Source: Haliotis asinina (taxonomy: Eukaryota > Mollusca > Gastropoda > Lepetellida > Haliotidae). From it: 64,000 nt of DNA. The notes below the pieces were generated by a model that made no database searches, was not told the origin of the DNA, and worked only from the letters and a program-made list of their open reading frames with translations. Shown here piece after piece: positions 1-64,000 of the stretch (within the stretch, counting starts at the first letter, position 1; every line of letters begins with the position of its first letter). The DNA lies in the NCBI RefSeq assembly GCF_037392515.1, contig NC_090283.1:25622249-25686248 (forward strand), written 5' to 3'. The position numbers and the translations under genes were made by a program.

Positions 1-3000
1 TCAAGCATGTGATACGTGAGAAGTACTTGTGGCAGTATTCCTAATGTTGTCAAGCATGTGATACGTGAGAAGTACTTGTGGGAGTGTCCCTAGTGCTGTC
101 AAGCATGTGGTACGTGAAAAGTACTTTTGGAAGTGTCCCGAATTCTGTCAAGCATGTGATACGTGAGAAGTACTTGTGGGAGTATCCCTAATGCTGTCAA
201 GCATGTGATACGTGAGAAGTACCTGTGGGAGTGTCCCTAATGCTGTCAAGCATGTGATACGTGAGAAGTACGTTTGGGAGTATTCCTAATGCTGTCAAGC
301 ATGTGATACGTGAGAAGTACTTGTGGGAGTGTCCCTAGTGCTGTCAAGCATGTGATACGTGAGAAGTACTTGTGGGAGTATTCCTAATGCTGTCAAGCAT
401 GTGATACGTGAGAAGTACTTGTAGGAGTGTCCCTAATGCTGTCAAGCATGTGATACGTGAGAAGTTCTTGTGGGAGTATTCCTAATGCTGTGAAGCATGT
501 GATACGTGAGAAGTACTTGTGGGAGTATTCCTAATGCTGTCAAGCATATGATACGTGAGAAGTACTTGTGGGAGTATCCCTAATGCTGTCAAGCATGTGA
601 TACGTGAGAAGTACTTTTGGGAGCATTCCTAATGCTGTGAAGCATGTGATACGTGAGAAGTACTTGTGGGAGTATCCCTAATGCTGTCTAACATGTGATA
701 CGTGAGAAGTACTTGTGGGAGTATCCCTAATGCTGTCAAGCATGTGATACGTGAGAAGTACTTGTGGGAGTATTCCTAATGTTGTCAAGCATGTGATACG
801 TGAGAAGTACTTGTGGGAGTGTCCCTAGTGCTGTCAAGCATGTGGTACGTGAAAAGTACTTTTGGAAGTGTCCCGAATGCTGTCAAGCATGTGATACGTG
901 AGAAGTACTTGTGGGAGTATCCCTAATGCTGTCAAGCATGTGATACGTGAGAAGTACCTGTGGGAGTGTCCCTAATGCTGTCAAGCATGTGATACGTGAG
1001 AAGTACGTTTGGGAGTATTCCTAATGCTGTCAAGCATGTGATACGTGAGAAGTACTTGTGGGAGTATCCCTAATGCTGTCAAGCATGTGATACGTGAGAA
1101 GTACTTGTGGGAGTATTCCTAATGCTGTCAAGCATGTGATACGTGAGAAGTACTTGTGGGAGTATTCCTAATGCTGTCAAGCATGCGATACGTGAGAAGT
1201 ACTTGTGGGAGTATCCCTAATGCTGTCAAGCATGTGATACGTGACAAGTACTTGTGGGAGTATTCCTAATGCTGTCAAGCATGTGATACGTGAGAAGTAC
1301 TTGTGGGAGTATCCCTAATGCTGTTAAGCATGTGATAGGTGAGAAGTACTTGTGGGAGTATCCCTAATGCTCTCAAGCATGTGATATGTGAGAAGTACTT
1401 GTGGGAGTATCCCTAATGCTGTCAAGCATGTGATGCGTGAGAAGTACGTTTGGGAGTATTCCTGTTGCTGTGAAGCATGTGATACGTGAGAAGTACTTTT
1501 GGAAGTGTCCCTAATGCTGTCAAGTATGTGATACGTGAGAAGTACTTGTGGGAGTATCCCTAATGATGTCAAGCATGTGATACGTGAGAAGTACTTGTGC
1601 TAGTATCCCTAATGCTGTCAAGCATGTGATACGTGAGAAGTACTTGTGGGAGTATCCCTAATCCTGTGAAGCATGTGATACGTGAGAAGTACTTGTGGGA
1701 GTATCCCTAATGCTATAAACCATATGACACGTGAGGAGTACTTGTGGGAGTATCCCTAATGCTGTCAAGCATGTGATACGTGAGAAGTACTTGTAGGAGT
1801 ATCCCTAATGCTGTCAAGCATGTGATACGTCAGAAGTACTTGTGGGAGTGTCACTAATGCTGTCAAGCATATGACAGGTGAGAAGTACTTGTGGGAGTAT
1901 CCCTAATGCTGTCAAGCATTTGATACATGAGAAGTACTTGTGGGAGTAAACCTAATGCTGTCAAACATGTGATACGTGAGAAGTACTTGTGGGAGTATCC
2001 CTAATGCTGTCAAGCATGTGATACGTGAGAAGTACCTGTGGGAGTGTCCCTAATGCTGTCAAGCATGTGATACGTGAGAAGTACGTTTGGGAGTATTCCT
2101 AATGCTGTCAAGCATGTGATACGTGAGAAGTACTTGTGGGAGTGTCCCTAATGCTGTCAAGCATGTGATACGTGAGAAGTACTTGTGGGAGTATTCCTAA
2201 TGCTGTCAAGCATGTGATACGTGAGAAGTACTTGTAGGAGTGTCCCTAATGCTGTCAAGCATGTGATACGTGAGAAGTACTTGTGGGAGTATTCCTAATG
2301 CTGTGAAGCATGTGATACGTGAGAAGTACTTGTGGGAGTATTCCTAATGCTGTCAAGCATATGATACGTGAGAAGTACTTGTGGGAGTATCCCTAATGCT
2401 GTCAAGCATGTGATACGTGAGAAGTACTTTTGGGAGCATTCCTAATGCTGTGAAGCATGTGATACGTGAGAAGTACTTGTGGGAGTATCCCTAATGCTGT
2501 CTAACATGTGATACGTGAGAAGTACTTGTGGGAGTATCCCTAATGCTGTCAAGCATGTGATACGTGAGAAGTACTTGTGGGAGTATTCCTAATGTTGTCA
2601 AGCATGTGATACGTGAGAAGTACTTGTGGGAGTGTCCCTAGTGCTGTGAAGCATGTGGTACGTGAAAAGTACTTTTGGAAGTGTCCCTAAGGCTGTCAAG
2701 CATGTGATACGTGAGAAGTACTTGTGGGAGTATCCCTAATGCTGTCAAGCATGTGATACGTGAGAAGTACCTGTGGGAGTGTCCCTAATGCTGTCAAGCA
2801 TGTGATACGTGAGAAGTACTTGTGGGAGTATTCCTAATGCTGTCAAGCATGTGATACGTGAGAAGTACTTGTGGGAGTATTCCTAATGCTGTCAAGCATG
2901 CGATACGTGAGAAGTACTTGTGGGAGTATCCCTAATGCTGTCAAGCATGTGATACGTGACAAGTACTTGTGGGAGTATTCCTAATGCTGTCAAGCATGTG

Positions 3001-6000
3001 ATACGTGAGAAGTACTTGTGGGAGTATCCCTAATGCTGTTAAGCATGTGATAGGTGAGAAGTACTTGTGGGAGTATCCCTAATGCTCTCAAGCATGTGAT
3101 ATGTGAGAAGTACTTGTGGGAGTATCCCTAATGCTGTCAAGCATGTGATGCGTGAGAAGTACGTTTGGGAGTATTCCTGTTGCTGTGAAGCATGTGATAC
3201 GTGAGAAGTACTTTTGGAAGTGTCCCTAATGCTGTCAAGTATGTGATACGTGAGAAGTACTTGTGGGAGTATCCCTAATGATGTCAAGCATGTGATACGT
3301 GAGAAGTACTTGTGCTAGTATCCCTAATGCTGTCAAGCATGTGATACGTGAGAAGTACTTGTGGGAGTATCCCTAATCCTGTGAAGCATGTGATACGTGA
3401 GAAGTACTTGTGGGAGTATCCCTAATGCTATGAAGCATATGACACGTGAGAAGTACTTGTGGGAGTATCCCTAATGCTGTCAAGCATGTGATACGTGAGA
3501 AGTACTTGTAGGAGTATCCCTAATGCTGTCAAGCATGTGATACGTCAGAAGTACTTGTGGGAGTGTCACTAATGCTGTCAAGCATATGACAGGTGAGAAG
3601 TACTTGTGGGAGTATCCCTAATGCTGTCAAGCATGTGATACATGAGAAGTACTTGTGGGAGTAAACCTAATGCTGTCAAACATGTGATACGTGAGAAGTA
3701 CTTGTGGGAGTATCCCTAGTGCTGTCAAACATGTGATACGTGAGAAGTACTTTAGGAAGTGTCCCTAATGCTGTCAAGCATGTGAGACGTGAGAAGTACT
3801 TGTGGGAGTGTCCCTATTGCTGTGAAGCATGTGATACGTGAGAAGTACGTTTGGAAGTGTCCCTAGTGCTGTCAAGCATGTGATACGTGAGAAGTACTTG
3901 TGGGAGTATCCCTAATGGTGTCAAGCATGTGATACGTGAGAAGTACTTGTGGGAGTATTCCTAATGCTGTCAAGCATATGATACGTGAGAAGTACTTGTG
4001 GGAGTATTCCTAATGCTGTCAAGCATGTGATACGTGAGAAGTACTTGTGGGAGTGTCCCTAATGCTGTCAAGCATGTGATACGTGATAAGTACTTGTGGG
4101 AGTATTCCTAATGCTGTCAAGCATGTGATACGTAAGAAGTACTTGTGGGAGTATCCCTAATGCTGTGAAGCATGTGATACGTGAGAAGTACTTGTGGGAG
4201 TATCCCTAATGCTGTCAAGCATGTGATATGTGAGAAGTGCTTGTGGGAGTATCCCTAATGCTGTCAAGCATGTGATGCGTGAGAAGTACGTTTCGGAGTA
4301 TTCCTATTGCTGTGAAGCATGTGATACGTGAGAAGTACTTTTGGAAGTGTCCCTAATGCTGTCAAGCATGTGATACGTGAGAAGTACTTGTGGGAGTGTC
4401 CCTAATGCTGTCAAGCATGTGATACGTGAGAAGTACCTGTGGGAGTGTCCCTAATGCTGTCAAGCATGTGATACGTGAGAAGTATGTTTGGGAGTATTCC
4501 TAGTGCTGTTAAGCATGTGGTACGTGAGAAGTACTTTTGGAAGTGTCCCTAATGGTGTCAAGTATGGGATACGTGAGAAGTACTTGTGGAAGTATCCATA
4601 ATGCTGTCAAGCATGTGATACGTGAGAAGTACTTGTGCTAGTATCCCTAATGCTGTTGAGCATGTGATACGTGAGAAGTACTTTTGGGAGTATCCCTAAT
4701 CCTGTGAAGCATGTGATACGTGAGAAGTACTTGTGGGAGTATCCCTAATGCTGTCAAGCATGTGATACGTGAGAAGTACTTGTAGGAGTATCCCTAATGC
4801 TGTCAAGCATGTGATACGTCAGAAGTACTTGTGGGAGTGTCCCTAATGCTGTCAAGCATATGACAGGTGAGAAGTACTTGTGGGAGTATCCCTAATGCTG
4901 TCAAGCATGTGATACGTGAGAAGTACCTGTGGGAGTGTCCCTAATGCTGTCAAGCATGTGATACGTGAGAAGTACTTGTGGGAGTATTCCTAATGCTGTC
5001 AAGCATGTGATACGTGAGAAGTACTTGTGGGAGTATTCCTAATGCTGTCAAGCATGCGATACGTGAGAAGTACTTGTGGGAGTATCCCTAATGCTGTCAA
5101 GCATGTGATACGTGACAAGTACTTGTGGGAGTATTCCTAATGCTGTCAAGCATGTGATACGTGAGAAGTACTTGTGGGAGTATCCCTAATGCTGTTAAGC
5201 ATGTGATAGGTGAGAAGTACTTGTGGGAGTATCCCTAATGCTCTCAAGCATGTGATATGTGAGAAGTACTTGTGGGAGTATCCCTAATGCTGTCAAGCAT
5301 GTGATGCGTGAGAAGTACGTTTGGGAGTATTCCTGTTGCTGTGAAGCATGTGATACGTGAGAAGTACTTTTGGAAGTGTCCCTAATGCTGTCAAGTATGT
5401 GATACGTGAGAAGTACTTGTGGGAGTATCCCTAATGATGTCAAGCATGTGATACGTGAGAAGTACTTGTGCTAGTATCCCTAATGCTGTCAAGCATGTGA
5501 TACGTGAGAAGTACTTGTGGGAGTATCCCTAATCCTGTGAAGCATGTGATACGTGAGAAGTACTTGTGGGAGTATCCCTAATGCTATGAAGCATATGACA
5601 CGTGAGAAGTACTTGTGGGAGTATCCCTAATGCTGTCAAGCATGTGATACGTGAGAAGTACTTGTAGGAGTATCCCTAATGCTGTCAAGCATGTGATACG
5701 TCAGAAGTACTTGTGGGAGTGTCACTAATGCTGTCAAGCATATGACAGGTGAGAAGTACTTGTGGGAGTATCCCTAATGCTGTCAAGCATGTGATACATG
5801 AGAAGTACTTGTGGGAGTAAACCTAATGCTGTCAAACATGTGATACGTGAGAAGTACTTGTGGGAGTATCCCTAGTGCTGTCAAACATGTGATACGTGAG
5901 AAGTACTTTAGGAAGTGTCCCTAATGCTGTCAAGCATGTGAGACGTGAGAAGTACTTGTGGGAGTGTCCCTATTGCTGTGAAGCATGTGATACGTGAGAA

Positions 6001-9000
6001 GTACGTTTGGAAGTGTCCCTAGTGCTGTCAAGCATGTGATACGTGAGAAGTACTTGTGGGAGTATCCCTAATGGTGTCAAGCATGTGATACGTGAGAAGT
6101 ACTTGTGGGAGTATTCCTAATGCTGTCAAGCATATGATACGTGAGAAGTACTTGTGGGAGTATTCCTAATGCTGTCAAGCATGTGATACGTGAGAAGTAC
6201 TTGTGGGAGTGTCCCTAATGCTGTCAAGCATGTGATACGTGATAAGTACTTGTGGGAGTATTCCTAATGCTGTCAAGCATGTGATACGTAAGAAGTACTT
6301 GTGGGAGTATCCCTAATGCTGTGAAGCATGTGATACGTGAGAAGTACTTGTGGGAGTATCCCTAATGCTGTCAAGCATGTGATATGTGAGAAGTGCTTGT
6401 GGGAGTATCCCTAATGCTGTCAAGCATGTGATGCGTGAGAAGTACGTTTCGGAGTATTCCTATTGCTGTGAAGCATGTGATACGTGAGAAGTACTTTTGG
6501 AAGTGTCCCTAATGCTGTCAAGCATGTGATACGTGAGAAGTACTTGTGGGAGTGTCCCTAATGCTGTCAAGCATGTGATACGTGAGAAGTACCTGTGGGA
6601 GTGTCCCTAATGCTGTCAAGCATGTGATACGTGAGAAGTATGTTTGGGAGTATTCCTAGTGCTGTTAAGCATGTGGTACGTGAGAAGTACTTTTGGAAGT
6701 GTCCCTAATGGTGTCAAGTATGGGATACGTGAGAAGTACTTGTGGAAGTATCCATAATGCTGTCAAGCATGTGATACGTGAGAAGTACTTGTGCTAGTAT
6801 CCCTAATGCTGTTGAGCATGTGATACGTGAGAAGTACTTTTGGGAGTATCCCTAATCCTGTGAAGCATGTGATACGTGAGAAGTACTTGTGGGAGTATCC
6901 CTAATGCTGTCAAGCATGTGATACGTGAGAAGTACTTGTAGGAGTATCCCTAATGCTGTCAAGCATGTGATACGTCAGAAGTACTTGTGGGAGTGTCCCT
7001 AATGCTGTCAAGCATATGACAGGTGAGAAGTACTTGTGGGAGTATCCCTAATGCTGTCAAGCATGTGATACGTGAGAAGTACTTGTGGGAGTAAACCTAA
7101 TGCTGTCAAACATGTGACACGTGAGAAGTACTTGTGGGAGTATCCCTAATGCTGTCAAACATGTGATACGTGAGAAGTACTTTAGGAAGTGTCCCTAATG
7201 CTGTCAAGCATGTGATACGTGAGAAGTGCTTTTGGAAGTGTCCCTAGTGCTGTCAAGCATGTGATACGTGAGAAGTGCTTTTGGAAGTGTCCCTAGTGCT
7301 GTCAAGCATGTGATACGTGAGAAGTGCTTTTGGAAGTGTCCCTGGTGCTGTCAAGCATGTGATACGTGAGAAGTACTTATGGGAGTATCCCTAATGCTGT
7401 CAAGCATGTGATACGTGAGAAGTACTTGTGGGAGTATCCCTAGTGCTGTCAAGCATGTGATACGTGAGAAGTACTTGTGGGAGTATTCCTAATGCTGTCA
7501 AGCATATGATACGTGAGAAGTACTTGTGGGAGTATTCCTAATGCTGTCAAGCATGTGATACGTGAGAAGTACTTGTGGGAGTATCCCTAATGCTGTCAAG
7601 CATGTGATACGTGAGAAGTACTTGTGGGAGTATCCCTAATGCTGTCAAACATGTGATACGTGAGAAGTACTTTAGGAAGTGTCCCTAATGCTGTCAAGCA
7701 TGTGAGACGTGAGAAGTACTTGTGGGAGTGTCCCTATTGCTGTCAAGCATGTGATACGTGAGAAGTACTTTTGGAAGTGTCCCTAGTGCTGTCAAGCATG
7801 TGATACGTGAGAAGTACTTGTGGGAGTATCCCTAATGGTGTCAAGCATGTGATACGTGAGAAGTACTTGTGGGAGTATTCCTAATGCTGTCAAGCATATG
7901 ATACGTGAGAAGTACTTGTGGGAGTATTCCTAATGCTGTCAAGCATGTGATACGTGAGAAGTACTTGTGGGAGTATCCCTAATGCTGTCAAGCATGTGAT
8001 ACGTGAGAAGTACTTGTGGGAGTATTCCTAATGCTGTGAAGCATGTGATACGTGAGAAGTACTTGTGGGAGTATCCCTAATGCTGTCAAGCATGTGATAC
8101 GTGAGAAGTACTTGTGGGAGTATCCCTAATGCTGTCAAGCATGTGATATGTGAGAAGTACTTGTGGGAGTATCCCTAATGCTGTCAAGCATGTGATACGT
8201 GAGAAGTACGTTTGGGAGTATTCCTATTGCTGTGAAGCATGTGATACGTGAGAAGTACTTTTGGAAGTGTCCCTAATGCTGTCAAGCATGTGATACGTGA
8301 GAAGTACTTGTGGGAGTATCCCTAATGCTGTCAAGCATGTGATACGTGAGAAGTACCTGTGGGAGTGTCCCTAATGCTGTCAAGCATGTGATACGTGAGA
8401 AGTATGTTTGGGAGTATTCCTAATGCTGTTAAGCATGTGATACGTGAGAAGTACTTGTGGGAGTGTCCCTAGTGCTGTCAAGCATGTGAGACGTGAGAAG
8501 TACTTGTGGGAGTATCCCTAATGCTGTCAAGCATGTGATACGTGAGAAGTACTTGTGCTAGTATCCCTAATGCTGTTAAGCATGTGATACGTGAGAAGTA
8601 CTTGTGGGAGTATCCCTAATCCTGTGAAGCATGTGATACGTGAGAAGTACTTGTGGGAGTATCCCTAGTGCTATGAATCATATGATACGTGAGAAATACT
8701 TGTGGGAGTATCCCTAATGCTGTCAAACATGTGATACGTGAGAAGTACTTGTAGGAGTATCCCTAAGGCTGTCAAGCATGTGATACGTGAGAAGTACTTG
8801 TGGGAGTGTCCCTAATGCTGTCAAGCATATGACAGGTGAGAAGTACTTGTGGGAGTATCCCTAATGCTGTCAAGCATGTGATACGTGAGAAGTACTTGTG
8901 GGAGTAAACCTAATGCTGTCAAACATGTGATACGTGAGATGTACTTGTGGGAGTGTCCCTAATGCTGTCAAACATGTGATTCGTGAGAAGTACTTTAGGA

Positions 9001-10241
9001 AGTGTCCCTATTGCTGTCAAGCATGTGATACGTGAGAAGTACTTGTGGGAGTGTCCCTATTGCTGTCAAGCATGTGATACGTGAGAAGTGCTTTTGGAAG
9101 TGTCCCTAGTGCTGTCAAGCATGTGATATGTGAGATGTACTTATGGGAGTATCCCTAATGCTATCAAGCATGTGATACGTGAGAAGTACTTGTGGGAGTA
9201 TCCCTAATGCTGTCAAGCATGTGATACGTGAGAAGTACGTTTGGGAGTATTCCTAATTCTGTCAAGCTGTGATACGTGAGAAGTACTTGTGGGAGTATCC
9301 CTAATGCTGTCAAGTATATGATACGTGAGAAGTACTTGTGGGAGTGTCCCTAGTGCTGTCAAGCATGTGATACGTGAGAAGTACGTTTGGGAGTATATCT
9401 AATGCTGTCAAGCATGTGATACGTGAGAAGTACTTGTGGGAGTATCCCTAATGCTGTGAAGCATGTGATACGTGAGAAGTACCTGTGGAAGTGTCCCTAA
9501 TGCTGTCAAACATGTGATACGTGAGAAGTACCTGTGGGAGTATCCCTAATGCTGTCAAGCATGTGATACGTGAGAAGTACGTTTGGGAGTGTTCCTATTG
9601 CTGTCAAGCATGTGATACGTGAGAAGTACTTTTGGAAGTGTCCCTAATGCTGTCAAGCATGTGATGCGTGAGAAGTACTTGTGGGAGTGTCCCTAATGCT
9701 GTCAAGCATGTGATACGTGAGAAGTACGTTTGGGACTATTCCTAATGCTGTCAAGCATGTGATACGTGAGAAGTACTTGTGGGAGTATCCCTAATGCTGT
9801 CAAACATGTGATACGTGAGAAGTACGTTTAGGAGTATTCCTAATGCTGTCAAGCATGTGATACGTGAGAAGTACGTTTGGGAGTATCCCTAAGGCTGTCA
9901 AGCATATGATACGTGAGAAGTACCTGTGGGAGTATCCCTAATGCTGTCAAGCATGTGATACGTGAGAAGTACGTTTGGGAGTATTCCTAATGCTTTCAAG
10001 CATGTGATACGTGAGAAGTACTTTTGGAAGGTGTCCCTAATGGTGTCAAGCTTGTGATACGTGAGAAGTACTTGTGGGAGTATCCCTAATGCTGTCAAGC
10101 ATGTGATACGTGAGTAGTACTTGTGGGAGTATTCCTAATGTTGTCAAGCATGTGATACGTGAGAAGTACTTGTGGGAGTCTTCCTAATGCTGTGAAGTAC
10201 GTGATACGTGAGAAGTACTTTTGGAAGTGTCCCTAATGCTG
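1..10241. repeat. 49-bp satellite array with higher-order structure
   Basis: About 209 head-to-tail copies of a 49-bp unit. Read on the + strand the unit runs from CTGTCAAGCATGTGATACGT through GAGAAGTACTTGTGGGAGTA to TCCCTAATG. Copies differ by a few substitutions (for example TTTTGGAAGTGTCCC or GTTTGGGAGTATTCC variants). Variant patterns recur at exact multiples of 49: 735 bp (15 units, 40 to 775), 1813 bp (37 units, 775 to 2588), 1715 bp (35 units, 1324 to 3039) and 2156 bp (44 units, 3039 to 5195, also 4561 to 6717). Single-base indels appear near the right edge (about 9265 and 10030). Short open frames of 66-82 codons occur on the minus strand, but they only reflect the repeat and are not genes. 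The array runs off the left end of the window. Confidence 0.97.
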
Positions 10242-10245
10242 ATAA

Positions 10246-10515
10246 GTGAGTGAGTTAGTTGTGTTTTACGCCGCACTCAGCAATAATGCAGTTATATTAC
10301 AGTGGCAGTCTGTAAATAATCGAGTCTTGATCAGACAACCCAGTGATCAAGAGTATGAGCATCGATCTGTGCAATTGGGAACCGATGACATGTGTCAACC
10401 ATGTAAGCGAGCCTGACCACCCGATCCCGTTAGTCGCCTCTTCCGACAAGCATAGTCGCCCTTTATGACAAGCATGGGTTGCTGAAGGCTATTCTACCCC
10501 AGACCTTTACGGGTC
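10246..10515 (-). mobile_element. SINE-like repeat, family 1 (minus copy)
   Basis: Begins GTGAGTGAGTTAGTTGTG next to the satellite and ends near TTTACGGGTCA. It belongs to a family seen at least seven more times here (10560-10760, 26023-26275, 27645-27805, 30915-31110, 31187-31460, 44115-44315, 57142-57358). In sense orientation the family starts ACCCGTGAAGGT, passes through GATCGGGTGGTCAGGCTCGC, and ends in a hairpin followed by AAACTAAACTCACTCACTC. No clear pol III A or B box was seen, so SINE is an inference from length, copy number and tail. Confidence 0.75.
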
Positions 10516-10559
10516 AATTGGCTGATGACTCCAAAGGAGGAACTCCTGAAAAATCGGGT

Positions 10560-10760
10560 TAGAAGTGATCTTCAGTAACTCATGCTTGTCGTAAGAGGCG
10601 ATTAACGTGGTCGGGTGATCAAACTCGCTGACGTGGTTGGCACACGTCATTATATCCCAGGTGTTCATGACAGTCTGGTCCAGACTCGATTATATGCAGA
10701 CGGGAAGACATACGTCTGGATTGTTGCTGACTGTAGAGTTAAACAATAACCAAACGAACT
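10560..10760 (+). mobile_element. SINE-like repeat, family 1 (degraded, inverted to its neighbour)
   Basis: Matches the same family in the opposite orientation (CTTCAGTAACTCATGCTTGT, then TCGGGTGATCAAACTCGC, then GGTCCAGACTCGATTAT). It forms an inverted pair with the copy at 10246-10515. The 3' tail is degraded. No gene lies between the pair and SDR exon 9 at 10874. Confidence 0.65.
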
Positions 10761-10873
10761 TAAGTGGGACAGTTTTGCAATTTAATTCAACATCCTACAG
10801 AGTATATGAGTTTTCTCCTTTCATATTCTGCTAATGGTGGATCCGCGTAGGCCTCATGCGTTCCTCAACATGT

Positions 10874-13800
10874 TCAGGCCAAGGTTGGTGTGGTCATTGT
10901 GATCCCACCATCAGCCCTGAAACACTCCCCAGTTACAAAGGCTGCTTTATCCGAGGCTACGAAGACCACAAGATGACCAATTTCCTCCGGGGTACTCCCT
11001 CGACCAAGTGGCGTCGCATTTACCAGACCTATACAAAACTGAGAAAGACAGCGAATGAATACCTGCAAGGATTTAGTATATATGCTGCACTTAAGCTGCA
11101 CCAATATGTAGTCACCAATCGTTTCTCATTCTACTTCGGAAGGCTATGACTAAACAAAATGGGATGTGGTGTTTGTTGGTTGCTATCAACCACAGGTTAC
11201 CACACCAGATTTAGCGATTTACACACTTACCTGATCAAGTTTGTCTTCAGGCAATATCTTCGAAAAGGCTGGGGTGGTTACATAGCCTGGACTAAAACGA
11301 TGAAACATGATACTGAATACACCTATCACGAGAAGCGTACCAGTAACAGCAAATATTATAGTTAAACTGAATACAGTTGTCACAATGTGTTAGAGCGAAA
11401 CACGAAAAAGTGTACGGAATGATAGCAGGAAACCATGTATGACTTAATCAATAACAACCACAAACGAAACACACAACTTTGTGATATCCATATTCAGTAT
11501 TTTATACCTTTCGTCTTTTTATAATGTTTGATGCATCTTCCTGTGTCTTGTTTTATTGTGAATAAAGGTCGTCTTATTCGTAGAATTGACTTACAAAGAC
11601 AGCTGATTTGCTGATACAGCAGTTTCTGTTATGCTGGTTTCAGCTTTCCGCGTGAAATGTACATTTATCAAGTGATTGCGAAGCTATAAGTTGTAAAACT
11701 TCTGAGATAATGTGTGTAGTGTAAAAATTTGTTCATGACTGACTCCAGAAACGGACAATGTATACTTTTGAAAATTCAGTGAAAAACTAACAAATACTGT
11801 ATTCTTGGGACAGTGTGAGAAGCTTTTACCGACACTGCACCCAGAAGGAACAAAAACAAAAAACAAAAACATGTGATACACCACAAGATGCCCGTTACTG
11901 AGCTGATTGTATCTCATTTCATACCAAACTCACATAGATCTACATCAAGCAATCGGTATTAGAAAGGAATCTTGTTGCTTTTCTGGGTGTACTTGATGGC
12001 AACGGTAACACTGACACGCTCCACGTGCAAAACCGGTTCTGTGGGTACCTATTAGTCATGTTATTGTAACCAAACACAAACAGATCTACGTAGAAAGAAT
12101 CCACATTAAACATACAGTCTTTTAAGTAAAAAGGTTCTTGCTTTTCTGGGTGTACTTACTTGATAGCATTGACACGTACCCCGTGCGAAGCCAGTTCTGT
12201 GGAAGGAAATATTGTTTATTGCTTAACAACGCTTGGCAATATTCTGCAATCCTTGCAGTTTTCGTTCGACATGTATAGACAGTTCGGGAAAATGCAGATT
12301 CTTTACGGAATCGTTTTACTTGTTAATTCTTCAATTTTAAAGTATTAAAAATATTTATGATAATAGATTTTGGTTCCCAAGCATATACGTTTACGTATTT
12401 AGGTCATTCGGTTCACTGTGGTAAAAGTCACTTTCCGCAACACAATCATCAACAAAAAACTGCAGCAGCTGATAGGAGTTGGGCGTCCTAAATTTTGGAC
12501 ATGGGTTCAAAGACTAACCTTGAGCAAGGTATCTTGTAAATGTGTCTAGGGCAGTCTTCGACATGACGTAAACACCTAAACCAGGCATCTGCACCGGAAA
12601 GAAGGTTGAAAATTTGGTTATTCAATTTGCATGATGAACAAAAATAATAGAAGCAGACTTTTAACCTCATTTGAATAGATGTCAAATGAACGGTGAATAT
12701 GATATTTTCGCCACTAATAATAAATTATGGTAACACAACATCCGTATTTATCACATATCAACTTATCGTAGTGTCTTATACATCATGCCTATTCTGAAGT
12801 ACAGGTGTTTTAAACTGTTTTAGTTTCAGGGGTTATGGATTCGTCTTGTGTTTGACACTCACAATTGTACTTGTGGCTGAAGTCGAAATATTGACCACGT
12901 TTCCTGAAACAAACGGATTTGATAAGCCTTAAAACCAGTCACCATTACACTCACCACATCCTCAAGACGAAAGCTGGAAAATATCACGTGTTTTACGCTG
13001 ACAGTTGGACAAGCAGTTATCAAAAAACTCAATATATGGTTACTTTGGAATCTATTTGATCCCTGCCTCAAGACACACAATGTTTCCACTGAAACGATAA
13101 CCTGAACAAAATGTGCTGAAATCACCTCTTTCTACGTCGTAGAGCATACATACCAGTGAACATCTGATTTTGGGTACAGGTGTTAATGCAAAGTCTTTCT
13201 GTTGTTTTGTACAGAATAAACTATTAAAAAAACAGAACGATGGCATAAACCACACTCATAAATTCTCATTCATTTAGAATGTACCTTTAGTTTCAATCAA
13301 ATGTGGCGCAGTTAACTGTGTCAGAAACAAGGGTGCCTCGACGTTTACCGCCATCAATGTATCGTACTGTTCTTTGGTCGCTGATGTCAGCGGATTCAAG
13401 CCTCCGATCCCCGCATTGTTCACCTAAACACAGATCTGATACAATTTGTTTGTTTTGTGGTGTAACGCCACACTCTGTAAACAGTTATAAGGCGTCTTCT
13501 TCGAGATATTCGAGCAATAAAATCTAGTGGTTGATAATATGAGCAACGCCGGTGTTCATGAAGCAATATGAAACGACACATTTCAGTCCTATATTTAAAC
13601 TTTGGGCTAGGGTCCATGCAGGTAGCACAAGTAATGTAAGTCTCCATGGCCCTATAGTGTAGCATAGGTGACCCTGCAGACTATCAAGGCATTTCTACCT
13701 GGGTCCTTCTAGCCCTTCTGCAGAAGCCAAAGTATACTCACCAGAATGTCTATTTTCCCGAACTTCTTCTTTGTTGTCTCAACGAGAGTGCTTCTGAAAG

Positions 13801-14307
13801 CATCCTGTGTGATGTCACCCACGTTTGTCAGAATATCCTGTGCCAGTTAAGTGATCACCTTCATAAAATACTAATTTCGATACACTGTAATATTTGCCAA
13901 TTTGGCACTGAGGAAAGAAAATTCATGATTGCGTTTCGGCACTAATTTTGAAATAAGATTGGAAACTCTACCAATATCTATTTGTGGACCCTGATCGCAT
14001 AACGGTTATGACTTTCACAACCAAAATTAACACCGATGCCTTGGACTATACGGATTATGTTTTAATGTACAGAATTGTGACATTCTTATTTGATTTCTAC
14101 AGACCTGACACCCTGCTTTCATGCAGTTCTTGACTACTTCCTCCAAATTGTCTTGGTTCCTACCAGTCAGTGACAGTTTGGCGCCTTCCTTTGCAAACAC
14201 TGCTGCAATTCCTGCCCCGATACCTGAACTGGAACCTGAATGGAGTTGATTCAATATAGACACGTGCTCTCATTTGGTTTATATGTGAAATCACTGAGTA
14301 GTGATTA

Positions 14308-14341
<34 letters not shown>

Positions 14342-17300
14342 TGTGTGTGTGTGTGTGTGCCTCTGTGCCTGTGTGTGCATGCCACTAAACTATTGACATA
14401 TTGGGAACATATTCGCCCAGTTATTCCTTTAAATAGGGTTGGTGAGTGTGTTTAGTTTAACGCCATACTCAGCAATATATTTGGCTTTAAGACATTTAAT
14501 ATGCGGCAAAAAAGGTCAAATGTGAATCGAAGATAGGTCCCAAGAACTTGGCCTCCTTGACCACTTTGATTTGGGTACCACTTAGAAATAGTTCTGGGTC
14601 TTTATGGGGTTTGTATTTGCGACAGAAGTGTACACAATTGGTTTTTGATTTGGAAAATTTAAAGCCGTTTTCGAGATACCATTTATTTATTTTGTTTAAA
14701 CACAATTGTAGTTGCCGTTCAATAGTATACATATTTTTTTCCCACGATAAGAAATGTTAAAATCATCCGCAAATAACGATCCATCTATTAAATCGTTTAA
14801 AACTTTAGATAAACTGTTGATCTTTATGCTAAAAAGAATGACAGACAAAATACTGCCTTGTGCAACACCCTGATCCTGATTGTAATTGTCCCAGTGACAA
14901 AACGTGTTCCTTTTTCTTATTTTAATATCAAGTATTTTAGAGTATTTTTACTGTAATATTTTAACATAATTTATGTATATATTTATATTGTCCACTTTTA
15001 TTGTAACATAAGTTTCAAGCTTGGCAGGTTATTATTCATGTAACAACATCTAGTTGTCAGGTAAACAACTTGTAATTAATATAGCTCACCTAGTCAACCG
15101 CCAATTCATTTAATTAGTATCGTTTCATAGTTCTCCATGCCATTGTCATAAGTTTCAAGCTTGGCAGACGTTAGTCCGTTAATCTCTTATAACAACATCT
15201 AGTTGTCAAGTAAGCGAGCTTGTAATTAATATAGCTCACCTTGTCAACCGCCAATTCAATTAATTAGTATTATTTCATAGTTCTCCATGCCATTGTTTAA
15301 CAAAATCATGTAGTTAGGTTTAATTGTTAAAGTAAAAGTCTAAATTATAAATAACGTAATTGAGTCTGCTGACGTAGTTTCCTTAGCTGCGAAGAGCTAT
15401 AAAAGTCGGGTCTGTGTGCAACCTATGTCACACTTCCAGAACTGTGGAAACTACATCAGCGACTCCTCATCTTTAACTGTTATTTTATTATGTTTTAAGG
15501 TAAGCAACTATGTTTTATTTCGTAACTTAGTCTATTTCAATCATCAATTAAGTCTCTTTACATATTGTTAAGTCAGACAGGATAAATTTAGTATTAAGGT
15601 ATAATGTTAATGTTTATGTTCAGTCTTTGTTGTTTGTGTGAAACGTTATTTATGTATGTACAGTATGGTTCAAAATTATTGAGAATAGCTAAAGTATTTC
15701 ATATTATTAAACGAGAACAAATCAGATAAAATTGAATGTATTGTGAAAGTGTACTGACCTTTTCATGTTGGGTAGGTAACAATTTAATATTTTATCAAGT
15801 CTCCTTGAGCTTCACGGCACAGTCTAAGACGGGTAGGCATACTTCCTATCAGAGAGGTTAGTGTCTCGTGAGTTATGCTGTCCCAGTATCGGACCACTTC
15901 TCTCTTCATGTCTTCAATTTTTGTCAACCCCTTTTGATTCACACATTCCTTCATCATCCCCCAAATGTTCTCAATGGGATTTAAGTCAGGACTATATGCA
16001 GGAAATGGTAATGCAGTCACATTTTTCTCCTGAAACCACTGCTTGGCATGTTTTGCGGTGTGTTTAGGATCATTATCTTGCTGCAAAATCCAGTCATTTC
16101 CATAAAACACATGTGCACTTGGAAGGAGAAAATTATCTAATATGTTAGTGTAGCGTTGACTTGTCAGATTTCCCTCAAACACACACAGCGGGGTCGTTCC
16201 TAATAAGGACATCCCTCCCCATACATGAAACTTTGGGCTGTATTTAGGTCGTTGATACAACGGTGCTGACGCAGACTTTGTCCATATTTTCACATTATTG
16301 GGATATACCCATATTGAGCTTTCATCAGTAAAAATCACATTTTCCCAGTCAAAGTTTTCATGTGCCAAACACGACTCAACACGCCTGTCTTTATGTTCTT
16401 GTTTCATGAGAGGAGAAGGAATTCCAGTCTTTTTCTCCCATCCAAGATCAATCAAATTTCTTCTAACTGTAGATTTTGATACAACTGTTGATCCCCTTTC
16501 TATCATTTCATACCTGATGTTGGAGATGCTTGCCCTTTGCTTTTTAGACGCTAAAATTCCCAGCCGGACGCGATCTGAGAAGTCCAATTTTCTGGGTCTC
16601 CCTGCTCCTTTCTGGTGCCCAAAATCCTTTCCCTCTTTAAAATTCTTCCTAATCCTATACACAGTAGAAAGAGGAGTTCCTGTTCTCTCTGCCAATGTAT
16701 TTACATCATCAATTCCTTGATTACACAACTCAAAAATCAACCTTCTTTTATCTTCAACAGACATTGTTGACAGTGCTGAGGAAAATGACGTCTGCTACAA
16801 ATTCAGGGGAGGTAACTCTAATTGTACTATACTCAGTAGGCCAAGAAGAGTTACCTCCCTTATACCATTACTTAGTTTTAAGTATCAGTGAATCAGTATA
16901 GGTGTTAGGATAGCTCAAAGTAAGAAGAAAAATTCTCAATAATTATGAACCAGACTATATGTTTTATTTATTAAGGGACGAATCATTATAATAATTATCT
17001 TTCTTGTCTCCTTTAGTAAATATTCCAACTGACTGTAAATATTGAGATGGCTACTGTGTACAAAACTATTGTCTTTACATTGAAATGCCAATGCAAGGTG
17101 AACTAAATATCATAGATAATTGTTCATTCCTTCATATTTGCAGGTGCGTTGTGATGAATATATTCCAAGTCATAATTAAATTTGCCATTAATTGCATTAC
17201 CACAATGTGAATGTTTAAAATGAAATGTTATCTTTATATTATATTTGATACTGAATATGGGAAGTCATTGTTAATGATTTGTGTATCTGGTAAATGTATA

Positions 17301-20300
17301 TGATAATGAAGAGATTTGAGTGTGTGATATGTATTATGTTGTAATGGTCACACTTCCAGAATAAACTGTGGAAACTACATCAGCGACTCCTCATCTTTAA
17401 CTATTATTTTATTATGTTTTAAGGGTTCTTAGTGGTGAGAAAGAGCACTTTCTCATAATGATCAGACAGGGTAGAATCCGCACAGACCTGGAATTGTCTG
17501 TCATTTAAATAGTTGAGTACAAATTCAGGCAAACGATCTTGCAACCCTACGTCATGTAAATCTCTTAAAATACCACATTTCCAGGTTGTATCATATGCCT
17601 TCTCAAGATAAAAAAAAGATAGGGACAGCGTGTTGTTGATTGATTAAAGCTTTTTCAGCAAATGATTCTAAAGGCATTAAGTGTTCGACAGTACTTCTAT
17701 TTTTACGGAAAACACATTGTATATCGGTTATTGGTTTCCAAGTACCAAAACAAGTCGAATATTTATCACGCGTTCCATGATTTTGCAAACACAGCTAGTT
17801 AGTGAAATTGGTCGATAATTTGACAGATCCGTATGATCACGTCCAGGTTTAGGTATTGGTACTACTACAGCGTCAGCCATGAGGGAGGAAAGTTACCCGA
17901 TGTCCAAATATCATCAAAAATAGTCAACAGAGTTTGAAGACAGGATTCTGGTAATTGCTTCAGGAGTTGATTATGTATGTTATCAGATCCTGTAGCAGTA
18001 TCATGAGCTTGTTCAAGAGCGGTAAAGAGCTCGTGAACAGAAAATAATTCATTATAGTGTTCTCCAATATCAGAACTGAAGTTAATCATTTTCTTTTCTT
18101 GTTTTGTCTGGTATTGTTGGAATTAAGTTACATGATTAGAAGAGGAGGAGTGTGTAGGGAGGGTTTCACCAAGTTCGCAATATCTGATTTATCGGTAAGT
18201 AATTGATCTCCATGTTTAAGATGATGGACAGTAGATTTAGTACCTTTATCTTTAATTTTCTGGACCATGTTCCATACCTTGGACATGGGTGTCCGAGAAT
18301 TTATTTTGGATACATAATTTTGCCAAGATTGGCGTTTGTTCTGTTCTGTTTTGTTCTGTTCTGTATGCTGCGTTTTAGCATTTAAAGTTTTGAATTTATT
18401 TAAATATTGCACCATAGGATGGCGACGGAAATAATGTTCTGCTTTTTCCCTTGCCTTCCTAGCTTGTTTGCATTCATCGGTGAACCATGGTTTCCGGATA
18501 TGTGGAACTGCAGAGGGCTTTGGTATACACTCATCAGCTACGGAGTTCAATTCATCAGAAAACATTTAATAGCATCAGGAACGTCAATAAGAGGGCGCCA
18601 CCTGCAATGGCGACGGGCAGACGTGTTTAACAACATGGGAGTAGATATCGAACTTTGGAGAGTGCGTATTGGTTTGAATGTACAACCTAAAAGGACAACA
18701 CTTGCATGGTCTGAAACTGTCAAATGGATTTTGTGCAAGACAGTTACAAATTCTACTATGTATTGGAGTTCTATTGATTCTAAGCGGCAATGTGGAAAGC
18801 AATCCAGGGCCACGAGGGACACGCCAGAGTCGACTCACACAGTCACGCTCGGGTGTACACGTGGAGTCAGCAGAGCAGAGCGAGCATGACATCACCTCTA
18901 TCCTACACACTATACGAAATGACTTGCAGCTGCTACACAGTAAGTTCGACAAATTTGAAAAATCACTGGAAGACATTAAATATGACCAAAATGAGATGTG
19001 GAAAATAGTGGACAAACTGGAAGCAGAAAACAAACTAATGGCCTCCAAACTTGAAAAAGTGGAAGCCCAGTCTAGGAGGGATAATTTGATATTTTTTGGA
19101 ATAAAGGATAATGTAAACGAAAAATGGAAGGAAAGTGAAGAGAAAATCAGAAACTTTCTCGCTGATGAACTTAATATGAGTGACAGTGACGTGGCAAAAG
19201 TAGGAATTGAAAGGGCACACCGGTTAAATACAAAGCGCTCCCCTCGGCCTATTTTAGTGAAATTGTCTTCCTTCAAGTGCAGAGAAAACATTTTTGAGGC
19301 AGCTAGAATATGTCTTAAGGGAAATAAGACACTTCGCCTGTCCCCCGACTATGCTCAGTCTGTGAGACAGACGAGGAGAGTATGTCAGAGACTACCGTAG
19401 TAGAGGAGACGATTGTTATATCTCATATGATAAACTGATCATTAATGGCTCTATGTTTAAATATGACTGGTCCGGGAAGACTCTAGTGGAAATCGGGAGA
19501 CAACACCACATGCTACCCTCCGAGAGCCGACCCCCCACCCGACAGCCCCGAAGCGAGCCCCACCAGGAGACGGGACAGTCCCGACCCGAGCAGACGACAC
19601 AAAGTCGCAGATGCGCGTGAGAGACCCAGCCCACCGCGGGACTTCGACAGATAGGAGTGTGGCCGAGGCCATACACATTCACAAGTTATGTACAATGACG
19701 ATCTTAATATTGCTGAACAAGGCAATGAAACACATACCACCATCCCTCTATCATTCTTGTCTTGGAATATTAATGGTTTATATTCCAAAATCCATGACCT
19801 CAGTTTTCTAAATGATTATGATGCCTTTGCACTAATCGAAACGTGGGCAAAAAATGCTACTGACTTTGCTTACATTTTTCCAGATCACATATGCCACCAA
19901 TGTGTACGGGAGCGGCTGCACAAAGTGGGTAGACACAGCGGAGGTATCGCTATATACATCAGGAAGTCCGTGTCAACACTTTTCACCCGTATCCACAGTG
20001 AGTGGACAGACTGTGTCTTCTTCCTGACCGATGTACCCTCCCAGTGTAACATCTTTGGCTTTGTGTATGTACAAGATGCTGCAACCACAGCAGCTAACTC
20101 TTGCGATTGTACGGGTATTGAACTTAGTTATTAGTTATAAAAAGTTATTTTGTCTCATCAGAGAATACCCCAGAGCTGTATTTACACTTTTCGGTGATAT
20201 GAACTCTCGTATTGGCAGGGAGCAGTGCTTTATCGAATATGATAATGTTTCTTATCTTCCAATTGAGGAAGATGATTATGACTTAGATAGTTTTCGTATA

Positions 20301-23300
20301 TTACGAAATTCACGAGATGGAGTCGTTAACACTCAGGGTAAACAGCTTTTAAACATGTGTAGAAACTTCAAAATACATGTTCTAAATGGGAGATCAGGCT
20401 CTGATAGACTAGGAGATTACACTTTTATAGGCGGTCAAGGAAATAATGTGGTCGACTATTGTATTGTGCCTAAAGAAATATATCATCATTTTATTAATTT
20501 CAAAATATTAACAAAAACAGACTCTGACCACCTCCCACTAGCAGTTGACATGACTAGATCACGTGACACCGCTGCAGCGCGTGCAGCAGGCGCCCAGCTT
20601 CACACCGTCCATCACATACACAGGCACACGTGGCGAACAGAATATAGGGGTAAGTTCCCCGATATATTAAAGCAATCCCTTACTTATTTCTCTCAACAAT
20701 TTGACCGTTGTATGCATGTAAGTATAGACGCTGCTCTAGAATCTATTCAGACTTTGTTTAGACATTGCTTTGCGTATGCAGATAACAAGGCTACCACACC
20801 CCAACAACTAAAACCAAGCACACGAAACAAGCAACCCAGATGGTTCGACAAAGACTGTGAAAGATCGAAACGAAACAAGTATACACTTCTTGATACTTTC
20901 AGAGTCACTAACCACCCGGCACACTGCAAGCAATATATCGAGGCCAAAAAGGAATTTAAAGCCCTATGTAAACAGAAAAAAACGTTTGAAAACAAAATAA
21001 CAGATGAAATTGTAACTGCAGCAAAAAGTAAATCATGCAAAGAGTTTTGGAGGTCAGTCAATAAGTATTGTAACACCACCAGCACACAAACAAATATCAC
21101 CCCAGAAAATTGGTATAAACACTTTAGCAACCTCTTCAACCCTCAAACTAATTGCACACAGTTTGATATACATGTACGAACAATTCTTGAAAGTCACGAT
21201 GTATCTAGTTGTGAACAATGTAGAGATTGTGATGATATTTTGGGTGACGAGATCTCAAATGATGAAATTTTGAATGCAGTTAAGAAATTGAAAAATGGTA
21301 AATCACCCGGGGCCGATGGTATTCCAACGGAGGCCATCAAGGAAACCTGTTCGATATTATTACCTTTTTTATAAACGTCTTTTCAACGAGATTCTCAACA
21401 CTGGCAATTTTCCAGATTCTTGGAACCTTGGTCTTATCGTTCCGTTACACAAAGCGGGGGATAGACAGGATCCCAATAACTACAGGGGTATTGCCCTACT
21501 TGATATACTTAGCAAAGTATTCACAAGTATTCTAGACACACGTATAAAACTCTGGGCTGCAACACAGGACATAATCTCCGAATCTCAAGCAGGCTTTAGA
21601 GAAGACTACAGTACCATTGACCAAATATTCGTATTAAATGGGATTGTCCATAAGTATATAAGGAAAAAACGCGGAACATTTTATTGTATTTTCGTTGACT
21701 TTAAGAAAGCCTTCGACACTGTTGACCGAAATAAGCTTTTATACATATTCCTCAATAATGGATTACATGGTAAAATTAGCTCTCTTTTACATTCTATGTA
21801 TACTTGCACAAAAGCAGCGGTTAGATGTACGAAGTACAGTATGTCTGAAATATTTAACCCAACGACTGGAGTACGACAAGGATGTATCTTATCACCAATT
21901 CTGTTTATTATGTACGTCGATGAATTAGTCAACGACATCATAAATAGCGAGTACAGCGGAGCTTTTATTGATGAGACCATAAATGCACTACCAATCCTTT
22001 GCGGATGATGTAGCTATATTTGGTGACAGCGTTGTGAACCTGCAGAAAAAGATTGATGTCCTAGAACAGTATTGTACTAAATGGGAACTGGAAATTAACA
22101 CAAATAAGACAAAGGTTATAGTCTTCAAAAAAGGTGGCAGAAAGCTAAAACAGAAAAAATGGTCAATTGGAACAGAGAAACTAGAAACTGTCTCCTATTA
22201 TAAGTATCTGGGATTAACGCTGTCTTGTAGAAATGTATTCACAAAAGCTTGCGATGTTTTATGTAAGCAAGCAGAGAAAGCATTGTTTCCTATTAAGAAA
22301 TTCATGTACAGATACAAAAGAATACCGTTTGATATTCTCTTCAAAATCTTTGATTGTAAATCCAACCTATATTATTGTATGGAGCAGAAATTTGGGGAAC
22401 TGTTATCCGCCATGAAATAGAAAAAGTACACTCAAAATTCTGTAAAAACGTACTACACGTGGGTTATCATACACCGAACAAGGCGGCTTTAGCCGAATGT
22501 GGGAGGAGACATCCTCTGCGTGTAAACTACATGTCACGAGTTGTTTCATTTTGGGTACGTCTGCTTCGGCAACCGGATTCACGTTACTCGCGTCGCGTGT
22601 ACGATATGCTTAAACGTTTAGACGATAACGGGGATGGCAACTGGGCTTCGGCAGTACGGTCAATACTATTTCAACATGGCCTTGCTTATGTATGGCTATA
22701 CCAAAACGTTGGGAATTGTGAACTGTTTCTAAATATTTTCAAACAACGTTGTAAAGACATATACTACCAGGAATGGACACAGGATATAAGGGACTCCAAA
22801 TCACTGCACATGTACTCTACTTTCAAATTAGACATTGCTCCAGAACTGTATTTGACTGCACTCTCTTCTCAACATCTGCGCAGAGCTTTAACAAAATTTA
22901 GATGCGGCTCCACTAATCTGAAAGTAGTTGGGTATAGAAGATCTAAAGACACTGACCTGAGTTTAGCCATGTGTGACTATTGCAAATATACACCAGAGAA
23001 TGAGTATCATGTGCTGATGAAATGTCCTCTTTATGCAGCAGAAAGAACCCACTATATACCAAGTATCTATTCCATGAACCCGGATATACATAAATTTATA
23101 CATCTTCTAAATACTAAGAACCATAACATTATGCTCCGTCTTGCAATTTTTGTAAATAAAATCTTGTCCAGGCGCTCTGCAGAAATTTAACACAAAATGT
23201 CATTTTGTACTATTGGCCTCATGGCCATATCTACGAAATAAACCTGTCTGTCTGTCTGTCTGTCTGGAACGTCAATAAAACGTTCAGGGTTACGTTCTTC

Positions 23301-23768
23301 AGCGCACAGTGTTTCATATAAAGCCCAGTTAGCTTTAAATCTCCCATTATAATACAGGGCTGCGGGGGTTGATCGTATAGAGCTTGAAGATCAGTTTTGT
23401 GATACGTTGGAGACGGAGAAATCTAGTTTGGTGACAAACATAAACATTTAAAAAATAACATGCATCGCACACATCTGCAGCAGCGACCCAAACAGTATCA
23501 CCACAAACAACAATACCACAGTCAACATCGGTACGCCAAACAAACGGCACCAAGTTCAGTATATCCAGTATATGTTTGCCCTCACACATGACCACCCGAG
23601 TCGGTGATCGCACTGTTAATCAGTGTACTTTCTGGTTCGGTCTGTGTAATGTACAATTAAGCCACGAGGACGAATTATTTCTGAAAAAACGAAAACACGA
23701 AAAGCAGATCCTGTAAAAGTATAAACAGTCTCACCTGTAATGATAGCAACTTTTCCACTAAGAGCCAT
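10874..23768 (-). CDS. Short-chain dehydrogenase/reductase (classical SDR), copy 1, nine exons, 257 aa
   Basis: Exons in coding order: 23735-23768, 14105-14235, 13742-13837, 13285-13423, 12863-12903, 12519-12588, 12160-12196, 11231-11291, 10874-11038 (774 nt, stop TGA). All have GT/AG borders and the joined frame is open. It should be a cytosolic NAD(P)(H)-dependent oxidoreductase; the substrate cannot be told. Visible motifs: TGSSSGIG cofactor loop (residues 11-18), NNAG (89-92), YVMSK (Y154, K158), a PG after strand 6 (184-185) and C-terminal GECFRADGG. The catalytic serine position (141) reads Thr, inside I-S-T-S. Every exon length and phase equals that of copy 2 at 45322-50955, which fixes the start and joins. 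Intron 1 is 9.5 kb and filled with transposons. Exon 1 is assigned by its match to copy 2; a closer undetected exon 1 is possible but was not seen. Confidence 0.88.
11994..12042 (-). pseudogene. Decayed duplicate of SDR exon 7
   Basis: Inside intron 7 of SDR copy 1. The block resembles exon 7 with its flanks (12130-12200): both carry CTTTTCTGGGTGTACTT on the + strand, then an imperfect match to the coding part and GGTTCTGTGG. The relic has lost the splice donor and the reading frame. The upstream stretches (about 11925 and 12070) also look alike, which suggests a local tandem duplication of about 130-200 bp followed by decay of one copy. Confidence 0.55.
13600..13680 (+). repeat. Fragment of the LINE 3'-UTR fold-back module
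   Basis: AGGGTCCATGCAGGTAGCAC followed by AAGTAATGTAAGTCTCCATG matches the inner part of the fold-back segment found in LINE B at 40655-40768 and in the LINE tails at 28150-28270 and 58625-58745. It lies in intron 3 of SDR copy 1. No coding content. Confidence 0.6.
14308..14359. repeat. (TG)n-(GA)n-(TG)n microsatellite
   Basis: About 18 bases of TG repeats, then about 15 bases of GA repeats, then about 18 bases of TG repeats. It lies just upstream of SDR copy 1 exon 2, within intron 1. Confidence 0.95.
14440..14478 (-). mobile_element. SINE tail fragment
   Basis: GTGAGTGTGTTTAGTTTAAC followed by GCCATACTCAGCAATAT is the reverse complement of the shared SINE 3' tail. It abuts the 3'-truncated end of LINE C. 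Confidence 0.55.
14479..14886 (-). mobile_element. LINE C, 3'-side fragment (I/Nimb-like, reverse transcriptase region)
   Basis: On the minus strand it encodes a broken stretch like the LINE B reverse transcriptase from QDQGVPQGS-like motif B' (here a damaged QGVAQGSI) to KVVKEAKFLG and LTF-LPHIK. It has frame changes (for example LTFFAAY) and ends abruptly at about 14479. It continues in LINE C at 17456 after the insertion 14887-17455. The duplicated TAAT (14883-14886 and 17456-17459) marks the junction. Dead copy. Confidence 0.85.
15007..15295. repeat. 140-bp tandem duplication
   Basis: Two near-identical units starting CATAAGTTTCAAGCTTGGCA and sharing CAACATCTAGTTGTCA, AATTAATATAGCTCACC and TTCATAGTTCTCCATGCC. 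Part of the 2.57-kb insertion. No gene. Confidence 0.85.
15661..16957 (-). mobile_element. Tc1-like DNA transposon, complete (1297 bp)
   Basis: Terminal inverted repeats: the left end reads CAGTATGGTTCAAAATTATT and the right end, reversed, reads TAGTCTGGTTCATAATTATT. Both are followed by GAGAAT. TA dinucleotides flank both ends (15659-15660 and 16958-16959), as expected for the Tc1/mariner target. One intact transposase gene lies within on the minus strand. The 1.3-kb length is usual for the family. Confidence 0.93.
15784..16764 (-). CDS. Tc1-like transposase (DD34E), intact, 326 aa
   Basis: Cut-and-paste transposase that binds the element's terminal repeats and moves it into TA sites. N-terminal helix-turn-helix region (about residues 10-45) and a GRPRK linker (55-59) precede a second DNA-binding helix set (about 60-110). 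The DDE catalytic core follows: D147 in IFTDES, D230 in LQQDND and E265 in NPIEN, with 34 residues between the last two, the Tc1 spacing. VWGGMS at 181-186 is also typical. The frame is open from ATG to stop and the length is near the usual 340 aa, so this copy may still be functional. It sits in antisense-to-LINE2, sense-to-SDR orientation within SDR intron 1. Nothing shows expression. Confidence 0.95.
   Translation of the reverse strand: MSVEDKRRLIFELCNQGIDDVNTLAERTGTPLSTVYRIRKNFKEGKDFGHQKGAGRPRKLDFSDRVRLGILASKKQRASISNIRYEMIERGSTVVSKSTVRRNLIDLGWEKKTGIPSPLMKQEHKDRRVESCLAHENFDWENVIFTDESSIWVYPNNVKIWTKSASAPLYQRPKYSPKFHVWGGMSLLGTTPLCVFEGNLTSQRYTNILDNFLLPSAHVFYGNDWILQQDNDPKHTAKHAKQWFQEKNVTALPFPAYSPDLNPIENIWGMMKECVNQKGLTKIEDMKREVVRYWDSITHETLTSLIGSMPTRLRLCREAQGDLIKY
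17456..18590 (-). pseudogene. LINE C, middle part (reverse transcriptase upstream half), broken
   Basis: Minus-strand segments match LINE B ORF2: 18565-18128 (ECIPKPSAVPHIRKPWF, KINSRTPMSKVWNM, STVHHLKHGDQLL), 18089-17865 (FSVHELFTALEQAHDTATG) and 17788-17603 (IQCVFRKNRSTVEHL). Frames change between segments and stops are present. A small CTGTT expansion at 18337-18371 disrupts one segment. The copy is cut on its 5' side by the LINE2 insertion (target duplication GGAACGTCAATAA at 18578-18590 and 23266-23278) and resumes at 23279. Confidence 0.9.
18678..19400 (+). CDS. LINE2 ORF1 protein (RNA-binding, 2A-like N-terminus), 240 aa, probably truncated by frameshift
   Basis: Residues 24-35 are hydrophobic (QILLCIGVLLIL) and lead into SGNVESNPGP at 36-45, a 2A-like ribosome-skipping motif whose usual Asp is Asn here. 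Residues about 70-130 are rich in heptad-like Leu/Lys/Glu (coiled coil). Then comes an L1-ORF1-like RNA-binding region (SRRDNLIFFGI, IERAHRLNTKRSPRPILVKL). Near 19370-19400 the frame ends, while the next frame continues with SYDKLIINGSMFKYD, which looks like the rest of the same domain. So a one-base shift probably truncated this copy. Such ORF1 proteins coat the LINE RNA in the cytoplasm. Confidence 0.8.
   Translation: MYNLKGQHLHGLKLSNGFCARQLQILLCIGVLLILSGNVESNPGPRGTRQSRLTQSRSGVHVESAEQSEHDITSILHTIRNDLQLLHSKFDKFEKSLEDIKYDQNEMWKIVDKLEAENKLMASKLEKVEAQSRRDNLIFFGIKDNVNEKWKESEEKIRNFLADELNMSDSDVAKVGIERAHRLNTKRSPRPILVKLSSFKCRENIFEAARICLKGNKTLRLSPDYAQSVRQTRRVCQRLP
19688..23190 (+). pseudogene. LINE2 ORF2 (endonuclease + reverse transcriptase), frameshifted
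   Basis: Open pieces in changing frames: 19688-20134 (endonuclease start, SFLSWNINGLYSKIHDL, ALIETWAK), 20031-21374 (FGDMNSRIGREQ, DSDHLPLAVDM, GKSPGADGIPTEAI), 21295-22008 (PNNYRGIALLDILSKVF, QAGFREDYSTIDQIF, FVDFKKAFDTVDR, GVRQGCILSPILF), 21983-22420 (FADDVAIFGD, the catalytic motif C) and 22375-23190 (C-terminal domain with CDYCKYTPENEYHVLMKC). The breaks fall near 20110, 21360, 21990 and 22400. The catalytic residues are preserved, so inactivation is recent. No RNase H domain was seen. Confidence 0.9.
23266..23425 (-). mobile_element. LINE C, 5'-truncated end
   Basis: After the LINE2 target duplication, the minus strand matches LINE A around 34110-34190 (GTTTCATATAAAGCCCAGTT). It then jumps by an internal deletion (about 275 bp relative to LINE A) to the segment equal to 33750-33825 (TTTAAATCTCCCATTATAAT). 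Similarity fades at about 23425, which marks a 5' truncation. Confidence 0.7.
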
Positions 23769-24720
23769 TTCAACAGCAGGTGACTTCTCAAAATGCCTGT
23801 TTTACTGGGATTCAAAGTCCTGTCGCCCTTGAGGTGACTGCGGTATCTAGAGCAGAGACTGGTCACGTTACACATCACGACGTAAACACCGGTGCAATTG
23901 TGTGATGATTCAACCCTGAATAATGACTTTGCTCCTCTGTTTCTTGTCGGTAAGGCAATGACTGAATACTTTGAAATCTCCCAGCACAACCCGAACGCTG
24001 AGCTGCCTGTAGGATGTCAAAGCCCTGTGGGTTTTGCAATAGCTTTTACGGGAACGAGTGATGTGATTGCTTCATCTAGGAATAGGTCAACTGTGGACAT
24101 ACGAGCACACTTTTTCGGCTATTGCCTTTGTGTCGTGATTCTACCTTAAATCATGACTTTGCACGTCTATGTAAGACAGTCTCGATGACTCGATACTTTG
24201 TAATCTTCCAGAACTAATTTAATCTTTCACCTGCTTGAAGAGTGTGTACAGATTAGACGTATTGATAGATTATTAAAGACATTTTGCCTATTTACATTTT
24301 AAGGAGCTCACAGAGGGAGGATATAGCATGTATATTTAAGGACATTGCGACAACGAGACGGGACTTTGTGCACACTGACAGACACTGACATGTTTACACA
24401 CTTGTTGCTGTGAAGGACCTGCTTGATGTATGTTGTTTAGCTTAGGATCAGATACTTGGTGGTGCTCTGTTAAATGCTGAGTCGGGAATAGACAAATTCG
24501 TCAGTGAAACTATGAGGTACGACCAAGGCCGACACAGAGGGAGCTAAGTCAGGTAGCCTGACCACCACATCCATTACAAAAAAGGTGAAATCACCTCTGA
24601 ACTGGAATTACCTCGAAATGCCGTTCTGCTGACGAAGGAAAAAACTTCTGCATAAAGCCGCAACTGACAACATTTTGAGGTGTAGCCCAAATGGAAATCT
24701 GGAAGAAACACGCAGGTCTG
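23769..24720 (-). promoter_or_regulatory. Upstream region of SDR copy 1 (duplicated block)
   Basis: Non-coding sequence upstream of the SDR copy 1 start. It aligns with 30178-30890 over several hundred bases: GAGCAGAGAC-GGTCACGTTA, then CATCACGACGTAAACACCGG, TTCAACCCTGAATAATGACT and TTGAAATCTCCCAGCACAAC occur in both. A part also resembles 51275-51340 upstream of SDR copy 2 (CACAGAGAAAGGATATA-like). It must hold any 5' UTR and promoter, but no TATA box or other site could be fixed. Confidence 0.6.
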
Positions 24721-25365
24721 TGACGCTTAATAATTCCATTACTATGATAAGAATAATCCCGAGTACTTAAGTCGTTTATGGTATTGTGTCATTGTTTAAA
24801 AACATCATGCAAAATGTATGTCATGAAAGTGAAAGTTTACGAAACGTAGCTAACAGAATTGTACTACCTAATGAGAAGTTTATAAAGAAGAATGCGATTG
24901 AAGGCGAGAGATTCAAATACACTCACATGCGTTTGTTTACATCCCGGGAGCTTCATATTCTGCTCAGTCTGATTTAGGGTGTGGGTGGTGGCTAATCATA
25001 TCTTTTTTAGCGTATTCATTTTAAAACAAAATGTCACGAATATTCAGATTGACAAATACTTTAAAATCAGTTTCGTATATATGCTTTGGGATTTAATGCA
25101 GCTGAGGTTAAATATTATTGCCTGTTTGTGATTCTTAGACCCTAATTGGCGATAACCACTTGGAAATATATCGTGATATCATGAGCACCGTCTGGGTACG
25201 CGTACGTACCCTGAACCAAGTCAGCGAGCCTGACGACTCTCAGTTACCACTAGCGATAAACAATTCTGACATGGATCTTCACAGGTTCCAGCTAAATGTT
25301 CGCTGGAGGGCCAGCGCCGGTTGTTGTTGTGTCAGACATACTGTTTCAAATACCTTCGGTTGTTG
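24721..25365. other. Non-coding stretch, nothing recognised
   Basis: AT-rich with short chance frames only (63 and 69 codons). A few words (ATCATGAGCACCG, CCAAGTCAGCGAGCCTGACG) recall a decayed family 1 SINE. No gene is supported. Confidence 0.6.
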
Positions 25366-25596
25366 GTGATCTCTAGCCTACTTTTATATTATGTATTGTC
25401 CAAATTGTGCTGTAGTTTTAACTTCATATGCTAGTTTTAGCCTCGAATTGTGATACTCTAGTTATTTTACCGTACTTTGATGACGGGTTTTATAATATCT
25501 ACATGTGCTGTATAATCATGTTTACTCTGGTCACGATTAGCTGAAATATTGCCGATGTGACGTTAAATTAGAACTCACTCACTCACTCACTCAAAT
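25366..25596 (+). mobile_element. 5'-truncated I/Nimb-like LINE tail
   Basis: Matches the end of LINE B: GTTGTTGGTGATCTCTAGCC, then TGATACTCTAGTTATTTTAC, then ATTGCCGATGTGACGTTAAA and (ACTC)n. Only the last 230 bp of the 3' UTR is present. Confidence 0.8.
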
Positions 25597-26022
25597 ACCT
25601 ACATGCCCTTATGGCCTTCAGTGCATCAGCTGTCACGTATTCTTCATATTATTTTGCATCTATCATGTTACCATAACTTACATTTTCACTTCCTGGTATT
25701 TCAGCGTTGTGGCGTAGGCTTGTCTACATCAGTCTGACAAATAAAAACTCATCTGTGTGGCACAGGCATCAATTTGATCTTGTAGAAACAGTGTGAAACT
25801 ATGTGCAGTGTACTGTTTTCTGCTTTTGTTTGTTTTTGTTTCTTTTTTTGTGTGTTTTTGTTATGTGTTTTCTTTGGGGAGGTCCTCTATTAGGCCTGCA
25901 AGTTTCATTCATGGCCTGTACATTTTAAAGTATGCAGGTAGCAGCAGGCCCTGATGGGTGCAGCCTTTGGACTATACGTCAGATACGTCACTGAGTGTGA
26001 TCTTGATACACCAAGGAAATAC
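25597..26022. other. Non-coding stretch
   Basis: No gene or repeat family recognised; includes a T/G-rich run at 25820-25870. Confidence 0.5.
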
Positions 26023-26275
26023 CAAGTGAGTGGGTGAGTGAGTTTAGGTATACGTCACAGTCAGCAATATTACAACTATATGGTTGTGGTCTGTAAATAA
26101 TCAAGTCTAGATCAGACAATCCAGGGATCAACAGCATGAACATCGATCTAGGCAAATGGGATACGATGACGTGTGAACCCAGTGTCCAAGCTTGACCACC
26201 CGATCCCGTTAGTAGCCCCTTACAGAAAGCGTTGGTTACTGAAGATCGAGTTTAACCCGGACCTTAATGGGTTTC
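26023..26275 (-). mobile_element. SINE-like repeat, family 1
   Basis: Starts GTGAGTGGGTGAGTGAGTTT on the + strand, includes GGTCTGTAAATAATCAAGTC and CTTGACCACCCGATCCCGTT, and ends with TTAACCCGGACCTTAATGGG. Confidence 0.8.
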
Positions 26276-27389
26276 CACCAAGTACAGCCACGGGAACTCG
26301 TGTCATTGAGAGGATGAATTCTTTTTTTAAATGCATAAAAACTTTGAGATGACTCCCGACTTGAAACGCTTCACAGTACAATCTATCCTGACAAGACCGG
26401 ACACCTAGGTGTACCCCACACACATGCAATCGAAAAAAGTTCATTTAAACATAATCTTTTTTGTTATTACTATAAGACGACTGAAAGCCGATTTTGACCC
26501 TCAACTAAACGACCTTACCGCAAATGGCGGACCAGTGAGAGGGTTTGGTTTGACCACATCCCCTTTACGCGGCCTATCGTCCTTGCTGTCGTCTGCCATT
26601 CGTAGCTTTTCACACATCTTGTGATATTGAACTGTCAAATTCCTCGCAACTTTGACAGAACATCAAGATGTAGATATGCCATGGATGACAGAAAGAAGAC
26701 ATTTTCATTTGACAGAAAGATTTAGGCAAATGCATACACTGCAAAGGAACAGAAACACAGGAGCATTCCCAAACAACACGCACCTAACGCTACCAATGCA
26801 CATCAGCTGACTAAATAACACCCGAACCTTCTCAAGCCTCGGGTACTTTTTTAAATTAAAATCGCCTTGCGTTTCCGTCTGGGAAATGCACACCATGTCG
26901 GAAAGCTCACGTAAAATCTGTAAATCATCATTCGTAACGACAGGGCGTCTGCTGATGTTGTCTGGGATGATTGTCACGAACTCTATAGAGTAGATTGGCA
27001 GCGCTAGTGACATGGTACATGTGACCAGCCAGCTCTTAAATGACCTGCATAGCTATGACATGAAAAGAACAGGTGAACTGCACATCCACAAACACCGAAG
27101 AACGCTCGTAGGCTATGGCCGATTGAAACTATTGCTGAAGGTATGTCAAAATTTGTAAATTTAGGCAGGGTGTCATGAGTGAAACAAACTGTTCAACCGC
27201 ATGTTAATGATGGGGTGACACTTGGGTCAGCTGCCAATTACAGGTTGATGGCCTTCATAGATCACGCGTAGAAGTACATTTATTGGAATCCAGATACGTC
27301 TAATGTGACATTTAGTATCTACAACATGTGTCACATTTGGGATTTCACTTCCTCAGTAAAGTACAAATTCTAGTACTTTTTTGGTTGAG
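26276..27389. other. Non-coding stretch, nothing recognised
   Basis: Longest open frames are about 100 codons on the minus strand (26705-27013) and 74 codons (26220-26444). Neither shows a domain or a splice-linked partner. No repeat family was recognised. Confidence 0.5.
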
Positions 27390-27482
27390 TCCCGTTTAGG
27401 ATTCGAACCCGCAACCTCAGAGTCAGGCACCTAATCGCCAGCACCCTAAGTCAGCCGCCTAACCCGCTCAGCCACCGCGACT
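27390..27482 (-). mobile_element. tRNA-derived SINE head (tRNA-Leu-like)
   Basis: On the minus strand: TCGCGGTGGCTGAGCGGGTT (A-box-like), a long variable region, then TTGCGGGTTCGAATCC (B box). The head resembles a class II tRNA such as tRNA-Leu. No CCA and no clean cloverleaf, so a retroposed copy is more likely than a working tRNA gene. Confidence 0.65.
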
Positions 27483-27644
27483 TCCACAAATGAAAGTCGG
27501 ACAACTGGTAGTCTAGACTGCGTGGTGGAAGTCATGTCATGACGCACTAATACAAACCACATGACGCGAACGTGTAGAGGGGAAAATGTATACGTATAGG
27601 ATTAAATTGTTAACATTCATTTATCGTCAGCTGCGACTTAGTGG

Positions 27645-27805
27645 ACATGAACGAGATCGGGTGGTCAGGCTAGTAGACTTGGTTGACACATGTCCTGTCA
27701 TCCCAATTGCGCAGGTTGATGCTTATAGTGATCACTGGATCGTTTGGTCCAGACTCGATTATTTACAGACCACTGACTGCAGCGTAAAACTGAACTCATT
27801 CAACA
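27645..27805 (+). mobile_element. SINE-like repeat, family 1 (truncated)
   Basis: GATCGGGTGGTCAGGCTAGT, then GACTTGGTTGACACATGTCC, then GGTCCAGACTCGATTATTTA, with a decayed tail. Confidence 0.75.
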
Positions 27806-27929
27806 ATTGCAATCCATCAATAGATGTATCGTTACAGCCCTATACAGATCAAAAGAGGGACCGTAACGTCACCCTACATAACGTCAGTTTCCTAACAGAT
27901 ACCAGGTTTTCCAAAATAATGTTTTTAAA

Positions 27930-28385
27930 AGAATTGAATTTATTGACTGACATGTAAATAAATAAGTATTTTATGATTGGAAGTTGAATTAGCAACTAAG
28001 ATTGTTAGTGGCTGTATCCTCGAAGGGGGTTGAAGTACCGTAAAATTATTGTCCTCCTGAGAGGGTACGTAAGTCCCAAAACGATTTAAGTCAGATTCAA
28101 TCTTCCACTTTTTTAATCGTAGAATATGTGTCATTTTAATTTGTGGCTAATCTAGCATACAGTCGCCAACAGCTGAGGGGATGGTGTAAATCTAGCCAGG
28201 GACCATGTAGGTAGCAGAGGTACTGTAAGTCCCCATGGTCCCTGGTATGGTGATCTACCCTCTGTTGTTTGCGATCCATGGCCTGTTTTTATATTGTACT
28301 GTCCAAATAGTCATACTATAATTTTTTAAGTTTCCACGCTAGTTTTAATACTAACTGTGATAATCTAGTGGTTTTATTAATATGG
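27930..28385 (+). mobile_element. 5'-truncated I/Nimb-like LINE tail
   Basis: Matches LINE B from about 40430 on: GATTGTTAGTGGCTGT, CTCGAAGGGGGTTGAAGT, GTCCTCCTGAGAGGGTACGT, the fold-back module with CATGGTCCCTGGTATGGTGA, and GATAATCTAGTGGTTTTA. It lacks the final hairpin and ACTC tail. Confidence 0.85.
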
Positions 28386-28512
28386 TGGAAATGCACAATA
28401 TTTTATAAAGATTCTATGACAGAATATTTTATTGAAATTTATTAACATGGTGGAAACGCACAATATTTTATAAAGATTCTATGACAGAATATTTTATTGA
28501 AATATCGAAATG
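28375..28512. repeat. 69-bp tandem duplication
   Basis: Two copies of a unit with ATGGTGGAAATGCACAATAT, then TTTATAAAGATTCTATGACA, then GAATATTTTATTGAAAT. They differ at a few bases. Confidence 0.9.
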
Positions 28513-28559
28513 CTACACGTTCCACATCTTCAGTCTGCCAAGGGTCAGATTTAGATACA

Positions 28560-29445
28560 ACAACTTATCAGCAATATTATCAGAAAACCCGATTAGCTAT
28601 GACAACTGGGAAAGGGTATAAAACAGGGACGACCACAGTCACAAATCATCCTGTGACTGTGGCGCAATAAACTCCTTGTTTATTTACTCAGGTAAGACCC
28701 TTTACTTTCTTCTACCTTGGCAAATCGTTACCATTACTGTTCAATGTTTTCTGTAAAACATTTTTGCTATCGTGACCACATGTTAAGATCCTTGGCAAGG
28801 TCGTTATGTTTAGGTGGAACGTGGTCGTTAATATATTTTAGACTGTTTTACTCTCTATTGCTCTGTTCAGGAGCGGCTAGGTACCCTAGTGGTTAAAGCG
28901 TTTGTTCGTCAAGCTGAAAGCCCAGGTTCGATTCCCCACGTGGGCACAATGTGTTAAGCCCATTTCTGGTGTCCTATGCTATTGCTGAAATATTGTTAAA
29001 AGCGTTGTAAAACCCAAATCGCTCCCTGTATTGCTGTTCTATGTTTTGTCTGTTTGATAATAGTGGTTTCGTGACTGTCGTGGAGCGTGTCGTGTATTGT
29101 TTCGATTAGTGTATTATGAGTGAATATCCTTCCGTGTTGAATGATACTTGTATAATGTATAGAGTATGTTCGAAACTGTGTATTTCACTATGTACTGCGT
29201 AATGTTGTTTTGGATATGCTAGTATTATAAGATGTATGAACGAAATCGTGTTGATGTTATGTGTTAGAAATGTATCTTGATTTATGTAGTATGTGTCGTG
29301 TATATCGACGTATGATGATTATGTACTTTGTATATCAGCATATAATGATAATGTATTTTGACACCTGATTACCGTGTCAATATGATCCAATAATTATTTG
29401 TACCTAATCATGTAAAAATCATCCCGTGACTGTGGCGCAATTTGT
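28560..29445 (+). mobile_element. Unclassified element with TATA box, hairpin and repeated short block
   Basis: A TATA box (GGGTATAAAACAGG, about 28615) precedes a perfect 10-bp hairpin (CCACAGTCAC / GTGACTGTGG, 28632-28661), an AATAAA (28666) and a GTAAG donor-like site (28693). The block AAATCATCCTGTGACTGTGG plus CGCAAT (28643-28668) recurs with one mismatch at 29416-29441. The layout parallels the insertion at 14887-17455. No ORF of note. A tRNA-derived SINE lies inside. The class is unknown. Confidence 0.4.
28868..29028 (+). mobile_element. tRNA-derived SINE, family 2
   Basis: GGTACCCTAGTGGTTAAAGC (A-box region) and CCCAGGTTCGATTCCCCACG (B box), then AATGTGTTAAGCCCATTTCT, then TATTGCTGAAATATTGTTAA and AAGCGTTGTAAAACCC. 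The family occurs again at 48295-48405, 52650-52826 and 53648-53816. Confidence 0.85.
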
Positions 29446-29509
29446 CTCGCTTCTTACAGCACGCGTTACTTGTGGACATATCAATGTTCCGTTATTTACA
29501 ACCATTCGT

Positions 29510-30010
29510 GTGTGAGTGAGTTAATATTTATCGTCATATAGGCAATATCGCAGCCATATCGTGACGAGAACAAGGTATAGTAATGTCGATCAAGAAAATT
29601 AAATACTAAAACTCCGTTGACGAAGAACAGTAAAATCACCAATATATCACAGATATCCATTTACTAATTTTAATAATTAATTCTAAAACAATTTAATTAT
29701 AGAGGACAGTGCAACATAAAAATGGGCTACATAGATTGCCCACAACTGAAGGAAGGGACAATGAGAACATTTAGTTTTCTAAATGCATGGATCTTACATT
29801 AAACATGGAGCCATACATTAAAATAACAAAAACACTACGATTAAAAACCTGGAAAACTTAAATTTACATCAGATGTTTTGGGACTTACGTACCCTCACAG
29901 GAGGACAATAACTTTACAGTGTTTTAACAATCTTTGAGGGTACAGCCACTAACACTTTGTGTTACTAATTTAAACGTCCAATTATAAAAGATTGATTTAT
30001 TTACAAATCG
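29510..30010 (-). mobile_element. 5'-truncated I/Nimb-like LINE tail
   Basis: Minus orientation. The left end GTGTGAGTGAGTTAATATTT is the reversed ACTC tail, followed by CGCAGCCATATCGTGACGAG. The right part holds GGGACTTACGTACCCTCACA and GTACAGCCACTAACACTTTG. Confidence 0.85.
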
Positions 30011-30143
30011 GATAACAGATCTAATTCTTTTTAAATGCAATAATTAAATGAGAACTGGAAATGTTAAACAAATACTTCATAGTCCGTGGTTTGAAATCAT
30101 GAAACCATGAAAAGCAGACAGTTATGAATATAAACAGTCTCAC

Positions 30144-30177
30144 TTGTGATGTTAGCAACCTAATCTCTCAGAGCGAT
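30144..30177 (-). pseudogene. Dead copy of SDR exon 1
   Basis: Aligns base for base with exon 1 of the SDR genes (23735-23768 and 50922-50955). The start codon reads ATC, codon 6 reads TAG, and the donor region reads ACAAGTGAG. The upstream region (30178-30890) also matches that of SDR copy 1. No matching downstream exons lie on its left, so this is a leftover of a duplicated exon 1/promoter block. Confidence 0.8.
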
Positions 30178-30890
30178 CTCAGCAGTAGGTGACTTATCAA
30201 CATACCTGTTTAACTGGGACTCAATGTCCTGTATGCTGAGGAATGCCATTCACGCCGGCCTTGAGGTGACTGCAGTATCTAGAGCAGAGACGGGTCACGT
30301 TACACATCACGACGTAAACACCGGTGCATTTGTGTGGTGATTCAACCCTGAATAATGACTTTGCACTGTGTGTTGACGGTAAGGCAATCTCTATGTCTGA
30401 ATACTTTGAAATCTCCCAGCACAACCCGAACGCTGAGCTGCCTATAATTTACATACATGATTGGTGTATTAATGCCTTTTTAATTTAATACTTCATTCTA
30501 ATGACAGCTATAGTGTTCACAGAGGAACGATATAATCGAAATATTATATTTGAGGATATTGACAGGGATTTGTGCTGTTTCCACAGCCGTTGCTCTGAAA
30601 GGCCTGTTTGTTGCATGTTATTTAGTTTATGCATAGCAGCTATTGACTCCTGTCAATAACTGAGCCCCTACTAGACTAACTAGTGACTGATATTATGAGC
30701 TACGTCCAAAACCGACGTAAGCAGTAGTCTGACTACCGCCTCAAATTGTTACGTAAAAGGGAAGATCATCCCTGAACCGACGAATGAAAGGATAATTTTT
30801 TAAAAAGCCACAATTGCCGGTGTTTATGCTGTGTCCCGAATGGAATCTGAAAGAATCACGTTAGTTCGTGACGGAGGAGGCAAACACCGA
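30178..30890 (-). pseudogene. Duplicated SDR upstream block (non-coding)
   Basis: Similar to 23769-24720 along most of its length, with indels. Shared words include GTATCTAGAGCAGAGAC, CATCACGACGTAAACACCGG and TTTGAAATCTCCCAGCACAA. Any promoter function is unlikely, as exon 1 is dead. Confidence 0.75.
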
Positions 30891-30914
30891 TCCTCCTTTG
30901 GTGTGGCTTGTTTC

Positions 30915-31110
30915 TTGTTTAGCGCCGTAACATTACAGATATTTCTCTTCGGTCTGTGAATTATCGAATCTGTACCATAATCAAGTACCATGAGTGTCGA
31001 TCAACACAATTAGGATGCGATGACATCTGATACCAATATTAGCAAGCCTGACCATCCAATCCCAGTTGCCGCTAACGACAAGCCAAGTCACTGAGTCTGG
31101 TCAACTTATA
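30915..31110 (-). mobile_element. SINE-like repeat, family 1 (degraded)
   Basis: TTTAGCGCCGTAACATTACA, GGTCTGTGAATTATCGAATC, then CAAGCCTGACCATCCAATCC. Confidence 0.65.
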
Positions 31111-31186
31111 TACTTCTGGAGATACTTCTTGTTGTTTTACGCAGCATTCAGCAATATTCTAAAAACGACGGCGGTCTGTAAATACT

Positions 31187-31460
31187 GGGACCCGTGAAGG
31201 TCTACCCGGGGTAGAATAGGCCTTCAGCAACCCATGCTAGCCATAAAAGGCGACTATGCTTGTCGTAAGATGCGACTAACGGGATCGGGTGGTCAGGCTC
31301 GCTGACTTGGTTGATACATGTCATCGGTTTCCAATTGCGCAGATTGATGCTCATATTGTTGACCACTGGATTGTCTGGTCCAGACTCGATTATTTACAGA
31401 CAGCCGCCATATAACTGGAATATTGATGAGTGTGGCGTAAAACTAATGCACTCACCCACT
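31187..31460 (+). mobile_element. SINE-like repeat, family 1 (nearly full length)
   Basis: Starts ACCCGTGAAGGTCTACCCGG, includes GGCGACTATGCTTGTCGTAA and GATCGGGTGGTCAGGCTCGC, and ends CATATAACTGGAATATTGAT then GGCGTAAAACTAATGCACTC. It forms an inverted pair with 30915-31110. Confidence 0.85.
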
Positions 31461-31507
31461 GTAAATACTAGCGGACCAGAGAATCTAGTGACAGAAGCAA
31501 CTGATAC

Positions 31508-31519
31508 TGATCTATGATA
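31508..31519. repeat. Target-site duplication of LINE A (left)
   Basis: TGATCTATGATA, repeated at 43644-43655 directly after the ACTC tail. Confidence 0.92.
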
Positions 31520-31577
31520 GGCACCCGTGAACGGCCACCTCCTCGTGGTGGGTGCTGGGTCACGCCAAGAGCCGTTC
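31520..31577 (+). ncRNA. HDV-like self-cleaving ribozyme, 5' end of LINE A
   Basis: First bases of the element, right after the target duplication. A double-pseudoknot fold is possible: P1 31520-31526 with 31550-31556 (GGCACCC/GGGTGCT, 7 bp), P2 31529-31535 with 31571-31577 (GAACGGC/GCCGTTC, 7 bp), P3 31537-31539 with 31547-31549 (ACC/GGT) and a loop TCCTCGT close to the HDV loop. GG at 31557-31558 can form P1.1 with the loop cytosines. A short GTCAC-like P4 region follows, then CCAAGA as J4/2 with a candidate catalytic C (31565 or 31566). Cleavage would fall exactly before the element's first G. Four P2 pairs differ from the LINE B copy by compensatory changes. Confidence 0.8.
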
Positions 31578-31944
31578 AAACCCCCGTGTGGACCCGGGTC
31601 AGCTAGGTCCATAGCACCCCCTTTGCTGGTCGCAAGGAGTGACCGAATTGGGCAACCTGTTTGCCGTGGGTTGCGTCCCGTGTCGGTGGAGGACGGTAGT
31701 TTGGTGGTTGAGGGCAGTAGCAGCCTGAACCGTGTTCCTGCTGCTCAACACACCACTTTGGCCCTTACTTCACCTAGACGGGTGGTAGAATCGGCCCGAT
31801 TCTATCAATCGGCTGGTCACGCCAAGCCCTGTGTATGGACTTGTATGTCATTACACACATTTAATTTGCAAATGTTTTACTTTTGGACTTGGTACATTTG
31901 TTTATATCAAATGTTCACGATTTTTCACACTGATGTTTTGAACT

Positions 31945-33419
31945 TTGCCTAGAGTCTTATGCCCAGAAGGCGGTGGCTCATGGGCCAATCTGGTGGATTT
32001 GTTATTTATAACTCTTCTGCTGGAGTATATCATCCGAGTATCCTTGGTGCTGCAAGTTGGAGACCCACTTGTTATTAGCATTGTCCTTGTGATACTCCGT
32101 GGTGGGTGGGGAGCTCGGATGATGAACCTTAAAGCACTAGCCATGGCTTACGAAACCCCTGTCACCAAGAAAGAACGTCCTCTTGACACAGAACCTGATA
32201 TTAATGAACTCAGACCCTACACATCTATTGACCATTGGCCACGTTTCATAGTACTTGAGACCGTTGACAAGACACCCCTTAAGCTGAACCCTTTTGCCAT
32301 TTCAAAAGGCATACAAGGCATAGCAGGAGATGTTAAAAACGTTAGACGTTTGCGTTCAGGGTCTCTTCTCATTGAATGCAGTAAGAGACAACAAGCAACT
32401 AATTTCCTGTCAACTAAGTCTTTTGTCGGCATTCCCGTATCAGTCTCTGCCCACCGAACACTTAACACCAGCAAAGGCATAGTGAGACACCGAGACTGCC
32501 TTTTTGCTGATATGCTGGAGATTGATATTGCCTCAGAAATGAAGGAACAAGGTGTGCTATATGTAAAACGTTTCACTACCCGGAAAAACAATGAGATCCA
32601 ACAAAGAAACACATATTTGTTCTCTTTTTCTACTCCGACTGCTCCCACATCAATAAAGGCTGGTTACTGTCAACTCAAAGTGGAAACGTACATTCCAAAT
32701 CTATTGAGATGCTTCAAGTGCCAAAAGTATGGGCATGGCGTAAATACTTGCACATTGTCTGTTGTGTGCGCTCACTGTGGTGAGAAAACACACACAACAG
32801 AAGATTGTGACAGTGATTTAAAAAATGCACCAACTGCTCAGGTGACCATTCATCTTCATCGAAACAGTGTCCAATATGGAGAGAGCAAATGGAAATAAAC
32901 AGAATAAAGTATACCCAAAACATCTCTTTTTCTGAAGCAAAAAAACTGGTGAAGAGATCTGATCTTCCAGAAAGTTATGCTACAGTAGCAAACGCATCAT
33001 CTGTGCGCAGCTCTAAAATAACAAAGTCATCTACAAGCTGCCAAACTACTTTGACTTGGGTCAACAGTGACTCTCCACAACTTCTATACCCAGCTATGTC
33101 ATCACAGACTGAAGAATCACTTCCTGGAACATCAAAGTCTTCTTCTGATCATAAATCATCTTCGCAGTCACGCACTGAGTCTCAATCTACAACTGATAGA
33201 CAACAAACTGCTAAAGGTAAATCTAAGCCTAAGCCTGATGTTTCAAAACAACAAAGTGGCAGAGCTCCCAAGGGGTCACAAAATAAAGTTCAATTGTTTA
33301 ATAAATACGGGTCTCTTGAAGACATAGATGTTTCTGAAAACGTCCATTCTAGGGCACATAGCTTGTCGCCCTCCAAAAGAGTGCGGGGTAAATCCCCAAT
33401 AAATACCCCTAAAAGATAG
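31945..33419 (+). pseudogene. LINE A ORF1 (gag-like, CCHC zinc knuckles), one frameshift
   Basis: First part 31945-32830: an N-terminal region without known domain, then PFAISKGIQGIAGDVKNVRR and VKRFTTRKNNEI as in LINE B, and the knuckle CFKCQKYGHGVNTC plus CAHCGEKTHTTEDC. In the A-run at 32818-32826 the frame slips. The third knuckle (CTNCSGDHSSSSKQC) and the rest are read in another frame to 33419 (Ser/Thr-rich tail). The product would bind LINE RNA. The methionine of choice may lie further in, near MMNLKALAMAYET (about 32119). Confidence 0.85.
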
Positions 33420-33424
33420 TTTAT

Positions 33425-34860
33425 TCCAATAATATTGTACAGTGGAACTGCAGAGGATTGAGGACTAATTTACATGAATTACAGCTATTAGTCCAAGATT
33501 TCACACCTTCAGCGATATGTCTCCAAGAGACATATTTAAAACAAACAGATACATTTGACCTTCGTCATTTTAATGCATATCATTCTTTTTCACCTCCGGG
33601 TGATAGAGCTACTGGCGGGTCATCCGTTTTAGTCAGACAAAACGTTATTCAAAGCCCTGTTTCACTTAATACTAATATGCAGGCTGTTGCAGTGAGAATT
33701 ACCTTACACGTAGCGTTTACGCTATGCTCTCTTTATATTTCGCCGTCTTCGACGTTCACTAAAACTCATCTTCAAGCTCTATATGACCGAAGCCCTGTAT
33801 TATAATGGGAGATTTAAATGGGCACAACCCACTCTGGGGTAGTGTAAATACAAACCCTAGAGGTAAATTGTTGGAGGACTTTTGTTCTGACAATGACTTA
33901 TGTATTTATAATGATGGTTCCAACACATATTTACACCCTGGGACAGGGACGTATTCTGCTCTCGACTTGTCATTGACAAATTCCGAACTATTAAATGAAT
34001 TCGAATGGTCAGTCCACGATGACCTGTGTGGAAGTGACCATTTTCCTACTATATTAAAAGCTGTAACTCCATCTGATGTTCCTCCATCATCAAGGCGGAA
34101 TTTTAAAAAGGCTAACTGGGCTTTATATGAAACACTGTGTGCTGAAAAACTTAAACCCGAACGTTTTATTGACGTTCCTGATGCTATCAAATCTTTTTCT
34201 GAGGAACTGAATTCCATAGCTGATGAGTGTATACCAAATTCCTCTGCAGTTCCACACATAAGAAAACCATGGTTCAACGATGAGTGCAAACAAGCTAGGA
34301 AGGCATGGAAAAAACAGAACATTATTTCCGTCGCCATCCTATGGTGCATAATTTCAATAAATTTAAGATTTTAAATGCTAAATGCTAAAGCACGGCGTAC
34401 TTTTAAACAGAACAAACGCCAATCTTGGCAAAATTATGTATCCAAAATAAATTCTCGGACACCCATGTCCAAGGTATGGAACATGATCCAGAAAATCAAA
34501 GGTAAAGGTACGAAATCTACTGTCCATCATCTTAAACATGGAGATCAATTGCTTACTGATAAATCAGATATTGCTAATAAACTGGGTGAAACCCTTGCTA
34601 AACACTCTTCCTCTTCAAATTATGTACCTAAATTTCAGCAATATCAAAAACAACAAGAAAAGAAAGCTATTAATTTCAATTCTGATAATGGGGAAGATTA
34701 TAATGAAACGTTTTCTATTCATGAACTCCATACTGCTCTTGATCAAGCTCATGACACTGCTACAGGAGCTGATAACATACATTATCAACTCCTGAAGCAC
34801 TTACCAGAATCCTGCCTAGAAACGCTTCTCAATATTTTTGATGATATTTGGACATCGGGT
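33425..34860 (+). pseudogene. LINE A ORF2, 5' part (APE endonuclease and linker), broken
   Basis: QWNCRGLRTNLHELQLLVQD opens the endonuclease domain; SAICLQETYL, FSPPGDRATGGSS, MGDLNGHNPLWG and GSDHFPTIL follow. A deletion near 33797 shifts the frame (before MGDLNGHN). A second shift in an A-run near 34312 and a duplicated AAATGCT near 34371 alter it again. The initiator ATG seen in LINE B is ATA here. LINE B interrupts the frame after DDIWTSG. Confidence 0.88.
34848..34860. repeat. Target-site duplication of LINE B (left)
   Basis: TTGGACATCGGGT, repeated at 40992-41004. It lies inside LINE A ORF2 (codons for WTSG). Confidence 0.95.
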
Positions 34861-34918
34861 GGCACCCGTGGCGAGCCACCTCCTCGTGGTGGGTGCTGGG
34901 TAACGCCAAGAGCTCGCC
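34861..34918 (+). ncRNA. HDV-like self-cleaving ribozyme, 5' end of LINE B
   Basis: Starts at the very first base after the target duplication. P1: 34861-34867 with 34891-34897 (GGCACCC/GGGTGCT). P2: 34870-34876 with 34912-34918 (GGCGAGC/GCTCGCC). P3: 34878-34880 with 34888-34890 (ACC/GGT) around loop TCCTCGT. Then GGG (P1.1), a minimal P4 (GTAACGC) and CCAAGA with a candidate catalytic C at 34906-34907. Helix order, the 2-nt J1/2 and the L3 sequence follow the HDV pattern. Families such as R2 use such ribozymes to free the 5' end of the LINE RNA from the host transcript. Confidence 0.82.
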
Positions 34919-35419
34919 AACACCCCCGTGTGGATCCGGGGGCATATTTGGTCCACCAACCTGTTGGCCGTGGGTTGCGGCCCTGTGTCGGTGGAGGACG
35001 GGAGTCTGGGGGTTGAGGGCACTGGGAGCCTGTAACCGCGTTCCCTTTGCTCAACACACCCCTTCGACCCTTACTTCACCTAGACGGGTGGTAGAACTGG
35101 CCCGGTTCTATCAATCGGCTGGTCACGCCAAGCACTGTGCATGGTAGATATATATTATTTGCACATGTCCTTATTTTTTGGGCCTTGGATATTTTGATCT
35201 TGTAAGATACATTTATTGATTACTATAAATTGCCTAGAGTCCTATGCCAGAAAGCGGTGGCTCATGGGCCAATCTGGCAATATTGACCTCCAAATTCAAT
35301 ATGTGTCCAATTACGTGTCACGGGCAGAACCACCCCGGCATTTAATTTGGTATGCAAGTATTGCTATTTGCGTCATAATTGCTGGAGTATAACATCCCTG
35401 TATCCCTGGTGTTGGCATC

Positions 35420-36748
35420 TTGGAGATCCGGTGCTACTTGACACCGTCCTTGTTGACACTCCATGGTGGGTGGGGAGCAGGGGTGCTGAATACTCTTCCT
35501 TTCATGATGTCTTCCCAACAAGCTGGTTCATCTCGCTGTGAAAAAAAGAGGCGTCTGGTTGAAACAGATTGTACACCTGAAACCATTCCTGTAAATGTCG
35601 ATTCTTGGGCTCGATTTTTAGTGACTGAGTCTAAGGACTTTCTACCGATCAAACTCAATCCCTTCGCAATTTCAAAAGCTATCTCTGGAATTTGTGGTGA
35701 AGTAAAGAACGTTACCCGTCTTCGTAGTGGCTCGATTTTGGTTGAGTGTGCACGGAGACAGCAATCTCTCAATCTGCTGTCTGTCAAGAACTTTGCCAAT
35801 ATCGAGGTTGCTGTGTCTGTGCACAGGACATTGAATTCTTGCCGTGGCATCATACGGGACAAAGCTCGTTGTCTCTGTGATATGTCAGAGGAGGATATAG
35901 CTCTTGAACTTGAGGACCAAGGAGTTACAGCAGTGAAACGTTTCACTTTCAAGAAAGATGGTAATATCACTCCAACTAATACTTACCTCTTAACCTTTTC
36001 GCGATCTTCTCTTCCACAGTCAATAAAAGCAGGGTATGTTAACATCGGGGTGGATGTGTATGTCCCCAATCCACTACGGTGTTATAAGTGTCAGCATTTC
36101 GGTCATGGGTCTAACTCATGTCGAAACCCTGTGGTGTGTCATCGCTGTGGTGACCATCATGAGGGTGCAGACTGTGAGCATGACATAAAATGCGCAAACT
36201 GTGAAGGCCCACATGCAGCTTCATCCAGGTCCTGTCCTGTTTATATACGGGAATCTAAAATAATGAAAATCAAATGCGAAAAGAACATTTCATACCTTGA
36301 TGCCAAGAAACTGTTTACAAGTCAAACTTCAACTGCGTTGAACATATCTTATTCTGCGGCAGTCACCCGCACTGTAGCTACATCATCGACTGCTTGTCAG
36401 ACTGACTTGACCTGGGTTCAGTCAGAAAGACCTGTTAATTCAGGAAAAACACTTACTTCAGCAGTCACTCAGTCTACTACCGGGTCTCAGACTGAAATTC
36501 AGCCTTCGACATCAAGGACGTCTGTTTCACAGCCAGCTCATTCAAAAACAGGTACTGACCAAACAGGAAAGAAGAAAGGAAAAAGGTTAAATAGAAACTA
36601 TCCACCTATTGTCCCATCACCTCAAGAGGTCCCGCTACAAAACCCGTTTGAACCTCTGGATATGGAGGTTACTCCTTCCTCACAAGGCAGTCGGAGGAAC
36701 AGCTCCTCCTCAAATACCCGTGAACGATCACCAATTGAGCCACCATGA
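35420..36748 (+). CDS. LINE B ORF1 (gag-like protein with three CCHC knuckles), intact, up to 442 aa
   Basis: Counting from 35420: residues about 60-215 form a conserved block shared with LINE A (KLNPFAISKAISGICGEVKN, HRTLNSCRGII, VKRFTF). Three zinc knuckles follow: C221-C224-H229-C234, C240-C243-H247-C252 and C258-C261-H265-C272. The rest is Ser/Thr/Gln-rich and low complexity. The likelier start is the double ATG at 35504/35507 (MMSSQQAGS), giving about 414 aa, since LINE A diverges upstream. It is expected to coat the LINE RNA. The stop overlaps the ORF2 start (ATGA at 36745-36748). Confidence 0.9.
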   Translation: MEIRCYLTPSLLTLHGGWGAGVLNTLPFMMSSQQAGSSRCEKKRRLVETDCTPETIPVNVDSWARFLVTESKDFLPIKLNPFAISKAISGICGEVKNVTRLRSGSILVECARRQQSLNLLSVKNFANIEVAVSVHRTLNSCRGIIRDKARCLCDMSEEDIALELEDQGVTAVKRFTFKKDGNITPTNTYLLTFSRSSLPQSIKAGYVNIGVDVYVPNPLRCYKCQHFGHGSNSCRNPVVCHRCGDHHEGADCEHDIKCANCEGPHAASSRSCPVYIRESKIMKIKCEKNISYLDAKKLFTSQTSTALNISYSAAVTRTVATSSTACQTDLTWVQSERPVNSGKTLTSAVTQSTTGSQTEIQPSTSRTSVSQPAHSKTGTDQTGKKKGKRLNRNYPPIVPSPQEVPLQNPFEPLDMEVTPSSQGSRRNSSSSNTRERSPIEPP

Positions 36749-39700
36749 CTCAGTTGGATAATATAATTCAGTGGAATTGCAGAGGGCTTAAAAATAACTT
36801 CAGTGAAATACAATTACTCATTCAAGACCTTCAACCGTCAGCATTATGTCTTCAAGAAACTTATCTTAAAAATACTGATAATTTTAACTTAAGGCGATAC
36901 ACTGATTATCATTCTTTCTCTCCCCCAGGAGATAAGGCTACTGGAGGCTCTTCTATTTTAGTCCATCAGAGCGTCACTCATAGCCCTCTTACTCTAAAAA
37001 CGGATCTTCAAGCTGTTGCTGTTCGTCTGACTCTGCACTTTGTGCTGACATTGTGCAGTTTGTATATACCTCCCTCTTCCAGTATTCAACAATCAGATCT
37101 TCAAAAACTCTTTGATCAACTTCCGAAGCCACGTCTTATCATGGGTGACCTTAACGGGCACAACCCACTTTGGGGAGGTGCCCATACTAACACCAAAGGT
37201 AAACACCTGGAGGAATTCATTTCCAATAACAATTTATGTATTTTCAATGATGATTCAGCCACTTATTTACATAAGCTACGGGAACATATTCTTCCCTGGA
37301 TCTATCACTTGCTGACCCCATTTTATATAATGAATTTGAATGGACGGTCCATGATGACCTATGTGGGAGTGATCATTTCCCCACCATTCTGAAAACACTC
37401 AACCCTGGTGATGATCCACCGATATTTAGACGGAACTTTGCCAAGGCTGACTGGTCGTTATATAAAATATTGTGTAATGATAACTTAAAACCTGATGTTT
37501 TTGTGAACAGCGAAGATCCAATACAGTTGTTTTCCGATTTATTGAATGACATTGCTGATCAAACTATACCAAAGTCTTCTGCAGTTCCACATATCCGTAA
37601 GCCATGGTTCAACACTGAATGTAAACAGGCCAGGAAGTGTAGGAAGAAGGCTGAAAAGTATTTTCGCCGACACCCTACTGTACATAATCTTGACAAAGTT
37701 AAAATTTTAAATGCCAAGGCTAGACGTTCTTTTAAACAAAATAAGTGTCAGACTTGGCGAAATTATGTATCGAAAATCAATTCACGCACGCCTATGTCAA
37801 AAGTGTGGAACATGATTCAAAGAATAAAGGGCAAAGGTTCTAAATCTACTGTTCACCATCTGAAAGATGGTGATAATTTATTAACAAATAAATCTGACAT
37901 TGCCAATAAACTTGGTGAAACTCTCGCCAAGCATTCATCTTCATCAAATTATGTCCCTCAGTTTCAAAAGTTTCAGAAACATCAGGAAAGGAAAAGATTA
38001 AATTTTACCTCAGAAAACGGTGAGGATTATAATGAATTATTTTCAATACATGAATTACATACCGCCCTTGAGCAAGCTCATGATACAGCAACAGGGGCTG
38101 ACAATATCCACTATCAGCTCCTGAAGCACTTGCCTGAATCGTGTCAGGAAACACTGCTAATTATTTTTGATTCAATATGGACTTCAGGGAAGTTCCCATC
38201 TTCCTGGCGTAATGCCATTGTAGTCCCCATTCCAAAACCTGGCCGGGATCATAGTGATCCATCAAATTATAGACCAATCTCTTTAACGAGTTGTGTCCGT
38301 AAAACCATGGAACGAATGGTAAACAATAGATTAACCTGGTATCTGGAAACCAATAACCTTATAACAAATATTCAATGTGGTTTCAGGAAAAATCGTAGTA
38401 CCATTGACCATTTGGTACGTCTAGAATCCTTTGTAAAAAATGCAATAGTAAATAAACAACATGCAGTATCGATATTCTTTGATTTGGAGAAAGCATACGA
38501 TAACACTTGGAAGCATGGCATTTTAAAGGATTTACATGACTTCGGTTTAAGGGGTCGTTTGCCTCTTTTTATATCACAATTTTTAAAAGACAGGCAGTTT
38601 CAAGTCCGAGTAGGTTCTACCCTGTCTGATCATTACAATCAGGATCAGGGTGTTCCGCAAGGCAGCATTTTGTCTGTGACCTTATTTAGTATCAAGATCA
38701 ACAGTTTATCAAAGGTTTTAAACGATTCAATAGATGGATCACTTTTCGTGGATGATTTTAATATTTCCTGTCGCGGTAAGAATATGCATACTATTGAACG
38801 GCAACTGCAATTATGTTTAAACAAAATAAATAAATGGTGTCTTGAGAATGGTTTTAAATTTTCTAAGACAAAAACTAATTGCATCCATTTCTGCCGTAAG
38901 TATAAACCACATAAGGACCCGGAATTATTTTTAAATGGCACTCCTATCAGAGTCGTTAAGGAGGCCAAGTTCTTAGGTTTGATTTTCGACTCTCATTTAA
39001 CTTTTCTTCCGCATATCAAATCCCTAAAAACTAAATGTCTGAAGGCACTTGATCTATTGAAAGTTGTGTCAAACTCAAAATGGGGAGGGGATCAAGCTAC
39101 TCTCCTGCACCTATACCGTTCACTTGTCCGTTCGAAGCTTGATTATGGCTCCATCATTTATGGTGGAGCCTGTAAAAGCAATCTACAACTCCTTGATTCT
39201 ATCCACCACCAAGGTCTAAGACTTTGTCTTGGGTCGTTCCGAACTTCTCCTGTTGACAGTCTCTATGTCGAGGCCGATGAGCCATCTCTTACACAGCGCC
39301 GTATCAAATTAGCTTTACAATATATTACAAAACTATACTCTAACGAATCCAACCCTGCTTTTGGCTGTGTTTTCGATCCTCTATATGAGCATTTATACAA
39401 TATAAAGCCTTGTCTTGTTCCGCCTCTTGGGCACAGAATTAAACCATTCATTTCTGCTGCCGGCATTGAGCTGAAAAGTATAGCGCCTTCTCGTCTTCTT
39501 TCTTCTCCTCCTTGGCAATTAGTGAGGCCACAAGTTGACCTCACATTAACAAAGTTAAAAAAATCAGACACAAACGAATTACAATATAAACAAGAGTTTA
39601 TGCAATTAAAAAATAATTATAGTACATACAAATCCTTATTTACAGATGGGTCCAAGGATGGCGGCACGGTTGCTTGTGCCACTGTCATTGGATCCAGAAC

Positions 39701-40433
39701 AATATCTTCTCGATTACCTGATAACAGCTCCATTTTCACTGCAGAAGCAAACGCAATATTAACGGCTCTTCAATATATTCAAAGACATCCTAATCATGTA
39801 CAGTATATAATTTTTTCTGACTCTCTTTCTTGCCTTCAGGCTATTAAAAATTTGTCTTGTAAACATCCACTTTTAATTGACATAATTGAATTGTATAATG
39901 ATCTTGCAACTGGCTAGTGCGACATTGTCTTTTGTTGGTTACCCAGCCATGTAGGTATTTCTGGGAATGCAATGGCCGATCTTGCTGCTAAGGCTGCACT
40001 CAACAAATCTGTGACACCACTTCATATTCCATACAGTGACTATAAAGCTAGCATTAGAACTTACATTCGTGATCTGATGCAAAAGAAGTGGGACACCCAA
40101 GTGGGAATAAATAAATTACATGCCATAAAACCTTATATTGGTTACTCTCACTTGGGCTGTCAGTCCAGATTTGAAGAGGTCATTATGCGACGATGTCGCA
40201 TTGGCCATACGCGTTACACCCACAGTTATTTACTAAAAGGCGATGATCCTCCGTTTTGTATCCCTTGTGATGAGAGAACCACGGTCAAGCATATCCTGCT
40301 TGACTGTGTTGAATTCTCCATCATAAGGGATAACTATTTCAATGTCAAAACAATGAAGGATCTTTTTAGCACAGTTAGTACTCATTTAATTCTTGGATTT
40401 TTAAAAGAAATTGATTTTCTTAATGAATTGTAA
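36745..40433 (+). pseudogene. LINE B ORF2 (APE endonuclease, reverse transcriptase, RNase H), one frameshift and one stop
   Basis: Starts ATG at 36745 in a good context (CCACCATGA), overlapping the ORF1 stop. Endonuclease: IQWNCRGLKNNFSEI, LCLQETYL, MGDLNGHNPLWG. A one-base shift near 37275 (after ATYLH) moves the frame; the rest is open from before 37470 to 39917. Reverse transcriptase: PGRDHSDPSNYRPISLTS, FRKNRSTIDHL, FFDLEKAYD (motif A Asp present), QGVPQGSILS, FVDD (motif C). RNase H: FTDGSKDGG, AEANAIL, FSDSLSC. A TAG at 39915-39917 replaces the Gln codon seen in LINE A. The same frame then goes on with WLPSHVGISGN and ends 40433 after CIPCDERTTVKHILLDC. Confidence 0.93.
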
Positions 40434-40991
40434 TTGATATGTTCTGTAGATAGTTGTATTTTAATGATTGGTAGTTTAAATTAGTAACTTAGATTGTTAG
40501 TGGCTGTACCCTCAAAGGGGGTTGAAGTATTGTAAAATTATTGTCCTCCTGAGAGGGTACGTAAGTCCAATACTGTCATAGTCAATTTAAATCTACTACT
40601 AGTTTTTAATCGTAGAATATTTGTTGTTTTAAGTAATGGCTAAATTTCAGGATAATCGCCAATAGCTGAGGGGATGGTGTAAATCCAGCTAGGGTTCATG
40701 CAGGTAGCAGAAGTAATGTAAGTCCCCATGGACCTTAGTATGGTGATCTACCTTCAGTTGTTGGCGATCTATAGCCCCGGTTTTATGTTGTATTGTCTTC
40801 TTTAATTCAAATGTTTTAACTTTCAATGCTAGTTTTATGTTCTGTGATACTCTAGTGTTTTTACTGTCCTTCGCTGACAGGTTTTACTTTTTCTCTTTTC
40901 TCATCTTAACATTACTATAACTTATATTGTTCTCGTCACGATATGGCTGCAATATTGCCGATGTGACGTTAAATATTAACTCACTCACTCA
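40434..40991 (+). other. LINE B 3' UTR with fold-back and terminal hairpin
   Basis: Includes GGTACGTAAGTCC, an imperfect fold-back at 40655-40768 (outer arms ATCGCCAATAGCTGA / TCAGTTGTTGGCGAT), and a terminal hairpin CGTCAC (40934-40939) / GTGACG (40963-40968) around GGCTGCAATATTGCC. It ends TTAACTCACTCACTCA. This tail is the part found in most truncated copies in the window. Confidence 0.85.
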
Positions 40992-41004
40992 TTGGACATC
41001 GGGT

Positions 41005-43248
41005 AACTTTCCTCCGTCATGGCGTGACGCCATAGTAGTACCAATACCTAAACCTGGACGTGATCATACCGATCCATCCAATTATCGACCTATTTCACTA
41101 ACTAGCTGTGTTTGCAAGACCATGGAACGCATGATAAATAATCGACTTGTTTGGTACTTGGAAACAAATAATCTTATCACAGATATACAGTGTGGTTTCC
41201 GTAAAAACAGAAGTACTGTCGATCACTTAGTGCGTTTAGAATCATTTCTTAAAAACGCACTAATTAATAAACAACATGCTGTGTCTATCTTTTTTTATCT
41301 TGAAAAAGCATATGACACAACCTGGAAACATAGTATTTTGAGGGATTTATATGACTTTGGTTTGCGAGGTCGTTTGCCTCAATTTATTGCCAACTTTTTA
41401 AATGACAGACAATTCCAGGTCCGTGTGGGTTCTACCCTGTCTGATCATTACAATCAGGATCAGGGTGTTCCACAAGGCAGTATTTTATCTGTCACTCTTT
41501 TTAGCATCAAGATCAACAGTTTATCAAAAGTTTTAAACGATTCAATTGATGGATCGCTTTTCGTGGATGATTTTAATATTTCTTGCCGAGGTAAAAATAT
41601 GCATACTATTGAACGGCAACTGCAGTTGTGTTTAAACAAAATAAATAAATGGTGTCTTGAAAACGGCTTCAAATTTTCGAAGTCCAAAACTAATTGTATA
41701 CATTTTTGCAGAACATATAAGCCACATAAGGACCCAGAACTATCTCTAGATGGCACTCCCATCAAAGTTGTAAAGGAGGCCAAGTTTTTGGGATTAATTT
41801 TTGACTCACATTTAACGTTTCTACCACATATCAAATCCCTCAAAACTAAATACCTGAAGGCACTTGACTTGTTGAAAGTCGTTTCAAATTCTAAATGGGG
41901 AGGGGACCAAGCTACCCTCCTGCAACTTTATCGATCACTGATCCGGTCAAAACTTGATTATGGCTCCATTGTTTATGGTGGAGCCTGTAAAAGCAACCTG
42001 AAACTTTTAGATTCTGTTCACCATCAAGGTCTAAGACTTTGTCTTGGCTCCTTTCGAACTTCACCTGTTGACAGCCTGTACGTTGAGGCCGATGAGCCAT
42101 CTCTTGAGCAGCGACGTATCAAATTAGCTTTACAGTATGTAACAAAATTATATTCCAGTGAGTCAAACCCTGCGTATAACTGTGTTTTCAGTCCTCTGTG
42201 TGAGGACTTATACAATATGAAATCTTCGCTTGTACCGCCTCTTGGTTTAAGTATTAAACCATTTCGTGCTGCTGCCGGCATTGAGCTGGAAAATATAGCT
42301 CCTTCCCGTCTTCTCTCTTCTCCTCCTTGGCAGTTGGTTAGGCCCCAAGTGGACCTAACACTGACCACATTTAAAAAATCAGAAACTAATGAATTACAGT
42401 ATAAACAAGAATATAATGAATTGAAACATAAATATAGCAGTTATAAATCCTTATTTACAGATGGGTCCAAGGACGGTGGCGCAGTAGCTTGTGCCACTGT
42501 CATTGGATCCAGAACAATATCTTCTAGATTACCAGACAACAGTTCTATTTTTACCGCTGAGGCTAACGCCATATTAACAGCTCTTAAATATATTCAAAGA
42601 CGCCATAAACATAAACAATATATAATCTATTCCGACTCTCTTTCTTGCCTTCAGGCTATTAAAAATCTTTCTTGTAAACATCCACTTTTAATAGAAATTA
42701 TTGAATTATATAATGATCTTGCTACTGGCCAATGCGACATCGTCTTCTGTTGGTTACCCAGCCACGTTGGCATTTCCGGTAACGCAATACCCGATCTTGC
42801 TGCTAAGGCAGCACTTAACAAATCTGTGACACCACTTCGTATTCCTTATTCTGACTACAAAGCTAGCATCAGAGCTTACACTCGTGATCTGATGCAGAAG
42901 AAGTGGGACACCCAAGTAGGTATAAATAAACTACATGAAATAAAACCCTACATTGGTTATACATACTTGGGTTGTCAGTCCAGATTTGAAGAAGTCATTT
43001 TGCCACGATGTCGTATTGGCCATACAAGATACACTCATGCATACCTTTTAAAAGGTGAGGATCCTCCGTTTTGTATCCCTTGTGATGGGAGAGTCACGGT
43101 CAAGCATATTCTGCTTGACTGTGTTGAATTCTCCATCACAAGGGATAATTTGTTCAATGTCAAAACTATCAAGGACCTTTTTAGCACTGTTAATTGTCAT
43201 TTAATGATTGGTTTTTTAAAAGAAATTGATTTTTTGGTGGAATTTTGA
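41005..43248 (+). pseudogene. LINE A ORF2, 3' part (reverse transcriptase, RNase H, C-terminal zinc finger)
   Basis: Open for about 748 codons: PKPGRDHTDPSNYRPISL, FRKNRSTVDHL, QGVPQGSILS, FVDD, FTDGSKDGGAVACA, AEANAIL, YSDSLSC, WLPSHVGISGN, CIPCDGRVTVKHILLDC. Motif A reads FFYLEKAYD: the metal-binding Asp of LINE B (FFDLEKAYD) is Tyr here, which should kill polymerase activity. RNase H also differs at NAIPDLAAK (NAMADLAAK in LINE B). The open frame that seems to start at 40927 begins in the LINE B tail and is an accident of insertion. Confidence 0.92.
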
Positions 43249-43643
43249 AAATTATGTTGTGTAAATAGATGCATTTTAATGATTGGTAGTTTGAATTAGT
43301 AACTTGAATCGTTGGTGGCTGTACCCTCAAAGGGGGTTGAAGTATTGTAAAATTGTTGTCCTCCTGAGAGGGTACGTAAGTCCACAAACATTCACAGTAA
43401 ATTTAAGTCTACCAGGATTTTAATCGTAGCATTCATGTTCTTTTAATTTCGGCTAACTTTTCATACAATCGAGATTCCATGCTAGTTTTAATTGAAATGG
43501 TGATATTCTAGTTGTTTTACTGTCCTTCGTTGACGGGTTTTTATGATTTATATATGCTCTTTTTCATTGTTGAATGTTCTCGTCACGATATGGCTGAGAT
43601 ATTGCCGATGTGACGTTTAGTATTAACTCACTCACTCACTCAC
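41005..43643 (+). mobile_element. LINE A, 3' part (reverse transcriptase, RNase H, 3' UTR)
   Basis: Resumes LINE A directly after the LINE B target duplication. The 3' UTR lacks the fold-back module present in LINE B (the jump is near 43468). It ends with the hairpin CGTCAC (43581-43586) / GTGACG (43610-43615) and an ACTC tail, then the outer target duplication at 43644-43655. Confidence 0.93.
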
Positions 43644-43655
43644 TGATCTATGATA

Positions 43656-44114
43656 AAGTGCATCATCCAAATCGCCGAATCCTGACTATCCGACCCGGGT
43701 TGTCTCTTCTCTCAACAATCCAGAAGCATTACTAAACCGGATCTTTCACCCATGCCACCAACCTCTTTTATCACCATACACAGCCAGCTTGGGTTTATCT
43801 AGTCGTATCCAGACGTTTTGTTCAGTGCCGTAATTAGATGACTGTCCATTCAATACCAGAATGAGATCCATGTAAACTAGTGTCTAATATTATGAGCACC
43901 GCTTGGCACCACTGGTTACAACTACGCACACGGAACCATGTCACCACGTTTGACCAACGGGAAGTGTCGGGAAAATTATGGAGCTAACATTCCCTCGGTG
44001 TGTCCTCTTATGATGGAAGTTTCGAAAGGGTGAATTTTATTTTACGACGCACTTAGTACTATTGCAAATATCGAAGAACGGCCTCTGAATAATAGCATCT
44101 GAACCATACTGGTT
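43656..44114. other. Non-coding stretch
   Basis: No gene. Contains short words like ATTATGAGCACCGCTTGG that may be worn SINE pieces. Confidence 0.5.
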
Positions 44115-44315
44115 GACTGAGTGTAGCTTTACACAGCACTTGGCAATATCCCAACTATATGGCGGCGGTCTGTAGTCGAGTCAGGACCAGACAGCAACTA
44201 GCAACATGAAGATCGACCTGCGCAATTGGGAACAAGTCCTGATCCCGGCAGTCACCGAGCATGGGTTACTGAAGATCAGCTCTAACCGGGATCTTCACGA
44301 GTCATCTAGACCATA
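44115..44315 (-). mobile_element. SINE-like repeat, family 1 (degraded)
   Basis: GTGTAGCTTTACACAGCACT, then CTATATGGCGGCGGTCTGTA, GACCTGCGCAATTGGGAACA, then GAGCATGGGTTACTGAAGAT. Confidence 0.75.
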
Positions 44316-45321
44316 GATTACAGGGGCATAAACATCCCATCAGTACGGAATCATAGCAGTCTGCACCCGACTTTGTGTTATTCGAGATAAATCTGCATCC
44401 AGCTTCCTGCTGCCCGTGGTAAAGTGCGGAAACTGAGACAACACACGGCCTCCAATTGTTGCCACATGTGTTGCCGTCGTTTTATTCCATGCAAACAGCT
44501 GTGTAGTAAGTGACCATACTTGTGAACATATTCCAGTCTAACGGGAATTTGTCGATGGGTCTTCTGAATCATGTACATTTCTTACCCAGTGCGTATTGCT
44601 TTCATGGTGTTGGTAACTAATCATATTTGACATGCATTAGCCCATAGTAACCTAACTATTTAAAACTATTTTAAAGTCATTTGTAGTTAGCACTTAACAT
44701 ATGTTTGATTTCAGGTTTGATATCGTTACAGTATGTTTGGAATAATGTCGATGAGACGTGAAGCTAAAGTCAGCCCATAATAATCTGCACTAAGGAGTAG
44801 AACTGCTGACTGTCAACGATGGTCGGGTGAGGAGTTCCGTCAGTTTCTTATTACAACATCTAGACCAATGATTAAGTGGAAAAAGTAAACTTTGTGAACA
44901 CAATTTCAGAGTACATGTTTATTTGTTCAGACAGAAGTGTGACGATATATGGTACCGATTTTGAAAAACTGACAAGATATCCATATCAGTAATTTCAATA
45001 TTTCAGAATTATTTCAGAATTTTCAAACCGGTGATTCCAGTAAATACAAAAAGTACTTCATTTACTTAATTACAGCATCTATGAATCAAAATGAATTATG
45101 CATTATCAAATTTCACTGACATTTTTCTGTTTGATGATGTGTTAATGACAATTATGGGTCCATTTGTAATGCTCTAAGCTCCAAGCCAGGAGGTACGTAT
45201 GTTCAAATTTATACAGAGGCCTCTAGTTGGCCAGTCATGGTGTTTCTTTAACAACAGGACACACACACGCGAATGTCCTTCCCACCATCTGTCAAGGTTG
45301 CATCCACGGAGAACTCATTTG
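44316..45321. other. Non-coding stretch 3' of SDR copy 2
   Basis: AT-rich; likely holds the 3' UTR of SDR copy 2. An AATAAA-type signal could not be assigned with certainty. Chance frames only. Confidence 0.5.
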
Positions 45322-47591
45322 CTATCCAAGGGCTGGTGTGGTCATTGAGAGTCCACCATCGACCCTGACACTCTCTCCTGTTATAAAGCCTGCTTTATCA
45401 GACACTAGGAAGACCACAGCATGGCCCATGTCCTCTGGGGATCCTGTGCGACCAATTGGTGTCGCTTTTGTCATTGCTTTATCCATCTGAAAAACGAGAG
45501 TGAATGAAATAGTGCAGGAATGTAGTATATGCACCGTTATGAGAGAGTACTTTAGACGTTGGTTCTATACGCTTAATACCTGCTCCCCTTCCCACTTGGA
45601 ATTTCTGTGATTTGCAATACGTTAGGTTCTGTTTGGTGTTTGACCTAAGGCTCCTCTCACAAGGCAACCTTTACTAAGGTTAACCGTAAGTCCTAATTTT
45701 TACGACACAATGTATTTACACCTTAGCACCTCGGTGCTTTGTTAAATGAAGCCCAGGTTCGTTGTTATCACGACGGTGTTGGCAGGTGCTCATGTTATCA
45801 ATCACAGCTTTACATACAGGATGTGGTGGATTACACGTACCTGTTCTGATACTTCTTTGGTGAACACCTTTGACATTACGTTCGTAGGCACATAGCCTGG
45901 ACTAAAACAATCAAAACAACACAGTGGTGAGAACAGGAAGGACAAAACAACACAGTGAGTACAACTAGCATCACGAATACATCACCGGCAGTGACTGTAA
46001 CACTGAAAAGTAATACAGTCACACTGTGCCAGATCCAACCAATAACACAGGTGAGTATTTTGAATGGATGACTGAGCGAGTTATCATTTTACGTCACGTC
46101 TTCAATATTCCAGCCATATCGTGACTCCAAATATGACATGTTGCATTTGACCACTTTCTTTGTGTAATCATGTATATAACTGCATTGCTCATTTTAAAAT
46201 GAGCTCCAATGAATCTAGGTGACATCTTTCCTCATCTCCTCATAGCCATTGCTATGTACTCTTAAACAATTACTGATTATTTTTTCAGGTTGTACTTACT
46301 TGATTGAATTGACACGTACACCATGGGCAGACAGTTCTGTGAAGGAAAATTGTGTTTGATGTTTATTTGTTCTGTACTGGACAGTAGATTGCCTTCAGTG
46401 ACATGTAAGGATGGTTTATAACACAATCTAACATTCTTTACGGATAAAATTACCACGTATAGCATGGCATTTACATCTCAGATTCTTACATTCTCAAGTG
46501 TTCAAGACATGTAGGACAACGGGCTTTGCTTCCCTTAGATTTAAATGCGTTGAGTGAAATAGTTCGGTTAGCTGATACTTTTGATTCTCATTCAAGGAAA
46601 GCCTCCACAGCATATTTGCAGCACTCTACATGATTGGGCCACCCATCCTTACGAAAAAGGTAACACGTACTTACCTTGAGCAAGATATCTTGTAAATGTA
46701 TCTATGGCCGCCTTCGTCATGATATACGCTCCTGAATTCGGAATCTGAACAGGAAAAAAGGTTGGAAAACAGCAAATGCCTTTGTATAGCACATGAACAA
46801 AACAGAAGCGCCATGTTCACTTCAATACATAGTACAGAAAGGATAATGCATCTTAAGGGTCTCTGAACTTAAAAAGGAAATAAAGTACATTGTCACTCAT
46901 ATTGGTCATACAATATGCATTCATCTTCGTGTGTAATGCGTGTGATCTATTCTGAACTCTAATGGCTAAGGGGTGTTTAAAGTTATTCAGTTTTACAGGT
47001 TGCGAATTCATATTTACATTACACTTACAATCATGGACGTAGCGCAAGATGACGTATTGACCACGTTTCCTGAAACAAACTGATTTTGATCAGCCTAAAT
47101 CTACTTACACCTTCATCTTACAGTTGAAGGTGATTACATCTTACAGGTATACGGTGATTATAATCAGTTCTATATGGCATGAGTGAAGGAATGAATATAT
47201 TCTATATATATTTACAACCTCAAGAGGTACAGTGGTTTCTGTGAAACGAGAAGCTGAAACAAACTTTGATGATAACACATGTTACAGGACAAAAATCAAA
47301 TTGTCTTATAACAATCTGCCTTTGTAAGTAAATCGTGAGGCAATTTGTTTGTTTCAGAATAAAATGTTTTCAAACATGAAATCATAAATCCACACATGGA
47401 TTCACAATCAATAAAGTACCTTTAGTTTTAATCAAATGCGGTGCAACTAACTTTGTCAAAAACAAAGGTGCCTCCACGTTTACGGCCATCATTCTGTCGT
47501 ACTGCTCTTTCGTAGTTGATATCAGTGGACTCAGGTCACAGATCCCAGCATTGTTCACCTAAACATAGACATACATGTGTCATTGACGTGC

Positions 47592-47629
<38 letters not shown>

Positions 47630-50600
47630 CTCTCTATCTCTCTCTCTCTATCTCTCTCACACATTTTTGTGTCAATGTTGGTGTACCTGGAAATATACTC
47701 TTCAATAGTAATAGTGTCCTTAAGGGTTTTCACGAAACTCAAGGTTTTATCGATGCTCAAGATGCTTTCAAGCTCGTGGTGTATATATCGTTTAGCTGAT
47801 AGTAGAGTGTGATGAAGGAACATGCGCCCAGTATCATTACCCAACGGTCCACGCCCGCAAGGTATACTCTTAAAAAAAGTAGGGGAACCTGAACTTTGAA
47901 GTCTGGTAGAAAGAAACCCCATTGACTAACGTTACAATGGCATTCATCTTGTGTATGCAGCATCATTTCACGTTATCACCACACGCAAACACAATGCATG
48001 GGAAGCACGTGCACAACGTGGGAGCCTACTACACGTGCATGGGGTGTCAGTATGAATTTGGACGTTTCTTCCGGCAGGTTGATAAATCACTGTAGACCAT
48101 TTTTCCGATAATTGTCTTGCATCTGTGCATGGTCAAGGTTTCATTATTCTATCAACATTGATTCAATCCCATATATCTCCTAAGTTCGACTGTCGTACGT
48201 TAAAAGTACACTCCCTCTACTTTTTAAGTGCATATTATGACACGTTTTTCTATTAACCACTCATCATTACATTTCTTCAAATGCATCTAATGATTTAGCC
48301 TGGTGGTTGAAGGGTTTGCTCGTCACACCGATGATTGGTTGGGGTCAGTAACCGGATGTAGCCCGTCGCGATATTACCACACAGTTCAGTAAACAGCGAT
48401 AAAACTCCAAAAGCAAATATATACAGATGGCTCTCTAGAGCCTCGTGTCAAAAAAATTCTAAATGCTTACAAATATACTTAGTTTTGACTTTCCAATGTG
48501 TCGTGGTGCAGAATTAATGTATGCATATGTCCTTCCATCCCATCTGCAGTGCCTAAAGTATACTCACCAGTATGTCTATTTTCCCGAACTTCTTCATGGT
48601 TGCCTCCACGAGAGTCTTTCTGAATGCATCCTTCGCGATGTCACCCAAGTTTATGAGAACATCCTGAAGAAGAAATCCGATCCTTTGATAAATTATATCT
48701 TCGTTTTATGTAATCAGTTTCCATTTGGCAGTGAAAATAGCTAAGGATTGCTCTTGGCACATATTTTATTAATTTCTGACATGTATCGCTTAATGGACAC
48801 GACTTAATTTGGGACTCCTGGGGCTGTACTGAACGATGACTTCCTCCTATCGCTTTCTACTCACCTGACATCCCGCTTTCTTGCACTCCTTGACCACTTC
48901 CTCCAAGTTCTTCTGGTTCCTACCTGTCAAGGACAGCTTGGCTCCTTCTTTGGCAAACGCTACTGCAATCCCTGCCCCAATTCCTGAACTGGAACCTGAA
49001 ATTATTTACTCAAATCAACCACATAAAGAAATCGTCGTGAATTTATTAGGTAGTGGACGGGATGTATGTGTGCCTCTTTTTCATCCTTCTATGCGTCAGC
49101 TGTCATAAGATCAATGAATTCATATGTGCAGTTGTGTGATGAAACATGTTGCCATCAACGTATGTTATGACATCCTTCAGTACCTTGCTGAAATCCGATT
49201 ACTAGTCTTAACATAAATAACTAAACATGAATGACTAATAACAAGTTCACTACTGCACCAAGATGAGAAGGAAACCCACTGCTGCACAAAGCATGTGTAT
49301 TTGTTCATGTGTGAGTGAGTGAGTGTGTTTGTTTTTGTATGTGGGCCTCTGAAGTCTTGTATACATTTTGCGTAAATTACACGTGGCGATAATTGCAATG
49401 TATGTAATGACATTCAACCCTGATTTCAATGTTAAGTTCACCATTCAGAACCAAGTATCATTAACTGTCTTGTTGAAATATGATTGGATAACAAAACACA
49501 AATAACTAATAACATTCACTCCTGAAATATTTGCTATAACATTCGCTCAGAAAGGAGCAGATGATGGAAAATAACAAGAAGGATCATCAAAAGAAATTAC
49601 TGCAACAGTAATGTGTGATTAACATTTTTTTGGAATGAACGTATGATATGTATGGAACGGTTGGCGGAATACTGGAGACATCCAGAACATCAGTATCACA
49701 AACAATATCAGCAGATACCTCAAGAAAAATGCAGTTCTCAGTTCAATAATCGGAGCATGACCTGAACGTCTCCAACACCAATCCAAAACGTAAGCATCTC
49801 CAGGCTGAAATAATGCCGATGTGACGTAAACCAAATTCAATTCAAGCCACAGGAAACTTTAATGAGAAACAATGTCGACAGCTGGAGGAAGTAGAGGGGG
49901 AACCATAACACCATATGAGGCAATGTCAGCAGTGAATCACGAAAAATACCAGATTGCCAGTAAGATAATTGGAACATGACCCTAACGTCTCCAGCATCCA
50001 TGCACAACCCTACATTGCAATAGAAAACAGTAGCAGACTGAGAACCAACGTCGACTGCTGGGGGAATAAGAAAGCCAGGAATAACCCAGAGATCAATATC
50101 AGAGACACTGTAAATACAGGAATCACTAACAATACCAGAATTCCCAGTAAAATAATCGAAATATGCCCTGAACATTACTCAAACATACACACATCCAGAA
50201 ATAATGTCAACAGGAACACAAACACACCAGAAGTTAACTTCTAAACATGATCAGTTCATCAGCAGTTCAACAAACAATCTCAACTGCACCACACAAAAAC
50301 AGCGCAAAGAAAAAACACATCAGCAACAGACCATCGCACAACGCCGAATGTGCACTCGCAAACTAAACAACATGTCCACACACAAAAAAAACCACGAATA
50401 TTCATTTCTCAACAAACATCAGTATTTGTACAAAACTCAACAGCACATATAACATCTGCAGCAGTACCACACACAACATCAGCAAGACCACCACAAACAT
50501 TAATACTATACTAAACATCATTGTCGCAAAATACAACATTTAGTCTCCTTTTGTTTAGAAGCTAGCATCGTATGTTTGTATACTGGTGACTTAATGTTCT

Positions 50601-50955
50601 GATGGCTAAGCTCAGTGTTGCTGTTGTTTGATTGTATACTGGTGACTTAATGTTCTGATGGCTAGGCTCAGTCTTACTGTCGTTTGAGTGTCCTCGCGCA
50701 TCTACAGCCTGGGTTGGTTCACAGTGATGATAGTCACTGTGCACTCTGATTTGATGACAGTAATGTATGAGCCACTGTCATACGGACTTACGGAGTTTCA
50801 GCACCGCTCTCACTGATCGATTCTTACGACATGCATTTCGTACTGACCTACCAATAGCATGAAACACACGAACCTATGAAAAACAGATCTTTTATACGTA
50901 TTGCACAGTAGTACATCTCACCGGTAATGATAGCAACTTTTCCACTCAGGGCCAT
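45322..50955 (-). CDS. Short-chain dehydrogenase/reductase (classical SDR), copy 2, nine exons, 257 aa
   Basis: Exons in coding order: 50922-50955, 48865-48995, 48568-48663, 47420-47558, 47029-47069, 46675-46744, 46300-46336, 45841-45901, 45322-45486 (774 nt, stop TAG). All introns are GT/AG and the frame is open. Predicted cytosolic NAD(P)(H)-dependent oxidoreductase of the FabG/DHRS-like kind; substrate unknown. Motifs: TGSSSGIG (11-18), NNAG (89-92), S141 in NTSSC, Y154 and K158 in YIMTK, NPG (183-185), GESVRVDGG near the C-terminus. The catalytic triad is complete. Exon lengths and phases equal those of copy 1; protein differences are spread throughout (for example EVVKECKKAGCQ versus EVVKNCMKAGCQ). 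Introns are small and mostly free of transposons, unlike copy 1. No signal peptide or membrane segment. Confidence 0.94.
46069..46122 (-). mobile_element. LINE/SINE 3' tail fragment in SDR copy 2 intron 7
   Basis: GACTGAGCGAGTTATCATTT then CAGCCATATCGTGACTCC is the reverse of the LINE 3' hairpin and tail. Lies between exons 7 and 8. Confidence 0.6.
47592..47659. repeat. (TC)n/(TATC)n microsatellite
   Basis: About 68 bp of CT repeats with TATC interruptions, in intron 3 of SDR copy 2, just upstream of exon 4. Confidence 0.95.
48295..48405 (+). mobile_element. tRNA-derived SINE, family 2 (degraded)
   Basis: TTAGCCTGGTGGTTGAAGGG, TTGCTCGTCACACCGATGAT and CCCGTCGCGATATTACCACA, ending CAGCGATAAAACTCC. 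In intron 3 of SDR copy 2. Confidence 0.6.
49600..50200. repeat. Worn tandem units of roughly 180-205 bp
   Basis: Three related blocks: AATAATCGGAGCATGACCTG (about 49745), GATAATTGGAACATGACCCT (about 49962) and AATAATCGAAATATGCCCTG (about 50152), with AATGTCGACAGCTGGAGG / AACGTCGACTGCTGGGGG between. Copies are highly diverged. In intron 1 of SDR copy 2. Confidence 0.6.
50201..50550. other. CA-rich, strongly strand-skewed stretch
   Basis: The + strand is very rich in A and C (ACACAAACACACCAGAAGTT, CAGCAACAGACCATCGCACA, CACACAACATCAGCAAGACC). It looks like decayed simple sequence. No gene. Confidence 0.6.
50577..50690. repeat. 56-bp tandem duplication
   Basis: Two copies of TATACTGGTGACTTAATGTT followed by CTGATGGCTA-GCTCAGT, period 56. 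In intron 1 of SDR copy 2. Confidence 0.85.
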
Positions 50956-51364
50956 TTCAACAGGAGGTGACTGGTTTAGCAAGTTTCGTTGTGACTGTTT
51001 TTTATAAAGTGTTCACGGCAACGACTAAGATAACTGCATGTTATAAATGGCAATATCAGCGCATGCGCATATTCGCTTGCACAGGTGCGCCCTGTGTTGC
51101 CGTCCCAGATAATGACTCAGGAAACGTATGTTTTTTTCAACTTTTCTTGAACCTGTGCCACATCAACATGATGCACTGTTATCTACCAGAATTATCCATC
51201 CCTCAACTGCTATGTAGATATTTCACGTATTAATTCATCACTTGTTGAAGGTTATGCTGCCATTTACTCCTTACATTGTTCACAGAGAAAGGATATATTC
51301 TAAATATAGTATTTGAGGACACTGCATCAACCAGTGCTGGCTTTGTACATTCGATAACGATGTA
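50956..51364 (-). promoter_or_regulatory. Upstream region of SDR copy 2
   Basis: Non-coding. The first bases (TTTCAACAGGAGGTGACT on the + strand) match those upstream of SDR copy 1. A second match lies near 51280-51320 (GTTCACAGAGAAAGGATATA, TTTGAGGACACTGC) to 24310-24350 and 30520-30560. The middle differs. No TATA box fixed. Confidence 0.5.
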
Positions 51365-52460
51365 CAATCTGTTATATCTACATCCGACATTCTGATTGTC
51401 ATGGTATATCTACACCCAACTTCAGATTACCAATGGTATATCTACACCCGACATTCTGTTACCCATGGTATATCTACACACGACTTTTGGTTATCCATGG
51501 TATATCTACATACGACTTTCTGTTACCATGATATATCTACACCCAGTATTCTGTTATTCATGGCACATATACGCTTGACTTTCTATTACTCATGGCATAT
51601 CTACACCCTACTTTTTGTTACCCATGGTATATCTACACACATCGTTCTTTCATAATACTCATGGTATATCTACACCCGACTTTCGACTGCCCATGATATA
51701 TCTACACCCGACTTTCTGTTACGCATGATATATCTACATCCAACACTCTGTAATTCATGGCACATATACGCTTGACTTTCCATTATTCGTAGTGTATCTA
51801 TGCAAGAATTGCCATTACCCATGGTATATCTACACACACCTTTCTATTATAATACTCATGGTATATCTACACCCGACTTTGTGTGACTTGTGATATATCT
51901 ACACCCAACATTTTGTTATTCATGGCATATATACTCTTGATTTTCTATTACTCGTGGTGTATATATGCCAGACTTTCGATAACCCATGGTGTATCTACTC
52001 ACAACTTTCTATTATAATACTCATGGTACATCTACACACGACTCTCTGCTACCTATGGTATATCTACACACGGCTGTCTGTTACTCATGATATATCTACA
52101 CCCGACTTTCTGTTAGTCATGATATATCTACACCCAACATTTTGTTATTCATGGCATATGTATTATTCTTGACTTTCTATTACTCGTGGTATATCTATAC
52201 CAAACTTTCTATTACCATGATATATATACACCCAATCGCGACTTTCTGTTACCAATGATATATCTACATTCGACTTTCTGTTGTCCATAGTATCTACACA
52301 CCAGAATATTGTACTTAATACTTCGCATCTACCACTCGTGGCTATGTACATTCATCAGCAATTAATGACTTACTTGTTTTACATTTTGTTTTCTGTAACC
52401 CATTGTATATCCGCACCCGAATTTCTGTGGTATAACCGGGGTATATCTACACTCAGCTTA
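51365..52460. repeat. 32-bp minisatellite, about 33 copies, with larger repeats
   Basis: Unit near GTTACCCATGGTATATCTAC followed by ACCCGACTTTCT. Copies are diverged, and a longer pattern with TTCATGGCACATATACGCTT recurs near 51553, 51757, 51918 and 52147. Related words continue thinly to about 52640 (TCAATGGTACATCTGCACAC). Chance frames of 60-84 codons here are not genes. Confidence 0.9.
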
Positions 52461-52649
52461 TAAAATTTTAGGATTCTGAGTGAACTTGTCCTAACAATCT
52501 ACAAACATGTACGTAATTTACTGACGTGTTTACATTGTTAGTCGATGTCTGTCATGACATCAATGGTACATCTGCACACAATAGTCTATTATCAATGATA
52601 CATCTGACCCGACATTCTTTTATCAAAGATGTATCTGATTTTGCATCAG

Positions 52650-52826
52650 TGAGTTTAGTTTTACGCTGCTTTCAACAATATGTATTCAATATCATGACGG
52701 AGGACACTAGGAATGGGCTTCATACCACTGCACCCAAGTCTTCATACCATTGCACCGGGAATAAAACAATGGTCTACAGCGACGGGCGAACGCTTTAACC
52801 ACTAGGCTACCCCATCGGCCCAGGAT
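52650..52826 (-). mobile_element. tRNA-derived SINE, family 2
   Basis: Starts GTGAGTTTAGTTTTACGCTG and ends GAACGCTTTAACCACTAGGC then TACCCCATCGG (reverse of the tRNA-like head). The B-box region is disrupted. Confidence 0.75.
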
Positions 52827-53647
52827 ATGCATAACCGATATAAAGATCAGCAATCTTTTTGTCCTTTGCATGTATACATGCTGATCATAGCTTTGCTTTG
52901 TACTTAGACTAGCGCTATATATTATTTTACCGCGACAAATAAACCCATTCAAGCTGAAAATAGCCCCAGGTGTGCTAGAGATTTTAGCATTGCAACGAGG
53001 ACTAGCCTGTATGGAAAATGATATGGCTTAGGGAATGTGTGACAGACTACATTATATTTGAAACAACAACATTGTTTTACTATTGGACTTTGATGTTTGA
53101 AAATATCTTGCAGTTCATCATTGGAGTAATTTACAATTAAACATGAAAAATTAGCTCAGCGACTTTTTTTTTACTTTTGTCGTTTGTCGATGTATCTTGA
53201 CAAATATTCAAGCATACTTCTTATTTTAGATTTGGAAACATGCGACGTGATCATAAAATATACGTTTTATATTTTTTTCTGATCTATAAAATACACAGAA
53301 TATTTTTTCACCGAATCTGCCATGATATCTCTTTTAATGTGCAGATTCACGGGGCGTTAGCGCATGACAACACAAGCATGTGAGTTCGCTATTTCAGATA
53401 CGTGTGACAGTTGTATAACGACTGTTGTGACTGCGTGAGGGCATTTGACATGATAATCTCCGGTCTCGGAAACGAAACATGCAGAATATTCCCAGTCATG
53501 GACCTGACCACTCGTTGAAAGCGTGCACATCGTCCCTAGCCTGCCTATCGACGAATACGCATCAACTAAATATCACCGGTCTGACGTACACTAAACAATC
53601 ACCATGGGAGAGCAGTCTGATGGACAGCCGTTGAATTCGATAATGGA
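52827..53647. other. Non-coding stretch
   Basis: AT-rich, no gene or known repeat recognised. Confidence 0.5.
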
Positions 53648-53816
53648 GTGTGTGAATGAGATTAGATTTACGCTGCTTTTAGCAATATTTCAGCAATATC
53701 ACGGCGTGGGACACCAGAAAATGGGCTTCACACACTGTAGCCATGCAGGGAATCGAACCCGGGTCTTCGGTGTGACGAGCCAACGCTTTAACCACTAGGC
53801 TACCTCATCGCGCCCG
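53648..53816 (-). mobile_element. tRNA-derived SINE, family 2 (well preserved)
   Basis: GTGTGTGAATGAGATTAGAT, TAGCAATATTTCAGCAATAT, then GGAATCGAACCCGGGTCTTC (reverse of the B box) and CAACGCTTTAACCACTAGGC (reverse of the A-box region). Confidence 0.88.
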
Positions 53817-53904
53817 ATAATGGAAGTAAAACATCTGTTTACACATGCCTTTCTGGATTCTGTTGACATTATCCTAATGTTCCTTCCCATGCAATAATCG
53901 CACG

Positions 53905-54935
53905 ATCAACACAGACCGCCTGAGCTATTGCTAACACAAGGGGAGGGAAGTCCAACAGAGACCACCAGTGTTATTGCTATCACGTAGGGAGGGAGGTTCA
54001 ACACAGACCGCCTGAGCTATTGCTAACATCTGGGGAGAGAAGTTCAACACAGACAGCCTAAGCTATTGCTAACATCTGGGGAGGGAAGATCAACACAGAC
54101 AGCCTGAGCTATTGTTAACATCTGGAGAGGGAAGATCAACACAGACCACCTGTGCTATTGCTAACACGTGGGGAGGGAAGTTCAACACAGACCGTCTGTG
54201 CTATTGCTAACACGTCGGAAGGAAGATCAACACAGCCCGGCTAACACGTGGGGAGGGAAGATCAACACAGACCGTCTGTGCTATTGCTAACACGTGAGGA
54301 GGGAAGGCCAACACATACCGTCTGTGCTATTGCTAACACGTGAGGAGGGAAGATAAACACAGACCACCTGTGCTGTTGCTAACACGTGAGGAGGGAAGTT
54401 CAACACAGACAGTCTGTGCTATTGCTAACACGTGGGGAGGGAAGATCAACACATACCGTCTGTTCTATTGCTCACACGTTTGGAGGGAAGATCAACACAG
54501 ACCGTCTGTGCTATTGCTAACACGTGAGAAGGGAAGTTCAACACAGACAGTCTGTGCTATTGCTAACACGTGAGGAGGGAAGATCAACACATACCGTCTG
54601 TTCTATTGCTAACACGTTTGGAGGGAAGATCAACACATACCGTCTCTTCTTTTGCTAACACGTTTGCTGGGAAGATCAACACAGACCGTCTGTGCTATTG
54701 CTAACACGTGAGGAGGGAAGATCAACACAGACCGTCTGTGCTATTGCTAACACGTGAGAAGGGAAGTTCAACACAGACAGTCTGTGCTATTGCTAACACG
54801 TGGGGAGGGAAGATCACCAGAGCCCGTCTATGCTATTGCTAACCTGTCGGGAGGGAAGATCAACACACACCGTCTATGCTATTGCTAACAGTTGGGGAGG
54901 GAAGTTCAACACAGACCGCCTGAGCTATTATAAAC
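53905..54935. repeat. 46-bp minisatellite, about 22 copies
   Basis: Unit near CTGTGCTATTGCTAACACGT then GAGGAGGGAAGATCAACACA then GACCGT. Variants alternate (AGATCAACACAGACC versus AGTTCAACACAGACA), suggesting small blocks of duplication. One unit at about 54230 is cut short. Open frames within it are by-products of the period. Confidence 0.93.
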
Positions 54936-56640
54936 ATATGAACATAAGGAAAATAGCAGGGAATGCCTGCCTTATAGCAGAATATTTAAGGGTTTCATTT
55001 AGCCAACGTGATCTGGAGTTGGTGTACACTACAGGTGTTGCCTGTACCCTAAGTCGCATGCCTATCATCAGCTGTTTGTCCGTTGTAGAAAATTGTGTCG
55101 CCATTCTTGGCCCAAAGCTTTCACCATGCTGGCTTGCAATAGTTTCTCAAATGTTCATTTTAATTATCATGGTACACAAACTGAACTCGAGCATAGTCCT
55201 TTTAGCAGTCAATACATTAGGTGCTTAACATTTTTCCCGTATATAATAGTGTAAGAAAGGAATAGTGTAAAGGGGTGACTGGTCGTGCACTAGGGGGATT
55301 TATATAGGACAAAGTGTATTTATCTAATGTAAACAGCGTTGGACATGATTCAACGAGGAGCTGTCCTGTTAGCATATATACGCAATCGATTTTAAAACAT
55401 TTAATCTTCTTGGAACAGTAATCAATAACTTGACAGTAATGTCTCTACCTCTGTCTGCACATGTTAAGACTAGGATCAATACTAAATCAATCCACAATGA
55501 CTTTGCGAATATATTTCTCTGACTGGCAGTTTCAAACGTCCCAGTTACTGAATATGGTTCGGTTTAACAATGAGTGTAATAATGACGAATCAGCATAATT
55601 TCATCACCAAGAATAGTACTCAACTACGATTCCATTTTAATGAAAAGAGACCCTCCCTGCAAGTACATTTTGCATGGCGGTAAAGCGAACAGGATACCCA
55701 GTTAAATACTCACCGACGTTTAAGCACTGACACTAAACAATTAAAACGAGGATTGTATCGGTGACCTGAATTATCAATCGCCGTTCAGGGCTATATGACC
55801 TTCATTTCTGTTGATGTGTGTGCATGTTTGCTACCCTGCCTTTCCCGTTACCGATAAAGCAAATTGTATACTGTTTCACTCACAGGATAAACATGTACTC
55901 TTTAGTCTGCCAATTACATTTGTGATTATAGTGCATCAGGGGAGACGACACTAACGCTGTATTGCTTTGCTGAGGTGCGTGCATCTCGATCTGGCTGGTG
56001 AGTCACATGACATTCAACGGGTGCATTGTGGGATAGTGGACGTAATCGCAGTCAGCAAACATTGCCATGTCACTGTGGATCGAGTTGCTCCGTAATCGGA
56101 ATGTTTATACGAGTGGTGTTAGCTCACACAAGCTACTGCAGAAGAGCGAGACAGGGGGCTGACCGAGTTTATTGCCCGGCATGAGACTAGGTGGACAACT
56201 ATCTTGAATCATGGCGTCAGTTACCAAGGAGACGTCTGATTACGACGGGGCAGACTAGGCTGGCGAACTAATACATAATGTGTATTTTATGTTGTAATAA
56301 ACCTTTATGAATACATCATGCGTGTACTATTACTCCACTTAGCTTAACATACAGTCATCTGTAATTCTCTAATACACGATATAAGAAGACACTATTTTCG
56401 GGAGATATTGCTGCAACAAACTTAACTATGCTTCATGACTTTGTTACGAGTGTGTATTTTCTGTATATTTTGTTATTAATTCAGTAATAATTATTATCGG
56501 GTCACAACGTTTAGTGTTTTGAATTATAATTATAATGGGTCACATTTCGTAAAATAGATGATCCGCATTTTTAGGATTTTGGCAGCAAGCTTGTCTGGGA
56601 ATTTTCTGCCCTTGACTTCCTGTTTGTTTACTTCCTTGAG
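54936..56640. other. Non-coding stretch, nothing recognised
   Basis: AT-rich. The frame 54800-55228 begins in the minisatellite and shows no domain. An AATAAA near 56298 has no gene before it that I can see. Confidence 0.5.
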
Positions 56641-56689
56641 GTTATTCTGGGGCATTCTGCAGTGTTGGCGATGGCCTTAGGTGCTCGTA

Positions 56690-56900
56690 CTTTCGGGAAA
56701 CGACTGAAAGTATATATAAAGGATAGTTGCCGTGTTGTGAGCAACACAGATACACAGATTGACACATTCACATTCATTCACTGGACTATATCATCATCAA
56801 TTTGCCAACGCCTGAAACTGCTGTCAGGCCGCTCGCCGTGTTACATTCTGCACGACTGTTTCTCTCTCGCACTATGACTTTTGGTGAGTTTGCTATACAC
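56690..56900 (+). promoter_or_regulatory. TATA-box promoter-like segment with donor-like site
   Basis: GTATATATAAAGGATAG at about 56709 is followed by about 165 bp and then TTTTGGTGAGTTTG, a good splice donor. It resembles in layout (not sequence) the segments at 15397 and 28615. It may belong to an LTR-like element or to the first exon of a gene beyond the window. Confidence 0.35.
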
Positions 56901-57141
56901 TATATTTTGTGACACATTGCCTTAGACTTTGTCTCGTCTGTATTGTATTTAAAATAGATATTGTGATACTGACTTGTGACTTTGTATAACTTGCTCTCAT
57001 TGGCTTAATACAGTATCTGAATATTCAAAACTTGTCTTTGTTTCGCTTTGCTGGTTGACAAGGGATTTCTTATACCTTTTGTCACACCAAATTCTTAATC
57101 GTAATAACTTTATGTTGTTACATATATTCACTGTGCAACTA

Positions 57142-57358
57142 ACCCGTGAAGGTACAGGTTAGAATAGGCCTTTAGCAATCCATGCTTGTGGTAAGAAGCG
57201 ACTACGCTGACTTGGTTGACACATGTCATTGGTTCCCATTTGCACAGATCGATGCTCATGCTGTTTATCACTGGATTGTCTGGTTCTACAGACTGTCGCC
57301 ATATAGCTGGAATATTGCTGAGTGTGGCGTAAAACTAAACTCACTCACTCACTCACTC
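57142..57358 (+). mobile_element. SINE-like repeat, family 1
   Basis: Starts ACCCGTGAAGGTACAGGTTA, has a deletion in the middle, and ends ATATAGCTGGAATATTGCTG, then GTGTGGCGTAAAACTAAACT and (CACT)n. The best 3' tail of the family here. Confidence 0.9.
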
Positions 57359-58097
57359 ATGAGCTTGTGGTCAAAACATGTTCCAGCAACCCAGCAACAA
57401 AGTCATATGGAATTTATTCTGAGAAATGAAGGCATTTTCGATTGCCGAAAGATCATAAATTGAAACACACGATATATTAACACTTTATTACTGAAGATGT
57501 TATGTGTGTATATAAATTAGTCACTATGTTTATGCAGTCTACAAACGCACCAATCATGGGCGTCGCTGCCATAATGAAAAAAAGCCTGAGCTTACTCATG
57601 ATTGTTGCTAAAACGGCCGAGCAAGACCTCGGTACTATACTGATATGAAACTTTGTAACCCATCGGGCTTACACGGCTTCCTACGCGCATGTTAACCGAA
57701 TCAACGAGCAATATTATCCAATTACATAGACCGCCTTTTATGACAAAGCATGATTTGCTCTGATTTACATGGTAAATGGTAAATCAGATACCTGTGGGCC
57801 ACGGGGCCATGTGGCCTTTTTAACCTCAGATAACGCAGTCTTGTAACAGGAGAATGTGTCAAACCTAGCTGTTACATAAAGTGAAACTTTATATTGTCGT
57901 TCTTGGATTTAAATAAATAAATGTCATGTTCATATTGAGTTCTTCTTTCTTTCTCTCTTTTAGCAGTGGGGAACAGGATGGTAATTAACAACGTCTTTGG
58001 TCGTATCACCTTATGCGGGGATAATTGATTATCAGCATGTTTCAGATGTCAATATTGGTAGCTGTGGGTTGTGCAAACAAATGAAAAAAAACACTTA
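57359..58097. other. Non-coding stretch
   Basis: No gene or known repeat recognised. Confidence 0.5.
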
Positions 58098-58326
58098 AAG
58101 GCCGGGCGGGACAACTTAGGAATGGCCAGCGAGTCCTAACTTGACACATAGAAGGGAGCAAGCTACAAAGACATATTTTATGTCATTGGAACGATCTCGA
58201 GGAGATGAACACGAAACGTTCATGTGTCAGAGTGTTCACGTGTTAATAAGCTCACAAACTGGCTCTGAAAATGCATTTCTGCGGAAATTCTGGCAGAATT
58301 TGTTTTAAGTTGTCCCGCCCGGCCTT
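58098..58326. mobile_element. MITE-like element with perfect 21-bp terminal inverted repeats (229 bp)
   Basis: The left end starts AAGGCCGGGCGGGACAACTT and the right end is its exact reverse complement (58306-58326). The arms are GC-rich in an AT-rich area. No ORF. The target duplication is unclear (the flanks share TTA). Confidence 0.8.
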
Positions 58327-58404
58327 CTTAGCTACCAACTTCACATATTGTGACTATATCAGATTATATATGTAATTATATATGTAATTATATGTATATA
58401 TAGT

Positions 58405-58850
58405 GAGTGAGTGAGTTAATATATAACGTCACGTCGGCAATATTGCAGCCATATCGTGACGAGAACATATGTGACATAAAAAAGAATATATAATTATGTA
58501 TATTATGAAGAACCTGTCTACGAAGGATAGTAAAACCACTCGACTATCGCAGTTAGTATTTAAAAGCGTGAAAACGTAAATACTAACATATCACTATTTG
58601 GACAGTACACTATAAAAACAGGCCATAGATCGCCAACAACAGAAGGTAGATCACCATACTAGGGACCATGGGGACTTTCAGTACCTCCGCTACCTGCATG
58701 GTCCCTAGCCGGATTTACGCCATCCCCTCAGCTGCTGGCGACTGTATGCCACAATTTAAAATGACACATATTCTACGATTAAAAAAGTGGAAGATTGAAT
58801 CTGACTTCAACTGTATTACATGCAAATACCTTTCAACTAAAGGTATGTTC
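58405..58850 (-). mobile_element. 5'-truncated I/Nimb-like LINE tail
   Basis: Left end GTGAGTGAGTGAGTTAATAT (reversed tail), then CAGCCATATCGTGACGAGAA, the fold-back module at 58625-58745 (CATACTAGGGACCATGGGGA, TGCATGGTCCCTAGCCGGAT), then ATTCTACGATTAAAAAAGTG. Confidence 0.85.
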
Positions 58851-59286
58851 TCCTTCTAAAAATTAAACGAATGTGTGAAAGAAATTTTTATCGGCACAAT
58901 TTAGTCTATCTTCGCCGTGAATCGAGGATAGAAGCCAGTGAGCTATAACCAGGAAGCCTATAGTTTTGTAGAGTATCCCTGCTATAACATAGCGACTTGA
59001 AACTTTACTACAAATCTACTGTCCTAATACGGACACTAATACATGTACCAATTATTTGACTTAACCTGAAGTGACAAAATGGTTAACGTATCTTCTACAT
59101 GGTGGATTTCAGTTGTTACAACACTCAGCGAACTTAATCAGCTGTTGAAAATAAACCAGGCTCAATCCTAAATACTACGCTTCCACCACATTAGCTACAC
59201 TGGTTACGTAACGACCCGAGACATTCGTCCAGCGGCTTTTCGAGGAGTTTCTTCTCCCCTTCTATATAGTCTCCCTGGTTATAAGC

Positions 59287-59562
59287 AATGTCATGTAAAA
59301 TCCTAATGTCCATCAATAAAATACATATTTTAGTACCAGTGAAAAGTAATTTTGATTTTTTAAGTCGGTGAAAACAAATTTAGATAGCATCCATCCTCAG
59401 ATAGGGCGCCGCCATTTTTGAAAATCGTGAAGTCACGGGCTAAGGTCCGTTAGAATTATTGAGATTATGATTTGTTCTCATCAAGTTAGAAAATCAAAAC
59501 TACTTTTTACTGGTAGTTAAATATGCATTTGAATCATGGCCAAAAGGATTTTGCATGACACA
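59287..59562. mobile_element. Fold-back element, copy 1
   Basis: Begins ATGTCATGTAAAATCCTAAT and ends AAAAGGATTTTGCATGACAC: inverted termini of about 16 bp. Inner parts are also imperfectly inverted (GTCGGTGAAAACAAA / TTTGTTCTCATCAAG). Holds GGGCGCCGCCATTTTTGAAA. No ORF. Confidence 0.75.
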
Positions 59563-59590
59563 ACTGTTAACATAAGGACTTCTTCCTAGG

Positions 59591-59659
59591 AAGCAAGGTG
59601 GGGGTCAAAGTGACATTTATATTGCAAGCAACATTATATTGACCTCCACCTCACTTCCA
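59591..59659. repeat. Small inverted repeat between two fold-back elements
   Basis: GGAAGCAAGGTGGGGGTCA on the left pairs with TGACCTCCACCTCACTTCC on the right. Confidence 0.75.
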
Positions 59660-59676
59660 AGAGTGAAATTACAAGC

Positions 59677-59932
59677 AATGTCATGCAAAATCCTAATATC
59701 CATCAATGAAATACATATTTTACTAACAGTAGAAAGTAATTTTGCTTTTGTAAGTCGGTGAAAACAAACTTAAAAAGCATTCATCCCAAGACAGGGCGCC
59801 GCCACTTTTGAAAATCGTGAAGTCAAATCCATTTGAATTAATGAGATTATGGTTTGTTTTCATCAAGTTAGAAAATCAAAACTACATGAATATGTATTTA
59901 AATCATTACCAAAAGGATTTTGCATGACACAA
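59677..59932. mobile_element. Fold-back element, copy 2
   Basis: Same family as 59287-59562: TGTCATGCAAAATCCTAATA at the left, AAAAGGATTTTGCATGACAC at the right, and GGGCGCCGCCACTTTTGAAA inside. Same orientation as copy 1, start-to-start distance about 390 bp. Confidence 0.78.
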
Positions 59933-59959
59933 ACTTGTAACATAACCTCAGCGAGGTCG

Positions 59960-60955
59960 GGGTCGAATTGATTGATATATAATTCATCTGCAGATTTCCA
60001 AAGTGATGTGTCTTTTAACATTCTAATATACGAAAACGTGATGTATCGTTTCAGATTTTTCACATTGCTGTATAGATTCATTGGTTACCCAAGATAGCAC
60101 ACATGGCAAATTGCATAATGTGCGTCATTCCTTTTAAAAAGTTATTTAGTTAGCCAATAATGAGCAATCAATAAATGTATTGGCGGTTGATCCTTTGAAA
60201 GAGGGATGCTGTTTTCACATAGACACAGACACGACAGAGTGTATTCGGTACAGATTAGTAAATGTAGATACATAAACACTACCTTTTGACAAATTCTCCA
60301 TTTAAATCCGCATAAAACTAATTAATCAATCAGCGTGTTATCGGTTAATCCTTTGATCGATCCAGACACAAGAAAGGCCAACTGGGGGCCTTTGTCGGCT
60401 AATCTAAGTGACGTTACCGCTAATTATATCTGTTATAAATTTATTAACTGATCATCAAGTGAATGATGACAAATAACGTGTAGGTTTGTACCACCTAACA
60501 CGGATTACAACCTAGTGACACCAAGTGATTTTGACAGAATCGTCTATGAAAACAAGGGTTGTAACTCGAAAACTAGGCAATGCAGGAGACAAAACTAAAT
60601 GATAATAGATTGTGAGAACATATAGCTTTCATTTTCCTCAACAGCTTTTGCCATTTCAGGTTTGTACAAACCTGTAAAAGAAATAGTTTAACCCCTGAAA
60701 TGTAGTTGAATACTGCACAGACCCTCATTTCTATACCTACAATTACTTCACGGAGACGCGCCGCTCTGATTGGTTTAAATTTCGTTTGCGGCTGAGAATT
60801 GTGCACTGTTGTCAAAAAGGTCGATTTAAGTTACTTTAAGGTCGAAATGAGTAGTTTTAATGGCGGGGTTTCATTTACAGCGATGTCAACAAGTGATTTT
60901 GTAGTTGTACCCTACTAGAGTATATGTGATATTTAAAGCATATGAATTATACAAG
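59960..60955. other. Non-coding stretch
   Basis: No gene or known repeat recognised; chance frames up to 80 codons. Confidence 0.5.
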
Positions 60956-60959
60956 GCGA

Positions 60960-61255
60960 TACAATATAGAAACATGCTATAGATTGCCAACAGCTGAAGG
61001 TCGAACCATACTAGGGACCATTGAGGCCGCATTTATACCATCCCTTCAGCAGTTAGTAATTTTATATATTCTACTATAGAACAACATATATGCTATGAAT
61101 AAATATAGTAGTAGATTTGAATTAAATTTGGATGTTTGTGGACTTACGTACCCTCTCAGGATGACAATAATTTTACAATACGTCAACCCCCTTTGTGGGT
61201 ACAACCACTAACAATCTCAGTTACTAATATAAACTACCAATAATAAAATATTTAT
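60960..61255 (-). mobile_element. Worn I/Nimb-like LINE tail
   Basis: AGATTGCCAACAGCTGAAGG and ACCATACTAGGGACCATTGA (fold-back part), then GGACTTACGTACCCTCTCAG and GTACAACCACTAACAATCTC. Confidence 0.8.
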
Positions 61256-61404
61256 TTATCTTGAAACCATTTCTTAAAATGTATCTAAGAGTTCAGTTTC
61301 TACAAAAAAGTAAACAATTGTTTAGTTTTTGATGTTTAATGTGTTGACAAACGAGAGACAGCTTGACATTCACACAAAACGTTAAAACAGCACTAGCAAA
61401 CACC

Positions 61405-62060
61405 GATTGTACAGAACACCCCTATCGCATTCCATTCCTCAACAAGAGCTCTGCGGAGTCCCGAGACATCAACTGGTGCTGGGTGACATGTGTACACACC
61501 TCAGCCGAACTCATTCTAGGCACTGTATCCGCTCTACGCTCTGCTCTCTAAGGAATTCTGTGACAATTATGGCCCTGTGAGGCCTAGCTTTGTCGTCTTG
61601 CAGTAAAGAGGGTCGACTTTAAAAGCCATGCATAGCTTGCAGGAATAGTATTGCTGTAGGATCCAGAATTTAGTCCCGGTAACGTTGTCCAGTAAGATTA
61701 CGGACTGCGTGGCCACAGTTGCATCTGCCACTGACTGTCCACTGCGACGATACATGCTCTGCCGATCATCATTGATGAATTGAATCTGCTTTCATCTACG
61801 AAGAACACACGAGACCACTGACTTAGATTCAAATGGACATAATGTCAACTCCATCTCAAACGCGCTTGAATGTGACGTTTGGTTAGTGGTGGGCAAACTG
61901 CAGGTCGCCTTCAACGGAATGCGACTGCAATTAAACGCCAACGAACCGGTGCTCATTTGTTAACATGTACGTGTCTTGGCTGAAGATCCACAGCGTCAAG
62001 GAAACTGTTACGCAACGCTCTGTTAATCATGTGCCTATTTTCAGACGGCTGTAACTCTGC
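61405..62060 (-). pseudogene. Decayed Tc1-like transposase (second family)
   Basis: Minus-strand pieces in changing frames match the Tc1 plan in order: LTKRHIQARLRW (about 61880), FVDESRFNSS (61790, first Asp), MYRRSGQSVADATV (61715), TGQRYRD-ILDPTAI (61660), LLQDDKARPHRAI (61590, second Asp region) and ALVEEWNAIG (61425). Stops and shifts interrupt it. The sequence type (DD-ARPHRA) differs from the intact element at 15.8 kb, so it is another family. Confidence 0.8.
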
Positions 62061-64000
62061 TGCGAAAGCTTTCGATTGTTTGAATAATGTTTACAAATTG
62101 ACCCAGTAAGTGTACTATACCACATTTTAAGCCTCTACTCAAGTGTTGGAAGATCACACGTAGCCATTATTTCATCATGTGCTTTAGTTCCCGTGATGTA
62201 CAATATTCAATACGTGGGGACAAATATTGCAGTTTAATATGAACAGGTGAATAAATAGCGATTTAATTCCAACTTATAAGTAAAACTGATATTATTAATG
62301 AAAATGTTTTTTTAGATTTTATGAAATGTAGGGGCACAGATATATGAAGGAATTGTCTTGTTCATTGTATTGGTTTGTGTCGTTTTTATAGACAAAACAA
62401 TTATGAATATTGATTGACCAGGTGCGAGTTTGTCAAGAACGTTTTATGATTCATTATCAATTTTTTCGATAATAAAGTCAATTCAAATGCGATTAAAATA
62501 TATCTGATGGCAGAATATCCAACTCAAACAATATTTATACTAAAATTGTTAAAAATATATAAACTAGGTCGTGTCTTAATTTGGACAAGCCTTACGTCAG
62601 TATTCTAATACTTCTGTGCTGAAAAAGCGATCTCTTTGTACCTTTCATTGCATACTTATGACGTGAAATAATTACATAATCTTTAGAAGAAAAGTTTATT
62701 TCCTAAATGAATATTCAATGAATATTCAGGTGTTGTGAAACTGATGCCAGACAGCTGCGCGTGTTGCTCACAATAAGATATGTAGTAAAACCGTGTAATT
62801 GTTGATATATTCAGGACACTATTTGAGTGGTAAAACCATTTATTTTATATTTTGGCTAAAAAGTGTTGAATTCTGACACAGAAGCCGAGATCATTTGCAC
62901 ACCGAGTGGAAATTAGCTTAGATATATACTAATCAGCAACCAGAGTCGTCTTTTTCCGACGTCACAAAATGCACAAAACATGCGGTGACGTCAACTAAAA
63001 TGTCACATTATTTTCAGTTATTTCATTACATTTGAAAATGTGGCTGTTACTCCGTTAATAATGATGCAAAATTGACCAAAATACATCTACACAAAAAGGA
63101 GAATATAGGAATCTAAGTCCTTCATGTATCGGATAGGTCCATCCAAATCGCTATTACCTGCTTTCTGGTGTAGTACATTGGCATCTTTTCTTACAAATTG
63201 TAACACTACCAAAATGTATCCTCTCACATTTTGGAAGTTTGTATTGAAGTGGTTAGGTTCGCTGTGAACAAAACATAACGAAAATATACTGTCCGTATCC
63301 ACAACAAATTCTCTCAGAACGCTATGATTTAGCTCTAGTATTTCAGTTAAACTAACATTACAACAAATAATTTGTGCAGAGCAGAATTTGAGCAACTTGA
63401 AATTCCGTCCTTATGTAAACAGCCAAGATGGGCTGACGCAATGTCCTCAGCTGTATTTAAAGTACATCGTCCCCCTTTGCACATAGCTATAGAATATTAA
63501 ACTCGTTCCCCTTTCATATCAAGTCTAAAAAGTGAAAATATCGTTAAAATAAAGCAATATTTTGCTTTCCACTATAGACCCATGTAACGCGGATTAATAC
63601 ATCATATTGGTGATTGGAATGTCAACCGCTTCACTCCAGGAAAACGTACGCTGCGTAGAGGCAATGTATTTCCTATACGGCGCCAAATCACAAGAAAATA
63701 TACAAATTCGTAATTTAAATACAAATTAAATTCTTTTCAGTGGAGGAAAAAAGCAAGAATGTAATTCATCAAAACACTTCTGACGTGTAAATATTTTGAA
63801 CTTGACTAGATCTAAACTTGACCTAAATCTTGCGCTAGTCGTCATGTTGAGAAGTGTTCCCTAAGAAGAAGATTCTAGGGAGCATTTAATTAGGAGGGGC
63901 AAACTCAACAGCAAAGATGAATGTGAATAACAGGGAACTGAATGTCTCAAATAGCTGAGCTTAATGTTCTTCATCGGAGGTCGAGTTACTGTAAATAATT
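62061..64000. other. Non-coding stretch to the window end
   Basis: AT-rich. No gene recognised; the 102-codon minus frame at 63087-63395 has no domain or partner exons. Two CRE-like sites (GACGTCAC at 62958, TGACGTCA at 62984) face each other. Confidence 0.5.

Follow-up and report, generated by a model that had tools for sequence, protein, structure and literature searches.

The first 59 nucleotides of a LINE family in Haliotis asinina very probably form a minimal HDV-like self-cleaving ribozyme, one without a P4 helix, that would cut its transcript co-transcriptionally at the first base of the element, G1. What carries this reading is seen in the sequences: the structure, its place at the exact element boundary, its retention throughout the genome and pairing that has been kept through sequence change. 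The original prediction placed an HDV-like ribozyme at the exact 5' end of one copy, LINE B, in the window (the whole 64,000-nucleotide stretch of contig NC_090283.1 that was analysed), and that proposal is supported by the sequence and position of the ribozyme, by covariation and by the number of copies. The features of LINE B and of its relative LINE A are collected in Table 1.

Table 1. Coordinates in the window of the two LINEs, their target-site duplications and the parts of the predicted ribozymes
Feature	Positions	Strand	Remarks
Minimal HDV-like ribozyme (predicted), LINE B, 59 nt	34861..34919	+	predicted cut: T34860/G34861
P1 5' strand GGCACCC	34861..34867	+	partner 34891-34897, including G1·U37 wobble
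P2 5' strand TGGCGAGC	34869..34876	+	partner 34912-34919; compensatory change relative to LINE A
P3 5' strand ACC	34878..34880	+	partner 34888-34890
L3 TCCTCGT (RNA UCCUCGU, nt 21-27)	34881..34887	+	C34882 and C34883 in P1.1
P1 3' strand GGGTGCT and P1.1 GG	34891..34899	+	
J4/2 GCCAAGA, nt 45-51	34905..34911	+	predicted catalytic C34906 (C46); aligned with RF02682 J4/2
P2 3' strand GCTCGCCA	34912..34919	+	pairs with 34869-34876
LINE B: ribozyme, 5' UTR, ORF1, ORF2 (endonuclease, RT, RNase H; several frames), (ACTC)n tail	34861..40991	+	
LINE B 5' target-site duplication TTGGACATCGGGT, 13 nt	34848..34860	+	
LINE B 3' target-site duplication copy	40992..41004	+	
LINE A, relative of LINE B	31520..43641 (end approximate)	+	interrupted by LINE B (34861-41004)
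LINE A ribozyme (predicted), P2 TGAACGGC / GCCGTTCA	31520..31578	+	predicted catalytic C31565
LINE A 5' target-site duplication ACTGATCTATGATA	31506..31519	+	3' copy 43642-43655

The 5' end of LINE B can be drawn as a nested double pseudoknot with its helices in the order of HDV. Counting G34861 as 1, P1 consists of 7 bp (nt 1-7/31-37) and opens at the predicted cut site with a G1·U37 wobble; a J1/2 of one base leads into P2, which has 8 bp (nt 9-16/52-59), and P3 has 3 bp (nt 18-20/28-30), while P1.1 is made of 2 bp between C22 and C23 and G38 and G39 (G34898 and G34899). The stacking energies are -15.9 kcal/mol for P1, -18.6 for P2 (-16.2 in the A type), -5.0 for P3 and -3.3 for P1.1. Only GTAAC (34900-34904) separates P1.1 from J4/2, P4 is absent, and the structure is thus of the minimal drz form. 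The 7-bp P1, the 3-bp P3 with its loop and the GG of P1.1 are as originally predicted, and so is the fold as a whole; P2 had been given as 7 bp, and with 8 bp the 3' limit of the ribozyme lies at 34919, not 34918, which makes its extent 59 rather than 58 nucleotides. Both C34906 and C34907 had been offered as the catalytic base of J4/2. The first is the better candidate: it stands within GCNAAGA and, like C31565 in LINE A, is followed by N-A-A, as is characteristic of HDV-like ribozymes and as in the alignment with Rfam model RF02682, and we presume C46 to be the counterpart of C75 in HDV numbering. C34907 was rejected because its position is variable across copies (C in 55, T in 8, G in 5 and A in 1 of 69 sites).

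G34861 directly follows the 13-nt duplication TTGGACATCGGGT, so that the predicted cut falls on the element boundary, as had been proposed. In LINE A, the first AC of the 3' duplication copy may be part of the ACTC tail. At the 3' ends that were read (L077-L096), (ACTC)n is followed at once by the duplication and poly(A) is absent. In I-group LINEs, ORF2 encodes an endonuclease, an RT and an RNase H, and all three are found here: ORF2 of LINE B matches PF14529/PF03372 and PF00078 in Pfam, and RNase H is above the cut-off in LINE A (1.4e-8) and below it in LINE B (21.0 against 25.8). To judge from these domains, the element looks like an animal I-group LINE, with Nimb and Ingi as candidate clades; a survey of mollusc LINEs gives Nimb and Ingi, beside one Unknown clade, as the sole clades of the I superfamily in its species (PMC10294476). 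The LINE B copy itself is probably dead, because its ORF2 is split into several frames.

Other repeats lie in the same window. Just upstream of LINE A, positions 31190-31470 hold a SINE-like sequence whose 3' end resembles the LINE 3' end (CTGxAATATTG..GTG.CG...ACTCAC) and whose GCTTGTCGTAAGATGCGACTAA block matches, at 20 of 22 bases, the 5' UTR region of L070, a LINE discussed below; it is perhaps a LINE-dependent SINE. An ORF at 18678-19400, which we read as a LINE ORF1, carries near its N-terminus LLILSGNVESNPGP, in our view resembling a 2A peptide motif, and an uninterrupted ORF of 326 amino acids on the minus strand (15784-16764) appears to us to resemble a Tc1/mariner transposase.

A chance resemblance was considered and rejected. 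We searched with an HDV descriptor that demands a 7-bp P1 starting with G, a P2 of 6-8 bp, a 3-bp P3, an L3 of 7-8 nt whose sixth base is G, P1.1 and CNAA, a search that the original prediction had proposed as a check. When both strands of the window are searched, it matches at 31520 and 34861 on the plus strand only, and putting any of the other three bases at the catalytic C leaves no match in the window. The limits of this descriptor are fitted to the candidate, because it was written after the candidate had been seen; as written, it nevertheless matched nowhere in 20,000,100 bases (20.0 Mb) of first-order random sequence. Besides this zero, the four compensatory changes in P2 described below led to the rejection.

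A scan of the LINE B stretch at Rfam gathering thresholds gave no match. Below threshold, LINE B reached 26.4 bits with RF00094 (gathering score 50), 22.7 with RF02682 (44) and 14.5 with RF01787 (37), and LINE A 22.1, 25.9 and 14.4 bits with the same models (50, 44 and 37); a gathering score is a database cut-off and not a property of the fold. The lowest E-value in the sub-threshold scan of LINE B belonged to the snoRNA GlsR24 (20.8 bits against 100), a match that looks spurious. RF02682 puts J4/2 at GCNAAGA in both elements, and RF00094 puts it at the proposed GCCA in LINE A and on a GGC further downstream, not at C34906, in LINE B. A nested-only fold of the 59 nucleotides is no better than that of shuffled sequences (z of -0.29 for LINE B and 0.08 for LINE A), which is expected because such a program cannot draw pseudoknots. 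A plain hairpin was rejected on this equality with shuffles together with the descriptor and P2 pairing results.

The pairing of P2 has been kept through change. Within the 59 nucleotides, LINE A is distinguished from LINE B by eight P2 positions, which make up four compensatory pairs (G-C/A-U, C-G/A-U, G-C/C-G and A-U/G-C), and by position 42. Identity between the two elements is 86-92% over +60 to +620 and 74-78% over +621 to +3300 in LINE A numbering, values that are ungapped with many gap columns; in this alignment the aligner inserted small gaps within P2. Across the genome, the exact A/A helix occurs at 545 places (3 with the reversed control) and the exact B/B helix at 3445 (reversed control 1), of which roughly the first 50 and 60, respectively, were inspected and appear ribozyme-like. 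These 3990 places with matched strands stand against 8 ribozyme-like places with mixed strands, judged by eye among 9 found (6 A/B and 2 B/A; reversed control 1), and 6 of the 8 carry other changes within the displayed portion of the sequence. The contrast between matched and mixed counts comes partly from descent, that is, from linkage of the two strands, and the difference between the A and B types may go back to a single event that many copies have inherited.

For a statistical view, we aligned 20 rows (19 distinct) chosen by hand to include variants. In these rows 97.1% of pairing cells are paired, against 92.3% in shuffles and 32.7-47.9% with a slid partner, and three measures lie above all 500 shuffles: the covariation score, the proportion of cells that pair and the number of cells changed on both sides. 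Two other measures on the same chosen rows do not stand out: 4 pairs have changed on both sides, a value reached in 106 of 500 shuffles, and further standard pair types number 7, where the shuffles average 8.7 and 495 of 500 are as high. The covariation comes from P2 only, because P1, P3 and P1.1 are nearly invariant. No further P2 family came to light when pyrimidines were required at positions 11 and 14 and all other anchors were exact (0 matches), and a search for a changed P1 3' strand gave 5 scattered sites. Separately, an A-type variant with J4/2 AACGCTGAGAG, having G for A two bases past the predicted catalytic C, recurs among the places listed (GCTGAG, for example at C1:5420048, C1:15856508 and C1:33190515); it departs from the required CNAA, and these copies may form a subfamily whose ribozyme is altered or inactive.

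The same data bear on the idea that the 5' UTR is simply conserved, its likeness to HDV having arisen by chance and been maintained through descent. The copies that were read are indeed closely related, and P1, P3 and L3 are identical between the A and B types. Descent of this kind is nevertheless extremely improbable as the explanation, given a descriptor that finds nothing in random sequence and, in the window, matches only at two element boundaries, and given four P2 pairs that changed in a compensatory manner.

Retention of the ribozyme was followed through the genome. A core pattern allowing up to 3 mismatches is found at 7045 sites (3509 + 3536), with none for the reversed-pattern control, and 67 of 69 distinct sites in the fetched loci start with GGCACCC while their upstream sequences visibly differ. 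Loci L001-L038, which include LINE B (L002) and LINE A (L009) of the window, were chosen because they resemble the first 200 nt, and L039-L068 by the pattern, so that conservation of the core in the latter is by construction because the pattern fixes much of it. The sole set chosen independently of the ribozyme was selected by ORF1 (20 of 83 copies listed, with differing frame lengths). In this set the ribozyme stands at the start of 18 of the 20 copies, whole in 15 and running off the fetched piece in 3; one of the remaining two is apparently 5'-truncated and one is without a ribozyme. The original prediction was to be abandoned if full-length copies had 5' ends that did not keep the P1/P2 pairing, and both these 18 starts and the 3990 matched P2 helices speak for its survival.

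The position of the boundary is equally regular. In a different set of 20 copies, whose expected 3' ends were fetched, an exact duplication of 12-15 nt is readable in 13, and in all 13 it adjoins G1 with no added base, so that in independent insertions, too, the predicted cut coincides with the exact element boundary. A further copy (L022) has a duplication of 7 nt, and in 6 of the 20 it is unreadable, five being pieces without a tail and the sixth (L020) having one. As a control, 380 comparisons of mismatched 5'/3' pairs were made, and none shared more than 10 nt. At 4 of the 13 junctions one base is ambiguous, because a G follows the 3' copy.

Uniform 5' ends are also what LINEs with transcription driven from a start site have, and would be expected if an internal RNA polymerase II promoter started at G1 and had a downstream element in the first 60 nt, with the ribozyme as a by-product or a second function, comparable to the dual Pr77 of L1Tc. 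LINE B has CGTG at +25 to +28 (34885-34888), precisely where the downstream promoter element CGTG of L1Tc lies (PMC4748587, in part). This motif falls within L3/P3, however, and is largely fixed by such an HDV core anyway, and a promoter leaves the P2 complementarity across the pseudoknot, the GG of P1.1 and J4/2 unexplained. Nor is the added G that would copy a cap present at any of the 13 readable junctions, with the one-base ambiguity in 4 of them. We consider it unlikely that such a promoter sets the exact 5' end, while by analogy with L1Tc an internal promoter may coexist with it.

With self-cleavage as the preferred reading, the following sequence of events can be proposed. RNA polymerase would enter from upstream host sequence or start near the boundary, and once nt 1-59 have emerged, P1, P2, P3 and P1.1 would fold. 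The RNA would then cut itself just 5' of G1, with C46 as the general acid, and the upstream RNA would be lost, leaving a LINE RNA that retains the ribozyme and has a 5'-OH on G1. Reverse transcription would run the full length to G1 before insertion with a duplication, and because the ribozyme stays on the LINE RNA, each full-length insertion would begin at the same base and carry its own processing device. Junctions without added bases fit an uncapped template. A pseudoknot that acts without cutting, by binding a protein of the element, by signalling packaging or by allowing internal ribosome entry, has precedents, in that the Taeniopygia R2 protein has a pseudoknotted RNA as a ligand (PMC12222951, in part) and IRES-like activity of an HDV-like ribozyme has been discussed (PMC8256844, in part). 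We regard it as quite improbable here, since it leaves unexplained why the structure starts at the first base of the element and why G1·U37, P1.1 and C46 have been kept.

We compared the LINE B protein with other records. It has 3788 relatives, of which the 120 listed are 50-67% identical and include one from Patella, several from bivalve-symbiont assemblies and one from a spider. Several LINE proteins are deposited under bacterial assemblies (P0002, P0053, P0075, P0087, P0094 and P0115), several of them bivalve symbionts, and are probably host contamination. L070 is a LINE with long ORF1 and ORF2 on a 537,613-bp scaffold titled as a Solemya velum symbiont (NZ_JRAA01000003.1); it would be host DNA, misassembled or transferred. 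Its 5' UTR aligns with LINE A from +131 on, with no local alignment before +131; the descriptor finds no match on the element strand of the locus, and an Rfam scan around the 5' UTR returned only a snoRNA (E 1.4). A looser descriptor likewise found nothing on the element strand of the eight LINE-like symbiont or MAG stretches L069-L076, several of which are short contigs whose 5' end is possibly missing, L070 and L072 being the two read for a 5' end. A scan of viral contigs with the RT alignment confirmed no locus. L070 has the downstream 5' UTR and no sign of a ribozyme, which suggests that the ribozyme may be a module exchanged at the 5' end and may not be present throughout the clade.

HDV-like ribozymes at the 5' ends of LINEs are already known, including one in baggins, which is LOA-type. 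They have been reported in R2, R4, Dong, baggins, L1Tc and RTE (PMC3774820, in part) and in most elements of the L1Tc/ingi clade that were examined (PMC4035085, in part), and truncated twister ribozymes are mentioned for the 5' termini of RTE elements (PMC7761336, in part). Among the titles and opening lines of abstracts that our literature searches listed, mostly from outside subscription journals, we found no report of an HDV-like ribozyme in a Nimb or mollusc LINE, or of the compact P4-less form in such a LINE. The novelty is thus smaller than the original prediction implied, because baggins and the L1Tc/ingi clade already have such ribozymes at their 5' ends, even though this kind of LINE appears to be an addition.

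Our results add what appears to be an animal I-group LINE to the elements that apparently process their own 5' ends with an HDV-like ribozyme, and in its smallest form. We can put forward only tentatively, and at somewhat less than even confidence, the wider proposal that a P4-less HDV ribozyme, known until now chiefly from gut phages, is the regular 5' end of a dispersed, duplication-making animal I-group LINE at thousands of places, was added as an exchangeable 5' module and accompanies precise 5' junctions, unlike in Drosophila R2. The several thousand places, with two natural variants of P2, amount to a natural mutational series for base requirements. They also bear on how 5' ends are defined in LINEs without a clear promoter, and on whether LINE 5' ribozymes were inherited from a common ancestor, as with L1Tc/ingi and baggins, or captured repeatedly as modules. 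If the element is an Ingi, it would be a neighbour of L1Tc/ingi, and the two could well have inherited the ribozyme from a common source.

Among known ribozymes, the minimal drzs (drz-Mtgn-1 and the theta ribozymes) resemble LINE B in having P1, P2, P3 and P1.1 without P4 (PMC10879173, in part). Theta and minimal drz sequences are mostly phage-borne, nearly 99% being in Caudoviricetes phages in that study, which also searched human, mouse and protist genomes (PMC10879173, in part), whereas here they would occupy thousands of LINE 5' ends in one eukaryotic genome. The nearest Rfam model, RF02682 from F. prausnitzii, shares the J4/2 GCNAAGA with LINE A and LINE B but has more bases before J4/2, and the scores stay below gathering. 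The P3/L3/P3' block ACCUCCUCGUGGU is identical to the consensus of the drz-agam-1 model (RF01787), whose L3 is the same as that of LINE B, yet the match is partial (model positions 20-75 of 82, 14.5 bits against 37). In Pr77 of the L1Tc/ingi clade of trypanosomatids, an HDV-like ribozyme likewise forms the first nucleotides of a non-LTR element, is cut 5' of +1 and has CGTG at +25 to +28; L1TcRz, however, is shown as having a P4 helix, and C1 is the first base in several of its relatives (PMC4035085, in part). The ribozymes of R4, Dong, baggins and RTE are also HDV-like and cut at the element 5' end (PMC3774820, in part). The R2 ribozyme has an HDV-like core and is cut from a co-transcript at or near the 5' end of the element, as predicted here, but R2 is site-specific in 28S genes, and the LINE family described here is dispersed and makes duplications. 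Finally, most 5' junctions of Drosophila R2 are variable despite a cut at the boundary (PMC3774820, in part), and for this reason the precision of the 13 readable junctions in Haliotis asinina is a real difference between the two systems.
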